Positions 1 to 42,181 of a stretch of 42,181 nucleotides of DNA are shown here, one piece after another. The DNA is from a virus. Numbering within the stretch: position 1 is the stretch's first letter; every line of letters starts with the position of its first letter. The position numbers and the translations under genes are program-made. The stretch lies in the IMG/VR virus record IMGVR_UViG_3300002835_000390, positions 1 to 42,181 of that record; one strand, given 5' to 3'. The notes below the pieces were generated by a model. It made no database searches. It had not been told where the DNA came from and saw only the letters and a list, made by a program, of their open reading frames with translations.

Positions 1-17
1 CCCCCACCCCACCCCCC
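1..17 (-). other. G-run tract at window edge
   Basis: The plus strand starts with three cytosine runs (5, 4 and 6 bases) separated by single A residues, so the minus strand has three guanine runs of at least four bases with 1-nt spacers. Such a tract could form a G-quadruplex if a fourth run lies beyond the edge or if the 6-G run is split. It is equally compatible with a sequencing or assembly break at low-complexity DNA. Confidence 0.4.
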
Positions 18-46
18 TCGCGTGCGCGGTCGGGCGTTGCGCCTGC

Positions 47-125
47 CCTGGCGTCGGCGCGGCATGCGCCCTGGCGTCGGCCCCTCGCCCCCTGGCGTGC
101 TGCGTCCTGGCGTCCTGGCGTCGGC
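47..125. repeat. Five direct copies of CCTGGCGT downstream of terS
   Basis: CCTGGCGT starts at 47, 70, 91, 106 and 114. Three of these (47, 70, 114) extend to the 12-mer CCTGGCGTCGGC. The same 12-mer recurs inside the terminase small subunit gene at 376-387. The block lies between the terS stop codon and, if the map is circular, the start of the large terminase gene. Phage pac or cos sites and small-terminase binding sites often lie in or beside terS, so a packaging role is possible. This is inference from position only. Confidence 0.5.
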
Positions 126-141
126 CCTGCCGTCGATCGCC

Positions 142-612
142 CTAGGCGTCGGGTGACGGCAACGCGGGCGCGCCTTGCTCGCCTGCGCTGGCCAAGATGG
201 CGGCGATGCGAGCGGCCCTATCGGCGTCGGAGAGCACGACCGGCGCAGCTGGATCGCCGGCTAGCGTGGTGCGCGTTTGGTCGCCGTAGGTGGACGGATG
301 CCACGCTCGGGCCAGCCGTTGGCGAGTCTCGATGCGCAGGCGTCGATGCGCCACGTCGTCGGGGTCGTCGGTGTCCCTGGCGTCGGCGATCCGCAGGCAC
401 TCGCTCGCCAGCCGGTCGGCGGCATCGCGGCGCGCATCGGCCAGGGCGGCGGCGAACGCGGGGTCGGCCTTCCTCCGCCCCTTCACCACCCCTTCCGTCG
501 GCATCCCCGGCCTTAAAGCTATCTCCGCCAGCGACTTACCTTCGCTCACAAGCGCGACCACCGCCGCCGCAAGATCGGGAGACCATGCACTATGTTGCAC
601 TTCGCCGGGCAT
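142..612 (-). CDS. terS: Terminase small subunit (Sf6 gp1-like)
   Basis: A 156-aa protein resembling the Sf6-type small terminase family. An N-terminal HTH region reads 'SLAEIALRPGMP' near residue 27. It is followed by a charged helix with ADARRDAADRLASE and then 'RLRIETRQRLARAWHPSTYGDQ', the conserved (R)LR-D/E-TRKW-x-P-x-x-YGD block of the family. It would recognise the packaging site and load the large subunit. It is the last gene of the left operon; on a circular map the large terminase cut by the right edge would follow directly. The ATG at 612 has no clear SD and lies in the loop of an inverted repeat (586-630). Base composition is much richer in GC than the virion genes. Confidence 0.8.
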   Translation of the reverse strand: MPGEVQHSAWSPDLAAAVVALVSEGKSLAEIALRPGMPTEGVVKGRRKADPAFAAALADARRDAADRLASECLRIADARDTDDPDDVAHRRLRIETRQRLARAWHPSTYGDQTRTTLAGDPAAPVVLSDADRAARIAAILASAGEQGAPALPSPDA

Positions 613-630
613 GGCCGGCGATATAGTGCA
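586..630. promoter_or_regulatory. Nested inverted repeat over the terS start codon
   Basis: TGCACTAT at 586-593 is repeated in inverted form (ATAGTGCA) at 623-630. Inside it CGCCGG (603-608) pairs with CCGGCG (615-620), leaving a 6-nt loop that contains the terS ATG. In mRNA this could hide the start codon; in DNA it could be a protein-binding site. The 613-681 gap upstream of terS has no recognisable SD. Confidence 0.45.
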
Positions 631-681
631 GTTTCTGGCGCGACGATGCGCCCCACACTACGGGCGGGGCGGGGCGGGCCG

Positions 682-1071
682 CTATTCGTCGCCGTGTTCA
701 AGATTCCACAGCTCGCATGCCTGCGCGTCGACGCGATCGACCTCGCGGGCAAACGCCTCGACTGCATCCTCTCGGAGCAGGTCGATCTCCTCGCCGGTCA
801 CCGCAGCATCGCTACCTTCGACGATCGAACCAACCTTGAGGGATCGCACGTTGCCGTTCCCGACCCCTTCAAGGTTGCCGCTGTGCCGCCACGACCCGTC
901 GTGCAGGCGCACAGAAAGGTGGACGCCAGCCGCTGTGGCCTTGTACACGCGACGACCGAGCCGCTGGATGTTCTCCTCTCCCCAGTAGGAGAGGATCTCG
1001 GCAAGGTTGCCGGCGATACGTTCGCCGGCTTCGAAATCTTGCATCATGCGATCGTATTCCCTCTCATTCAC
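682..1071 (-). CDS. Hypothetical protein, 129 aa
   Basis: I do not recognise a family. The GTG at 1071 overlaps the upstream stop by 4 nt (GTGA), which fixes the start and suggests coupled translation. The first 40 residues look helical (EREYDRMMQDFEAGERIAGN). A middle part has alternating beta-like segments (GVHLSVRLHDGSW), and the C-terminal 40 residues form an acidic helix (EEIDLLREDAVEAFAREVD) ending in EHGDE. There is no signal peptide or membrane segment. It sits between an unknown 78-aa gene and terS in the left operon. Confidence 0.65.
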   Translation of the reverse strand: MNEREYDRMMQDFEAGERIAGNLAEILSYWGEENIQRLGRRVYKATAAGVHLSVRLHDGSWRHSGNLEGVGNGNVRSLKVGSIVEGSDAAVTGEEIDLLREDAVEAFAREVDRVDAQACELWNLEHGDE

Positions 1072-1304
1072 GGTGCACCCCCTTCGACATCCGGGGCGGC
1101 TTCCCAAGCGGCTTGCGAGACCTCGCGCCACGCTGCGGCGATGGCGTCGCGGCGGGTCCGGTGGCCATCCGACCACACAAGGCCGATAGGCGCATCATCG
1201 GGCGCGAAGTGCCAGTCGCCGTCGTAACCCGCCGCGACGCCGTGGCGGGCGGGAAGGGCGGCCCGGCGGGCGTGGAAGACGCGCCAGCCCTGCGGCGGCT
1301 TCAC
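1068..1304 (-). CDS. Hypothetical protein, 78 aa
   Basis: A small Trp- and Arg-rich protein of unknown function. It begins at the GTG at 1304, which overlaps the upstream stop (GTGA at 1301-1304), and its own stop overlaps the next start in the same way. The sequence has a basic N-terminal stretch (GWRVFHARRAALPARH), a core 'WHFAPDDAPIGLVWSDGHRT', and a helical tail ending VEGGAP. It has no Cys pairs or membrane segment. The chain of 4-nt overlaps supports it as a real member of the left operon. Confidence 0.6.
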   Translation of the reverse strand: MKPPQGWRVFHARRAALPARHGVAAGYDGDWHFAPDDAPIGLVWSDGHRTRRDAIAAAWREVSQAAWEAAPDVEGGAP

Positions 1305-1549
1305 TGCGCGCCCCCGATGCGGCCCCAGTGAGCCACGGTATCGGCGTCCGGCGTCCACGGCGTGCCGACCTCTGCGTGCCGTCCGTTGGAGTTCACCCGA
1401 CGGGCGAGGATGCCGCCGCCGCGTTGCCGCCGTAGCTGAAGCAAGCAAACCCCACCATGCGCCCGGCGGTCCTGATCGCGGGACACGGCCCCGGTGTAGC
1501 CGACGATGGCGACGGTGCGCCAGCGGTGGCCGATGCGGGGGGAGGTCAT
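1301..1549 (-). CDS. Hypothetical protein, 82 aa
   Basis: Unknown protein starting at the ATG at 1549, which overlaps the previous stop (ATGA at 1546-1549). It is rich in Arg and Gly, with an N-terminal 'GHRWRTVAIVGYTGAVSRDQDRRA' type region and a C-terminal 'WTPDADTVAHWGRIGGA'. No known motif is visible. Evidence for coding is mainly the exact 4-nt overlaps on both sides and uninterrupted frame in GC-rich DNA, where spurious frames are common, so confidence is moderate. Confidence 0.5.
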   Translation of the reverse strand: MTSPRIGHRWRTVAIVGYTGAVSRDQDRRAHGGVCLLQLRRQRGGGILARRVNSNGRHAEVGTPWTPDADTVAHWGRIGGAQ

Positions 1550-1860
1550 GCGTCCCCCCGCGCGAAGCGCAGGGCCGCGTACACGATGCCGGCATCGAGC
1601 ATCGCATCACCCGTCGGCGCGTCGTCCACGCGGACGACGAACTGGCGATCGGTGGCCGGTATCAGCGCGAGCGACTCGGCGCATGCGGCGCATGCCGGCA
1701 CGGCGACGGTCCCGCCGGGGCCGTAGCGGACCTCTCCGTACATGTGGACAACGGCGACGGCATCGTGCTCGCACCGCCCGCCGAGGATGGTGGATGCGGC
1801 GCAGGGGACGGGGGAAACGCCAAGCAAGGCGTGACGGGTCGTCGGTTCTTGTTCTTGCAT
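1546..1860 (-). CDS. Hypothetical CxxC protein, 104 aa
   Basis: Begins at the ATG at 1860, with no strong SD seen. It contains C20, C30 and a CAAC pair near residues 57-60 (VAVPACAACAESLALIP), so a small metal-binding fold is possible but not certain. The C-terminus is acidic then hydrophobic (VRVDDAPTGDAMLDAGIVYAALRFARGDA). Seventy-seven bases separate it from the next gene upstream (1938-2687), so it may have its own initiation signal. Function unknown. Confidence 0.55.
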   Translation of the reverse strand: MQEQEPTTRHALLGVSPVPCAASTILGGRCEHDAVAVVHMYGEVRYGPGGTVAVPACAACAESLALIPATDRQFVVRVDDAPTGDAMLDAGIVYAALRFARGDA

Positions 1861-1937
1861 CGGTCTACCTACTCCTGCGCCCTAGGTGAAACCGCCCCCG
1901 CCGTGGGCGCATCCGGCGGGGCGGGGGGGATCGTAGC

Positions 1938-2687
1938 CTACGGGTTGCGCGGCGTCAAGGGGGCGACGTGTACTGCACCGCTACCGTGCGCCGCGATCGC
2001 GACGTGCGGCTTGCGCGGCGACGCGCCGTCACATATCCGGCACGCGGCGCAGGTCGCCCCATGCGTGACCGCAGGGCAGGGGACCACGCGGCGCGTTTCC
2101 TCGCCCGGAAGGGTGAACGGCATCGCGTCATCCGTCGGCACCACAAGAAAAACGCGCCAACCTAGCGCCTCCGCTTCTGCCGCTTCTGCCACGGAATCGC
2201 AACTCGCCATCGCGAGGTTCCGCAGGTCGGGCCGCATGCGCCACTGGTGCGTGTAGCCTGTGCGCGGCACGCTCGCCGCGGCGGACCACACCACGGCGGG
2301 GACGGCTCCAGGGTCACCATATGCGCCGATCCGCAGGGGGAGCGGGTGGCGGCGCAGGACCTCGGCCAGCGGGGCCGCCGGATAGCGGCCCCGACGCCAC
2401 GCACGGTAGACGGCAAGCGGGGCCTGCCCGACGTTGACGTAGCAGCTGCGCCCGCGCCCGCGCCCGGTCGCCCGGTCGCCCCGGTGGACGCATGCGCCGC
2501 ATATCGCCGCATCGTCGCCGGACCGGACTGCCGCGACGGGGTCGATGTCTTGGCGCAGGATCCACGACTGCGCCATCGGACCCGTCTTCCGGTTGTTACT
2601 GCGGACCGTCACGATCACAACGATCGGCGCGCCGTCGATCGCTGACGGACCGCGCCACACTTCGTAGCCGGTCGGGGAAGGCGTCAC
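1938..2687 (-). CDS. DUF7227-like phage protein, 249 aa
   Basis: Resembles a conserved phage protein family (DUF7227, recalled, not searched). Visible hallmarks are 'KTGPMAQSWIL' near residue 34, 'ICGACVHRG', 'SCYVNVGQAPLAVYRA', 'RIGAYGDPGAVPAVVW', 'GYTHQWR', 'MASCDSVAEAAEAEALGWR', and a C-terminal Cys/His set (CPAVTHGATCAACRICDG then IAAHGSG). The ordered Cys and His residues suggest metal binding; the biochemical role is unknown. The start is the GTG at 2687, overlapping the XRE gene's stop by 4 nt. The length fits the family. Confidence 0.75.
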   Translation of the reverse strand: MTPSPTGYEVWRGPSAIDGAPIVVIVTVRSNNRKTGPMAQSWILRQDIDPVAAVRSGDDAAICGACVHRGDRATGRGRGRSCYVNVGQAPLAVYRAWRRGRYPAAPLAEVLRRHPLPLRIGAYGDPGAVPAVVWSAAASVPRTGYTHQWRMRPDLRNLAMASCDSVAEAAEAEALGWRVFLVVPTDDAMPFTLPGEETRRVVPCPAVTHGATCAACRICDGASPRKPHVAIAAHGSGAVHVAPLTPRNP

Positions 2688-2914
2688 GACGCGCTCCCCT
2701 GCCGGAGCACGGCTACGGGATCGGCCCCCGTGGCGGCAACGATCGCGGCGACGGACGAAACAAGCGGGCAGTCGGTCGCCGTTTCGATGCGGCTAACGGC
2801 TTGCCGCGAAAGGCCGGCGGCGTCGGCGACCTCGCCTTGCGAAAGGCCAGCGGCAAGCCGGGCGTCGCGGAGGATGCGCGCCAAGTGCGCTAGGTTGTAG
2901 GCGTAGGCTTTCAT
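2684..2914 (-). CDS. XRE-family HTH transcriptional regulator
   Basis: A 76-aa protein that is almost entirely an HTH_3/XRE domain: 'LARILRDARLAAGLSQGEVADAAGLSRQAVSRIE' gives the helix-turn-helix, followed by 'PLVSSVAAIVAATGADPVAVL', the usual closing helices. It should bind operator DNA as a dimer. It starts at the ATG at 2914, overlapping the upstream gene's stop (ATGA at 2911-2914). Candidate operators are the two perfect palindromes at 4038-4052 and 4065-4077 upstream of the promoter that drives this operon, which would make it autoregulatory; that link is inference. Confidence 0.8.
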   Translation of the reverse strand: MKAYAYNLAHLARILRDARLAAGLSQGEVADAAGLSRQAVSRIETATDCPLVSSVAAIVAATGADPVAVLRQGSAS

Positions 2915-3537
2915 TCGTAGCACGGCCTCCCCGCCGGGTAGAAAGCCTCCGGCGTGGCGTCGCGCCATTCGACGGCGAACGCGCCGCCCCGATAACGTAC
3001 GCTGCTGGCGTCGCGATCGAACGCGCCTTCACCGTGCTGCGCCTCGATTGCCGCGACCAAGGCGGCGCGAAGCGGCAAGCTGTCTTCCACAAGCGCGATG
3101 CCGTCCGGCCCGTGCCGCCATAGGCGAAACTCCAAGGGCGCGAACTCGACAAAGCCGTCGGCGTCACCCCCCGGCGTCCGCCCGTAGCCGTTCGCCATCG
3201 CGGCGGCAAGCTCGGGAACGCCTTCCGGCGCATCCGCCAGCGCGACCCGCGCGACGTACCTATCGGCGGGCAGGTATCCGGCAAGCGTACCCGTGTCGTA
3301 GTACCAGCCGCCTTCCTCCGGACCGCCGTAGGCGCGGTCGAGTTCGTACGCGGCGAGGTAGCCGGATTGCGTCGCCACGGCGTACGCCACGCGGTGCGCG
3401 TCCGCGTAGGTTCCGCCGGCATGTACGGCTAGGCGGTCGAGGTGGGCCGCAAGGTACGCGGCGAACGCTTCGCGCGCGTGCAATCCGGGGGAATCTTGGA
3501 ACGGCGCGGGTGCGCCCGTAGTGTCTGGATGGTGCAT
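2911..3537 (-). CDS. Hypothetical protein, 208 aa
   Basis: Unknown soluble protein. The N-terminal half is helical with 'AREAFAAYLAAHLDRLAVHAGG' and 'YAVATQSGYLAAYELDRAYGG'. The middle part is 'YDTGTLAGYLPADRYVARVALAD', and the C-terminal half has mixed acidic and aromatic stretches ending FYPAGRPCYE. No transmembrane segment, signal peptide or catalytic motif is recognisable. The ATG at 3537 follows a weak AGGAA about 10 nt upstream. It precedes the XRE gene with a 4-nt overlap. Confidence 0.65.
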   Translation of the reverse strand: MHHPDTTGAPAPFQDSPGLHAREAFAAYLAAHLDRLAVHAGGTYADAHRVAYAVATQSGYLAAYELDRAYGGPEEGGWYYDTGTLAGYLPADRYVARVALADAPEGVPELAAAMANGYGRTPGGDADGFVEFAPLEFRLWRHGPDGIALVEDSLPLRAALVAAIEAQHGEGAFDRDASSVRYRGGAFAVEWRDATPEAFYPAGRPCYE

Positions 3538-3613
3538 CGGATCGGGATTCCTGCCGCCCCCCTACGGGGCGGGGCCGCGCGGCTAGCGGGCGGCGAGCGT
3601 GACGATAGGAAGT

Positions 3614-3649
3614 CGCCCCCGGGTTGTCAACCCCGGGGGCGTTTTTTTT
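3614..3649 (+). terminator. Rho-independent terminator, plus-strand orientation
   Basis: A 10-bp GC stem (3614-3623 with 3632-3641), 8-nt loop and eight T residues (3642-3649) on the plus strand: a strong intrinsic terminator for rightward transcription. All neighbouring genes run leftward. On the minus strand the A-tract precedes the stem and no U-tract follows it, so leftward termination would be inefficient. It overlaps the stop codon of the 3649-3954 gene. Confidence 0.8.
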
Positions 3650-3954
3650 CAGGCGTTGACCACGGCGACCGAATCGAGTGGCGCGACGAACTCGCTACCG
3701 TCGGCACGCGTCACCGTCACCGCGCCGTCCCACGCGTCGCGGTTCCAGTCCCGCCATTCGCCCAGTTCGTAAAGGTTGACATTCCAGGCGACGGTGACGC
3801 GGCGGGCGCGGCCCCGCACGAAAGTCCGGGCCGACTCTTTTGCGGCGGCGGCGGCGGCGGCTTCCCGAGTCGCCCCGTAAGCCCATACCGTAGCCGCGCC
3901 GACGAACACCAAACCGGCCCACGGTCGGGCCGTGGCCTTTTTCTTGCGTTGCAT
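3649..3954 (-). CDS. Small membrane-anchored protein, 101 aa
   Basis: Starts at the ATG at 3954 with a good SD (GGGAG, 5-nt spacer). A basic N-terminus (MQRKKKATARP) precedes one hydrophobic helix (WAGLVFVGAATVWAYGAT, about residues 12-29), so a single-pass protein with the basic end inside is likely. An Ala-rich linker then leads to a C-terminal domain with alternating hydrophobic residues (VTVAWNVNLYELGEWRDWNRDAWDGAVTV), probably a small beta fold. It is the first gene downstream of the 4010-4037 promoter, so probably early. Function unknown. Confidence 0.7.
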   Translation of the reverse strand: MQRKKKATARPWAGLVFVGAATVWAYGATREAAAAAAAKESARTFVRGRARRVTVAWNVNLYELGEWRDWNRDAWDGAVTVTRADGSEFVAPLDSVAVVNA

Positions 3955-4009
3955 CGTAACTCCCTTGTGAAAGAAACTGTCCAGGGCGCATCCCCGGTCA
4001 GATGCCCCC

Positions 4010-4037
4010 ATTATAACACGGAACCCGTAGATTGCAA
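4010..4037 (-). promoter_or_regulatory. Leftward sigma-70 promoter
   Basis: On the minus strand TTGCAA (4032-4037) and a perfect TATAAT (4010-4015) are separated by 16 bp. This is the best sigma-70 match seen in the window. It lies 56 bp upstream of the 3954 start and should drive the left operon down to terS. Confidence 0.75.
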
Positions 4038-4052
4038 CGGGAATAATTCCCG
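4038..4052. promoter_or_regulatory. 15-bp palindrome, putative operator 1
   Basis: CGGGAATAATTCCCG is a perfect palindrome around a single central base and abuts the -35 hexamer at 4032-4037. Its size and position suit a dimeric regulator such as the XRE protein at 2684-2914. Binding is inferred. Confidence 0.55.
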
Positions 4053-4064
4053 ATCCTGTACCGG

Positions 4065-4077
4065 GTTTGTAACAAAC
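4065..4077. promoter_or_regulatory. 13-bp palindrome, putative operator 2
   Basis: GTTTGTAACAAAC is a perfect palindrome with one central base. Its centre (4071) is 26 bp from that of the 4038-4052 palindrome (4045). The half-site differs from operator 1, so the two may bind different proteins. Confidence 0.5.
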
Positions 4078-4104
4078 GGCGTTAGGGTTTTATTTGTTAG
4101 CCTT

Positions 4105-4156
4105 CCGTTCGTTCGGGTTCCGTTCGTTCGCCTTGTGTTCGTTCGCCATCCGTTGG
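4105..4156. repeat. 15-bp tandem repeat (iteron-like)
   Basis: Three contiguous 15-bp units (4105-4119, 4120-4134, 4135-4149) share GTTCGTTCG and a final T. A partial fourth unit starts at 4150 with CCGTTGG. They lie upstream of the leftward promoter and its palindromes, in a 326-bp stretch (3955-4280) with no credible gene. Tandem repeats of this size resemble initiator or activator binding sites; the role is unproven. Confidence 0.6.
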
Positions 4157-4223
4157 CGCGGCAGAACGCCCAGGCTCGCCCGCTCCAGGTTCGACCGGCG
4201 GCCCTCGAAACCCGATCAGCCGC

Positions 4224-4238
4224 GCCGGCTTTGCCGGC
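4224..4238 (-). terminator. Hairpin downstream of the recombination operon
   Basis: GCCGGC (4224-4229) and GCCGGC (4233-4238) pair around a 3-nt loop, 43 bp after the stop of the 4281-4616 gene. There is no U-tract on the minus strand, so it may be a weak terminator or an mRNA 3' end stabiliser. Confidence 0.4.
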
Positions 4239-4240
4239 AC

Positions 4241-4295
4241 GGGGAGTGCGGCACCTGTTCAGCCGTCGAACGTGTGCAGCTTAGGGGAGTGCGGC
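4241..4295. repeat. 12-bp direct repeat flanking the stop of the HTH gene
   Basis: GGGGAGTGCGGC occurs at 4241-4252 and again at 4284-4295, straddling the stop codon of the gene that ends at 4281. It may be a remnant of a deletion or duplication between short repeats. Confidence 0.4.
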
Positions 4296-4616
4296 GATTC
4301 TTTCGGCCAAGTCGGGCCGGTGGATGACGGGCGGCTTGGGCTTGCCTCTGCGCTTCTTGCCCTTGTTCGGGTAGGGGTTGTCGGTATCGACCCATCGCCA
4401 CTCGACGGCGAGCGTATTGCGCCGCGCCATGGACAGGATCGACTTGACGGTGTTGGGGTTTAGCTCAAACTGCGCCGCCAGCTTGCGCCAACCCAGCCCC
4501 CAGTTCTCGTTGAGGTCGCGGAGCTTCTGCACCAGCGAGTCGGTGATCTTAGCTCGGTGGTGATGCTGGCCGCACTTGTTGCCCAAGCGGCTGACCTTGA
4601 TCCGCACAATCGCCAT
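4281..4616 (-). CDS. Small HTH DNA-binding protein, 111 aa
   Basis: The start at 4616 has the strong SD GGGAGGT 5 nt upstream. Residues about 20-66 read as a helix-turn-helix: RAKITDSLVQKLRDLNE, then WRKLAAQFELNPNTVKSILSMARR, with the recognition helix around PNTVKSIL. The N-terminus is basic with GNKCGQHHHRAK, and the C-terminus is Lys/Arg/Pro-rich (KGKKRRGKPKPP). It probably binds DNA. It is the last gene of the YqaJ-RecT operon before the non-coding control region, which it could act on; that is inference. Confidence 0.65.
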   Translation of the reverse strand: MAIVRIKVSRLGNKCGQHHHRAKITDSLVQKLRDLNENWGLGWRKLAAQFELNPNTVKSILSMARRNTLAVEWRWVDTDNPYPNKGKKRRGKPKPPVIHRPDLAERIAALP

Positions 4617-4743
4617 GGTGACCTCCCTGCGTAAAGCAGCCGGAGCACACCTGTAGGCGATCGCCGTTCCAGCGGCGGGCGGTCAAGCCCATGCCGCCCA
4701 TTCTGCGCCCGCAGGATTCACAGCAATCGTCAGTCGTGCTCAC
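4549..4743 (-). CDS. Zinc-finger peptide overlapping the HTH gene
   Basis: A frame starting at the GTG at 4743 encodes about 64 aa with two CxxC pairs (CESCG and CSGC) 24 residues apart, typical of a treble-clef or zinc-ribbon peptide. It overlaps the 4281-4616 gene by 68 nt and carries that gene's SD inside its coding sequence. There is no clear SD of its own; an in-frame TTG at 4782 directly after the RecT stop is an alternative start. The C-terminal part after the second CxxC is low in recognisable structure. Confidence 0.45.
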   Translation of the reverse strand: MSTTDDCCESCGRRMGGMGLTARRWNGDRLQVCSGCFTQGGHHGDCADQGQPLGQQVRPASPPS

Positions 4744-4782
4744 GGTGCCGGCAAGTGTGCGCCGACACCGCGAGCGTGTCAA

Positions 4783-5643
4783 TCACTGAGCGTCGAGGAA
4801 GTCCTCGGGGCGCGGGGCGTTGGGGTGGTCTTCCATCGGGGGAGCCGAGGGCGGCGTCGCCTCTTCGATGCCGATGCCGATCTTGGCCTTCAGGGCCGCC
4901 ATCGGGCTGACCGGCGGAGCCTGATCGACCGGCTTGGCCTGCTTGAGGTCGTAGGTCTCGTTGTCCGCCTCGACCACGGCGTCCAGGTCCGCCGAGGAAG
5001 GCAACCGCTTCATCAGGCGGCGCAGGACGGTCTTCTTGGCCATCTCCTCGTACCACGACGCCCACGGGCCGGCATCCTTGGCGCGGCTGACGTTGCGGAC
5101 CTTCTCGATCTCGTCCAGGCTCATCACCTCGCGGTAGATGCCGCCGTCCTTCGTCTTCGCCACGGCGTAGGCGGCGATCACGCGACCACGGTCGCCGTCG
5201 AGGCGCGGCTTGTGGACGATGCGCTCCTCGTCCCCGAGTTCGTAGTCGAAGGTGTCGTGCTCGTGGACGGTGTGCGCCGAGATCGACTTCAGTTCGCCCG
5301 AGTTGCGGAGCTTCTTGAGAAGCCCGCCGATCATGGGCATATACTGCACCTGGGGGCCGTTCTTGGTGCGGAAAACGACCGGGGCAGCCTCGCGCCCGTC
5401 GAGCAGCAACCCGTCCTGGGCCGCCTTCATGGCGGTGGCGAACAGGCTGCGCCGGTCGCACTCCAGAAGCTGGGGGTTCATCTGGACGGTCGTGATGACC
5501 GTGCGAACGAACTTGCCCACCGGAATCTGCGGCGGCAGCGCGACGGCGAACTCGCGCTCCATGGTTTGAAGGGTCTGACGGAAGCCCTCGATGGGCGTGA
5601 TAGCGCGGGTCTGTGCCGGCGCGGGAACGTTGCTTTCGGTCAT
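4783..5643 (-). CDS. recT: RecT family single-strand annealing protein
   Basis: A 286-aa protein that would anneal complementary single strands and pair with the exonuclease next to it. The RecT core is clear: 'FAVALPPQIPVGKFVRTVITTVQMNPQLLECDR' then SLFATAMKAAQDGLLLDG, 'VQYMPMIGGLLKKLRNSGEL', and 'DAGPWASWYEEMAKKTVLRRLMKRLPSS'. The C-terminus is Pro-rich and disordered-looking. The ATG at 5643 is 2 nt after the exonuclease stop (TGACCATG), with AAGAAG as weak SD. This start removes 68 out-of-family residues from the longest possible frame. Confidence 0.93.
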   Translation of the reverse strand: MTESNVPAPAQTRAITPIEGFRQTLQTMEREFAVALPPQIPVGKFVRTVITTVQMNPQLLECDRRSLFATAMKAAQDGLLLDGREAAPVVFRTKNGPQVQYMPMIGGLLKKLRNSGELKSISAHTVHEHDTFDYELGDEERIVHKPRLDGDRGRVIAAYAVAKTKDGGIYREVMSLDEIEKVRNVSRAKDAGPWASWYEEMAKKTVLRRLMKRLPSSADLDAVVEADNETYDLKQAKPVDQAPPVSPMAALKAKIGIGIEEATPPSAPPMEDHPNAPRPEDFLDAQ

Positions 5644-5645
5644 GG

Positions 5646-6578
5646 TCACTTCTTCTTGGTGAGGCGGAAGGCTCGGTAGCCCGAGCGAGCGTTGATCGTC
5701 TGCCCGACCATCTCGGGCGTGATGATCTTGCCTGCGCTGCCGGCGACGACGCCGCAGGAGATGGTGGCGAAGCGGGAGCGGATCTTGCTGGCGGTGCCGG
5801 CGTCGTACAGGATCGCGGCCTTGCCGGCCTCGACTTGCGACTCCCAATGCGCCGCCTGCTCTTGCGCGTGCAGCAGCGTGGCGATCTTGGCTTCCAGCTT
5901 CTCGTCGGCGTCGAGCACCTTGCCGTCATCGACGTTCATCAGAAGGCGGCGCACTTCGTCGGCGTCGCGCTCAAAGTCTGGCTTCGGCGGAGCGTCATCT
6001 TCGATGCTGCGCCAGAAGCCGGCCACTTGGCTTTGGATCGCGTCATGGACTTGCTTGTCGGCCTCGCGGTGCAGGATGTGCGCGCTGTTGCCGCCGGCAA
6101 GCACGACGATGCAGCCCCAGGTGAGGCCAGAGACGAGGAGCTGCGCCTGAAGCTGCAACTCAACACACATCGGGGCGATAAGCGACTCGCCCTCGCCGTG
6201 CCACTGGTCGAGGAAGATGTGCTTGTCCACGTTCTTGACCTCGATGAGGCCAAGCTGACCATCGCGCTCCGCTTGGAAGTCGAACGACGCGCCTAGGCGA
6301 AGCCCTGGCAGCCTCTCGTAGACTTTGCGCGGGCTGGCCTTCCAGCCTTGGTCCTCTGCGACGCCGAGGGCGATGGCCGACTCCAAGCGACGGCCCCACT
6401 TCATGCGCTCGTTGTCGGTCTTGGTTGCGACCTCGCCCGCCTTCTTGCGGTGCCAAAGCTCGTAGACGGTGGTGTACGGGGAAGCGTCGAACAGGGCGGC
6501 GACCTCGGTCGAGGTCACATCGTGCGCTCGCGCCTTGAGCCACGCCTGTTCGTCGGTGACGGGTGTGCTTTCACGCAT
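5646..6578 (-). CDS. YqaJ-like viral exonuclease (lambda exo type)
   Basis: A 310-aa PD-(D/E)XK nuclease of the YqaJ family. It resects dsDNA 5'-3' to feed RecT. Motifs are an N-terminal 'WLKARAHDVTSTEVAALFDASPYTTVYELWHRK', 'MKWGRRLESAIA' (the conserved Glu), LGASFDF with the catalytic Asp, then LIEVKN (the E-x-K pair), and QLQAQLL. The start at 6578 has AGGAG 7 nt upstream. The long C-terminal helical part ends TKKK. It is coupled to recT by a 2-nt gap. Confidence 0.9.
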   Translation of the reverse strand: MRESTPVTDEQAWLKARAHDVTSTEVAALFDASPYTTVYELWHRKKAGEVATKTDNERMKWGRRLESAIALGVAEDQGWKASPRKVYERLPGLRLGASFDFQAERDGQLGLIEVKNVDKHIFLDQWHGEGESLIAPMCVELQLQAQLLVSGLTWGCIVVLAGGNSAHILHREADKQVHDAIQSQVAGFWRSIEDDAPPKPDFERDADEVRRLLMNVDDGKVLDADEKLEAKIATLLHAQEQAAHWESQVEAGKAAILYDAGTASKIRSRFATISCGVVAGSAGKIITPEMVGQTINARSGYRAFRLTKKK

Positions 6579-6636
6579 CTTGGTTCTCCTTGTCGTCCTT
6601 GGTGATGAGGTCAGCGACCCACGAGAGGTCATCCAT
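6571..6636 (-). CDS. Possible 21-aa leader peptide before the exonuclease
   Basis: A tiny acidic frame (ATG at 6636) fills the gap between the 6629-6913 gene, which it overlaps by 8 nt, and the exonuclease start, which it also overlaps by 8 nt. It encodes MDDLSWVADLITKDDKENQDA-like residues and contains the exonuclease SD. It could be a coupling peptide or chance. Confidence 0.3.
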   Translation of the reverse strand: MDDLSWVADLITKDDKENQDA

Positions 6637-6913
6637 TCTTCTTCCACTTCTCGTGGGCGAAGATGGACTGGTAGCCATGGCCGTGGACCTCCGCATACCT
6701 CTGGATGGCATCCATGAGGCCAATGTGGGAATGCAGGATCTGGCCCGCAAAAAACGCATCATCCGCGTTCAAGTTGCCGCGTAGGCCCAGAACCTGCCGC
6801 AGCGCGCACAGGCTCGGCCACAGCTTCAGCAGCAACTCGCACAAGTCGCCATTGGTCTGCGGAAGATCGACCAAGAGAGCGGTCGAAAGCTCGTTGTTTT
6901 GCATCTCGCTCAT
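6629..6913 (-). CDS. Hypothetical protein, 94 aa
   Basis: First gene of the YqaJ-RecT operon, divergent from the Cro-like gene. It is mostly helical: 'TNGDLCELLLKLWPSLCALRQVLGLRGNLNADDAFF', then 'SHIGLMDAIQRYAEVHGHGYQSIF'. It has no known motif. The ATG at 6913 has AAGGG too close for a normal SD; a second in-frame ATG at 6904 is possible. The position right after the divergent promoter suggests early expression. Confidence 0.6.
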   Translation of the reverse strand: MSEMQNNELSTALLVDLPQTNGDLCELLLKLWPSLCALRQVLGLRGNLNADDAFFAGQILHSHIGLMDAIQRYAEVHGHGYQSIFAHEKWKKNG

Positions 6914-6988
6914 GCCCTTGCATGAATACGCAGGAGGGCCTTCGGCAGCAAGTGGAAACCGAAAGAAATCTTGCTACTCTACGCAGGC
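6914..6988. promoter_or_regulatory. Divergent promoter/operator region
   Basis: The 75-bp gap between the leftward 94-aa gene and the rightward Cro-like gene. On the minus strand TTGCTG and TATTCA are spaced 17 bp apart, a weak sigma-70 match. On the plus strand TGCTACTCT near 6973-6980 could be an extended -10. TACGCAGG occurs twice (6927-6934 and 6980-6987), one copy near each start, and could be the regulator's operator. GCCCT and AGGGC form a short inverted repeat around the first copy. Confidence 0.5.
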
Positions 6989-7195
6989 ATGAAGCAACCT
7001 ACGCTGGAACAACTGCTTGAGCGCGTCGATGGCACCTGGGACGAAGTGGCCGAGGAACTCGGCGTCTCGACGCGCACGCTCTACAACCTTCGGCTTGGCA
7101 AGGTGAAGCCGCATCGGGCTACCCTGCTGGCAATCGCGCACTACCTAGAAGTGACTCCTGCTGCCGTCCAGAAGGCGATCGCAGCAGGAGGCTAG
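6989..7195 (+). CDS. Cro-like HTH regulator
   Basis: The only convincing plus-strand gene: 68 aa, nearly all a Cro/C1-type HTH (TWDEVAEELGVSTRTLYNLRLGKVKPHRATLLAIAHYLEVTPAAVQKAI). The recognition helix is around STRTLYNLRLG. The ATG at 6989 is preceded by AGG only 1 nt away, so a TTG at 6971 is an alternative start. It is divergent from the recombination operon and convergent with rusA (4-nt overlap at 7192-7195), so its transcript would be antisense to rusA. It likely represses the divergent promoter, its own, or both. Confidence 0.8.
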   Translation: MKQPTLEQLLERVDGTWDEVAEELGVSTRTLYNLRLGKVKPHRATLLAIAHYLEVTPAAVQKAIAAGG

Positions 7196-7611
7196 GCTTG
7201 TAGCTCTTGGATGTGGACATCGACGCCGGTCGGGCGGCCCACGGGGGCATACCACTTCGACGCCATGAGAACGGTCACCTGATCGTCGTCCTCCCACCAC
7301 TCGTGCAAGGCGTCGAGGACCGCCTTCGCCAAGTTGTCGATGTCCGGCTTGCTGGTGTGCGGGCGGGCCTTCTCGCCTGCGTACTTGCGAGCCTGCAACG
7401 CACGAGGGCGAGGCATCCAGAACACCAGCCGCACCAGTAGCGGACCCGTCAGCAAGGCCGATGGCTTGGCGGTCAGCGACGCCGAGGCGACTGCCGCCTT
7501 CCAGGCATCAGCAACGCTCGGCGTGTAGATCCTAACGAACTTGCCGCGACGAGTTGCCTTGACGCGAGGCTGGCCTTTCGGCTCGCCTTCCGCGAAGAAG
7601 TGGTAGCTCAC
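7192..7611 (-). CDS. rusA: RusA-like Holliday junction resolvase
   Basis: A 139-aa member of the RusA endonuclease family, which cuts four-way junctions. The family core is visible: 'GEPKGQPRVKATRRGKF' at the N-terminus and 'KPDIDNLAKAVLDALHEWWEDDDQV' near residues 88-112, with the metal-binding aspartates. The C-terminal 'GVDVHIQEL' closes the domain. It starts at the ATG at 7611, overlapping the upstream stop by 4 nt. It would complete the phage recombination set and resolve branched DNA before packaging. Its 3' end overlaps the convergent regulator by 4 nt. Confidence 0.9.
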   Translation of the reverse strand: MSYHFFAEGEPKGQPRVKATRRGKFVRIYTPSVADAWKAAVASASLTAKPSALLTGPLLVRLVFWMPRPRALQARKYAGEKARPHTSKPDIDNLAKAVLDALHEWWEDDDQVTVLMASKWYAPVGRPTGVDVHIQELQA

Positions 7612-7787
7612 TTACATGCCCGCTGGATCGCGGCAAGGCACTCCTGCGCGTCGATCCGCACCTGAGCAAGAGCCTTGCGGTACTGCGTCGCGTGCAGGAA
7701 CACTCTCCGACCTCTCACTTCGACCCACACCGTGGCGTACAAAGCGGCCCGATTGGGCGTCTCCCGCATGTCGTAACCGTAGATCAT
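7608..7787 (-). CDS. Hypothetical protein, 59 aa
   Basis: Short basic protein of unknown role; the ATG at 7787 overlaps the preceding stop (ATGA) with AAGG as SD. Predicted beta-then-helix: 'RAALYATVWVEVRGRRVFLHA' followed by 'RKALAQVRIDAQECLAAIQRAC'. It is translationally coupled to rusA through the ATGA at 7608-7611. Confidence 0.6.
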   Translation of the reverse strand: MIYGYDMRETPNRAALYATVWVEVRGRRVFLHATQYRKALAQVRIDAQECLAAIQRACK

Positions 7788-8173
7788 GGCTTGCCTTTCA
7801 GTTCTGCGATCTGCTTCTTGATGTCGTCGCGCTCCCACCACGTTGCAGCGCGGTGAAGCTGGTCGTACAGGCTCAACACAGCGTCAACGTGACCAGCGTT
7901 AGACGCTAGCTCCTCCTCGTTGCGGCGGCGGATCTTGGCTTCGCACTCCGTCGAACAGAACCGCCACTTCTTGCCGTGCGTGACCACGTTGCCGCAACCC
8001 TGGCACTTGCGCTCCTTGGCTGCTGCTCGCTTGAGCGACGCCAGCTTCCGCATGTTGCGGCACAGCCGGCAGAATCTCTTGGATGAGTTGCTGTCGAAGC
8101 CGATGGCGTTGGGCACCGTCAGATCGTGCCCGCGCTGGCAATGCGTCTTGCCCCGAAATCCTGCTCCGCTCAC
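7784..8173 (-). CDS. Zinc-finger (HNH-associated) protein, 129 aa
   Basis: Two zinc modules. Residues about 11-40 read CQRGHDLTVPNA then CRLCRN, the Cys/His pattern found before HNH nuclease domains in phage homing enzymes. Residues about 57-77 read CQGCGN then FCSTEC, a second knuckle resembling MYND-like fingers. A helical tail follows. No complete HNH catalytic motif is seen, so it may be a DNA-binding remnant or accessory factor. The GTG at 8173 overlaps the upstream stop (GTGA). Confidence 0.65.
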   Translation of the reverse strand: MSGAGFRGKTHCQRGHDLTVPNAIGFDSNSSKRFCRLCRNMRKLASLKRAAAKERKCQGCGNVVTHGKKWRFCSTECEAKIRRRNEEELASNAGHVDAVLSLYDQLHRAATWWERDDIKKQIAELKGKP

Positions 8174-8382
8174 GGCCTCTGCCTCCCGATGTCGATCACG
8201 GTGAAGGATGCCAACTGCTGGCCAACGTAGTCCGCCAACTGCGTCGGCATGGCCATGATCGTCAGCCCCGCCACGCCGTCCTTGGTCGCGGCCTCGATGT
8301 CGATGCGACCGATGTTGCTGCGCTCGGCTGCGTGCAGGGCGCGGAACAGGGCCTGCACAAGACTGTCGTCTGCGGTGCTCAT
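8170..8382 (-). CDS. Hypothetical protein, 70 aa
   Basis: Starts at the ATG at 8382 (overlapping the previous stop, ATGA) with AGG nearby. The N-terminal helix 'SLVQALFRALHAAERSN' is followed by alternating hydrophobic segments 'IGRIDIEAATKDGVAGLTIMAM' and 'FTVIDIGRQRP', suggesting a small alpha/beta fold. No family recognised. Confidence 0.55.
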   Translation of the reverse strand: MSTADDSLVQALFRALHAAERSNIGRIDIEAATKDGVAGLTIMAMPTQLADYVGQQLASFTVIDIGRQRP

Positions 8383-8759
8383 AATCCTGCCTTTTTGCGG
8401 TTCCATTCTTGTTGCAGTTCGCAGCCGCTTCGCATGTTGCACAGACAGTTCTTGCACTCTTCGTTCGGGTACGAGTTCTTGTCCAGCAACTTGTAGTGGG
8501 CTGCGCGCAAGCGGCGGTGCTCTTCACGCAGAGCGTCGAGCTTGGTTTGCAGACTGTGCTCCCGATTACTCGGGGTCGCGGCGATTTGAAGATCGGCTTG
8601 CAAATTGCGGACCAGTTGCCGCAATCGTTCGGCGTCCATCGTTTCGATGTCTTCGGACAAACGGTGCTCCTCGCACCGAGCGTTGCCGGCTTCGTCTCGG
8701 TGCGTCGCCGCCGCATCACAGCATACGCACGGCCACATCGGCCAGATTGGATTTCTCAC
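8379..8759 (-). CDS. Cys-rich coiled-coil protein, 126 aa
   Basis: The GTG at 8759 overlaps the upstream stop and follows a purine-rich SD. The N-terminus has CVCC and a later C-EEH cluster (about residues 11-31), a likely zinc site. The middle is a long amphipathic helix (AERLRQLVRNLQADLQIAA, then LQTKLDALREEHRRLRAAH), probably coiled coil. The C-terminus has a second Cys cluster (CKNCLCNMRSGC). Function unknown. It belongs to the overlapping small-gene array. Confidence 0.6.
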   Translation of the reverse strand: MRNPIWPMWPCVCCDAAATHRDEAGNARCEEHRLSEDIETMDAERLRQLVRNLQADLQIAATPSNREHSLQTKLDALREEHRRLRAAHYKLLDKNSYPNEECKNCLCNMRSGCELQQEWNRKKAGL

Positions 8760-8971
8760 TTCTTCCCCCTCGCCCTCTTGGGCTTGATCGGCTCGACGGT
8801 GACGGTGACGCGCTGAATCACCTCCGCGTCCTCCAATGGGAGCCACCGGCTATCGGGAAGCCATTCCTTTGCGCTGCGTCGCGTCAGGAACAAGAGCGGT
8901 TCTGTTTCCGTTGACTGCAAGTTGCCGCGCTTTGAGAACAGGCCCCACGCCTTGAACGTCTGCTTCTTCAC
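8756..8971 (-). CDS. MKKQT-family small protein, copy 1
   Basis: A 71-aa protein with 'MKKQTFKAWGLFSKRG' at the start and 'EVIQRVTVTVEPIKPKRARGKK' at the end. It is a paralogue of the 10026-10229 product, sharing MKKQT at the N-terminus and RVTVT-EPI at the C-terminus, and the 3' DNA is similar too. The GTG at 8971 overlaps the upstream stop and has GGGGGAGAA just before it. Small single-domain accessory protein of unknown function. Confidence 0.65.
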   Translation of the reverse strand: MKKQTFKAWGLFSKRGNLQSTETEPLLFLTRRSAKEWLPDSRWLPLEDAEVIQRVTVTVEPIKPKRARGKK

Positions 8972-9219
8972 TTCTCCCCCCTCGCCCGCTTGGGCTTCTT
9001 GCGCTTCGGTTTCGCCTGCTCCTGCTCCACGACAATCGTGGACTGGGAGATGTAATCACCTAGCACCACCAAGGAATGCCTGAACCTTCCAAGAGCAGGA
9101 CACGAGTCGTTGCTGTCGTGCCGGTCACCAATCTTGTGGTGCAAGTGCTCGCACCTAATCCACGAAAACATGACGGCGAGTTCCTCAAGCGCAGAGATCG
9201 CCTTTGTGCGCGTAGTCAC
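8968..9219 (-). CDS. Hypothetical protein, 83 aa
   Basis: The GTG at 9219 is preceded by AAGGAG, which belongs to the conserved junction repeat (copy at 9226-9243). An N-terminal helix (KAISALEELAVMFSWIRC) leads to a His-rich segment (EHLHHKIGDRHD) and a helical part. The C-terminus is Lys/Arg-rich (KPKRKKPKRARGEK), like copy 1 of the MKKQT family. Possibly nucleic-acid associated; no family recognised. Confidence 0.6.
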   Translation of the reverse strand: MTTRTKAISALEELAVMFSWIRCEHLHHKIGDRHDSNDSCPALGRFRHSLVVLGDYISQSTIVVEQEQAKPKRKKPKRARGEK

Positions 9220-9467
9220 GGCGTCTCCTTCGCCGCGAGCGCGGCCAGTTCGCAGGAAACCTTGCCCGCTTCAAAGGCCGCAACGACTGCGATCCCGACC
9301 CACGACAGCATCAACGTCCGCGCCTGCTCGCCGAGCGCATAGGCTGCCTCGGTGTCGGCGAGCTTGCACAGTTCGTAGAGCGTCTTTGAAGTTGCTTCGC
9401 CGATGCGCGCAAACTCTGGATGCTTGCCCAGCATGGCCTCGTACAGCTTGGCGTCGTCGATGCTCAC
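9216..9467 (-). CDS. Hypothetical protein, 83 aa
   Basis: Starts at the GTG at 9467 (GTGA overlap). It is helical throughout: 'DDAKLYEAMLGKHPEFARIGEATSKTLYELCKL', then 'AYALGEQARTLMLSWVGIAVVAAFEAG', a moderately hydrophobic helix, and the tail LAALAAKETP, encoded by the junction repeat (9226-9243). The SD AAGGAGA upstream of its start comes from the preceding repeat copy (9477-9494). Confidence 0.6.
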   Translation of the reverse strand: MSIDDAKLYEAMLGKHPEFARIGEATSKTLYELCKLADTEAAYALGEQARTLMLSWVGIAVVAAFEAGKVSCELAALAAKETP

Positions 9468-9736
9468 TTCTCGTTCTCCTTCGCCGCGAGCGCGGCCTTG
9501 AGTGCGTCCCACTGACGCGCCGTAATCGGCACACATACCCAAGGATCATCGCGCTCCTCCGTGACCTGCGCGATGTCCCTCGCCGCCGCCTCGATGGCGC
9601 GCAGACGACGCACCTCGGCGATCAGCGCGGGGGCGGAAAGAAAAAGTTCGCTTTTGTACGCCTCGTGAAGCTCGATGAAGCGGCGGTCGGCCTCTTCTCG
9701 CAACTCTTCCAGCTTGTCGATGTCGATGTCGATCAT
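9464..9736 (-). CDS. Coiled-coil small protein, 90 aa (RLRAIEAAARD family)
   Basis: The ATG at 9736 has AAGGAG 9 nt upstream, again inside a repeat copy (9746-9763). The protein is a long charged helix (DIDKLEELREEADRRFIELHEAYKSE) followed by AEVRRLRAIEAAARDI, a motif nearly identical to one in the next gene (9739-10029). It ends KAALAAKENEK. Shared blocks show these genes arose by duplication or segment exchange. The function is unknown. Confidence 0.6.
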   Translation of the reverse strand: MIDIDIDKLEELREEADRRFIELHEAYKSELFLSAPALIAEVRRLRAIEAAARDIAQVTEERDDPWVCVPITARQWDALKAALAAKENEK

Positions 9737-9738
9737 GA

Positions 9739-10029
9739 TCAGGTCTCCTTCGCCGCGAGCGCGGCGCGCAGGTCGCAGATTCTTGCGTTGTTCCGCAGAT
9801 CGTGCAGAAAGCCGGTGTCCCACAGTGCGCGGTCGATTTGCCGCATGGCGTCCCTCGCCGCCGCCTCGATGGCGCGCAGCCGCTTGATCTCGGCGCGCAA
9901 CGCCTCGTTTTCCCGCACGGCCTCGACTGCCCACGCCCCACCCGCTTCACGCAACGTCGCGGCGTGGACGGCAGAACAGTGGCCGAAGCGGATAGCGAGC
10001 AGCAACGTCTCGTTGTCGATATTGCTCAC
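9739..10029 (-). CDS. Coiled-coil small protein, 96 aa (RLRAIEAAARD family)
   Basis: The GTG at 10029 overlaps the upstream stop. The central helix 'ENEALRAEIKRLRAIEAAARDAMRQI' matches the paralogous block in the 9464-9736 gene, while the N-terminal part (SNIDNETLLLAIRFGHCSAVHAATL) is unrelated, so the two are mosaic paralogues. The C-terminus RAALAAKET is encoded by the junction repeat copy at 9746-9763. The stop is 2 nt from the next start. Confidence 0.6.
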   Translation of the reverse strand: MSNIDNETLLLAIRFGHCSAVHAATLREAGGAWAVEAVRENEALRAEIKRLRAIEAAARDAMRQIDRALWDTGFLHDLRNNARICDLRAALAAKET

Positions 10030-10225
10030 TTCTCGTCCTCCTTCGCCGCGAGCGCGTCGATCGGCTCGATCGTGACGGTGACGCGCTCTACATTCCACAT
10101 GGGGAATAACGCATAGCCTTTGGCGAACTCCTCCTTAGCACAGACGACAGGTCGTCCGCACGAATCCATGTACGTCTCGCCCGTCTCTGGATTGACGACG
10201 GCCCACAGGTTCAAGGTCTGCTTCT

Positions 10226-10229
<4 letters not shown>
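10026..10229 (-). CDS. MKKQT-family small protein, copy 2
   Basis: A 67-aa paralogue of the 8756-8971 product: MKKQTLNLWAVV at the N-terminus, RVTVTIEPIDAL near the C-terminus. The middle differs (NPETGETYMDSCGRPVVCAKEEFAKGY). The start is the GTG at 10229 with GGAGGAG upstream. The last residues ALAAKEDEK derive from a junction-repeat copy (10039-10056), which the first paralogue lacks in exact form. Confidence 0.65.
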
Positions 10230-10840
<611 letters not shown>

Positions 10841-10849
10841 GGTCAGAGC

Positions 10850-10878
10850 AACCTAGCAGCCTGATGCGGCAAGATCAA
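10850..10878 (-). promoter_or_regulatory. Possible promoter for the small-gene array
   Basis: On the minus strand TTGATC (10873-10878) and TAGGTT (10850-10855) are 17 bp apart, and a TG precedes the -10 (extended -10 form). Transcription would start about 3-5 nt before the ATG at 10840. The 10841-10884 gap is AT-richer than its surroundings. Confidence 0.45.
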
Positions 10879-10884
10879 GCACTT

Positions 10885-11649
10885 TTACCGTGAGCGATGA
10901 GAATCCCAGTCGAACGTCACCACCCGCCCGCCGTCCTCGCGCATGCGATCCATCACGCGCTCGCCGAGGTACTTCGCAACGTCCTGCTTCGCCAAGTTGG
11001 ACAGCAGCAGCGTCGGCTTGCACCGCTCGTAACGCTCGTTCAGGATGTCGAACAGCAGGTTGCGTTCCGTCTCGCTGCCGAACTGCACGCCGATCTCGTC
11101 AAGGATCAGCAGCGCAGGCCGCGTCATCGCAGCGACGGCGGCGTTCTCCGTCTCTTCGGCTTCGCGGTTCCAGGTGTCCTTCACGCGCCGCAGCGCACGC
11201 TGCACCGTGGCGTAGTAGACATCCACGCCCTTGAGCAGCAGATGGTTGGCGATGGCGCATGCGAGGTGGGTCTTGCCGGTGCCTGGGCGTCCCAAGAACA
11301 GCATGCCTCGCCCAGATGCCAGCACCTCATCGAACTGCATGGCGTAGTCCGAGGCCCACTTCAGGGCCGACTTCTGCGCGTCGGTCTGCGCGCTGTAGGA
11401 CTCCAGCGTCCGGTCGCGGAACCGCAGCGGAACGCCGGCAGCATCCTGCTTGGCCGACCATGCGGCGGCTGCCTCCTGCTCAAGCCGTAGCTGCTTCGCC
11501 TCCTGGCTGGCCTTGGCAAGCACTTGTTCGCAGGTCGGGCATCTGCTCCAGACCTCGTTGAAAACTCCGATCTGCTCGGAGTCGTACGCCCCGTGTTGAG
11601 GGCACTCGATCTTCCGCTTGGCACCCCTAGATGCGCTGAACTTGCTCAT
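10885..11649 (-). CDS. DnaC-like AAA+ helicase loader
   Basis: A 254-aa ATPase that would load the host DnaB helicase. The N-terminus has a zinc-ribbon pattern (C..H near residues 17-20 and CPTC near 37-40). The AAA+ core follows: Walker A GRPGTGKTH (about residues 118-126), Walker B ALLILDEIG, sensor 1 TLLLSNL, and a C-terminal 'LGERVMDRMREDGG' with the arginine finger/sensor 2 region. The ATG at 11649 or the GTG at 11652 could start it; AAGGGG lies upstream. It overlaps the initiator-like gene by 23 nt, as loader/initiator pairs often do. Confidence 0.88.
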   Translation of the reverse strand: MSKFSASRGAKRKIECPQHGAYDSEQIGVFNEVWSRCPTCEQVLAKASQEAKQLRLEQEAAAAWSAKQDAAGVPLRFRDRTLESYSAQTDAQKSALKWASDYAMQFDEVLASGRGMLFLGRPGTGKTHLACAIANHLLLKGVDVYYATVQRALRRVKDTWNREAEETENAAVAAMTRPALLILDEIGVQFGSETERNLLFDILNERYERCKPTLLLSNLAKQDVAKYLGERVMDRMREDGGRVVTFDWDSHRSR

Positions 11650-12487
11650 CACCGTACATCCCCTTCTGGAAAAGCGGCCCTGGGTTCCTGGGGCCGCTGG
11701 AAGGCCGCTGCTCGCGTGCCCACCAGTCGGCCCTGAAAGACTGCCATCCCCTACAGACGCACTCCTGTAGGGCCTCCTGGAGCGTCAGGCTGGCCGCCTG
11801 AGCGTGCTTCCTGATCCCGGTGACCACCGTCTCGGTCAGCGGTGCCCGCCGCGCTTGGCGCAGGGCGTCGAAGTCGGCCCAGACCTTCTCGTCCACGTCC
11901 TCGGGCCGCTTCGCCAGCACGCTAGCGCGTCTCTTTCTCTTCGGAGGTTGCTCTGCTTCTACCTCTACTTCTGCTTCTACCTCTACATGCGTAACGTTCG
12001 GCGTAACGTTACACTCAACAGGCTCTTCGTTACGCATGTTCGGCGTGACAGTTTCGCCTGGGCGTACACGAGCACGGTATCGCCGTTGCCTCTCAGCCGC
12101 CCCGTAGTCCCGCTCGCGGTAGACCATGTAGTTCAGAACTACGAAGCCACCGGACACTCGGGCCAGCCGGCGACCGTCGTAGGCAGGCGTCCGGCTGTCC
12201 GCGTCCGGCCCCGTCAGCAGCCGCAAGGCAGCCGTGCCATCCTCCACGCTCAGGCCAGACCGCATCACCAGCCCAGGAGCCGAGGCGAACACCATGCCGT
12301 ACCAGCCGGCAGGGACGAGCCATCCCGTGCCGTTGACCGAACCGATCTCCAAGGACTCCATCGGGGCCTTCAACTCGTACGGCTCCGCCATCAGCAGGGC
12401 CGTGATGAACAACGCCCGCGCCTCCATGTGGGGCCACAGGCTCGACTCCAGCATGGCCGAGTCCAGCTTGACAAAGTGACGCTTCAC
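11627..12487 (-). CDS. Replication initiator/replisome organiser-like protein
   Basis: A 286-aa protein. The N-terminal 130 residues form a winged-helix-like domain typical of phage replisome organisers ('LDSAMLESSLWPHMEARALFITALLM', VPAGWYGMVFASAPG, AALRLLTGPDADSR, RRLARVSGGFVVLNYMVYRERD). A basic and acidic linker includes a glutamate/valine repeat (VEVEAEVEVEAEQPPKRKRR). The C-terminus is helical and ends near the loader start. The GTG at 12487 overlaps the previous stop. The assignment rests on domain style and its place just before dnaC. Confidence 0.65.
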   Translation of the reverse strand: MKRHFVKLDSAMLESSLWPHMEARALFITALLMAEPYELKAPMESLEIGSVNGTGWLVPAGWYGMVFASAPGLVMRSGLSVEDGTAALRLLTGPDADSRTPAYDGRRLARVSGGFVVLNYMVYRERDYGAAERQRRYRARVRPGETVTPNMRNEEPVECNVTPNVTHVEVEAEVEVEAEQPPKRKRRASVLAKRPEDVDEKVWADFDALRQARRAPLTETVVTGIRKHAQAASLTLQEALQECVCRGWQSFRADWWAREQRPSSGPRNPGPLFQKGMYGDEQVQRI

Positions 12488-12672
12488 GGCTTCGCCCTCT
12501 TCATCAACTTGCGGATCGTCTCGTGCCGCCGCTGGCTGCGGGACACCGCGCACGCGACGCAGTTGGACGAGCAGATGTAGCGAAGCGTCTCGCCGCAGCG
12601 GCGGCATGGACGCCCTTGGTAGTGGACCTCGCCCTTCTTGGCTTCGCGGTCCCTGATCTGAAACAGAGTCAT
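12484..12672 (-). CDS. Small zinc-binding protein, 62 aa
   Basis: The ATG at 12672 has GGAG 5 nt upstream; the GTG at 12678 is less likely. Pattern CRRCG, then CSSNC and CVAC, gives a compact Cys4-type zinc site, with a basic helical tail (SRSQRRHETIRKLMKRAKP). Similar small Cys-rich proteins precede replication genes in many phages and resemble the zinc part of HNH nucleases, but no catalytic HNH residues are visible. Confidence 0.65.
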   Translation of the reverse strand: MTLFQIRDREAKKGEVHYQGRPCRRCGETLRYICSSNCVACAVSRSQRRHETIRKLMKRAKP

Positions 12673-12687
12673 AACCACTCCATGAAA

Positions 12688-12783
12688 CTAGAAGACCAGA
12701 ACAAGCAACACCAGAACCCAGAACAGGACGCTGGCGACAAACGCCACGATCACCAACTCGGGCCTACCCTCGGAAGTATCCAA
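12688..12783 (-). CDS. Possible 31-aa single-span membrane peptide
   Basis: A frame from the TTG at 12783 (GAGGA 8 nt upstream) encodes a short polar head (MDTSEGRPEL) and one very hydrophobic helix (VIVAFVASVLFWVLVLLVLVF) to the stop. It could be a small membrane effector or a chance frame; the TTG start and small size keep confidence low. Confidence 0.35.
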   Translation of the reverse strand: MDTSEGRPELVIVAFVASVLFWVLVLLVLVF

Positions 12784-12819
12784 CGATCAGTTCCTCTTCG
12801 GTGAGACGTTCGCGCATCG

Positions 12820-12916
12820 AAAGAAAAGTCCGGGGCGGCCCTACCGGAACCGCAGTTGATGCAGACTGCGGCTCTTGGGTGGGAGTAGGGAGAGTTGGAC
12901 GGCAAGGCCGCCCCGG
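12820..12916 (-). terminator. Structured terminator-like element after the virion operon
   Basis: An 11-bp GC stem (12906-12916 with 12830-12840) encloses a second hairpin, a 7-bp stem (12865-12871 with 12850-12856) with 8-nt loop. On the minus strand it is followed at once by ACUUUUCUUU (12829-12820). It could end late transcription or be a folded regulatory RNA. Apart from this and the next hairpin I see nothing else in 12784-13048. Confidence 0.5.
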
Positions 12917-13030
12917 TGGTGTGCGAAACGCGGCCACACGATCGACCCTCATCACTCGCTCTGAACTGAAGCGTCGTACCATGCGTTCGTCCAACGACTT
13001 CCGTGTGGCCGCCGAACCCTTGTAGCAGGC

Positions 13031-13050
13031 TTGCCGAAAGTTGCAAGCCT
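13031..13050 (-). terminator. Hairpin at the stop codon of the gp16-like gene
   Basis: AGGCTTGC and GCAAGCCT form a perfect 8-bp stem with an 8-nt loop, starting within the TAG stop codon. No U-tract follows, so it is more likely an mRNA-stabilising or attenuating element than a full terminator. Confidence 0.45.
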
Positions 13051-16000
13051 ACTTCTGGCGATTTCCTGGGGCCGCCGTCCCGGTGAGCGAGCCGCGCAGG
13101 GCGTCGAGGAAGTTGTAGTTCTCCTGTACGCCAGTGGCGGACTCGATGGCGTACCCCGCCTTGCTGGCGATGCCCGACACCGGCAGGCCAGCCAAGAGGT
13201 CCAGCATGGTCAAGGCGTCGCGGATCTTGCGCCCGGTCACATCCTTGTCCGGCGAAGCCGCCGCCTCGATCAACGCGAAGGTGCCGCCGAACGCCCGCGT
13301 CAGCGCGCCAGCGACCGGCGTGTTGAGCATCTGGTCGTTGTAGGTCACATCGTCCAGTCGGTTGATTGTCAGCGCGCCGATCGCGCTTCCACCAGGGATC
13401 ATGCTCAGGGTGCCGCGCATCAGAGCGTCGATGCCGAACCACGCAAGGTCGCCCGCGTAGCCGTCATCGTCCTCGTCGTCCAGCTTGCCGCTGAAGGCGT
13501 TGGCAATCGCCGCCGCCACGATCGTCGGGGCCGCCATGCCCATGACCCAAGTGGAGAACAGTTGGCCCTTGTTGCTGCGCCAACCTGACTCGCGCACGAG
13601 CTTGGCGAACTCGCCGTAGTTCAGGTTGAACATCATGTTGAAGTAGTTGGTGAACTGCGTGAACGTCCGCACGAACTCCGTGCCGCCCTCCACGCGAGCG
13701 ACCAACTCGGGCTGCGTGCCGCCCTGCGTCATCGTGACCGCAGCGTCTGCCCGAGCGATAGCCTCCGTCTCCGCGACGCCGGCAGCCAACGCCTGCTCGT
13801 ACGCACCAGACCAGACCACGGCGTCCATGACGTTCTGGACGGTCTGCTGCATGAAATAGGCGTGCTTCTTGGCGTACGACTTCGCCTTGTCGAACTTCGA
13901 CGGGTTGAGCAGCACCTCGTTCATGTCCTCCTGAAGCTGGAAGATCTGGGTGCGGAACCGCTGGTTCATCAACAGCGACTTGGTGGAGATGAACTCGTAC
14001 GCCGCCCTGCGCTCGGCCCCGCTCGTAAGCACGATGCGCCGCAGCGCGCCGAACAGGTACGACGGCTTGACCTTCAGCAGAGCCAGCGAGAAGCCAGTTA
14101 TCTGCTGCACGGTGTTGGACAGGTTGCCGAACATGATCGCCATGCCGGCACGGTTGCGTACCGTTCGCAACGCAGAGTCGAACCACGGGCTGCCGCTTGG
14201 CGTTCCCGTGCGCTGCGACGCCACCTTCTCCAGCCACGGCATGATCGTGTTCGGGATCACCGTGGGATCGATGCTGTTGAAGGCCCCCGAGATGACATCC
14301 GACCGCAGCAGCCGAGTCACGCCCCACAGGGCCGGCTGTACGTTGACGAACCGCTGCACGAACTCGATGTGCTGGAACTGCCTCGACAGGTCCAGATCCA
14401 GAGGCTTCATGTAGCGGTTCATGCGGGCGATCGTGAAGCCCCAACCCGTCACAGGCACCGCGTCGCGGAACTGCTGCTCAACCTCCGCCATCGAGCTAGG
14501 GTTGTTCAGGTCGTAGACAATCTCGCGGTCCACCTTCGCAGGGACGTACCCGCCCGCGTAGGTCTTGGTCTTGCCGTCTTGGAAGGTGATCGTGAACGGC
14601 GTCGCCTTCACCTCGTCCATGAACTGCCCGTACTTCATGCGGTACACCCGCTGAATCCCAGGCTTCATCTCCTCGTTCAGGTTCCAGATCTCCTGCGCGG
14701 CGTCGAAGTGCTCTTCGCGCAGGATGCCCGATTCCGCAAGCTCCGCGATCATCGCGTCGAACTTGCTGGTGTTCACGATGCCAGTCTTCTCGTCGTAGAC
14801 CGCCCACTCAAAGCCCTTGCCGCGACCACCAACGGTCAGCTTCGACTTGTTGGACAGGTTGCCGATGTGGGTCAGAGCCGCAACAAGTTCCTGCATCGTC
14901 TTGAACTTGTAGCCGATGTGCTTCTCCGTGATCGCCCACGAGTCCTCGATCCGGTTGTTCATGTACGGCGCGACCTTCTGCAAGATCGCCACGAACTGCG
15001 CGTGGTACTTGTCGCGGGCGGCGCGGTACTGCAACACCGCCTCTTGGATCGGACGCCAGAAGTACTTGGTGAACACCCCAGGCAACTTGCCGTCGAACTC
15101 ATCGAACACCGACTGCGCTCGACGCATCGAACTCAGGATGCCTTGGAACGTCCTGATGGCGGTCTGGATAGGCGTCAACGCCTCCTTCTGCCCAGGACGC
15201 GGACCCTTGGGCGCGATCTCCGCAGCCCGATCCGCAACCTGCTTCTCGATTTCCTCGACGGCGACTCGCTTGCCCTCGGCCAAGATCGTCTTCTCCTGCT
15301 TGGCCTCCTCCCACAGGGTCCGCAGCGTGCCGTCGAGCACCTTGAACTCGTCCACGGTCAGGTCGCGGAACGACATCTTGCGGACCTTCGCCTTCTCGAT
15401 CAGCGCATTGATCTCGGCGTAGCGCGCAGGCTCGTACTTCTGAAGCTGCGTCATGAACTCGGCAGCCTGCTGCGCCTTCGCCGCTTGGCGAGCCGTCGAG
15501 CCGCCGAACCCGTAGGCCAGCAAGATGGCACGGATGGCGTAGATGTGCTCCAGACTGCGGTTGCGCGCCAGCGAGGTATCCTTCTTGCGGAAGAAGGCGT
15601 TGAACCACTTGGTCGTGCGCTGGACGTAGGCGCGGATCTTCTGCGCCTCCTGAGCCATCTGGTTTTGCAGCAACTGATCGCGCTTGGCCTGGATCGCCCC
15701 AGGCAGATCGTTCTCCGTGAGCCGCGCCAAGGCGTCTCGGCTGCTGCGCCGCTCGGCAGCGGCGAACAGGTCGGGGCGGATCTCGCTGATCTTCTTGCCA
15801 GACAACGCCTGCTCCGCCGCCATGCGCGCCGACGCCCGCATGATCCGCATGGACAAGGCACCGTCGGCGTCCTTCTTCACTTGCTCGATGGCTTCGCGCA
15901 GCGACTCCCGTTCGGCCTCGGTAGCGGCCACCGCAGCCAGATCGTTCGCCTCCTTCTCCTGCGCCAAGCGGTTGTTCAAGGCGTCCAAGTCGGCGCGCAT

Positions 16001-19000
16001 GTCGGCAAGCAGTTGCTCCTTCTGCGACTGCTCCTCCATCGCCTCAGGACGGTTGTCTCCCATGCGCTGGGCACGCTGGAGCGCGTTCAACTCCATCGTC
16101 AGCCAGCGCGTGTTGGCCTCGTTGTGCAGCGACGCCGTGACCGCCTCCTCCAACGCCTCGGGGCTGGACAGGTCTTCGTAGTCACGCAACATGCGGCGGT
16201 CGAGTTCGTTCTCAACAGCCTCGGACATCTCGGGAGACTTCAGCAGATCCTGAAGCATCTCCGCCGTGTCGGCGTAGCCGAACTGCTCGGCCACCTGAGC
16301 AGGGTCCAGACCGTCTTCCGTCAGGTACTGCGCCAGCTTGTGCTTCTTGGCGCGGCGAAGCTCCTCGGCCTCGACCTTCCGCAAGCCCACCTTCTGAGCA
16401 GCGATGGCTGCGTCCAAGGCTTCCTTGGTTTCCCGCTGCTTGGCGTCGATCTCGGCGTTGGCCTTTCGGATCTCGTCGTTCTCGGCGCGGATGACATCCT
16501 TCTGAGCTTCCAACGCAGCCCGTTCTTCGGCCACCATGCTGCGCTTGGCTAGCTCGTCACGAAGCGTCTTCAGCTTGGCTTCAAGTTCGACTCGCTCGGG
16601 AGCGTTAGCAGCCAGCTTGGCAAGTTTCGTCTCGGCGTTGGTGATCCGATTCTGCGTCTGCTTGACGTTGCCAGAGCCAGACGCCCTTACCTCGGGCATC
16701 CGCATCAGCGGACGGATCTCTTGCCCCAGCCACATCTCATGCAGAATGCGGGCGGCCTCTACCTGCTGGTTCAGGTCCGTCATCACGACGTTCGCAGCCA
16801 GCGGCATCTGCGTCAGAGCCTCGCGGTTCAGCCCGTGGACCGCCGCCTTCTGCTCCGACACCTCGCCCGTGTCGCGCCGCTCCGTGCCGTCCGCCAAGAA
16901 GTCGCGCAGGCGGTACACCCGCTGCTTCTGCACCTCGGCAGTCGCCTCATCGCGCATGGCCTCGCGCACGCCGGCAGCCTCCTTCTGCAACTTGGCAAGC
17001 CGCTCGTCAAACGTGCCGTGCAACTGGCCCAGCACCGTCATGCTCCGCCGCGTCAGTTGCGTCACCGCCTCGTCAATCCGGTCACGCTCGGCAGCGCGGT
17101 ACTTGTCCCAGTCCTCCGCAGGGTTGCCCAGCTTCGTCCAAGTCTCCTTGTCCAAGAACAGCGGAACAGCCGCCCGCGTGGCCTCGGCCAGCTTGATCTG
17201 GTCCTCCGCCGCCACCATGCGCCGGAACACCGCCCGCACCTCAGGCGTCAAGCCAGGAAGATCCTGCCCCGTCTCCTGCTTGTACGCCTCGTTGATGCCA
17301 GACAACTGCTTCCAGACATCCACGAAGAACTTGCGGATCGCGCTGAAGATGCGCGTCATCGACAGCGACGGCGACTGGCCCTCAAGCAGCCAAGCCTCCC
17401 ACGAGTAGGCCACCGTCTCGTGGATCACGCGCTGCTTCTCGCTCGGGAGCGCGAGGTACTCCTCCAGCGTGCCCTCAAACTTGGCGAACCGCAGCAACTC
17501 CATGAAGTCGGCGCGCATCTGCTCCGTCGCCACGCCGCGAGCGATCATGTCCGCGTGCGTGTCGAACATGAAGTGCATCAACTCGTGGAACCAAGTCGTT
17601 TCCCGCGCACCATTCGGGCCTTGGTTCAGCACCGTCCTTCGCATCAGGCGGCTGTAGGTGCCGCCGACGCCAGCTTCTGGCTGCTGGCTGTACAGAATGC
17701 TTTCCTTCGTCTGGTCGAACCGCTGCGACAGCGGGATGACGTTGCCGGCGGCGTCGCGGGTTACGGGGTCGGCCAGCTTCGCCTGCCGTGGCGCAAACAC
17801 GATAAATGAGTCGCCAGTGCCCTCGGCCTCGTTTTTGTAAACAACTCCATCGTACCCCTTGCTTATCAATAGTTCGCGCAATGCGGCATTGTTGTCTGAT
17901 GCGTTAAAGACGCTTTCGTACTCACTCTCCGAGATGCTGACGCCCGCCTTCCTCGCTTCCCGCATTACAGACTGGTAGCCCCAGGTGCCAAGATCAGGAA
18001 GTCTAAGCGGCTTGCGAAGGTCTACAAAAAACGGAAATGCATCACCAAACATCTCGGCTTGTCCTTGATTGCCGAGATGAACACCAAGCTCCTTTCCGTC
18101 GCTTGGAAAGTTGAATACGTCAAACTCTAGTTGCCTAACAGGACGAGAACGTGTCTTACGCCGCAGTTTTTGCAAAGATTCTTCAAGGCTGCGCGCTCTG
18201 GTGGCAACTTCTTGGGTAATCCCCTGCTGATTTGCATCATCTGGAAAATACTGAAGCTGCCGCTCCAGCATGTACGCCACATCTTCAGCAAAACCAAACT
18301 TTGCTCCAATATCTCGTAACTCTTGAAATAGTTGTTGCTCCTTATCTCCAGCAGAAGAAGAAACAGCCTCCACTACGTCGGTAGTTGCGGCAGTTCCGTG
18401 CCACAGCTTTCGCTTGTACCCCGCCCGCTTCGCCGCCTCATCCACCATCCGCTGCGCCGTCTCCAGATCGCCCGCCTCGACGGCGGCGAGGTAGGCGGTG
18501 TCCTGCTCAGGCGTGATGCTCCGCAGCGGCTGCGACTCTGCCTGCTGAACGTACTGCTCCAGTTCCGCCCGCTGCTCCGGCGTGATCTGCGCGCTGGGGT
18601 CGGCCAGTAGCGTCTTGGCTTGGTCGATGGGCTGGACGGTTGGCTGCGCGGGAGCGGCCTGCGGTTCGGCAGCAGCCACCTCCTGCGTCGGCTGCGCCTG
18701 CTCGGGAGCCGCCATCTGGCTCAACCACGCCGGGGGCTGCACAGCCGCCGCAGGCTGCGCGGCAGCACCCATGGTCGTCATGCCCTTGGCGGCGTGCCAT
18801 TGCTCGGGCGTCACGCCCTCCAGCATCGCCATGCGCTGCACGATGACCGAGTACAGGCTAGCCCCGATGCGGGCCTCCAGCGCGCTGCGGCCAGCCTGCC
18901 GAATCTGCTGGGCCTGCATGTCGCGCACGCGGTTCGCGCTGTCGCGCCACTCCTTGTCCTGCTGCGCCTTCTCGCTGATCGACTTCTGCATCTCGCCAGC

Positions 19001-20668
19001 GCGCTTCTGGATCTGCCCGCTGAACTGCTTGACCTCGTTCTCGCTCATCCCGTACGGGTCGATGCGGATGTCGCCCATCAGCGCGGACAGCATCTCGCTG
19101 CGCCCCAGCTTGGTCGTCAGGTCCGCCGACTTGATGCGGATCATGTCGTTCTGACCCTGCACCGCCTGCAACTGGTTCGACACCTCGGGCAGCAAGTCGC
19201 GCAGAACGTCGAACGCCGACTTCTGGAGCTTGCCTTCCGCCGTCGCCGCCTCGTCAATCGCAGCCAGCCGCGAGCGCAGCGTCTCGCTGTTGATGAAGAC
19301 CTCCTCGACAGCCTGCCCCTGCACCGACTCTTGGAACTGCCGCGCAAGTTCAGGGTTCCGCTCCGTCAGCCGGCTGTCGTTGGTGCCCTGCACCATGGCC
19401 TTCAGCACTTGCGTGTCGATGTTGGCCTGCTCGGCGCGCTTCATGTCGGTCACGAAGTTCGCCATGGGGCCGGGGAGGCCCAAGACCATCATGCTCAGGA
19501 CCGTCTTGCTGGCGATCTCACCGATGCGGTCGTAGATCTGCTGGCGGCCCTGCGGCGTCGCCATGAGTTGGTCGAGTTCGGGGCGGCTGAACGCCTTGGC
19601 AGCCTCGCCGCCAGCGATCTGGGTGATCTCTTGGAACACCTCGGTGCCGACCTCCGCACCGACGCCCTTCAGGTAGGCCATGGCAGCCTGCCCAAGGCTG
19701 GTGGTTGCCGTCTGCGGCTTGAACACCTTGGGCATGACCTTTCTGCCGAGCTTGCCGCCCAACTGCTGGAACGGCTTCAGGGCATACTTGCCGAGCACGG
19801 TTTCCGCCGCACCGTTGATGATGCCCACGCCGAGGGCTGCCGTACGGGCTTCCTCCTCGCCGTACCCGCTTTCGAGGTAGTCCAAGTAGGCGTTGCCGCC
19901 CTCGATAGCCGCCGTTTGGGCACCAGTGGTCAGCAGGAAGGCCGTGGGGGCCGAAACGATCGCCAAGGGCGGAGCGACAGCCGCCACCGCCGAAGCCGTC
20001 CCAGCAGCCGCCAGGGACGCCGGCAGGGTCTTGCTCATCTGGCCTACGACCTCTGCCGTGCCTCCGCCCATGCCGTACAGCAAGCCGCTCATCTCGGGCA
20101 GGCGGGGAGCCTTCTTCATCTCCTCCAGCCGGTCGAGGTCCGCCTGCGTAGACCAGCCCATGGCGATGCGGGTGCCGATCTCGCCGCGCTCAACCATCAT
20201 GCGGCCACGGCTGTAGTTCTCCCCGACCCACTGCCAGAAGCCTTCAATCCGCTGGAGGTTTTCGAGGTCGTCGTACGCTTGCGCGGCGAAGTCGTACTGC
20301 CGCATCTGCGCCGACAACTGGGGGTACTTCTGGTCGAAGGCCATAGCCTCCGCCTGCCGCTGCTTGGCAAGCTGCTCCGCGACCTTCCAGTCTTGGTCGG
20401 GGTTGTTGGGGTCAAGGCCCAACTGCTGCGAGACGGCGACCTTCTTCGCGTACAGTTGGGGGTCTTGCGACACCGCCGTACGGAAGTTCTGTAGCTGCTG
20501 CGACTTCTCGGCCTCGCGTTCAGCGATCCACCGCTGCGCCAGCAACTGCCCGCCTGTTGGCTGCTGGATGGCGGGGACCGCCTCCAACGCAGGCGGCGGC
20601 TGCACGACAGGCTGCGGCGCGGGCTTCGGGTCTTGGATGTCGGACGCGAGCGTGTCGGGAACTTCCAT
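13049..20668 (-). CDS. Giant internal virion/ejection protein (gp16-like, polyvalent)
   Basis: At 2539 aa this is the largest gene, about 1.8 times T7 gp16. It follows gp14- and gp15-like genes, so it should be a core protein ejected into the cell. In order: polar N-terminus; hydrophobic segments near residues 210-260 and 385-405; Pro/Gln/Ala-rich linker (about 640-700); an ADP-ribosyltransferase (ART)-like domain about 750-960 (LWHGT with H757, then LGVHLGNQGQAEMF, GYDGVVYKNE, GDSFIVFAP), as in large polyvalent proteins; an HELMH zincin motif at 1028-1032 with a downstream HETVAYSWEAWL; a long coiled coil (about 1200-1700); and a C-terminal membrane-active region with hydrophobic stretches. 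No lysozyme or transglycosylase motif was recognised. The ART part is unusually low in GC. The start at 20668 has a weak SD. Confidence 0.8.
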   Translation of the reverse strand: MEVPDTLASDIQDPKPAPQPVVQPPPALEAVPAIQQPTGGQLLAQRWIAEREAEKSQQLQNFRTAVSQDPQLYAKKVAVSQQLGLDPNNPDQDWKVAEQLAKQRQAEAMAFDQKYPQLSAQMRQYDFAAQAYDDLENLQRIEGFWQWVGENYSRGRMMVERGEIGTRIAMGWSTQADLDRLEEMKKAPRLPEMSGLLYGMGGGTAEVVGQMSKTLPASLAAAGTASAVAAVAPPLAIVSAPTAFLLTTGAQTAAIEGGNAYLDYLESGYGEEEARTAALGVGIINGAAETVLGKYALKPFQQLGGKLGRKVMPKVFKPQTATTSLGQAAMAYLKGVGAEVGTEVFQEITQIAGGEAAKAFSRPELDQLMATPQGRQQIYDRIGEIASKTVLSMMVLGLPGPMANFVTDMKRAEQANIDTQVLKAMVQGTNDSRLTERNPELARQFQESVQGQAVEEVFINSETLRSRLAAIDEAATAEGKLQKSAFDVLRDLLPEVSNQLQAVQGQNDMIRIKSADLTTKLGRSEMLSALMGDIRIDPYGMSENEVKQFSGQIQKRAGEMQKSISEKAQQDKEWRDSANRVRDMQAQQIRQAGRSALEARIGASLYSVIVQRMAMLEGVTPEQWHAAKGMTTMGAAAQPAAAVQPPAWLSQMAAPEQAQPTQEVAAAEPQAAPAQPTVQPIDQAKTLLADPSAQITPEQRAELEQYVQQAESQPLRSITPEQDTAYLAAVEAGDLETAQRMVDEAAKRAGYKRKLWHGTAATTDVVEAVSSSAGDKEQQLFQELRDIGAKFGFAEDVAYMLERQLQYFPDDANQQGITQEVATRARSLEESLQKLRRKTRSRPVRQLEFDVFNFPSDGKELGVHLGNQGQAEMFGDAFPFFVDLRKPLRLPDLGTWGYQSVMREARKAGVSISESEYESVFNASDNNAALRELLISKGYDGVVYKNEAEGTGDSFIVFAPRQAKLADPVTRDAAGNVIPLSQRFDQTKESILYSQQPEAGVGGTYSRLMRRTVLNQGPNGARETTWFHELMHFMFDTHADMIARGVATEQMRADFMELLRFAKFEGTLEEYLALPSEKQRVIHETVAYSWEAWLLEGQSPSLSMTRIFSAIRKFFVDVWKQLSGINEAYKQETGQDLPGLTPEVRAVFRRMVAAEDQIKLAEATRAAVPLFLDKETWTKLGNPAEDWDKYRAAERDRIDEAVTQLTRRSMTVLGQLHGTFDERLAKLQKEAAGVREAMRDEATAEVQKQRVYRLRDFLADGTERRDTGEVSEQKAAVHGLNREALTQMPLAANVVMTDLNQQVEAARILHEMWLGQEIRPLMRMPEVRASGSGNVKQTQNRITNAETKLAKLAANAPERVELEAKLKTLRDELAKRSMVAEERAALEAQKDVIRAENDEIRKANAEIDAKQRETKEALDAAIAAQKVGLRKVEAEELRRAKKHKLAQYLTEDGLDPAQVAEQFGYADTAEMLQDLLKSPEMSEAVENELDRRMLRDYEDLSSPEALEEAVTASLHNEANTRWLTMELNALQRAQRMGDNRPEAMEEQSQKEQLLADMRADLDALNNRLAQEKEANDLAAVAATEAERESLREAIEQVKKDADGALSMRIMRASARMAAEQALSGKKISEIRPDLFAAAERRSSRDALARLTENDLPGAIQAKRDQLLQNQMAQEAQKIRAYVQRTTKWFNAFFRKKDTSLARNRSLEHIYAIRAILLAYGFGGSTARQAAKAQQAAEFMTQLQKYEPARYAEINALIEKAKVRKMSFRDLTVDEFKVLDGTLRTLWEEAKQEKTILAEGKRVAVEEIEKQVADRAAEIAPKGPRPGQKEALTPIQTAIRTFQGILSSMRRAQSVFDEFDGKLPGVFTKYFWRPIQEAVLQYRAARDKYHAQFVAILQKVAPYMNNRIEDSWAITEKHIGYKFKTMQELVAALTHIGNLSNKSKLTVGGRGKGFEWAVYDEKTGIVNTSKFDAMIAELAESGILREEHFDAAQEIWNLNEEMKPGIQRVYRMKYGQFMDEVKATPFTITFQDGKTKTYAGGYVPAKVDREIVYDLNNPSSMAEVEQQFRDAVPVTGWGFTIARMNRYMKPLDLDLSRQFQHIEFVQRFVNVQPALWGVTRLLRSDVISGAFNSIDPTVIPNTIMPWLEKVASQRTGTPSGSPWFDSALRTVRNRAGMAIMFGNLSNTVQQITGFSLALLKVKPSYLFGALRRIVLTSGAERRAAYEFISTKSLLMNQRFRTQIFQLQEDMNEVLLNPSKFDKAKSYAKKHAYFMQQTVQNVMDAVVWSGAYEQALAAGVAETEAIARADAAVTMTQGGTQPELVARVEGGTEFVRTFTQFTNYFNMMFNLNYGEFAKLVRESGWRSNKGQLFSTWVMGMAAPTIVAAAIANAFSGKLDDEDDDGYAGDLAWFGIDALMRGTLSMIPGGSAIGALTINRLDDVTYNDQMLNTPVAGALTRAFGGTFALIEAAASPDKDVTGRKIRDALTMLDLLAGLPVSGIASKAGYAIESATGVQENYNFLDALRGSLTGTAAPGNRQK
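17821..18360 (-). other. Low-GC segment inside the gp16-like gene (ART domain)
   Basis: By hand count GC is about 48% (262 of 540), while sampled flanking lines are 67-73%. The segment coincides with most of the ADP-ribosyltransferase-like domain and stays in frame. This is what a recently acquired domain insertion would look like. Confidence 0.7.
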
Positions 20669-20679
20669 GCTGATTCAGA

Positions 20680-23169
20680 TTACCGCGACTTGCGTTGGGC
20701 CTGGAGTTGTTCTGCGAGCCTTTTGGCTCCAGCGGTCTGGTTGACCTGATGCTGCTTTTTCAGCACCTCAATCGTCTTCTCGTTAGCGAGCTTGTTGATG
20801 AGTCTCTGAACAGCGCGAGACTCTTCCTTGGCGGCCAGTTCTTCCTCAAACTGCTGGCGCGGTATTGCAGGAAGCATCATGCCCGGCATGAACGACGGGC
20901 CAGCCGGAGTTGAAGCCGCAAGAATCGCTTGCTCCATGCGCTTGCGCGCCTCGGCCTCTGCGCCAGGATTCGACCAGTCAACCGATCCGAACACGTTGGT
21001 TTCCTTGGCGATGGCCATGAACTCTTCGATGTTGTTCATGGCATCCTCCGCCTTGACCTTCTCGCCGGGAGGCAAATAGCTCCTCACCCACGAAGGGAGG
21101 TCGATCCGAGTCTGATCCAGCCCGCCGCGCACCTGATTCAGGCCGATGCGCCGCTTCATGGCATCCTGCTCGTTGAGCTTCTTGGTCTGGTCGCCGCGAG
21201 CGATCTCGGCTTGCAGGTAAGTGCGGATCAGCGGATCAAGGCCCTCGGGCGGCTTGGTGATGTCGTTCCAGCTACCATCGGAGGATTGAGCGCGCTGAAG
21301 CACTTCCTCCAGCATGGTTGCCTTCTCAAGCAACTTGGGGTCATCTTGAACCGCGAGTTCTCCGTTAGGCAGCCGCTTGATCTTCAGCGCAGCGATGGCG
21401 TCCGCAACGTCTTGCTGCGCCTGCGTCCGAAGCTCGGGCTTGTTGTACCAGTCGCCAAGCGTCACGCGAACCGTGTTGCCTTGACCATCGCTCTCTTGGA
21501 ACGTGATCCGCTGCTTGTCGGCATCGGACATGTTCGGCCACGAGATTTGTAGCTGGATAGGGTCGATCTGCTGCTCGCCAAGCGACGGCGCGAACGTGAC
21601 CTTCGCCTTGGCCGAGGCGGCGTAGTCCGTCACCCACTTGCGCTGCGCATCGCGGTCATCGCCGGAGACGCCAGCCGCGTTCATCTTGGATTCCAACTCG
21701 ATCTGCGTGTTCAGCCACCGCTGACCGGCGGCGCGCTGCTCGTCGTTGGCTTTTTCAGCAAACCACGCACGGTCGTACGGCTGACCAAACACCTTCTCGA
21801 CCAGCGATTGGTTGAAGTCCTGATCCGAGGTCAGCTTGACCAGATCCACGCGCTTCCTTCCGCTCGGGCCGACCTGCAAGTTGTTGGCCTTGACGTACAG
21901 GTTCTCCAGCCGATCCAAGCTGCCGTTGCTGAGTGTCTTGCCTGCTTGGGCGCGAAGAGCACTCCACTGAACTCCGACGATCTGCTGCGGGTTCGCTTCG
22001 ATGCCACTCAACCAATCCAAGCCGTCCTGCGTGTCGATGCGGCCCTTCGCCGCATGGAACTCCTGCGCGTCGCGGAGCATGTTCTCCGTGTTCAGGCTGT
22101 CCACCAGCAGCGGGTTGCTCGACAGCCACGAGGTCCAGTCTTCGCCACGCTGGATCGAGCCAGCTAGGGACCGCTCGTACTCGTCTCGCAAGCGGTTTCG
22201 CGTGTCGTCCTTCGCCGCCTTGTCGAGGCCGTAGGCCGCCTGCAACTTCTGCGCGGTGGCGTTGTAGGTCACGCCGTCGATGTCGCCGATCTGGCGAAGT
22301 TGATCCAGCATCTGCATCTGGTTGCCAAGGCCCTCGCTGTACCCGCGAAGCTCCCGCGACAGCATGAACGCATCGTCGTCCACATCCATCGTCCGCAGTT
22401 GCTGCTCGACCTTGGAACGGTTCTCTGGGCTGACGCTCTGGCCGTTCTGCTTCCAGTACTCACGCGCCATCTGCCGCGACTGCGGATCTTGGTTCTCCAC
22501 CATCGAGAGCATGGCCGTGACATGCAGGTTGTCCTCCGCCGAGTCGCGCATCAGGCGGAACTGCTCGCTGTCCTCGGGGATGCCTTGAGCGCGAGCAAGT
22601 ACCTGCACTTGCCGCATGGTGTCCTTGTAGATCGGGTTGTCGCTGACGGCACCCTGCGGGATCGTCCCGGCAGCCGTGTACTGCTGCGCGAAGTCCTTGA
22701 AGTTCGCCTTCAGCGCAGCCGACGCTTCGCCCAACTCGTAGGCAGTCGCCTGCCCTTGGTAGTGGTCGTCAACGTAGGTCGTGAACTGCGAGGAGCGGAA
22801 TGTGGCTCGCTCCGAGAACAACTCGCGCTGCCACTGGTTGTCCAAGCCGCCCGCAAGCTCCTTGCGCTTCTGCTCCAGATCCTGCAAGAACTTGTCACGC
22901 GACTGCACGGCGTCCTTGCCGCGCATGTTGCGGTACTGGCTCAACGCCGCCCGCGTGAACTCGCTGAACTCCGTGTCGGCGGAGCGCGCCTTGGAGTCGT
23001 TGATCCGGTCAGCCAGCCGCATGACGCCCGCGCCAGCCTGCTCGACGCCTTGGCCTAGCTGCTGAAGCTGCTGCCCCATGAAGTTTTGGGCAGGCGAAAC
23101 CTGCGTGGCCTGGAACTGCGGCATGGCCCCGGCTTGGAGGCCAACGGAGGGAGTCGGTACGCGAGGCAT
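20680..23169 (-). CDS. Internal virion protein (gp15-like)
   Basis: An 829-aa mostly helical protein (T7 gp15 is 747 aa). The N-terminus 'GQQLQQLGQGVEQAGAGVMRLADRINDSKARS' and 'ALSQYRNMRGKDAVQ' are typical of podovirus gp15-type core proteins, which form the DNA-translocating channel with gp14 and gp16. No membrane segment. It lies between the gp14- and gp16-like genes; the ATG at 23169 is 1 nt after the upstream stop. The C-terminus is basic (KLANEKTIEVLKKQHQVNQTAGAKR). Confidence 0.8.
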   Translation of the reverse strand: MPRVPTPSVGLQAGAMPQFQATQVSPAQNFMGQQLQQLGQGVEQAGAGVMRLADRINDSKARSADTEFSEFTRAALSQYRNMRGKDAVQSRDKFLQDLEQKRKELAGGLDNQWQRELFSERATFRSSQFTTYVDDHYQGQATAYELGEASAALKANFKDFAQQYTAAGTIPQGAVSDNPIYKDTMRQVQVLARAQGIPEDSEQFRLMRDSAEDNLHVTAMLSMVENQDPQSRQMAREYWKQNGQSVSPENRSKVEQQLRTMDVDDDAFMLSRELRGYSEGLGNQMQMLDQLRQIGDIDGVTYNATAQKLQAAYGLDKAAKDDTRNRLRDEYERSLAGSIQRGEDWTSWLSSNPLLVDSLNTENMLRDAQEFHAAKGRIDTQDGLDWLSGIEANPQQIVGVQWSALRAQAGKTLSNGSLDRLENLYVKANNLQVGPSGRKRVDLVKLTSDQDFNQSLVEKVFGQPYDRAWFAEKANDEQRAAGQRWLNTQIELESKMNAAGVSGDDRDAQRKWVTDYAASAKAKVTFAPSLGEQQIDPIQLQISWPNMSDADKQRITFQESDGQGNTVRVTLGDWYNKPELRTQAQQDVADAIAALKIKRLPNGELAVQDDPKLLEKATMLEEVLQRAQSSDGSWNDITKPPEGLDPLIRTYLQAEIARGDQTKKLNEQDAMKRRIGLNQVRGGLDQTRIDLPSWVRSYLPPGEKVKAEDAMNNIEEFMAIAKETNVFGSVDWSNPGAEAEARKRMEQAILAASTPAGPSFMPGMMLPAIPRQQFEEELAAKEESRAVQRLINKLANEKTIEVLKKQHQVNQTAGAKRLAEQLQAQRKSR

Positions 23170-23170
23170 T

Positions 23171-23893
23171 TCAGGAGTTCCGGCGGTTCATGGTCTGGTA
23201 CTGACCGTAGACGGTGGCAGCTTGGCCTGCGGTGCCCAGCAACTGCGCCCCAGCCCCGATTGCAGGCTGGATCGTTCGGCGGGTGGCTCGGAGGTTGCCC
23301 GCCTGCACTCGGCCCATGAGGCCCTGCTGGCGTTCGTTCACGGCCTGCCGGCGGAGAGCCTGCGACTGCCGCAAGGCGTTGGAGTCGATGGCGGCGAGGT
23401 CTAGCTTCTTGACTAGCTCTTGGCTGGCCAGCACCTCGGCAGCCGAGCCTTCGCCAGCCGTCAGGCCGCGAGCCGCCTGCACAGTCCGCGTGGCCTCCTT
23501 CTCTTGGCCAGCACGCATCGCGTACATGACCGCCTCACGCTGCCCCGCCTTGATCGCGTACTGCGCGTCATCCTCCGCCTGACGGGCGTTCATGTCCGAA
23601 ATCCGCGCCGCGTACTCGGCTGCGCTGGCCTGCGACTTCAACTGCATCCGCTGGCTTTCGGCTTGGTAGTAGGCACCGATCGCGCTCATCACGCCGCCGG
23701 TCACCATGCCAACGGCTCCAAGCGTCGTCAGATCCGCGCCACCAGACGAAGCAGCCGTCGTAGACGCAGCAGCAGGCGTCCCTTGGTTAGGGAACACATA
23801 GCCCGAGGCATACGGCCCAGGCTGCGACGAAGGCGCAAAGACCGCTCCAGACGATCCGCTGGACAAGTTGACGTAGTTCGTAGTGACTGGCAT
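23171..23893 (-). CDS. Internal virion protein (gp14-like)
   Basis: A 240-aa protein. The N-terminal 50 residues are Ser/Gly/Ala-rich. A hydrophobic stretch 'LGAVGMVTGGVMSAIGAYY' follows, then a long helical part (MQLKSQASAAEYAARISDMNARQAEDDA, AVMYAMRAGQEKEATRTVQAARG). This layout matches gp14-like ejection proteins, which enter the outer membrane at infection. Position right after tail tubular B and before gp15 supports it. The start at 23893 is 2 nt after the previous stop (TAGCCATG). Confidence 0.78.
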   Translation of the reverse strand: MPVTTNYVNLSSGSSGAVFAPSSQPGPYASGYVFPNQGTPAAASTTAASSGGADLTTLGAVGMVTGGVMSAIGAYYQAESQRMQLKSQASAAEYAARISDMNARQAEDDAQYAIKAGQREAVMYAMRAGQEKEATRTVQAARGLTAGEGSAAEVLASQELVKKLDLAAIDSNALRQSQALRRQAVNERQQGLMGRVQAGNLRATRRTIQPAIGAGAQLLGTAGQAATVYGQYQTMNRRNS

Positions 23894-23895
23894 GG

Positions 23896-26800
23896 CTAGC
23901 TACCTACAGCGACTTCGATGACGATGCCGTTGACGGTCAGCCCCGAAGGGTTGGACTGCCGCACCAAGATCGACCCGTCTTGGCTCCACGCTGGCAGAAG
24001 CGTGACTTGACGTTCAAGGGATGTTTCCGTCGTTGGCAACTCGCCCTCTTGCACAAGCTCCGATTCGCTCGGGCCAACGCTGTAGTACGCATCCTCCTTG
24101 GCGATGCGGAGCCAAGCCTTGTTGACGTTCTTCGTGCGGCCCTGACCGAGGCCGTCGATCTGCATGGCGATCGGAAGCGTCTCCAGTTCCGATTTGTACG
24201 GGATGCCGACCATCACGCGAGTCGCGTAGGTCAAAAGCACCAGCACACCAGAGGCATCGACTTGCTGCCCAAGGTACGGGATGCCGTCCGCAACAACGTC
24301 CACGGTCCTGCCGGCCAAGTTGGTGGCTCCCGAAAACGTGGCTCGCGCCCAAGCCCATGTGGCAATGGCGACGTTGCGCATGGCCGCAGGCAGAGCTTGC
24401 AGAAGTCGCACCCGCGCCTGCGAGCTTGAGATGCGCTGCACAACCTGCCCACGGTACGACTGGTCGCCGCTGCGGAACTCCAGCACATCGTTGAGGTCGG
24501 AGTTCAAGAACACAGAGCCGATCAGGCTGTCCGTCACGGTGACGAGCGCACCTTCGTTCCAGCCGCCGTTCTCAAACTCGGTGACGATCAACTGGCGGCC
24601 ACCCGTATGCGTTCCGTCGTAGTCCAAGCTGCTGTCCAAGTAGCGGCTGGAGTCGCCAGTCGCCAGCACATCAGTTAGCCGCTCGATGTAGCGACAGGTA
24701 ACCCCGTTGGTCTGCCTGCGGACAACGCAGTACATGCTATCCACCTGTCCCTCTTGGATGCAGGCGACCGACTCAAACACGCCGTCCGTGTCGTGTTGGT
24801 GCCACGCGGTGATTTCCTCTTCTGGAGCGTAGGTCAGTCCAAGCAGGCCGCCGGACGAACTGACGAACCATGCGATAGACAGAGGCGACCGCATCAATGC
24901 CAAGTCGGCAAGCGTCTTGTCGTCAAACAGGTGCAGAGCACGCAGGCTCAGATCCGCTGTCGTGTACCCCTGCGCGTTAAAGTTGAACGCGAGTTGATGC
25001 ACATGCCCGCCGCGAGCCGCGCAGAACAGCAGGGCGTTGCTGACGAGAGCAGGCGTCACGAAGCTAGAGCCGATGTAGGACTGAGGCCGCACAGCCACCG
25101 TAGACGGAGTAACCGCTTCGCTGTTGATCGCGGTGACTCGCCACTCGCCTTGATCGGTCAGCAGCAGCAACTCTCCTGCGTTGACGATGTGCCTGATTTT
25201 GTGGTTCTCGCGTGCGCGGATGGACAACGAGATGCGGTCGCTGTCCTTGATCGGGATGCTGAAGCTAAGGTCTTGGTCAGTGTTGCTCCGCGTCATCCAC
25301 AGCTTGTTCGCGGCCTTGTTCGTGTTGGCCAAGACCTTGCGCTGCTCAAAGTAGCCGACAGCGGACGCGTAGTTGTCCGCAGTTTGCGTAAGCGTCGTGT
25401 CCAAGATCGGGACCGTCTTGCTGACATCCGGCGTGATGTTGTCATCGCGGAACGTGACGCTGGCCGACGTGTCGGTCTGCCCGATCCAACCGAACAACCC
25501 GTTGGTGCGCTTGTAGATGTTGTAGCGACGGATGGGCGAGCCGCCGACAGGGTTGGGAACCTGCGTCCAAGTGAGCACGTTGTACGTCTCGCGGGCGTAC
25601 AGGTTGTTCTCGACGCTGACTTGCGCGCTGGGCTGGCTCTCAACCCCTTCCTCGTCCACAGCCGTCACGACGTAGGTGTTGGTGCTCTGGCTGTCGTCAG
25701 GCCACAACTCAAACAACAAAGGTGGGTTGATCGTTGATGCAGCAGGAACGTCAAGAATCTCTCCGACGCCAAGACCAGCCAGCCCCAGATTGGTCTGGCT
25801 GTTGGCTTTGATCTCGAAACAGTCTGTTTGCGGAGAGCTATTTATGCGAGTGATCTTGGCGATCGTGAACACTTGGTTCTGAACTCGCGCGTGCAAATTA
25901 GCCGGCGTGCCTGAGTTGGAGCCTGTAAAGCACTTAACGGTGTCGCCAGGGACGAACGGGTACGTCTCAGCATTTGCGCTCGCGTTAGCAAACGACCTTG
26001 GCGATGTGGCTCCGCCGAACTGCCCAACTTGCTCGATTCGGTATCGGATCGCTCCGAACGGTGTGGCAGCCAGTCCCGTCGGAGCGGCCATCGGTGGCGT
26101 ATACGACGCATACTCCCACGACCACTGAAGGTCCGTAGTGCGCTTCAGGATCAGCGTTGGGCGGCTCCGGTGCGTGATCGTCAGAACGTTGAGATCTTGC
26201 GCGTAGGTCAACTCCATCAACTCGGAGTCGCTGTAGTTGTTGTTGTGCGCAAGTCCGGACGCTGGCGCAACAAGTGCCCACACCGTTGGGGAGTTGACGT
26301 TGATTCCGTAGTTGACCCAGTTGTCAGTGGACGAGCTAGACGAAAACGTCGCAGAGTTGGTTTGGTAATAGTTTGCCAGTCCTTCGTCAAAGCGAAGCGA
26401 GCCTTGCGCGTAGTACGCCGCCACCGTGAAGTTGTTGGTGCCTGCGCTGCTGTAGCTGTTAATGGACGATCCGCCGGCAGTCTCCTTCAGCTTGAACGTC
26501 GTGCTCGACAGCTTATCAATGTAGTACAGCGAGTTGACGCCAATAAATGACGCCGGAGTGACAGCCTTGAAGATGGTCAGGTTGCTGGTTGCCCATGTGG
26601 GCTGGGTGCCGGTGTACGCAGGGCTGACTTGGCTTCCTACGCGATAGCGAAACTCTGTGCTGCTGATTACATCAACATAGAACCAGCGCAGGCTGCTGCC
26701 GCTTTCGCGCATGATGACGGCATCGTTTGACCGAAGCCCATGCGGAGCCGTGGTCGTAAAACTGCTGCCTTTAGCATTCCATTGCCACTCTCCGACGTTG

Positions 26801-27282
26801 GCGATCAATGACACCTGCGCAGGCCCCTGCGAAACATCTGTGTACAGCGCGCCGACGTTTGCCGCTGTCAGACCGTAGATCGTTATTTGCGCGTCGTTCG
26901 GCAGGTTGTCAAGGTTGCCCGTTGTGAGGGTCCAGACTCCTGTAGAAGTGTTGACGGTGCAGGCTCGCGCAACAAAGTAGTTGTCTCCCGTCAGAGCAAT
27001 CTGCGCTCCGTTTCGATAGAACCGGACATGGTTCTGCGTCAACTCCAGCATCATGTGCGGAGTGCTGAAGAACGGGATCATGCGCGACTTTAGCGAGTTG
27101 CTACGCGCATCGTCAACGTACTGAAGCCCAGGACGCCGCTTCGCCGCGCCCTGCGGCTTGATGTACATGTTGCGGCACTTGCGAAGGCCAGACTGATGCG
27201 CCTTCTGGTCGAACCGACCGTACATCTCCTCGCTGACTTCGCCAGCGTTGAACGACAGTTGCAGGGCTTTGGTGTTCGGCAT
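23896..27282 (-). CDS. Tail tubular protein B (gp12-like nozzle), enlarged
   Basis: A 1128-aa protein; T7 gp12 is 794 aa. The N-terminus is diagnostic of the family ('LQLSFNAGEVSEEMYGRFDQKAHQSGLRKCRNMYIKPQGAAKRRPG'). It forms the tail nozzle below the adaptor. Extra length comes from beta-rich modules around residues 160-300 (for example SNDAVIMRESGSSLRWFYVDVISSTEFRYRV and SLYYIDKLSSTTFKLKE) and fibronectin-like parts near 560-620. The C-terminal third has the conserved 'WRVTAINSEAVTPSTVAVRPQSYIGS' block. The start at 27282 is 2 nt after the upstream stop. Confidence 0.9.
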   Translation of the reverse strand: MPNTKALQLSFNAGEVSEEMYGRFDQKAHQSGLRKCRNMYIKPQGAAKRRPGLQYVDDARSNSLKSRMIPFFSTPHMMLELTQNHVRFYRNGAQIALTGDNYFVARACTVNTSTGVWTLTTGNLDNLPNDAQITIYGLTAANVGALYTDVSQGPAQVSLIANVGEWQWNAKGSSFTTTAPHGLRSNDAVIMRESGSSLRWFYVDVISSTEFRYRVGSQVSPAYTGTQPTWATSNLTIFKAVTPASFIGVNSLYYIDKLSSTTFKLKETAGGSSINSYSSAGTNNFTVAAYYAQGSLRFDEGLANYYQTNSATFSSSSSTDNWVNYGINVNSPTVWALVAPASGLAHNNNYSDSELMELTYAQDLNVLTITHRSRPTLILKRTTDLQWSWEYASYTPPMAAPTGLAATPFGAIRYRIEQVGQFGGATSPRSFANASANAETYPFVPGDTVKCFTGSNSGTPANLHARVQNQVFTIAKITRINSSPQTDCFEIKANSQTNLGLAGLGVGEILDVPAASTINPPLLFELWPDDSQSTNTYVVTAVDEEGVESQPSAQVSVENNLYARETYNVLTWTQVPNPVGGSPIRRYNIYKRTNGLFGWIGQTDTSASVTFRDDNITPDVSKTVPILDTTLTQTADNYASAVGYFEQRKVLANTNKAANKLWMTRSNTDQDLSFSIPIKDSDRISLSIRARENHKIRHIVNAGELLLLTDQGEWRVTAINSEAVTPSTVAVRPQSYIGSSFVTPALVSNALLFCAARGGHVHQLAFNFNAQGYTTADLSLRALHLFDDKTLADLALMRSPLSIAWFVSSSGGLLGLTYAPEEEITAWHQHDTDGVFESVACIQEGQVDSMYCVVRRQTNGVTCRYIERLTDVLATGDSSRYLDSSLDYDGTHTGGRQLIVTEFENGGWNEGALVTVTDSLIGSVFLNSDLNDVLEFRSGDQSYRGQVVQRISSSQARVRLLQALPAAMRNVAIATWAWARATFSGATNLAGRTVDVVADGIPYLGQQVDASGVLVLLTYATRVMVGIPYKSELETLPIAMQIDGLGQGRTKNVNKAWLRIAKEDAYYSVGPSESELVQEGELPTTETSLERQVTLLPAWSQDGSILVRQSNPSGLTVNGIVIEVAVGS

Positions 27283-27284
27283 GA

Positions 27285-30200
27285 CTAGCGAATGCTGATC
27301 CAGCTAGGGGTGTGCGAGGGCTTGATCTCGGCCTGCGTGGTCTTGTCGTGCGACGATGCCTGCATCATGTAGGCAGTAGCCATCTGAGCGCACCGCTTGG
27401 ACTCGGCGGCCCCGACATCGCCCTTGATGATCGGCCCCGCCAGCATGGACGACAGGTGCCACGACAAAGCGATCGTGAACAGCGTGCTGAACAGCGTCGT
27501 GTCCACGATCTTCGCGTTGTAGCGGATGACCGCCTCCTCTTGGTTGGTGTAGAGGACGCGGTTCCCGTGGATGTCCGACTCGACTACGAACTTTTGCGGG
27601 ATCAGCCTGCCGTTCACCACCCAATCGTCGGCGGCGTCGGGAGGCATCACCGCCAAGATGCCGCTGGCGTCCGCCGGCACTTCGTAGGCGTACTCCCATT
27701 CCGAGCGCGGGTTGTCCGTCTCGACAAGAGCCTTGCGCTTCAGCGCGAACGACCAGCTACCCATCTCCAGCAGGGTGTCGCGGGCTAGAGGATAGAAGCG
27801 AGCGCACAGAGCAGCCTGCGCCGAGCCGTCCGGCGGGTCGATGCTGGTGACCTTGGCCGTCTCCCCGATGTTGGCGAGAGCCAAGTTGCAGATGTCCACC
27901 TCGCTGGTGCCCATGCGCTGCACGGCAATCCACGCTTCGTAGAACCTCTGACCCAGCGTGTTCATGCCGGCACCCGTGTAGTGGATGCCGTCGAACATGA
28001 CGGGGAGGTCGCTCGTCTCAATCGCACGCGAGTAGGGGTCCGCGTCCGTCATCTTGGTGATGGCGGCGTTGACCGTATCGGCGTAGGTCCACAGCACGTT
28101 CGGGCGCACCTTGGACGCCAGCCACGGGATCTTGTGCGGGCTGACGCTGGCAAGACCACGGTCCACGATGGCCTGCCGGATGACCTGACGCAGCTTGGTG
28201 CAGTTGGCGTAGTAGCGGCTGGCGCGGCTTTCCGATGTCGCGTCTTCCTCTCCCTGCGCCCAGAAGATGCCTACGCACTCGCCAGTGTCGCCCTGCAAGG
28301 CGAACGCGGTCTTGGCGGCGTCGAGGACATCCAGCAATCGCCCAAAGCAGTTGTTCTGGTCGCCCGGTGCCCAACTGGTCTGCTGGTCGGGGTCGTACCA
28401 GCCGTAGCCCGTCGCGCCCAGAGCGGTCGTCTCCCGCTGCGCCAACCCGCTGCCGCTGAAGCCAAGCGGGATGACATGCATGGCTTCGCCAAGGTACTCA
28501 TGCATCCGCAGGGCAAGGCCAACGTAGTGCCCCTGCTTCGGCTGGATGCCCAGCGACGGCCCTTGGAACGGCTGGTACATGCCCGCCACGGGCGTGTAGT
28601 GGTTCGGGTAGTTGAACCCAGGCGGGTACGGGTTGCGCTTGTCCTTCTGGTGCTGCAACGCCAAGAACCCGGTCGATGCGGTGTAAGCACTTGAACCCGT
28701 GATTGGCGTGCCGCCGTAGGTCGCGGTCAGGTTGTAGGTGCCAAGCGTCCCAGTGGGCTGCAAGAAGTACGAACGACCGTAGACGATCTCCAGCGGGGTG
28801 CTGGTGCTGATGATGTCGAACACATCGTTGGTCGCCGGAGCCGAGCCGAACGGCGTGGCAAGCTGCGCTACCGTGCCTGACGCCGTGAGAATCTGCCGGT
28901 ACTGGCCAGCGAGCGCGCCGGTTCGGAACAGCACGACCTGATCAGGGCCGTAAGGGCCTCCCACCAAGGTGGCGCAGTTGATGACGCTTGCGGTCGATCC
29001 CGCCGTGACCGTGCTGTTGGTCGATGCCGCTCTGCCGCTTCCGAAGATCGCTGCCTGCGTGTTGGCAGCAAGGATGTCGGTCAGGAACGTGACGGTGATC
29101 GGCTGGCCCGCTCCAGCGCACGCGCAAGTAGTCCCAACGGGCTGCGTGCCCTCGGCCTCGCCCTCAAACGGCGACCACGGCAGCCACAAGGCGAACTTGT
29201 TGAACGGCGTGCTCTGGCCGCTGACGGTAGGCGGCTGGATCGAATAGGCGTCGCCTGCCACCGTGTTGTTCGTGAACGCAGGGCTGACCTCCAGCACGAA
29301 CTTGCCAGTCGTTGCGTCGTAGTAGACATCCCCACAGGATCGCGTCTGGTTGGCGTTGTTGCCCGTGAGCGGGGTTATCGTCAGGCCAGTCAGCGACCCA
29401 CGAGCTTGGTAGGCTCGCTCGGCAAAAGCCCTGTGGTAGCTGTTGGCTGCCGTCAACAGGTCTTGCCCAGCCACTTGCGTCATGGTGATCGGCAGGCTGC
29501 CGACCGAACCGATGGTGACACCTTGCAGCGTGATGCGCCGCTCCGCCGTTGGCTCGTTGGTTGTGCTCGACAAGCCGGAGATGGTGTAGGTCGTGTTGGC
29601 GGTGATGCCTGACGGCAGGCTCGCACCAGAGAACTGCACCTTGTCACCGATCGTTACGAAATGCCCTTCATCCAACGTGATGTGGTCCGTAGCTCCTGCG
29701 GCAACGCTTGCCACCGCCGTCGTGGTCGGGCGGCGCAGGTAGAACATCGTTTCGGTGTCTTGGACGGTCAGCACGCTGTTCGTTGCAGCCGATGCCGAAG
29801 TCACCTGAACGAACGTCGGGTAAGGCGTCCTACTCAGTTGAATGTTCTGCTCCAGCGAAGTAGTGAGCGTCACGCGAACGTAGTAGTCCACGCCAGCTAA
29901 GAAGCTACCAGTAGACGACTCAAACCGAATGCGGTCGTTGTCCGCCAACCCAGAGTTGAGGAACACATCGGCCCCGGTCGATTGAACCGTCAGCGTGCTT
30001 GTGCCAGCACTGTATCCAGTCACGGTTGCCGAGATCGGTCTGCACTTCTTGGCAACGATGTAGTCTCCAAAGGCGTCCTCGGTAAACGATGAGACGATGC
30101 CCTGCGGGACAGCAAGCGAGAACAGTGCCAGCACTGCCGTAGACGGAATCAGCACCGATCCGCCTCGCGTTGCAGACACTTGGATGTCCGATCCAGACGA

Positions 30201-31106
30201 TGTGACTACCCAATACGACTGCTGCGCACTCATGCCGCCGGGGATGGCTCCACTGACGCGGATGCAGTCGCCAACCGTGAACAGGTTGAATGTTAGCGTA
30301 ATGGTGCCCGTCGTAGTGTTGATCCCAGTTACTGGCATCGCCACCACCGTCCCTGGATCTGTCGCCCCACGCACCTTGACCGCTTCACCAACGCGCACAG
30401 GCTGGTTGCCGATGCGGAAGCGCGTAGGCACCTTGTTGGTCAAGTAGCCCGGCGTCGCGTAGATCTGCGCTGAAACGCCTACCGTGTAGCTGCCAGGGTC
30501 GTTGACACCTCCTACGACGCTACGCAGCAGCACCGTGCTCGTCGTGCCATTCGCTCCGCCAACGAAAGGATAGGTGAACTCCTCTCCAACCTCCGGCAGA
30601 GGCGACAGATCTGGGCTGACGCTCACCTCAGAGTCGCTGGAGTTCGTCACCGTGTACGAACGCCCATCGCGCTTGCGCGTGATGGTCAGGCCAGTCGCGT
30701 CGTACTGCCACTTGCAGTTCGTGACCAGCTTTCGCACCGACGAGCCAGCCTGCACCGTGCAAGTGCCAGGGTACTTCGTGAACGACGCCCCCAGCACGTT
30801 GGTCTGCGTCGGCACCGGGTCGTAGAACGTCAGCATCTTCACGGCCTGCACCGCAAGGCCCTTGGTGCTGACCGTCTGCCACGGGCTGCTCTTCGGCCCC
30901 GTGCCGTAGCGAAGCGTCTGCCGGCCTCCCGCGAACGTCACCGGCAGCGTGAACGTGTCGCTGTAGCTGCCTTCCCCGAACTGCGTCGGGGCGATCTGCG
31001 GGTTCCGCAGAGCGATCTGGAGGTTCTGGTCCTCCCAAGACTGGGCATCACCGATCGCGGTGCTGTTGCTCTGCCCGACTGCCAACAAGAACTTGCGCTT
31101 CGCCAT
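27285..31106 (-). CDS. SGNH-type esterase fused to tail tubular protein A
   Basis: A 1273-aa protein in one open frame. Residues 1065-1273 (209 aa) are a complete tail tubular protein A/gp11-type adaptor (MGTSEVDICNLALANIG..., ARFYPLARDTLLEMGSWSFALKRKAL). Residues 1 to about 1060 carry a split sialate-O-acetylesterase-like SGNH hydrolase: GQSN with Ser13, Gly-rich FSGSG near 883-887, WAQGEED at 949-955, and D1039/H1042 in FDGIHYT. A large beta-rich insert contains three similar modules (about 250-320, 360-445, 465-540). The adaptor's own ATG (27914) has no SD, so the fusion looks genuine. It could strip acetyl groups from host surface polysaccharide. Confidence 0.85.
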   Translation of the reverse strand: MAKRKFLLAVGQSNSTAIGDAQSWEDQNLQIALRNPQIAPTQFGEGSYSDTFTLPVTFAGGRQTLRYGTGPKSSPWQTVSTKGLAVQAVKMLTFYDPVPTQTNVLGASFTKYPGTCTVQAGSSVRKLVTNCKWQYDATGLTITRKRDGRSYTVTNSSDSEVSVSPDLSPLPEVGEEFTYPFVGGANGTTSTVLLRSVVGGVNDPGSYTVGVSAQIYATPGYLTNKVPTRFRIGNQPVRVGEAVKVRGATDPGTVVAMPVTGINTTTGTITLTFNLFTVGDCIRVSGAIPGGMSAQQSYWVVTSSGSDIQVSATRGGSVLIPSTAVLALFSLAVPQGIVSSFTEDAFGDYIVAKKCRPISATVTGYSAGTSTLTVQSTGADVFLNSGLADNDRIRFESSTGSFLAGVDYYVRVTLTTSLEQNIQLSRTPYPTFVQVTSASAATNSVLTVQDTETMFYLRRPTTTAVASVAAGATDHITLDEGHFVTIGDKVQFSGASLPSGITANTTYTISGLSSTTNEPTAERRITLQGVTIGSVGSLPITMTQVAGQDLLTAANSYHRAFAERAYQARGSLTGLTITPLTGNNANQTRSCGDVYYDATTGKFVLEVSPAFTNNTVAGDAYSIQPPTVSGQSTPFNKFALWLPWSPFEGEAEGTQPVGTTCACAGAGQPITVTFLTDILAANTQAAIFGSGRAASTNSTVTAGSTASVINCATLVGGPYGPDQVVLFRTGALAGQYRQILTASGTVAQLATPFGSAPATNDVFDIISTSTPLEIVYGRSYFLQPTGTLGTYNLTATYGGTPITGSSAYTASTGFLALQHQKDKRNPYPPGFNYPNHYTPVAGMYQPFQGPSLGIQPKQGHYVGLALRMHEYLGEAMHVIPLGFSGSGLAQRETTALGATGYGWYDPDQQTSWAPGDQNNCFGRLLDVLDAAKTAFALQGDTGECVGIFWAQGEEDATSESRASRYYANCTKLRQVIRQAIVDRGLASVSPHKIPWLASKVRPNVLWTYADTVNAAITKMTDADPYSRAIETSDLPVMFDGIHYTGAGMNTLGQRFYEAWIAVQRMGTSEVDICNLALANIGETAKVTSIDPPDGSAQAALCARFYPLARDTLLEMGSWSFALKRKALVETDNPRSEWEYAYEVPADASGILAVMPPDAADDWVVNGRLIPQKFVVESDIHGNRVLYTNQEEAVIRYNAKIVDTTLFSTLFTIALSWHLSSMLAGPIIKGDVGAAESKRCAQMATAYMMQASSHDKTTQAEIKPSHTPSWISIR

Positions 31107-31131
31107 GGAACACCTCGGTCAGATAGCACAA

Positions 31132-31163
31132 GGCCCCGCCGTACTTGGAAGCACGGCGAGGCC
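31132..31163 (-). terminator. Hairpin between head and tail genes
   Basis: On the minus strand an 11-bp GC-rich stem (one G-U pair; arms 31153-31163 and 31132-31142) with a 10-nt loop lies in the 81-bp gap after the Bbp16-like gene. Only two U residues follow, so partial termination or mRNA processing that favours head genes is plausible. Confidence 0.55.
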
Positions 31164-31187
31164 CAGGAACTCAGGCAGCCGCTCCGA

Positions 31188-31643
31188 TCAGGTGATCGAG
31201 AAGCCGCTCGGGTAGAACGTACGACCGTCCTGCTCGTCCAGAAGCAGCGACATGCTGGCCGCGCCAGCCGAGAAGTTTCCCACGCTAACAGCGCGGAAAA
31301 TCAGGAACCGCTGGTAGCGAGTGCCCCACGGCGTGTTGGACACGACGCGCTTGGGAAGCGTGATGATGCGCTGCATACCTGCGGTGAGGTTTGCAGTCAC
31401 GATTGCGCCGCTCCAACTCAGGAAAAAGTTGGAGCCACCGCCAGCAGCGGTATCGGCTTGGATGAGTTGGAAATCGACCGAGGTGCCCCCTGCGAACGGG
31501 GTCGTGACAGTCAGCAAGGCCTTGATTTCGTGGCCTTCGGAAAGATCGCGCAGGTTGACAAAGTCGATCTGGTCGGCGGCGTCGTAGGTGGCAGCCGTCG
31601 TAATAGTCGGGGTGACGAGCGTGAGTGCGTTGTCGAGAATCAT
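31188..31643 (-). CDS. Bbp16-like capsid-associated structural protein
   Basis: A 151-aa protein directly after the capsid gene, with the best SD of the head block (AGGAG, 6-7 nt before the ATG at 31643). It resembles the Bbp16 family of BPP-1-type phages: it starts MILDNALTLV and then has alternating beta segments with DLSEGHEIKALLTVTTPF, VDFQLIQADT and RFLIFRAVSVGNFSAGAASMSLLLD. In BPP-1-like heads such proteins act as cement or decoration. Function by family and position. Confidence 0.75.
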   Translation of the reverse strand: MILDNALTLVTPTITTAATYDAADQIDFVNLRDLSEGHEIKALLTVTTPFAGGTSVDFQLIQADTAAGGGSNFFLSWSGAIVTANLTAGMQRIITLPKRVVSNTPWGTRYQRFLIFRAVSVGNFSAGAASMSLLLDEQDGRTFYPSGFSIT

Positions 31644-31660
31644 GTGTGTGTCTCCTTGGA

Positions 31661-32686
31661 TTACGCCACAGCGGTTTCGTTGGTGGTCAAAGCATCGACC
31701 TTGCGGACAGGAATGCCCTGGAAGGTCAGCCACGACATCGGGGTGCCGAACTGCGACAGACCCTTCTCGATGTCCAGAACGCCCTGCGTGCGGTCCAGAG
31801 CCTGGATGCGCAGGCCGCTGTACATCGTGCGGTTCATGTAGAAACACGGCTTGATGCCGCCGAACGACGGGAACCGATCGATCGCACGGGCCATCAGCTT
31901 GATGATGTTGGTAGCCGCCGCCGTGGCCTGCGTGCCGCTGGCCGTGGTGAACAAACCGGAGACGGAGGTGTCGATGTTCGCAATGCGAACGACGTACCGC
32001 CAGTCCTTGACCGCAAGACCCGGCTTCCACTGGAAGCGCGAGACGTACGCTTGCATGCGGTTGTCACCCGAGAAGATGGTCTGGATACCCAGATCTTCCT
32101 TCATCAGGCCCGCGTTGCTGCCCTTCGGGAACGGGCAGTAGACCGTACGATCCGACCAGCCCACCAAATAGATGGACCCAAGATTGGAGCTACCGCCGCC
32201 GCTCAACACGTTAACGCTGTTGCCAGAACCGGAAAGCGAGTTGTAGCGGTTTTGCAGACCGAGGAACTGCTTGGGGTCCGTAGCCGGATTGCCACCGAAC
32301 AGGCCCTGCACGAAGGTCTGGTTCATCGACTCGATGAACGCGGAGTCTTCCGAAAGGCGGAACTGGCTGGTGTTGCCGTTCAGCTTGGCGAGGTCAACGT
32401 CCATCTCCGAACGCGCCTCGATCATCGCGCATGCCTCGTCCACCTGAGCCGTCGTGCTCTTGCTCGACGGGATGCCCTGGTTCAGAGCGCGGTAGTAGGT
32501 CGTCGGGAGGCCGGTGCGGATGACGACTCGATCGCCGGTCGGGAGGTTGCCCTCCTTCCACACGCAGTCCTCAAGGACTTCGTTGGTCTGGCTGAGAAGT
32601 TCCGCGATGTCACCGATGCTGCCATCGGGATGAGTACGCTTGGCCCAGTCGGCCAGCGTGAGGTTGCTGCTTCCAAGAACTGCCAT
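31661..32686 (-). CDS. Major capsid protein (BPP-1 Bbp17-like)
   Basis: A 341-aa HK97-fold candidate of the BPP-1-type podovirus family. Recognisable blocks: LTLADWAKRTHPDGS near the N-terminus, IAELLSQTNEVLEDCVWKEG then NLPTGDRVVIRTGLPT, 'SSKSTTAQVDEACAMIEARSEMDVDLAKLNGNT', FRLSEDSAFIESMNQTF, and YVVRIANIDTS. The C-terminus carries 'TFQGIPVRKVDAL', a common end of the family. It lies between scaffold and Bbp16-like genes. The SD is poor for such an abundant protein. Confidence 0.92.
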   Translation of the reverse strand: MAVLGSSNLTLADWAKRTHPDGSIGDIAELLSQTNEVLEDCVWKEGNLPTGDRVVIRTGLPTTYYRALNQGIPSSKSTTAQVDEACAMIEARSEMDVDLAKLNGNTSQFRLSEDSAFIESMNQTFVQGLFGGNPATDPKQFLGLQNRYNSLSGSGNSVNVLSGGGSSNLGSIYLVGWSDRTVYCPFPKGSNAGLMKEDLGIQTIFSGDNRMQAYVSRFQWKPGLAVKDWRYVVRIANIDTSVSGLFTTASGTQATAAATNIIKLMARAIDRFPSFGGIKPCFYMNRTMYSGLRIQALDRTQGVLDIEKGLSQFGTPMSWLTFQGIPVRKVDALTTNETAVA

Positions 32687-32707
32687 GATGATTCAGGGGG
32701 TTGGTGC

Positions 32708-33328
32708 CTACTTCGTCGAGTAGAAGGACTCGGCGATGGTGTTGAAGTCTCGCGGGCCAGTAGGCTTCTGGCCCGAAGTGCTCTTGCCGCCCACGAAATG
32801 ATCCGTCGAGATCATCTCTCCGGCCTTGCGGAACAACCGCACCATCTCGGGATGGTTGGCGAGGCCGGAATCCTTCAGCAGTTCCTTGAGGGTCGGAGAA
32901 GCAAGTGCCTCGTACGCCTTGTTGGCGAGCTTCAGGCTCTCATCGAGCTTCGCGCCGCCGAACTCGGGATCGTTCTTGGACTGCTCAAGCCATTCGGCGC
33001 GCAAGTTCGTCAGCTTGGTTTCCTCGGCCTTCTTGAGAGCCGGGGCCATCTGATCGAGCATCTTCTGCGCGCCTTCTTGGTTCAGACCCATGGACTTGGC
33101 GAGGTCCGTGTACGTTGACAGGACGTTGGCGTCGTACTCACCCTTCAGGGTGTAGTCCTGAGCCTTTGGAGCCTCGCTGTTCTGCTGCTTGCCTGCCTCG
33201 GCATCCTGCTTCGGCGCGGCTTGTGCCTCCGTCTTCGCAGGCTCCGTTGCCGGGGTCTGCGCAGGCGTAGTCGCTGCGGCTTGGCCTTGGTTGGTGGTTG
33301 GGGCGGCCCCCGTCAGCATTTCAGTCAT
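32708..33328 (-). CDS. Scaffolding protein
   Basis: A 206-aa acidic, Ala/Gln/Thr/Lys-rich protein. The first 55 residues are low-complexity and probably disordered; residues about 57-140 are helical and highly charged (YDANVLSTYTDLAKSMGLNQEG, MLDQMAPALKKAEETK, LRAEWLEQSKNDPEFGG), the typical podovirus scaffold pattern. The C-terminal part ends with a conserved-looking RDFNTIAESFYS. It is directly before the capsid gene. The ATG at 33328 overlaps the previous gene by 8 nt. Confidence 0.85.
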   Translation of the reverse strand: MTEMLTGAAPTTNQGQAAATTPAQTPATEPAKTEAQAAPKQDAEAGKQQNSEAPKAQDYTLKGEYDANVLSTYTDLAKSMGLNQEGAQKMLDQMAPALKKAEETKLTNLRAEWLEQSKNDPEFGGAKLDESLKLANKAYEALASPTLKELLKDSGLANHPEMVRLFRKAGEMISTDHFVGGKSTSGQKPTGPRDFNTIAESFYSTK

Positions 33329-33641
33329 GCTTGTCTTGCGCGGCTTCGCGCATCATCAGCGGGTAGAGGTCAGAGCAATGCACGTTGACCAAGCCCAGAA
33401 TCCTGCGCGCTGCATCTCGCCTACCTTCCTCAAAGGCCATAACCCCGAAGTTGGTGTTGAAGATGGAGTGAAAGACTCCGGCCTTGGACAGCAACCGATG
33501 CACAATGCGCCGGCCCTGCTTCTTGCCCATGAGCCACTTCACGTCCTCCACTTCCGATTCGGAAGCCAGACGTTCCCGCAAAGCTCTGTCTTGCTCTGCG
33601 GCCTTCTGGCCTTCAATGTCGTGGGGGTCGTAGTCGCTCAC
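33321..33641 (-). CDS. Bbp19-like phage protein
   Basis: A 106-aa protein resembling Bordetella phage Bbp19: 'EVEDVKWLMGKKQGRRIVHRLLSKAGVFHSIFN' then MAFEEGRRDAARRILGLV and LYPLMMREA match the family pattern of GRR-hhhxLL, AF-E-GR-R and a closing P-h-Y-M-M-E. In BPP-1 it is a structural or assembly protein near the scaffold. Here it precedes and overlaps the scaffold gene by 8 nt. Confidence 0.8.
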   Translation of the reverse strand: MSDYDPHDIEGQKAAEQDRALRERLASESEVEDVKWLMGKKQGRRIVHRLLSKAGVFHSIFNTNFGVMAFEEGRRDAARRILGLVNVHCSDLYPLMMREAAQDKHD

Positions 33642-33683
33642 TACGCCGACGCTATGGACGGCGGAAAAGCACCATGCACCCCG

Positions 33684-33986
33684 TTACAGTGCGGCGAATA
33701 CGGCAGCCAGGATTCGCGTCAAAGCCTTTGTCCAGGCTTCGCGCACGATCTCCTGCACCTGAATCCGATGGGTCATGGCTCGGTTCTGCGCCTCGGCAGA
33801 CAGCGACCGATAGATGCTGGTGACATCCTCGCCCCTGGCTAGGCGAATAGGCAGCATTGCCGCATCCTCTGCCATTGCAAGCAAGTTTGCCCGCAGGATC
33901 GGGTCTTGGACATCGGCCTTGAGCGACGCCAGCAGGGCGTTCAACTCGTCCTTGACGATCGACTCGATCTGGTTGGGGACCGGCAT
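33684..33986 (-). CDS. Hypothetical helical protein, 100 aa
   Basis: The ATG at 33986 shares its A with the previous TGA (TGATG). All helical: 'NQIESIVKDELNALLASLKAD', 'ILRANLLAMAEDAAMLPIRLARGED', then 'VQEIVREAWTKALTRILAAVFAAL'. The C-terminal helix is amphipathic to hydrophobic. It is placed after holin-like and lipoprotein-like genes, but no lysis motif is recognised; it resembles helical phage proteins of unknown role. Confidence 0.6.
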   Translation of the reverse strand: MPVPNQIESIVKDELNALLASLKADVQDPILRANLLAMAEDAAMLPIRLARGEDVTSIYRSLSAEAQNRAMTHRIQVQEIVREAWTKALTRILAAVFAAL

Positions 33987-34228
33987 CAGCGCACCCCGGT
34001 TGCCTTGGCGGCGGCCATCACCCGCTCGCGCCACGCCTCCAGACCGCGCAGGTAGGTCGCCTTGTCTGCCTCCGACAGCTTGGTGTCGTCCGTGACGTAC
34101 GAGGCGAACATGGGCGCGAACCATTCGTACGTTGCCACATCCGCAGACGCCATCTGAGCGTCAGGGCAAGCGCACGCAGCAAAAAGCAGGGACGCCGCAA
34201 GCGCGGCACGACGGGCGAGGGTGTTCAT
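33986..34228 (-). CDS. Small secreted lipoprotein-like protein, 80 aa
   Basis: The ATG at 34228 overlaps the holin-like gene's stop (ATGA). The N-terminus is a signal-peptide pattern: MNTLARRAAL, hydrophobic AASLLFAACAC, then polar sequence. The Cys near residue 19 could be lipidated, although the residue at -3 is Phe, not the usual Leu/Val/Ile. The mature part is helical (DTKLSEADKATYLRGLEAWRERVMAAAK). The position suggests an outer-membrane lysis helper (o-spanin-like), but it is not proline-rich, so this is a guess. Confidence 0.55.
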   Translation of the reverse strand: MNTLARRAALAASLLFAACACPDAQMASADVATYEWFAPMFASYVTDDTKLSEADKATYLRGLEAWRERVMAAAKATGVR

Positions 34229-34584
34229 TGGTCTTTGTCTTGCAGAAGTGCGATCAGCCGAGCCTCGCGCCGATCGGTGTCGGTGCGCGCCTCGGCCAGG
34301 ATCTTGTTGACCGTGTCGGCGAAGGTGTTGCTGATCTTGCTCGCCGTCTCCAGGTGCTGCGACACGACGCGATCGTGAGCGACGCGCAGCCGCTCCTCGC
34401 GCTGGAGGAAGTACCAAGCCACGCCAAACGCCAAGCCGCCGCTTCCGACGCCCAGCAGCTTGTCCCATGGGATCGAGACGAGGTCTTGCGCGGGCATTCC
34501 TGCTTGGGTGACAATGGCGACACTGCCGCCAGCGACAACCGCCGCGAGGCTTGACAAGACTGCGTGGCTCATGCTCATCGCCAT
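34225..34584 (-). CDS. Holin-like membrane protein, 119 aa
   Basis: Two hydrophobic segments (about residues 8-28, VLSSLAAVVAGGSVAIVT; and 44-60, LLGVGSGGLAFGVAWYFLQ) are followed by a charged, probably coiled-coil tail (REERLRVAHDRVVSQHLETASKISNTF) ending QDKDQ. Such a layout fits phage holins or pinholin-like proteins, but no family signature is visible. The start at 34584 has a weak GAGA. The 74-bp AT-rich gap upstream (34585-34658) is the longest in this block and may hold a promoter. Confidence 0.55.
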   Translation of the reverse strand: MAMSMSHAVLSSLAAVVAGGSVAIVTQAGMPAQDLVSIPWDKLLGVGSGGLAFGVAWYFLQREERLRVAHDRVVSQHLETASKISNTFADTVNKILAEARTDTDRREARLIALLQDKDQ

Positions 34585-34658
34585 AACACTTTCTCGCTGG
34601 CGAGCTTAGAAGAAAAGTCAAACATCTTTTTTCTGTTTCGCCACTAAGATGGAAACGA

Positions 34659-34820
34659 CTACTTCCAGACTCCGCCGACTCTGATAAGCGGTGTGCAAGT
34701 TTTCCATACCCCGCTGACCTTCAGCCACACGGTGGTCTGCTTCCACACGCCGCCGACGCGCAGCCAGACAACCGTGGTCGTCGGTGGTGCTCCAGTCGGT
34801 GCGAGCAGCGTCAGCAGCAT
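34659..34820 (-). CDS. 53-aa protein with three V-x-G-V-W-K repeats
   Basis: A tiny gene (ATG at 34820, 2 nt after the upstream stop) with an N-terminal MLLTLLAPTGAP part and then three units: WLRVGGVWKQTT, WLKVSGVWKTCT and LIRVGGVWK, 12-13 residues apart. Similar GVWK beta-hairpin repeats occur in phage structural proteins with head-fibre or decoration roles. It lies right after fibre-like genes. Confidence 0.65.
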   Translation of the reverse strand: MLLTLLAPTGAPPTTTVVWLRVGGVWKQTTVWLKVSGVWKTCTPLIRVGGVWK

Positions 34821-34822
34821 GA

Positions 34823-34984
34823 CTAGCTAGCGCGCAGGACTTCGAGGTCGGCAGCGATCTGCGCCATCTCTGCGTCGATCTGCTCGATGCGGTCCACGTC
34901 ACCGAGGCGCAGTGCGCAGGTCCGCTGCGTGCCCAGGTTGACCATCGCGGCCTCGTACAGTTCGATCCGTTGGGCGGTGTCCAT
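34823..34984 (-). CDS. Hypothetical helical protein, 53 aa
   Basis: The ATG at 34984 shares its A with the TGA of the kelch-like gene (TGATG), so translation is probably coupled. It is a single charged helical hairpin (DTAQRIELYEAAMVNLG; VDRIEQIDAEMAQIAADLEVLRAS). No membrane segment. It may be a chaperone-like partner of the large structural protein before it; no evidence beyond position. Confidence 0.6.
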   Translation of the reverse strand: MDTAQRIELYEAAMVNLGTQRTCALRLGDVDRIEQIDAEMAQIAADLEVLRAS

Positions 34985-36414
34985 CAGATCACCATTTGGC
35001 GCAGATGGATTGCCGCCGTGTTGTGCAGCATGTGGACGTAGAAGATCTCCGTCGCACCGTCCTTGTAGACCACGTCGAACGCTGTGTCGCCGACGATCGC
35101 CGCGCCCTGCGGGTACAGCATCGTTGACCAGGGGAACATCTCAGACCGGGCGAAGTCGAACGCGAACCAGCGGCCCGTCGCCTCCTTCTGGAGGTAAAGG
35201 ATGCCGCCGATGAGCGCGTACTTGCTGCCCGTCGTGAACGTCTCTGCGTTCGGCGAGTAGGTGATCGTCGCCCAGGTGTTCGCCGCGATGTCGTAGCGGT
35301 GCAGGGCCGCCGTGCCCGCGCCCTGGAACGAGTAGATGTAACGCCCGTTCAGGATTGCCGACTCGTTCGTCCAATCCGTCTCCGACGCGCTGTGTACCCA
35401 GTGCGCGCTCATGCCCGCGCCAGGAGCCGCCGCACGCGCCGCACCGGGCGACAACGTGCTCCAGGTGTTCGCCGTGATGTCGTAGCGGTACAGCGTGACC
35501 GCGTTGTTGCCGAGGTAGTACAGGAAGTTGTCGTTGCCCTCGATCGCGTAGACGCTGGTCGCGTCCGGCGTCGCGGTCCACGTCGCAACGGTGAGCGTGT
35601 CGGCGGTGTTCGCCGTGATCGTGCGGATCTGGCCCGCGCCGGTGCCGCCGGTGATTCGTACCTGCGAGTTGATCCACTGCGACGCCGTCCAGGTCTTGCC
35701 CGTCTGCACGAGCGTCGTGGCCGTCGCGCTCGTCGCGGTGCCGGTGGCGAACTGCTTGAAATCGCCGTCGATGATCGACGGCGTGGCCACCAGCTTGCCG
35801 TCGGTGCCGAGCGACGCCGCGAGTCCCGCCTGCGCAAGCGTCGTGTAGGTGTTCGTCGCGTAGTCGTAGACGCGGAAGCTGCCGGAGGCGAGCGTGCCAC
35901 CAGTCAGCAGATACCAGCGCGGCGTCAACAGGCGGTACACCGTCGAGGCCGAGAACGCGCTCGCCTGCGTCGCTACCGTGATCACCGCCGACGCGCCCAC
36001 CGTGTTGCGCACGATGTCGAGCACCGCACCGTTGTTCGGACCCGACAGAATGTGGATCTTGTAGCCGCGAAGATCACGCGCCAACGTCTGGTTGGTCGTG
36101 ATCGTGCTCGTCGTGCCCGCCGTCGCGGTCAGCGACGCCGCGCCCACCGTCGAACCCGTAGACCATGCGCTAGCCACCGCCGACGCGCCCGCTGCCAGCG
36201 CGGGAGTCAGTGCCGGGGACGCAAGCAGCACCCATCCGTCTTCGCTCGGGTTGTAGATGTACGCCTCCGTCGCGCTGCGGAGGAAGAACTGCTGCTGCCG
36301 GAAGTGCCGCGACGAGGCGATGCACGATGCGGCGGCGGTGGCGACTGGAGCGGGGGCGCAGAACTCCCACCGCTTCATGTCGAGGATCTTGCGATTGCCG
36401 TTCGTTGTTGCCAT
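34984..36414 (-). CDS. Kelch-like beta-propeller structural protein
   Basis: A 476-aa protein. The N-terminus 'RKILDMKRWEFCAPAPVATAAASCIASSRHFRQQQFF' leads to repeated blade-like units with a kelch signature: 'IYNPSEDGWVLLASPAL', VYDYATNTYTTL, 'LYRYDITANTWSTLSPG' and LHRYDIAANTWATITYS, each giving Y-D-x-x-x-N-x-W. Between them are two inserts with TGGTGAGQIRTIT and SGPNNGAVLDIVRN type turns. Such propellers in phages are structural, maybe head fibres or surface-binding. It sits between portal and scaffold genes, unusual for a tail fibre. Confidence 0.72.
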   Translation of the reverse strand: MATTNGNRKILDMKRWEFCAPAPVATAAASCIASSRHFRQQQFFLRSATEAYIYNPSEDGWVLLASPALTPALAAGASAVASAWSTGSTVGAASLTATAGTTSTITTNQTLARDLRGYKIHILSGPNNGAVLDIVRNTVGASAVITVATQASAFSASTVYRLLTPRWYLLTGGTLASGSFRVYDYATNTYTTLAQAGLAASLGTDGKLVATPSIIDGDFKQFATGTATSATATTLVQTGKTWTASQWINSQVRITGGTGAGQIRTITANTADTLTVATWTATPDATSVYAIEGNDNFLYYLGNNAVTLYRYDITANTWSTLSPGAARAAAPGAGMSAHWVHSASETDWTNESAILNGRYIYSFQGAGTAALHRYDIAANTWATITYSPNAETFTTGSKYALIGGILYLQKEATGRWFAFDFARSEMFPWSTMLYPQGAAIVGDTAFDVVYKDGATEIFYVHMLHNTAAIHLRQMVI

Positions 36415-36417
36415 GTG

Positions 36418-36861
36418 TCAAGTCACCGAGATGTTGCGGCGCAGATTGTCGGACTGCATGTGCAGCAGCGCCGGAACGTAGTCGTTTGCGGCAAAGCCGC
36501 CGATCTGCGTCTGATTGGTCAGTGTGCTGACGGTCGCCAGCGTCTGGCTGCCGGCGATCGACGCCGTGACGGCGAGGTTGGCCGCAGTCGGCTGCCTTGC
36601 CTCCATGATCGGCCAGCCCTGCGCAGACGGCAGCGACTGGCCGATGCTCCGCGTCAGCGAGTGAACCGCCATGCGCAGGGCCTCGATGGATTCGACCAAC
36701 TCGCCGTACGCGGCGACCGGCAGCGGGTTCGTCGCGCTGGTGTCCGTCGCGGTGCCGTCCGCACCATGCACGGGCTTCACGCGCTGGAAGAGAACGCCGC
36801 CGATCTCGTCGGCTGCTACCGTTGCGCCGCTTCCCGGCGTGTATCCTACGTTGTCGGCCAT
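36418..36861 (-). CDS. Conserved phage structural protein, 147 aa
   Basis: The N-terminus 'ADNVGYTPGSGATVAADEIGGVLFQRVKPVHGADGTATD' and 'NPLPV' form a motif I recognise from many phage structural proteins of unassigned function. The middle is a helix (LVESIEALRMAVHSLTRSIG) and the C-terminus a beta region (GSQTLATVSTLTNQTQIGGFAANDYV). The ATG at 36861 follows the previous stop by 2 nt (TGACCATG). It probably assembles with the propeller and fibre proteins flanking it. Confidence 0.7.
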   Translation of the reverse strand: MADNVGYTPGSGATVAADEIGGVLFQRVKPVHGADGTATDTSATNPLPVAAYGELVESIEALRMAVHSLTRSIGQSLPSAQGWPIMEARQPTAANLAVTASIAGSQTLATVSTLTNQTQIGGFAANDYVPALLHMQSDNLRRNISVT

Positions 36862-36863
36862 GG

Positions 36864-38036
36864 TCAGACGTACTGGAGGTAGATGTCGCCGTCAGCGCCG
36901 CCGGTTGGCGACGCCGTACCGCTGCTGATGTTTTGCGTTGCTGCGCTGCCGAGGCCGAGCGTCGTGCGCTGCGATGCGGCGTCAGCGTCATCAATCAGTG
37001 CGCGGCCTGCTGCGGTGCATGAGATTGTCTCGGGAACGCCAGTGCTTGGAGACTGGCGACCGATCAGCGTGTCGGTGGCGAGGTTCGCCATCTTTGACAA
37101 CGTGACCGCGCCCGTGGCGATCGTAGTCGTGTTACTGCCGGCGGATGCCTCGACATCGCCAAGCAACTGGCTGCGCCTGATGCCGCTACCGTGGAACTCG
37201 ACACCGTTGCCAACGCCGACTTCCTGCGGTGCCCCGGTGCTACCAGCGTGCCGGCCAACCAGATGGTGGCTGGTGATGTCCTGCATCTTGGCGAACGTGA
37301 CAGCCGCATGGTCGATCGTCCACGTTGCGCCAGACGCCGAGACGGTAATGTCGCCCTTGTCGCCGTCCGTCACGCCGCCACCAGTCGCCGCCAGCGTGGT
37401 GCCGGTCATCGAAAGGCCCGATCCGAGCGTGATCTCTTGCACGTCGCCCGAGCCGCTGTCGCCACGGCCAAGCAGCCGCGACGCCGCCGAGACGTTCTGA
37501 ATCTTGGCGTATGTCACGGCATCGTTGGCGATCGTCGCCGCGAAGCTGCCCGTGCCGCTGCCGGTGACATCGCCGGTCAGCGTGATGGTCTGATCGCCTG
37601 TGTTCGTGCCGCTGCTGGTGCCGCTGAACGTGCCCGACTGCGTCGCCAGCGTGCCAAGGCCCAGCGTCGTGCGCTGCGCCGCCGCGTCAACGTCATCGAG
37701 GATTGCTCGGCCTGCTGCGGTACAGGCAATCTCCTCGATGTCGCCAGCCCCCGCCGTGCTGCGCCCGAGGAGGCGATCCGTAGCGCTGACGTTCTGGATC
37801 TTTGCGTACGTCACCGCGTCGTTGTCGATCGTCCACGTCGCGCCGCCTGCGCTGACCGTGATGTCGCCCTTGTCGCCAGTGGTCAGGCCCGTGCCCGCCG
37901 CCGCCACGACCGCCCAGTACGTCGTCCACGAGCCGCCGACGCCCGGCTCGTCGCCCGCACTGCTCGTGTGGTCTAGGATGCAGACGTAGCTGCTGCCACC
38001 GTTCCCGACAACCTGCCCGCGATAGTAGACGGTCAC
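36864..38036 (-). CDS. Repeat fibre protein with CBM-like N-terminus
   Basis: A 390-aa protein. The first 45 residues (VYYRGQVVGNGGSSYVCILDHTSS..., W-x-T-Y-W) resemble a chitin-binding/CBM5_12-like carbohydrate module. The rest is a tandem array: GDKGDITVSAGGATWTIDND and a diverged copy, AVTYAKIQNVSATDRLLGR in three forms, and CTAAGRAI/LIDD-DAA-QRTTLGLG twice. Such repeats build trimeric phage fibres. The GTG at 38036 overlaps the previous stop (GTGA) and has AGGGGG 7 nt upstream; GTG at 38042 is less likely. It may bind host or matrix glycans. Confidence 0.75.
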   Translation of the reverse strand: MTVYYRGQVVGNGGSSYVCILDHTSSAGDEPGVGGSWTTYWAVVAAAGTGLTTGDKGDITVSAGGATWTIDNDAVTYAKIQNVSATDRLLGRSTAGAGDIEEIACTAAGRAILDDVDAAAQRTTLGLGTLATQSGTFSGTSSGTNTGDQTITLTGDVTGSGTGSFAATIANDAVTYAKIQNVSAASRLLGRGDSGSGDVQEITLGSGLSMTGTTLAATGGGVTDGDKGDITVSASGATWTIDHAAVTFAKMQDITSHHLVGRHAGSTGAPQEVGVGNGVEFHGSGIRRSQLLGDVEASAGSNTTTIATGAVTLSKMANLATDTLIGRQSPSTGVPETISCTAAGRALIDDADAASQRTTLGLGSAATQNISSGTASPTGGADGDIYLQYV

Positions 38037-38308
38037 GACCACGCCCCCTGGTACTGCGACAGGAAGATTCCGTCAGGAATGGTTCCACCCCACGACCCGG
38101 CCCATTGGAGATTGCCACCGCCCCCAGTGGAACTGATGACTTGCCACGAACCGTCGCCCGCCAAGAACTCGTCTACGTTTCCGCTGTAGACCAGCGACGC
38201 GCCTTGAGAGAACCCCAGCCGCAACACTTCACGACGGAGCACGTCGCCAGCCACAGGGATGTTCCTGGGCTGGTCGCGCTCGCCGCCGCGTCTGCTGCTT
38301 CCAGACAT
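38033..38308 (-). CDS. Small fibre-associated protein, 91 aa
   Basis: The ATG at 38308 shares its A with the upstream TAA (TAATG), fixing the start. The first 30 residues are basic and polar (SGSSRRGGERDQPRN); then LRREVLRLGFSQGASLVYSGNVDEFLAGDGSWQVISS, a motif style common in phage fibre and head-fibre proteins, and a Trp/Gly-rich end (LQWAGSWGGTIPDGIFLSQYQGAWS). Likely a partner of the following fibre. Confidence 0.65.
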   Translation of the reverse strand: MSGSSRRGGERDQPRNIPVAGDVLRREVLRLGFSQGASLVYSGNVDEFLAGDGSWQVISSTGGGGNLQWAGSWGGTIPDGIFLSQYQGAWS

Positions 38309-38817
38309 TACCAGAAGGCGACTGCGGTGGTGCCTGCCGTTGGGAACACGCGACGCGCCTTGATGGGCAGCCACAGCGACTGCGCGGCACCCGTGGTTAC
38401 CGAGAACTGCGCGGTGGTTGCACCAAGAGCACCTGGGGCAACATCGACATCAATGCTCACCGTCGTGCTTGGGCCGACGTAGACCGCGTTGCACGGCGTC
38501 GGGAACTCGATCACAAAGCTGTTGGTGTTTGCTGGCGTAGCCGAGAATGCCGTCTCAACTGTCACGCCGTCCGCCTGCACAGAGGCGATGCGCCGCGACT
38601 GACCCGCGCACGGGCCATCAAGAAACCGCAGATTCAGACCCACTACAGACAGCGCGCCTGCACTGGCTTGACTGGTGATCTTGATGACGGTTGCCGTCGA
38701 GCTTGCCGTAACCGTTCCGTTGTAAGCGATTCCTACTGCTTGTGGCGTAGGGAACGGATGAGCCAACCCGTATGTGTGCTGCCCAACGGGATCGACGTTG
38801 TAGAGAGGTGCAACCAT
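38308..38817 (-). CDS. Head/neck structural protein candidate, 169 aa
   Basis: Directly after portal: TAG, then TCACC and the ATG at 38817. All beta in character: VGIAYNGTVTASSTATVIKITSQASAG, 'LNLRFLDGPCAGQSRRIASVQADGVTVETAFSATPA' and FVIEFPTPC. The insert 'DGPCAGQSRRI' resembles GPxxGQxRxI loops in phage beta-sandwich proteins, as in the kelch-like product. A structural role is likely; no exact family assigned. Confidence 0.65.
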   Translation of the reverse strand: MVAPLYNVDPVGQHTYGLAHPFPTPQAVGIAYNGTVTASSTATVIKITSQASAGALSVVGLNLRFLDGPCAGQSRRIASVQADGVTVETAFSATPANTNSFVIEFPTPCNAVYVGPSTTVSIDVDVAPGALGATTAQFSVTTGAAQSLWLPIKARRVFPTAGTTAVAFW

Positions 38818-38822
38818 GGTGA

Positions 38823-40508
38823 CTAAAGCTCCGTTGACGCTGGGCTGTTGTAGCCGCTGAACATGTTCATCACATCGGTCAGCGCGCTGGGTTCGCTCGT
38901 CTTGGCGGCGGCCAAGTTCTTGGCGGTCTGCGAGGACTGCTGCATGACCGCCGCCTGTTCGCGTGCGGCCATTGCCTTGTTGCGCGCATCGCGCAGGGCC
39001 TGGGCCTTCTCGGTCGGCACGATGATGTTCGGGTCGATGCCAAGCATGTCGCCGTAGCGATCGACCAGCGTGTCGGTGTCGAGCTTGTCGAGCACCTCGG
39101 GACGCATCTGTGCGACCGCGCCGACGTTGCCGATGAAGCGGTCCACCGACGAACTGCCAACGGCGCGCTGGGCCTGTGCAAGGACCGACACGAACTCGAC
39201 GCCGAGGTTGACGCCGCCAAGCTCTTCTGGTGCCGGCGGGATGAGACCTTGCTCCAGCATCGCGTCGAAGGTCAGGTCGATCAGCGGCTCCAGCAGTTCG
39301 TTCTGCAACCGCTCCATGACCGGGCCGAGCATGAGCAGCTTCTCCTCGTGCCGCTCTTGGATTTCTCGCGCAGTCATGTTGCTGCGGAGGTCGTTCTGCA
39401 TCATCAGGAACAGGTCTTCGTAGAACGACCGGCTGATGCGCGAGCGAACGTCTTGGATGTCGTTGAGCAGGTACTGGAGGTTGAGATTCGTCTCAAACGC
39501 AGTACGGATGCCTTGCTGCTGCGGCGCGTCGTGGAACGTGACGCCGCCCGGCAGCATGTTGACCGCACGGCCCTGCATGCTGGTCGGGGCCTGCAACGGC
39601 GGCTGGGTCTGGTAGTCGATGCCTTGCGCCTTGCGAAGCTGCTCGTGCTGAAGCTGGCGGATGTCGGGCAACGCCTCCATGCCGGGGCTGTTGCCGTAGA
39701 CATCGTTGGCGGTCACCGACCAGCGCGGAGCCAGCACCGGGAACTTCTCGAACCCCGACTCGCGCAGCACGACCGGCTCGTTGTTGCTCTGCTCGTAGTA
39801 GACCGAGCGGTACGGCATGTTCATCTTGTCGAGCTTCGACGGGTCGCGGTCGTAGCGAGGCTCGATGCAATGGATGATGGTGATGCCGCCTTCCAGCGTG
39901 CCACGGTCGTACAGCGTGCGTACCGAGTGCGAGCACTTGTCGTAGCCAAACTCGCGGACAACCTGCGCGACGGTCATCTCAAACTCGCGGTAGAAGACGC
40001 AGACCTTGCCCTGCGGGTCTTGCGACAGGCAGTACTCGCCTGCGGTGATCGGGTAGAGGTGGATCACCTTCTCGGGGTCAGGCAGCAGGATGGAGACGCC
40101 TGTGCCGAACGCGCCAAGCTCCTCGTACATGGAGTGCAGTGCGCGGTATGTGTTCGACCGCTGGAACACCCGCATCATGCGTTGCTGAACGTCCTCCAGC
40201 CAGATCTTGACTGGGTGGAACTGGTTGAGGTCAGGGTCTGGCGCGGCTAGTCGGAACCACGGGCGCGCAGGCGAAGTCGCTCCGGCCATCAGGCCCGAGT
40301 TGAGCGTTCGCAGGGCGCGGGTCGCCGTGTTGTCGTAGATGTTGGTCTGCCGCTTGTTGCCCTTGTTGCGATCGGTCGTGTAGTAGCGACCTGACCACGG
40401 CAGCAGGTACTCGGTGATCTCGCGCCAGTGGGTGTCCCACGACGTACGCTCCGTCTTGAGCGAGCTATGTCGCTCTTGGAGTCGTTGGCGAAGCGTACGC
40501 TTGTCCAT
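38823..40508 (-). CDS. Portal (head-to-tail connecting protein)
   Basis: A 561-aa portal of the podovirus head-tail connector type. Hallmarks: 'ERTSWDTHWREITEYLLPWSGRY', NIYDNTATRALRTLNSGLMAGATSPARPWF, KIWLEDVQQRMMRVFQRSNTY, ELGAFGTG, and VFYREFEMTVAQVVREFG. The C-terminal part 'EEKLLMLGPVMERLQNELLEPLIDLTFD' is also conserved. It forms the dodecameric vertex for packaging and tail attachment. The ATG at 40508 is 2 nt after the previous stop with GGTGAG as SD; a GTG at 40514 is possible. Confidence 0.93.
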   Translation of the reverse strand: MDKRTLRQRLQERHSSLKTERTSWDTHWREITEYLLPWSGRYYTTDRNKGNKRQTNIYDNTATRALRTLNSGLMAGATSPARPWFRLAAPDPDLNQFHPVKIWLEDVQQRMMRVFQRSNTYRALHSMYEELGAFGTGVSILLPDPEKVIHLYPITAGEYCLSQDPQGKVCVFYREFEMTVAQVVREFGYDKCSHSVRTLYDRGTLEGGITIIHCIEPRYDRDPSKLDKMNMPYRSVYYEQSNNEPVVLRESGFEKFPVLAPRWSVTANDVYGNSPGMEALPDIRQLQHEQLRKAQGIDYQTQPPLQAPTSMQGRAVNMLPGGVTFHDAPQQQGIRTAFETNLNLQYLLNDIQDVRSRISRSFYEDLFLMMQNDLRSNMTAREIQERHEEKLLMLGPVMERLQNELLEPLIDLTFDAMLEQGLIPPAPEELGGVNLGVEFVSVLAQAQRAVGSSSVDRFIGNVGAVAQMRPEVLDKLDTDTLVDRYGDMLGIDPNIIVPTEKAQALRDARNKAMAAREQAAVMQQSSQTAKNLAAAKTSEPSALTDVMNMFSGYNSPASTEL

Positions 40509-40510
40509 GG

Positions 40511-40846
40511 TCACTCACCCAAAAGGGTGTTCTTGCCGATGCGGTCCATTTGGTCACCGATGCGGGTGTTGCCGGTCAGCAGCGTGCTGGCGGCACCTCG
40601 GCCCTGCGCGCCCTGTTCGCCGGTCAGCAGCGCGGCGACATCTGGGGTCTTCTGGTTCATGCGGCGCGACTCCATGGCGGCCTGTTCGCGTTCAGCCCCC
40701 GCCATGCGGAGGCCTTCGGCCTCTCCAGCTTGCTGCGCTCGAAACGCCTTCTTCTGGCCCTTGCGGCCAGTTTCGGCCTGATAAGCGGACGCTCCAGCAG
40801 CGGCCAGAGCGGCACCTGCAATGATGATGGTTGAAGCTGCTGCCAT
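40511..40846 (-). CDS. Small structural protein preceding portal, 111 aa
   Basis: The ATG at 40846 has AGGAAGT and sits 2 nt after the GNAT stop, which removes 42 out-of-frame-looking residues of the longest frame. It has an N-terminal hydrophobic helix (ASTIIIAGAALAAAGASAYQAE), a charged helix, and a C-terminus 'PDVAALLTGEQGAQ...GKNTLLG', a motif (LTG..G..LG..TLLG) I associate with minor structural proteins of many podoviruses. Confidence 0.65.
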   Translation of the reverse strand: MAAASTIIIAGAALAAAGASAYQAETGRKGQKKAFRAQQAGEAEGLRMAGAEREQAAMESRRMNQKTPDVAALLTGEQGAQGRGAASTLLTGNTRIGDQMDRIGKNTLLGE

Positions 40847-40848
40847 GG

Positions 40849-41325
40849 TTACTTCCTGTAGGAGTTCTCGACCAGTTCGTACCCCAGCTTGCCGTACAGA
40901 TTGCCGACCTTTTTGCTGATGGCTGGGATGCTGCTGACGATGACTTGATCTGCGTTCTTGCTTGCGGCCCACGCCTCAAACTGGCGCAGCATGCGAACGG
41001 CGGTCATGCCGTGTCTGTGCCCTGGCTTCATCCACCACGCAAGCTCGGCGGCGATTGTGCAGTTGGGAGCGCACCAAACTGGTGCCAGCATCCCAGCCAA
41101 GAAGCCAATCAGTTCGCCGTTGGGGTCTTCGGCAACGATGATGACGCCCTGCTCGATGATGTTCGACAGAGCGGCGGCCATACCATCGTCGGGCACGGTT
41201 ACGCCCTTCAGCATGGGGTGCTGATTCAGGAATGGCCGGCCTAGCTCAACTAGAGCCAGTACGTCATCTTGCGTGGCGTACCGCATTCTCAGCGACGCTA
41301 GGTCGCCGGAAAAACACTCATGCAC
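40849..41325 (-). CDS. GNAT-family acetyltransferase-like protein
   Basis: A 158-aa protein with the GNAT pattern: MRYATQDDVLALVELG at the front, VIIVAEDPNGELIGFLAGM (beta4), AELAWWMKPGHRHGMTAVRMLRQFEAWA (motif A region, with the R/Q-x-x-G-x-G/A loop replaced by HRHGM), and 'VSSIPAISKKVGNLYGKLGYELVE' (motif B). It would acetylate a small molecule or protein. The loop is atypical. The start is the GTG at 41325 or ATG at 41286. GNAT genes next to terminase occur in other podoviruses. Confidence 0.75.
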   Translation of the reverse strand: MHECFSGDLASLRMRYATQDDVLALVELGRPFLNQHPMLKGVTVPDDGMAAALSNIIEQGVIIVAEDPNGELIGFLAGMLAPVWCAPNCTIAAELAWWMKPGHRHGMTAVRMLRQFEAWAASKNADQVIVSSIPAISKKVGNLYGKLGYELVENSYRK

Positions 41326-41329
41326 CCCG

Positions 41330-42181
41330 TCAGCGTAGGTCCATCCGCAGGATGTCGTACGGGTTGTACTGGGCGTTGTCTCGGACGTTTGCGCGCCAGT
41401 CTTCCAGCAGGGTTCCGGTCTTGGTGGTCTGCATGAGGGCCAGGACGTAGGCGGTGCCGAAGTCTGGCGACCGCCCCAGGCGTTCGTAGATTTCTTCGCG
41501 GCTGGCGACGGCGATGGTGGTGCCGACCGACTTCCACGTTGGCGCGCAGAGGTCTGCCAGCAGACGCGGGTCTGGGGGCAGGCAGATGCCGGTGTTGTTG
41601 GCGGGATCTAGGGATTCCCGCATCTTCCACCACAGTTCGCTGCGAAGGTTCTTGAAGGTGATGCGCCCGCTCTTGTCGGTCGAGCGCGCCGACTCGGCCA
41701 CGTTGACGCCGATGGTCTGGTGCCCCATCTCCCGCAGGAAGTCGTAGGGCGAGCTACCGACGCCGATCACATCGATGTGGATCGGGGCTTGGTTGCGCTT
41801 GGCTGCCATGACCAGCGCGGCCACGGTCTGCCCGTCTGGGGTCTGGCTGCCTGGGTAGACCAGCGGCTGGTTGAACCACATGCCATGCCGGCGGGCGATG
41901 ATGGTCTGGTCCCGACCGCCACGGGCAACGTCCACGCCCAGGCTGGTCATCTCGTCCAGCTTGTCGGGCATCTTCCAGCGGGCCTGTGCTGCCTCGACCC
42001 AGCCGGTGGGGATGACTTGGAACGGGTCGTCCTCCATGCCGGCGGAGAAGTCGCCGTACAGCATCTGGCTGCGCAGAGGCTCTGGCAGGCTCTGTAGCTG
42101 CGCCATGTAGCCCGTGCCCATCAGGTAGGGGTTGTCAGCGATCCGCGACGGGATGAACGTCCTGGACTGCGGCAGGATCTT
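41330..42181 (-). CDS. terL: Terminase large subunit, C-terminal part (cut by window edge)
   Basis: Partial: the frame stays open to the right edge, and upstream of the apparent Met at 42121 it reads RTFIPSRIADNPYL, the conserved link between ATPase and nuclease. The RNase H-fold nuclease follows: GVDVARGGRDQT (first Asp), IHIDVIGVGSSPYDFL (second acidic residue), and SPDFGTAYVLAL, where the usual second Asp of SPDxxDA is Thr. The ATPase part lies outside. It drives DNA packaging with the small subunit. It ends 4 nt before the GNAT GTG. Confidence 0.92.
   Translation of the reverse strand, partial: KILPQSRTFIPSRIADNPYLMGTGYMAQLQSLPEPLRSQMLYGDFSAGMEDDPFQVIPTGWVEAAQARWKMPDKLDEMTSLGVDVARGGRDQTIIARRHGMWFNQPLVYPGSQTPDGQTVAALVMAAKRNQAPIHIDVIGVGSSPYDFLREMGHQTIGVNVAESARSTDKSGRITFKNLRSELWWKMRESLDPANNTGICLPPDPRLLADLCAPTWKSVGTTIAVASREEIYERLGRSPDFGTAYVLALMQTTKTGTLLEDWRANVRDNAQYNPYDILRMDLR

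Follow-up and report, generated by a model that had tools for sequence, protein, structure and literature searches.

The window, that is, the whole 42,181-nt stretch of viral DNA analysed here (IMG/VR record IMGVR_UViG_3300002835_000390), carries on its minus strand a gene that joins a split SGNH/SASA esterase to a head-tail adaptor. Its frame is stop-free throughout 27285–31106, the ORF coordinates and length being exact. The features of this gene and its neighbours are as follows.

27285–31106, minus strand: fusion gene, 1273 aa, 135 kDa; split SGNH/SASA esterase and head-tail adaptor
31111–31116, minus strand: Shine-Dalgarno-like GAGGTG, from sequence, 5 nt upstream of the true fusion start
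30807–31106, minus strand: SGNH N-terminal block, residues 1–100, carrying GQSN; fold aligning with 1zmb from residue 3 on, dN/dS 0.06 against homologous contig L008
31068–31070, minus strand: predicted catalytic Ser13, in the GQSN motif
29409–30491, minus strand: variable insert part, residues 206–566; dS 1.5 against L008 (catalytic blocks 0.16–0.46), length varying among homologues
29067–29408, minus strand: conserved beta part of the insert, residues 567–680 (RGSLTGL...WLPWSPFEG), from homologue comparison
28662–29066, minus strand: second variable insert part, residues 681–815; module in common with a 169-aa protein at 38308–38817
27915–28661, minus strand: SGNH C-terminal block, residues 816–1064; Pfam SASA, fold, dN/dS 0.05
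28242–28262, minus strand: WAQGEED block, residues 949–955; Q951, G952, E953 and D955 invariant in A2
27981–27992, minus strand: DGIH motif with predicted catalytic Asp1039 and His1042
27285–27914, minus strand: gp11-type head-tail adaptor, residues 1065–1273; sole phrog_394 match in the genome
31188–31643, minus strand: Bbp16-like capsid cement protein (PF21190), upstream neighbour
23896–27282, minus strand: tail nozzle, 1128 aa (phrog_376), downstream neighbour
31661–32686, minus strand: major capsid protein, GP7 family (Pfam), BPP-1/epsilon15-like
38823–40514, minus strand: portal, head-to-tail connecting protein (PF12236)

Based on the portal, the GP7 capsid protein, the Bbp16-like cement protein and the nozzle, we assigned the window to a BPP-1/epsilon15-like short-tailed phage. 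The fusion gene sits between the cement gene and the nozzle, the slot that is occupied by a plain adaptor of ~220 aa in BPP-1-type phages and in Limnohabitans DC33.

The SGNH-hydrolase/head-tail-adaptor fusion is real. An initial annotation, made from the sequence alone, had described the ORF, Ser13 within GQSN, WAQGEED at 949–955, D1039/H1042 and Met1065 at 27914, and each lies where it had been placed. The single uninterrupted frame that it described is fully kept in eight further IMG/VR contigs (L002–L009), so that both chance and a sequencing slip are excluded as its source; the same independent contigs rule out a stop or frameshift at residues 1050–1065. Synonymous differences outnumber replacements in the adaptor part across the IMG/VR contigs, and divergent homologues with 26–53% identity also keep the fusion frame. 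A frameshift artefact was rejected, being already contradicted by the independent contigs. One other contig, L010 (IMGVR_UViG_3300049043_000052), has frameshifts through the fusion gene that split its adaptor match in two.

The esterase part matches the SASA family (PF03629, Pfam) over residues 911–1060, scoring 48.9 bits (cut-off 24.8). This match stops short of the nucleophile block of the family, which is nevertheless present, as Ser13 falls within the span aligned to acetylxylan esterase 1zmb; the DxxH pair (D1039, H1042) lies near the C-terminal end of the esterase part. Structure modelling of this part had been suggested with the initial annotation. The AlphaFold model of residues 1–1074 (mean pLDDT 69.7, pTM 0.59, much of the insert below 50) brings the two distant esterase halves together in one SGNH alpha/beta fold that matches 1zmb (Z 23.7, rmsd 1.9, 220 aligned, residues 3 to 1063). 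Since both halves match 1zmb, the catalytic domain is split by an insert, as had been proposed, though the insert is nearer 760 residues (~97–855) than the ~850 first estimated. The fold and the GQSN, QGExD and DxxH blocks are common to the fusion and to SASA/CE6-type acetylesterases (1zmb, 2apj, NanS 3pt5, SIAE), to which the fusion adds a phage structural ring and the insert of ~760 residues.

About 250 residues of the insert are conserved family-wide, and the shortest members have ~250 residues there. Compared with L008, the N-terminal catalytic block has a dS of 0.16, the insert 1.1–1.5, the C-terminal block 0.46 and the adaptor 0.25; the corresponding dN/dS values are 0.05–0.06 for the catalytic blocks, 0.03 for the adaptor and 0.11–0.24 for the insert. 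This unevenness of dS suggests exchange of the insert by recombination, and suggests that the insert, rather than the catalytic halves, is the exchanged, fast-evolving part. No positive selection on the insert was found against L008 and L005 (dN/dS <0.3). A recombination-swapped insert fits a specificity module without proving one. The beta module that residues 681–815 have in common with the 169-aa protein at 38308–38817 was matched with an E-value of 9e-5. The large beta inserts resemble modules of phage tail fibres (phrog_9370 and phrog_4711, PHROGs).

The adaptor part is complete, as the initial annotation had it: fusion residues 1067–1273 match positions 2–188 of the 190 in phrog_394 (PHROGs, E 2e-39). 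It shows 54–58% identity to the adaptors that Limnohabitans DC33, ctQRb9 and BPP-1-type phages encode as separate proteins, and Met1065 is the exact point at which those of BPP-1-type phages and DC33 begin. The joined architecture was modelled on a 771-residue homologue, L116 (AlphaFold, mean pLDDT 82.9, pTM 0.78), in which residues 3–539 match 1zmb (Z 24.4, rmsd 2.0, 221 aligned) and residues 547–766 match the Carin-1 connector 8ck1_E (Z 19.5, rmsd 3.1, 195 aligned); the adaptor fold of this homologue also matches T7 gp11 and LME-1. A helix (521–559) spans the junction in this model, and because the SGNH-terminal helix continues into adaptor helix 1, the enzyme is probably rigidly mounted. 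Stand-alone gp11-type adaptors (BPP-1-like Bbp14, DC33) and 8ck1_E agree with the fusion in gene position, fold and sequence (52–53% identity along the whole adaptor); unlike it, they measure ~200–225 aa and have no N-terminal domain. Profile, fold and conservation thus uphold the covalent joining of an SGNH hydrolase to a full head-tail adaptor, and the interpretation offered by the initial annotation is supported.

No Shine-Dalgarno-like sequence is present 5–16 nt upstream of the internal ATG (Met1065, first base 27914), in agreement with what had been noted before. phrog_394 is matched once in the window genome; of 11 other fusion genomes, 10 likewise give a single match, and in the eleventh (G011) the only copy is frameshifted and falls into two pieces. 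Half of the distinct adaptor fusions (15 of 30) lack a Met at the junction, and six homologues (L114, L174, L115, L116, L118, L179) have no ATG, GTG or TTG close to it. In fusions without a junction Met the adaptor cannot be made separately, and the startless junctions, together with the absence of a second phrog_394 copy in the 12 genomes, indicate that the fusion is the phage's adaptor. Internal restart at Met1065 was rejected for the family, half of the distinct junctions being without Met.

Starting from one frame that holds both folds, is conserved, recurs and has no separate adaptor beside it, we consider it probable that the fusion is the phage's only adaptor and that each subunit bears an N-terminal SASA/SGNH O-acetylesterase, giving a 12-copy collar that would act on or bind acetylated host polysaccharide. 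The T7-type adaptor is a dodecamer around the portal clip, has a channel of 40 Å at its narrowest and docks fibres (PMC6702177); the ring and its fibre docking are also treated in PMC10575957 and PMC9509320. Twelve fusion copies would assemble as such a ring under the portal, and because twelve 113-kDa domains cannot fit a 40 Å channel, the N-terminal parts would lie outside it and form the collar. The earlier proposal that the enzyme projects from the tail tube is not retained, the adaptor being a ring under the portal. The outward orientation of the SGNH domain and its activity as a polysaccharide deacetylase are inferences. In this position the esterase could strip O-acetyl groups from, or bind, acetylated host surface polysaccharide and so assist the short tail on its path to the membrane. 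The large beta insert of the catalytic domain may be an exchangeable specificity module. As a covalent part of the essential head-tail ring, the enzyme has its copy number and position fixed, and loss of the module would risk the tail.

The catalytic state varies across the family. The GQSN serine is present in 24 of the 30 clusters, missing from five and outside the covered sequence in one; the serine-less clusters, several of them in one clade, have GQNQ, GQNN or GEGN instead, and L110 has lost the histidine besides. Hydrolysis is therefore not needed everywhere, and since domain and fusion are kept in these five clusters, the SGNH part might be a glycan-binding or structural appendage, for example a fibre dock or capsule-binding lectin, rather than a working enzyme. 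The likeness of the beta inserts to fibre modules points the same way. However, in most lineages, that of the window included, every catalytic block is kept and under strong purifying selection (dN/dS ~0.05). We regard such an appendage as rather unlikely, although it is the most serious of the alternatives, and esterase activity in the window lineage is likely, as judged from sequence. That the esterase serves another step, namely, peptidoglycan deacetylation at DNA entry or clearance of O-acetylated polysaccharide at release, seems improbable: the SGNH fold does include the peptidoglycan acetyl-transfer/esterase PatB (7tlv, Foldseek rank 50, E 0.018), but the best-matching folds belong to SASA/CE6-type carbohydrate acetylesterases and to a cyanophage tailspike, and the adaptor remains outside the cell during infection.

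We give an equally low chance to cleavage or re-initiation of the polypeptide, by which esterase and adaptor would become separate virion proteins. The coincidence of Met1065 with the start of stand-alone adaptors and a protease-like gene (phrog_458) at 32708–33328 would suit such a separation, whereas the internal ATG without Shine-Dalgarno sequence, the junctions lacking Met or any of the three start codons and the unbroken helix through the junction of the homologue model argue against it. The chance of an assembly or annotation artefact appears negligible. The family is known from metagenomic contigs only and L010 is frameshifted within the gene, yet independent contigs with synonymous divergence and the distant homologues all keep the frame.

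The fusion is not confined to the window. Broader IMG/VR scans identified 51 loci with the SGNH part, and removal of redundancy by shared 6-mers left 30 fusion clusters, 20 with phrog_394, eight with Ad1 (phrog_477/DnaT_2) and two with other partners. At least 29 other clusters thus carry the fusion, on two or more unrelated joint proteins, and the joint seems to be a recurring place for mounting an enzyme. The same SGNH module followed by Ad1 was observed in L183, L184, L181, L185, L189, L195 and L198 and, from a later scan, in L219–L225. L181 also has genes for a portal, head morphogenesis, Neck1, a tail terminator and a tape-measure-like match, and based on these neck, tail and head genes it belongs to a long-tailed phage. 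The L191/L192 protein, encoded between terminase and portal, ends in a gpW-like domain (phrog_2545, E 9e-6; phrog_118, E 4e-5). The C-terminal domain of the L180 fusion gave no PHROG or Pfam match and is placed only by the adjoining Neck1 gene. At a weak locus, L201, an SGNH domain occurs in non-adaptor proteins. In the SGNH tree a phrog_394 fusion, L199, nests inside an Ad1 clade (support 100/99), which indicates that adaptor partners have been exchanged; the tree calls for no fewer than two to three such exchanges.

At L229:2280–4733, L230, L231 and L244, Ad1 follows another N-terminal part, of ~645 aa. By eye this part carries GDSQ...GSND...HYGG, resembling a GDSL/SGNH hydrolase, and a degenerate copy stands before it; against profiles it gave only a weak Lipase_GDSL match (E 0.066). 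We treat it as a lead towards a second independent Ad1 fusion. The wider proposal, to which we give slightly less than even odds, is that adaptors serve generally as places to mount enzymes: the SGNH module, with insert cassettes that can be exchanged, would have been joined to three or more unrelated adaptor families, in phages with short and with long tails, the GDSL-like tandem would have been placed on Ad1 independently, and collar esterases would set host surface specificity from the neck instead of the tail tip. That one module recurs on unrelated adaptors, whether the tail is short or long, speaks for selection for a neck enzyme and offers a direct test of phage collar function. Where adaptor genes in metagenomes are unusually long, annotation may be missing a function in host interaction.

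Spikes and fibres are known sites of virion enzymes that remove or bind the polysaccharide of the host. Reports on Moo19/B2 (PMC11654681), Possum (PMC9569702) and Aristophanes (PMC8471582) describe SGNH deacetylases on tailspikes or fibres; these too are virion-borne, but on a separate spike or fibre, whereas here the enzyme is N-terminal to the adaptor. The tailspike/fibre layout, a separate protein with N-terminal anchor and C-terminal enzyme, is reversed in the fusion, whose adaptor is C-terminal. Similarly, the SGNH domain of the cyanophage Pan3 tailspike (9vyh) matches the window esterase with Z 22.4 but sits on a separate spike. Among BFVD matches, adaptor-like proteins of Vibrio phages VP2 (741 aa) and JSF9 (504 aa) also combine the adaptor fold with extra domains, which are Ig-like and not enzymes, and UniProt A0A516LTA4 (1084 aa), which appears to be undescribed, matches the full fusion model with a TM-score of 0.72 by query length. 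No relatives of the N-terminal esterase part were identified among 50,697 phage records, and among the matches listed for the Ad1-type query L183 in the phage records all were in the adaptor part only. No prophage or host carrier of the SGNH part was confirmed in 84,980 genomes; among cellular genomes the major capsid protein has its nearest relatives at Sphingomonas L202 and Janthinobacterium L203, where the adaptors are plain ones. A literature search conducted largely outside subscription papers returned no report of an adaptor-fused esterase. The architecture is recurrent, built of two known families and apparently undescribed.

Several other genes of the window were noted. The nozzle has 1128 aa against 712 profile positions, leaving ~400 extra residues. 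Three genes between portal and protease (34984–38042) are probably separate fibre genes; their products are a Kelch-repeat protein (476 aa), one of 147 aa and one of 392 aa that has DUF5907 repeats and a weakly CBM5/12-like N terminus. The fibre-like genes at 36864–38042 and 34984–36414 may carry host recognition. A 2539-aa protein (13049–20668) with an LPD22 domain and a phrog_9880 match is probably a virion ejection protein. A GNAT-like acetyltransferase (phrog_1249) is encoded at 40849–41325, between terminase and portal, and its pairing with an esterase-bearing virion may be coincidence.
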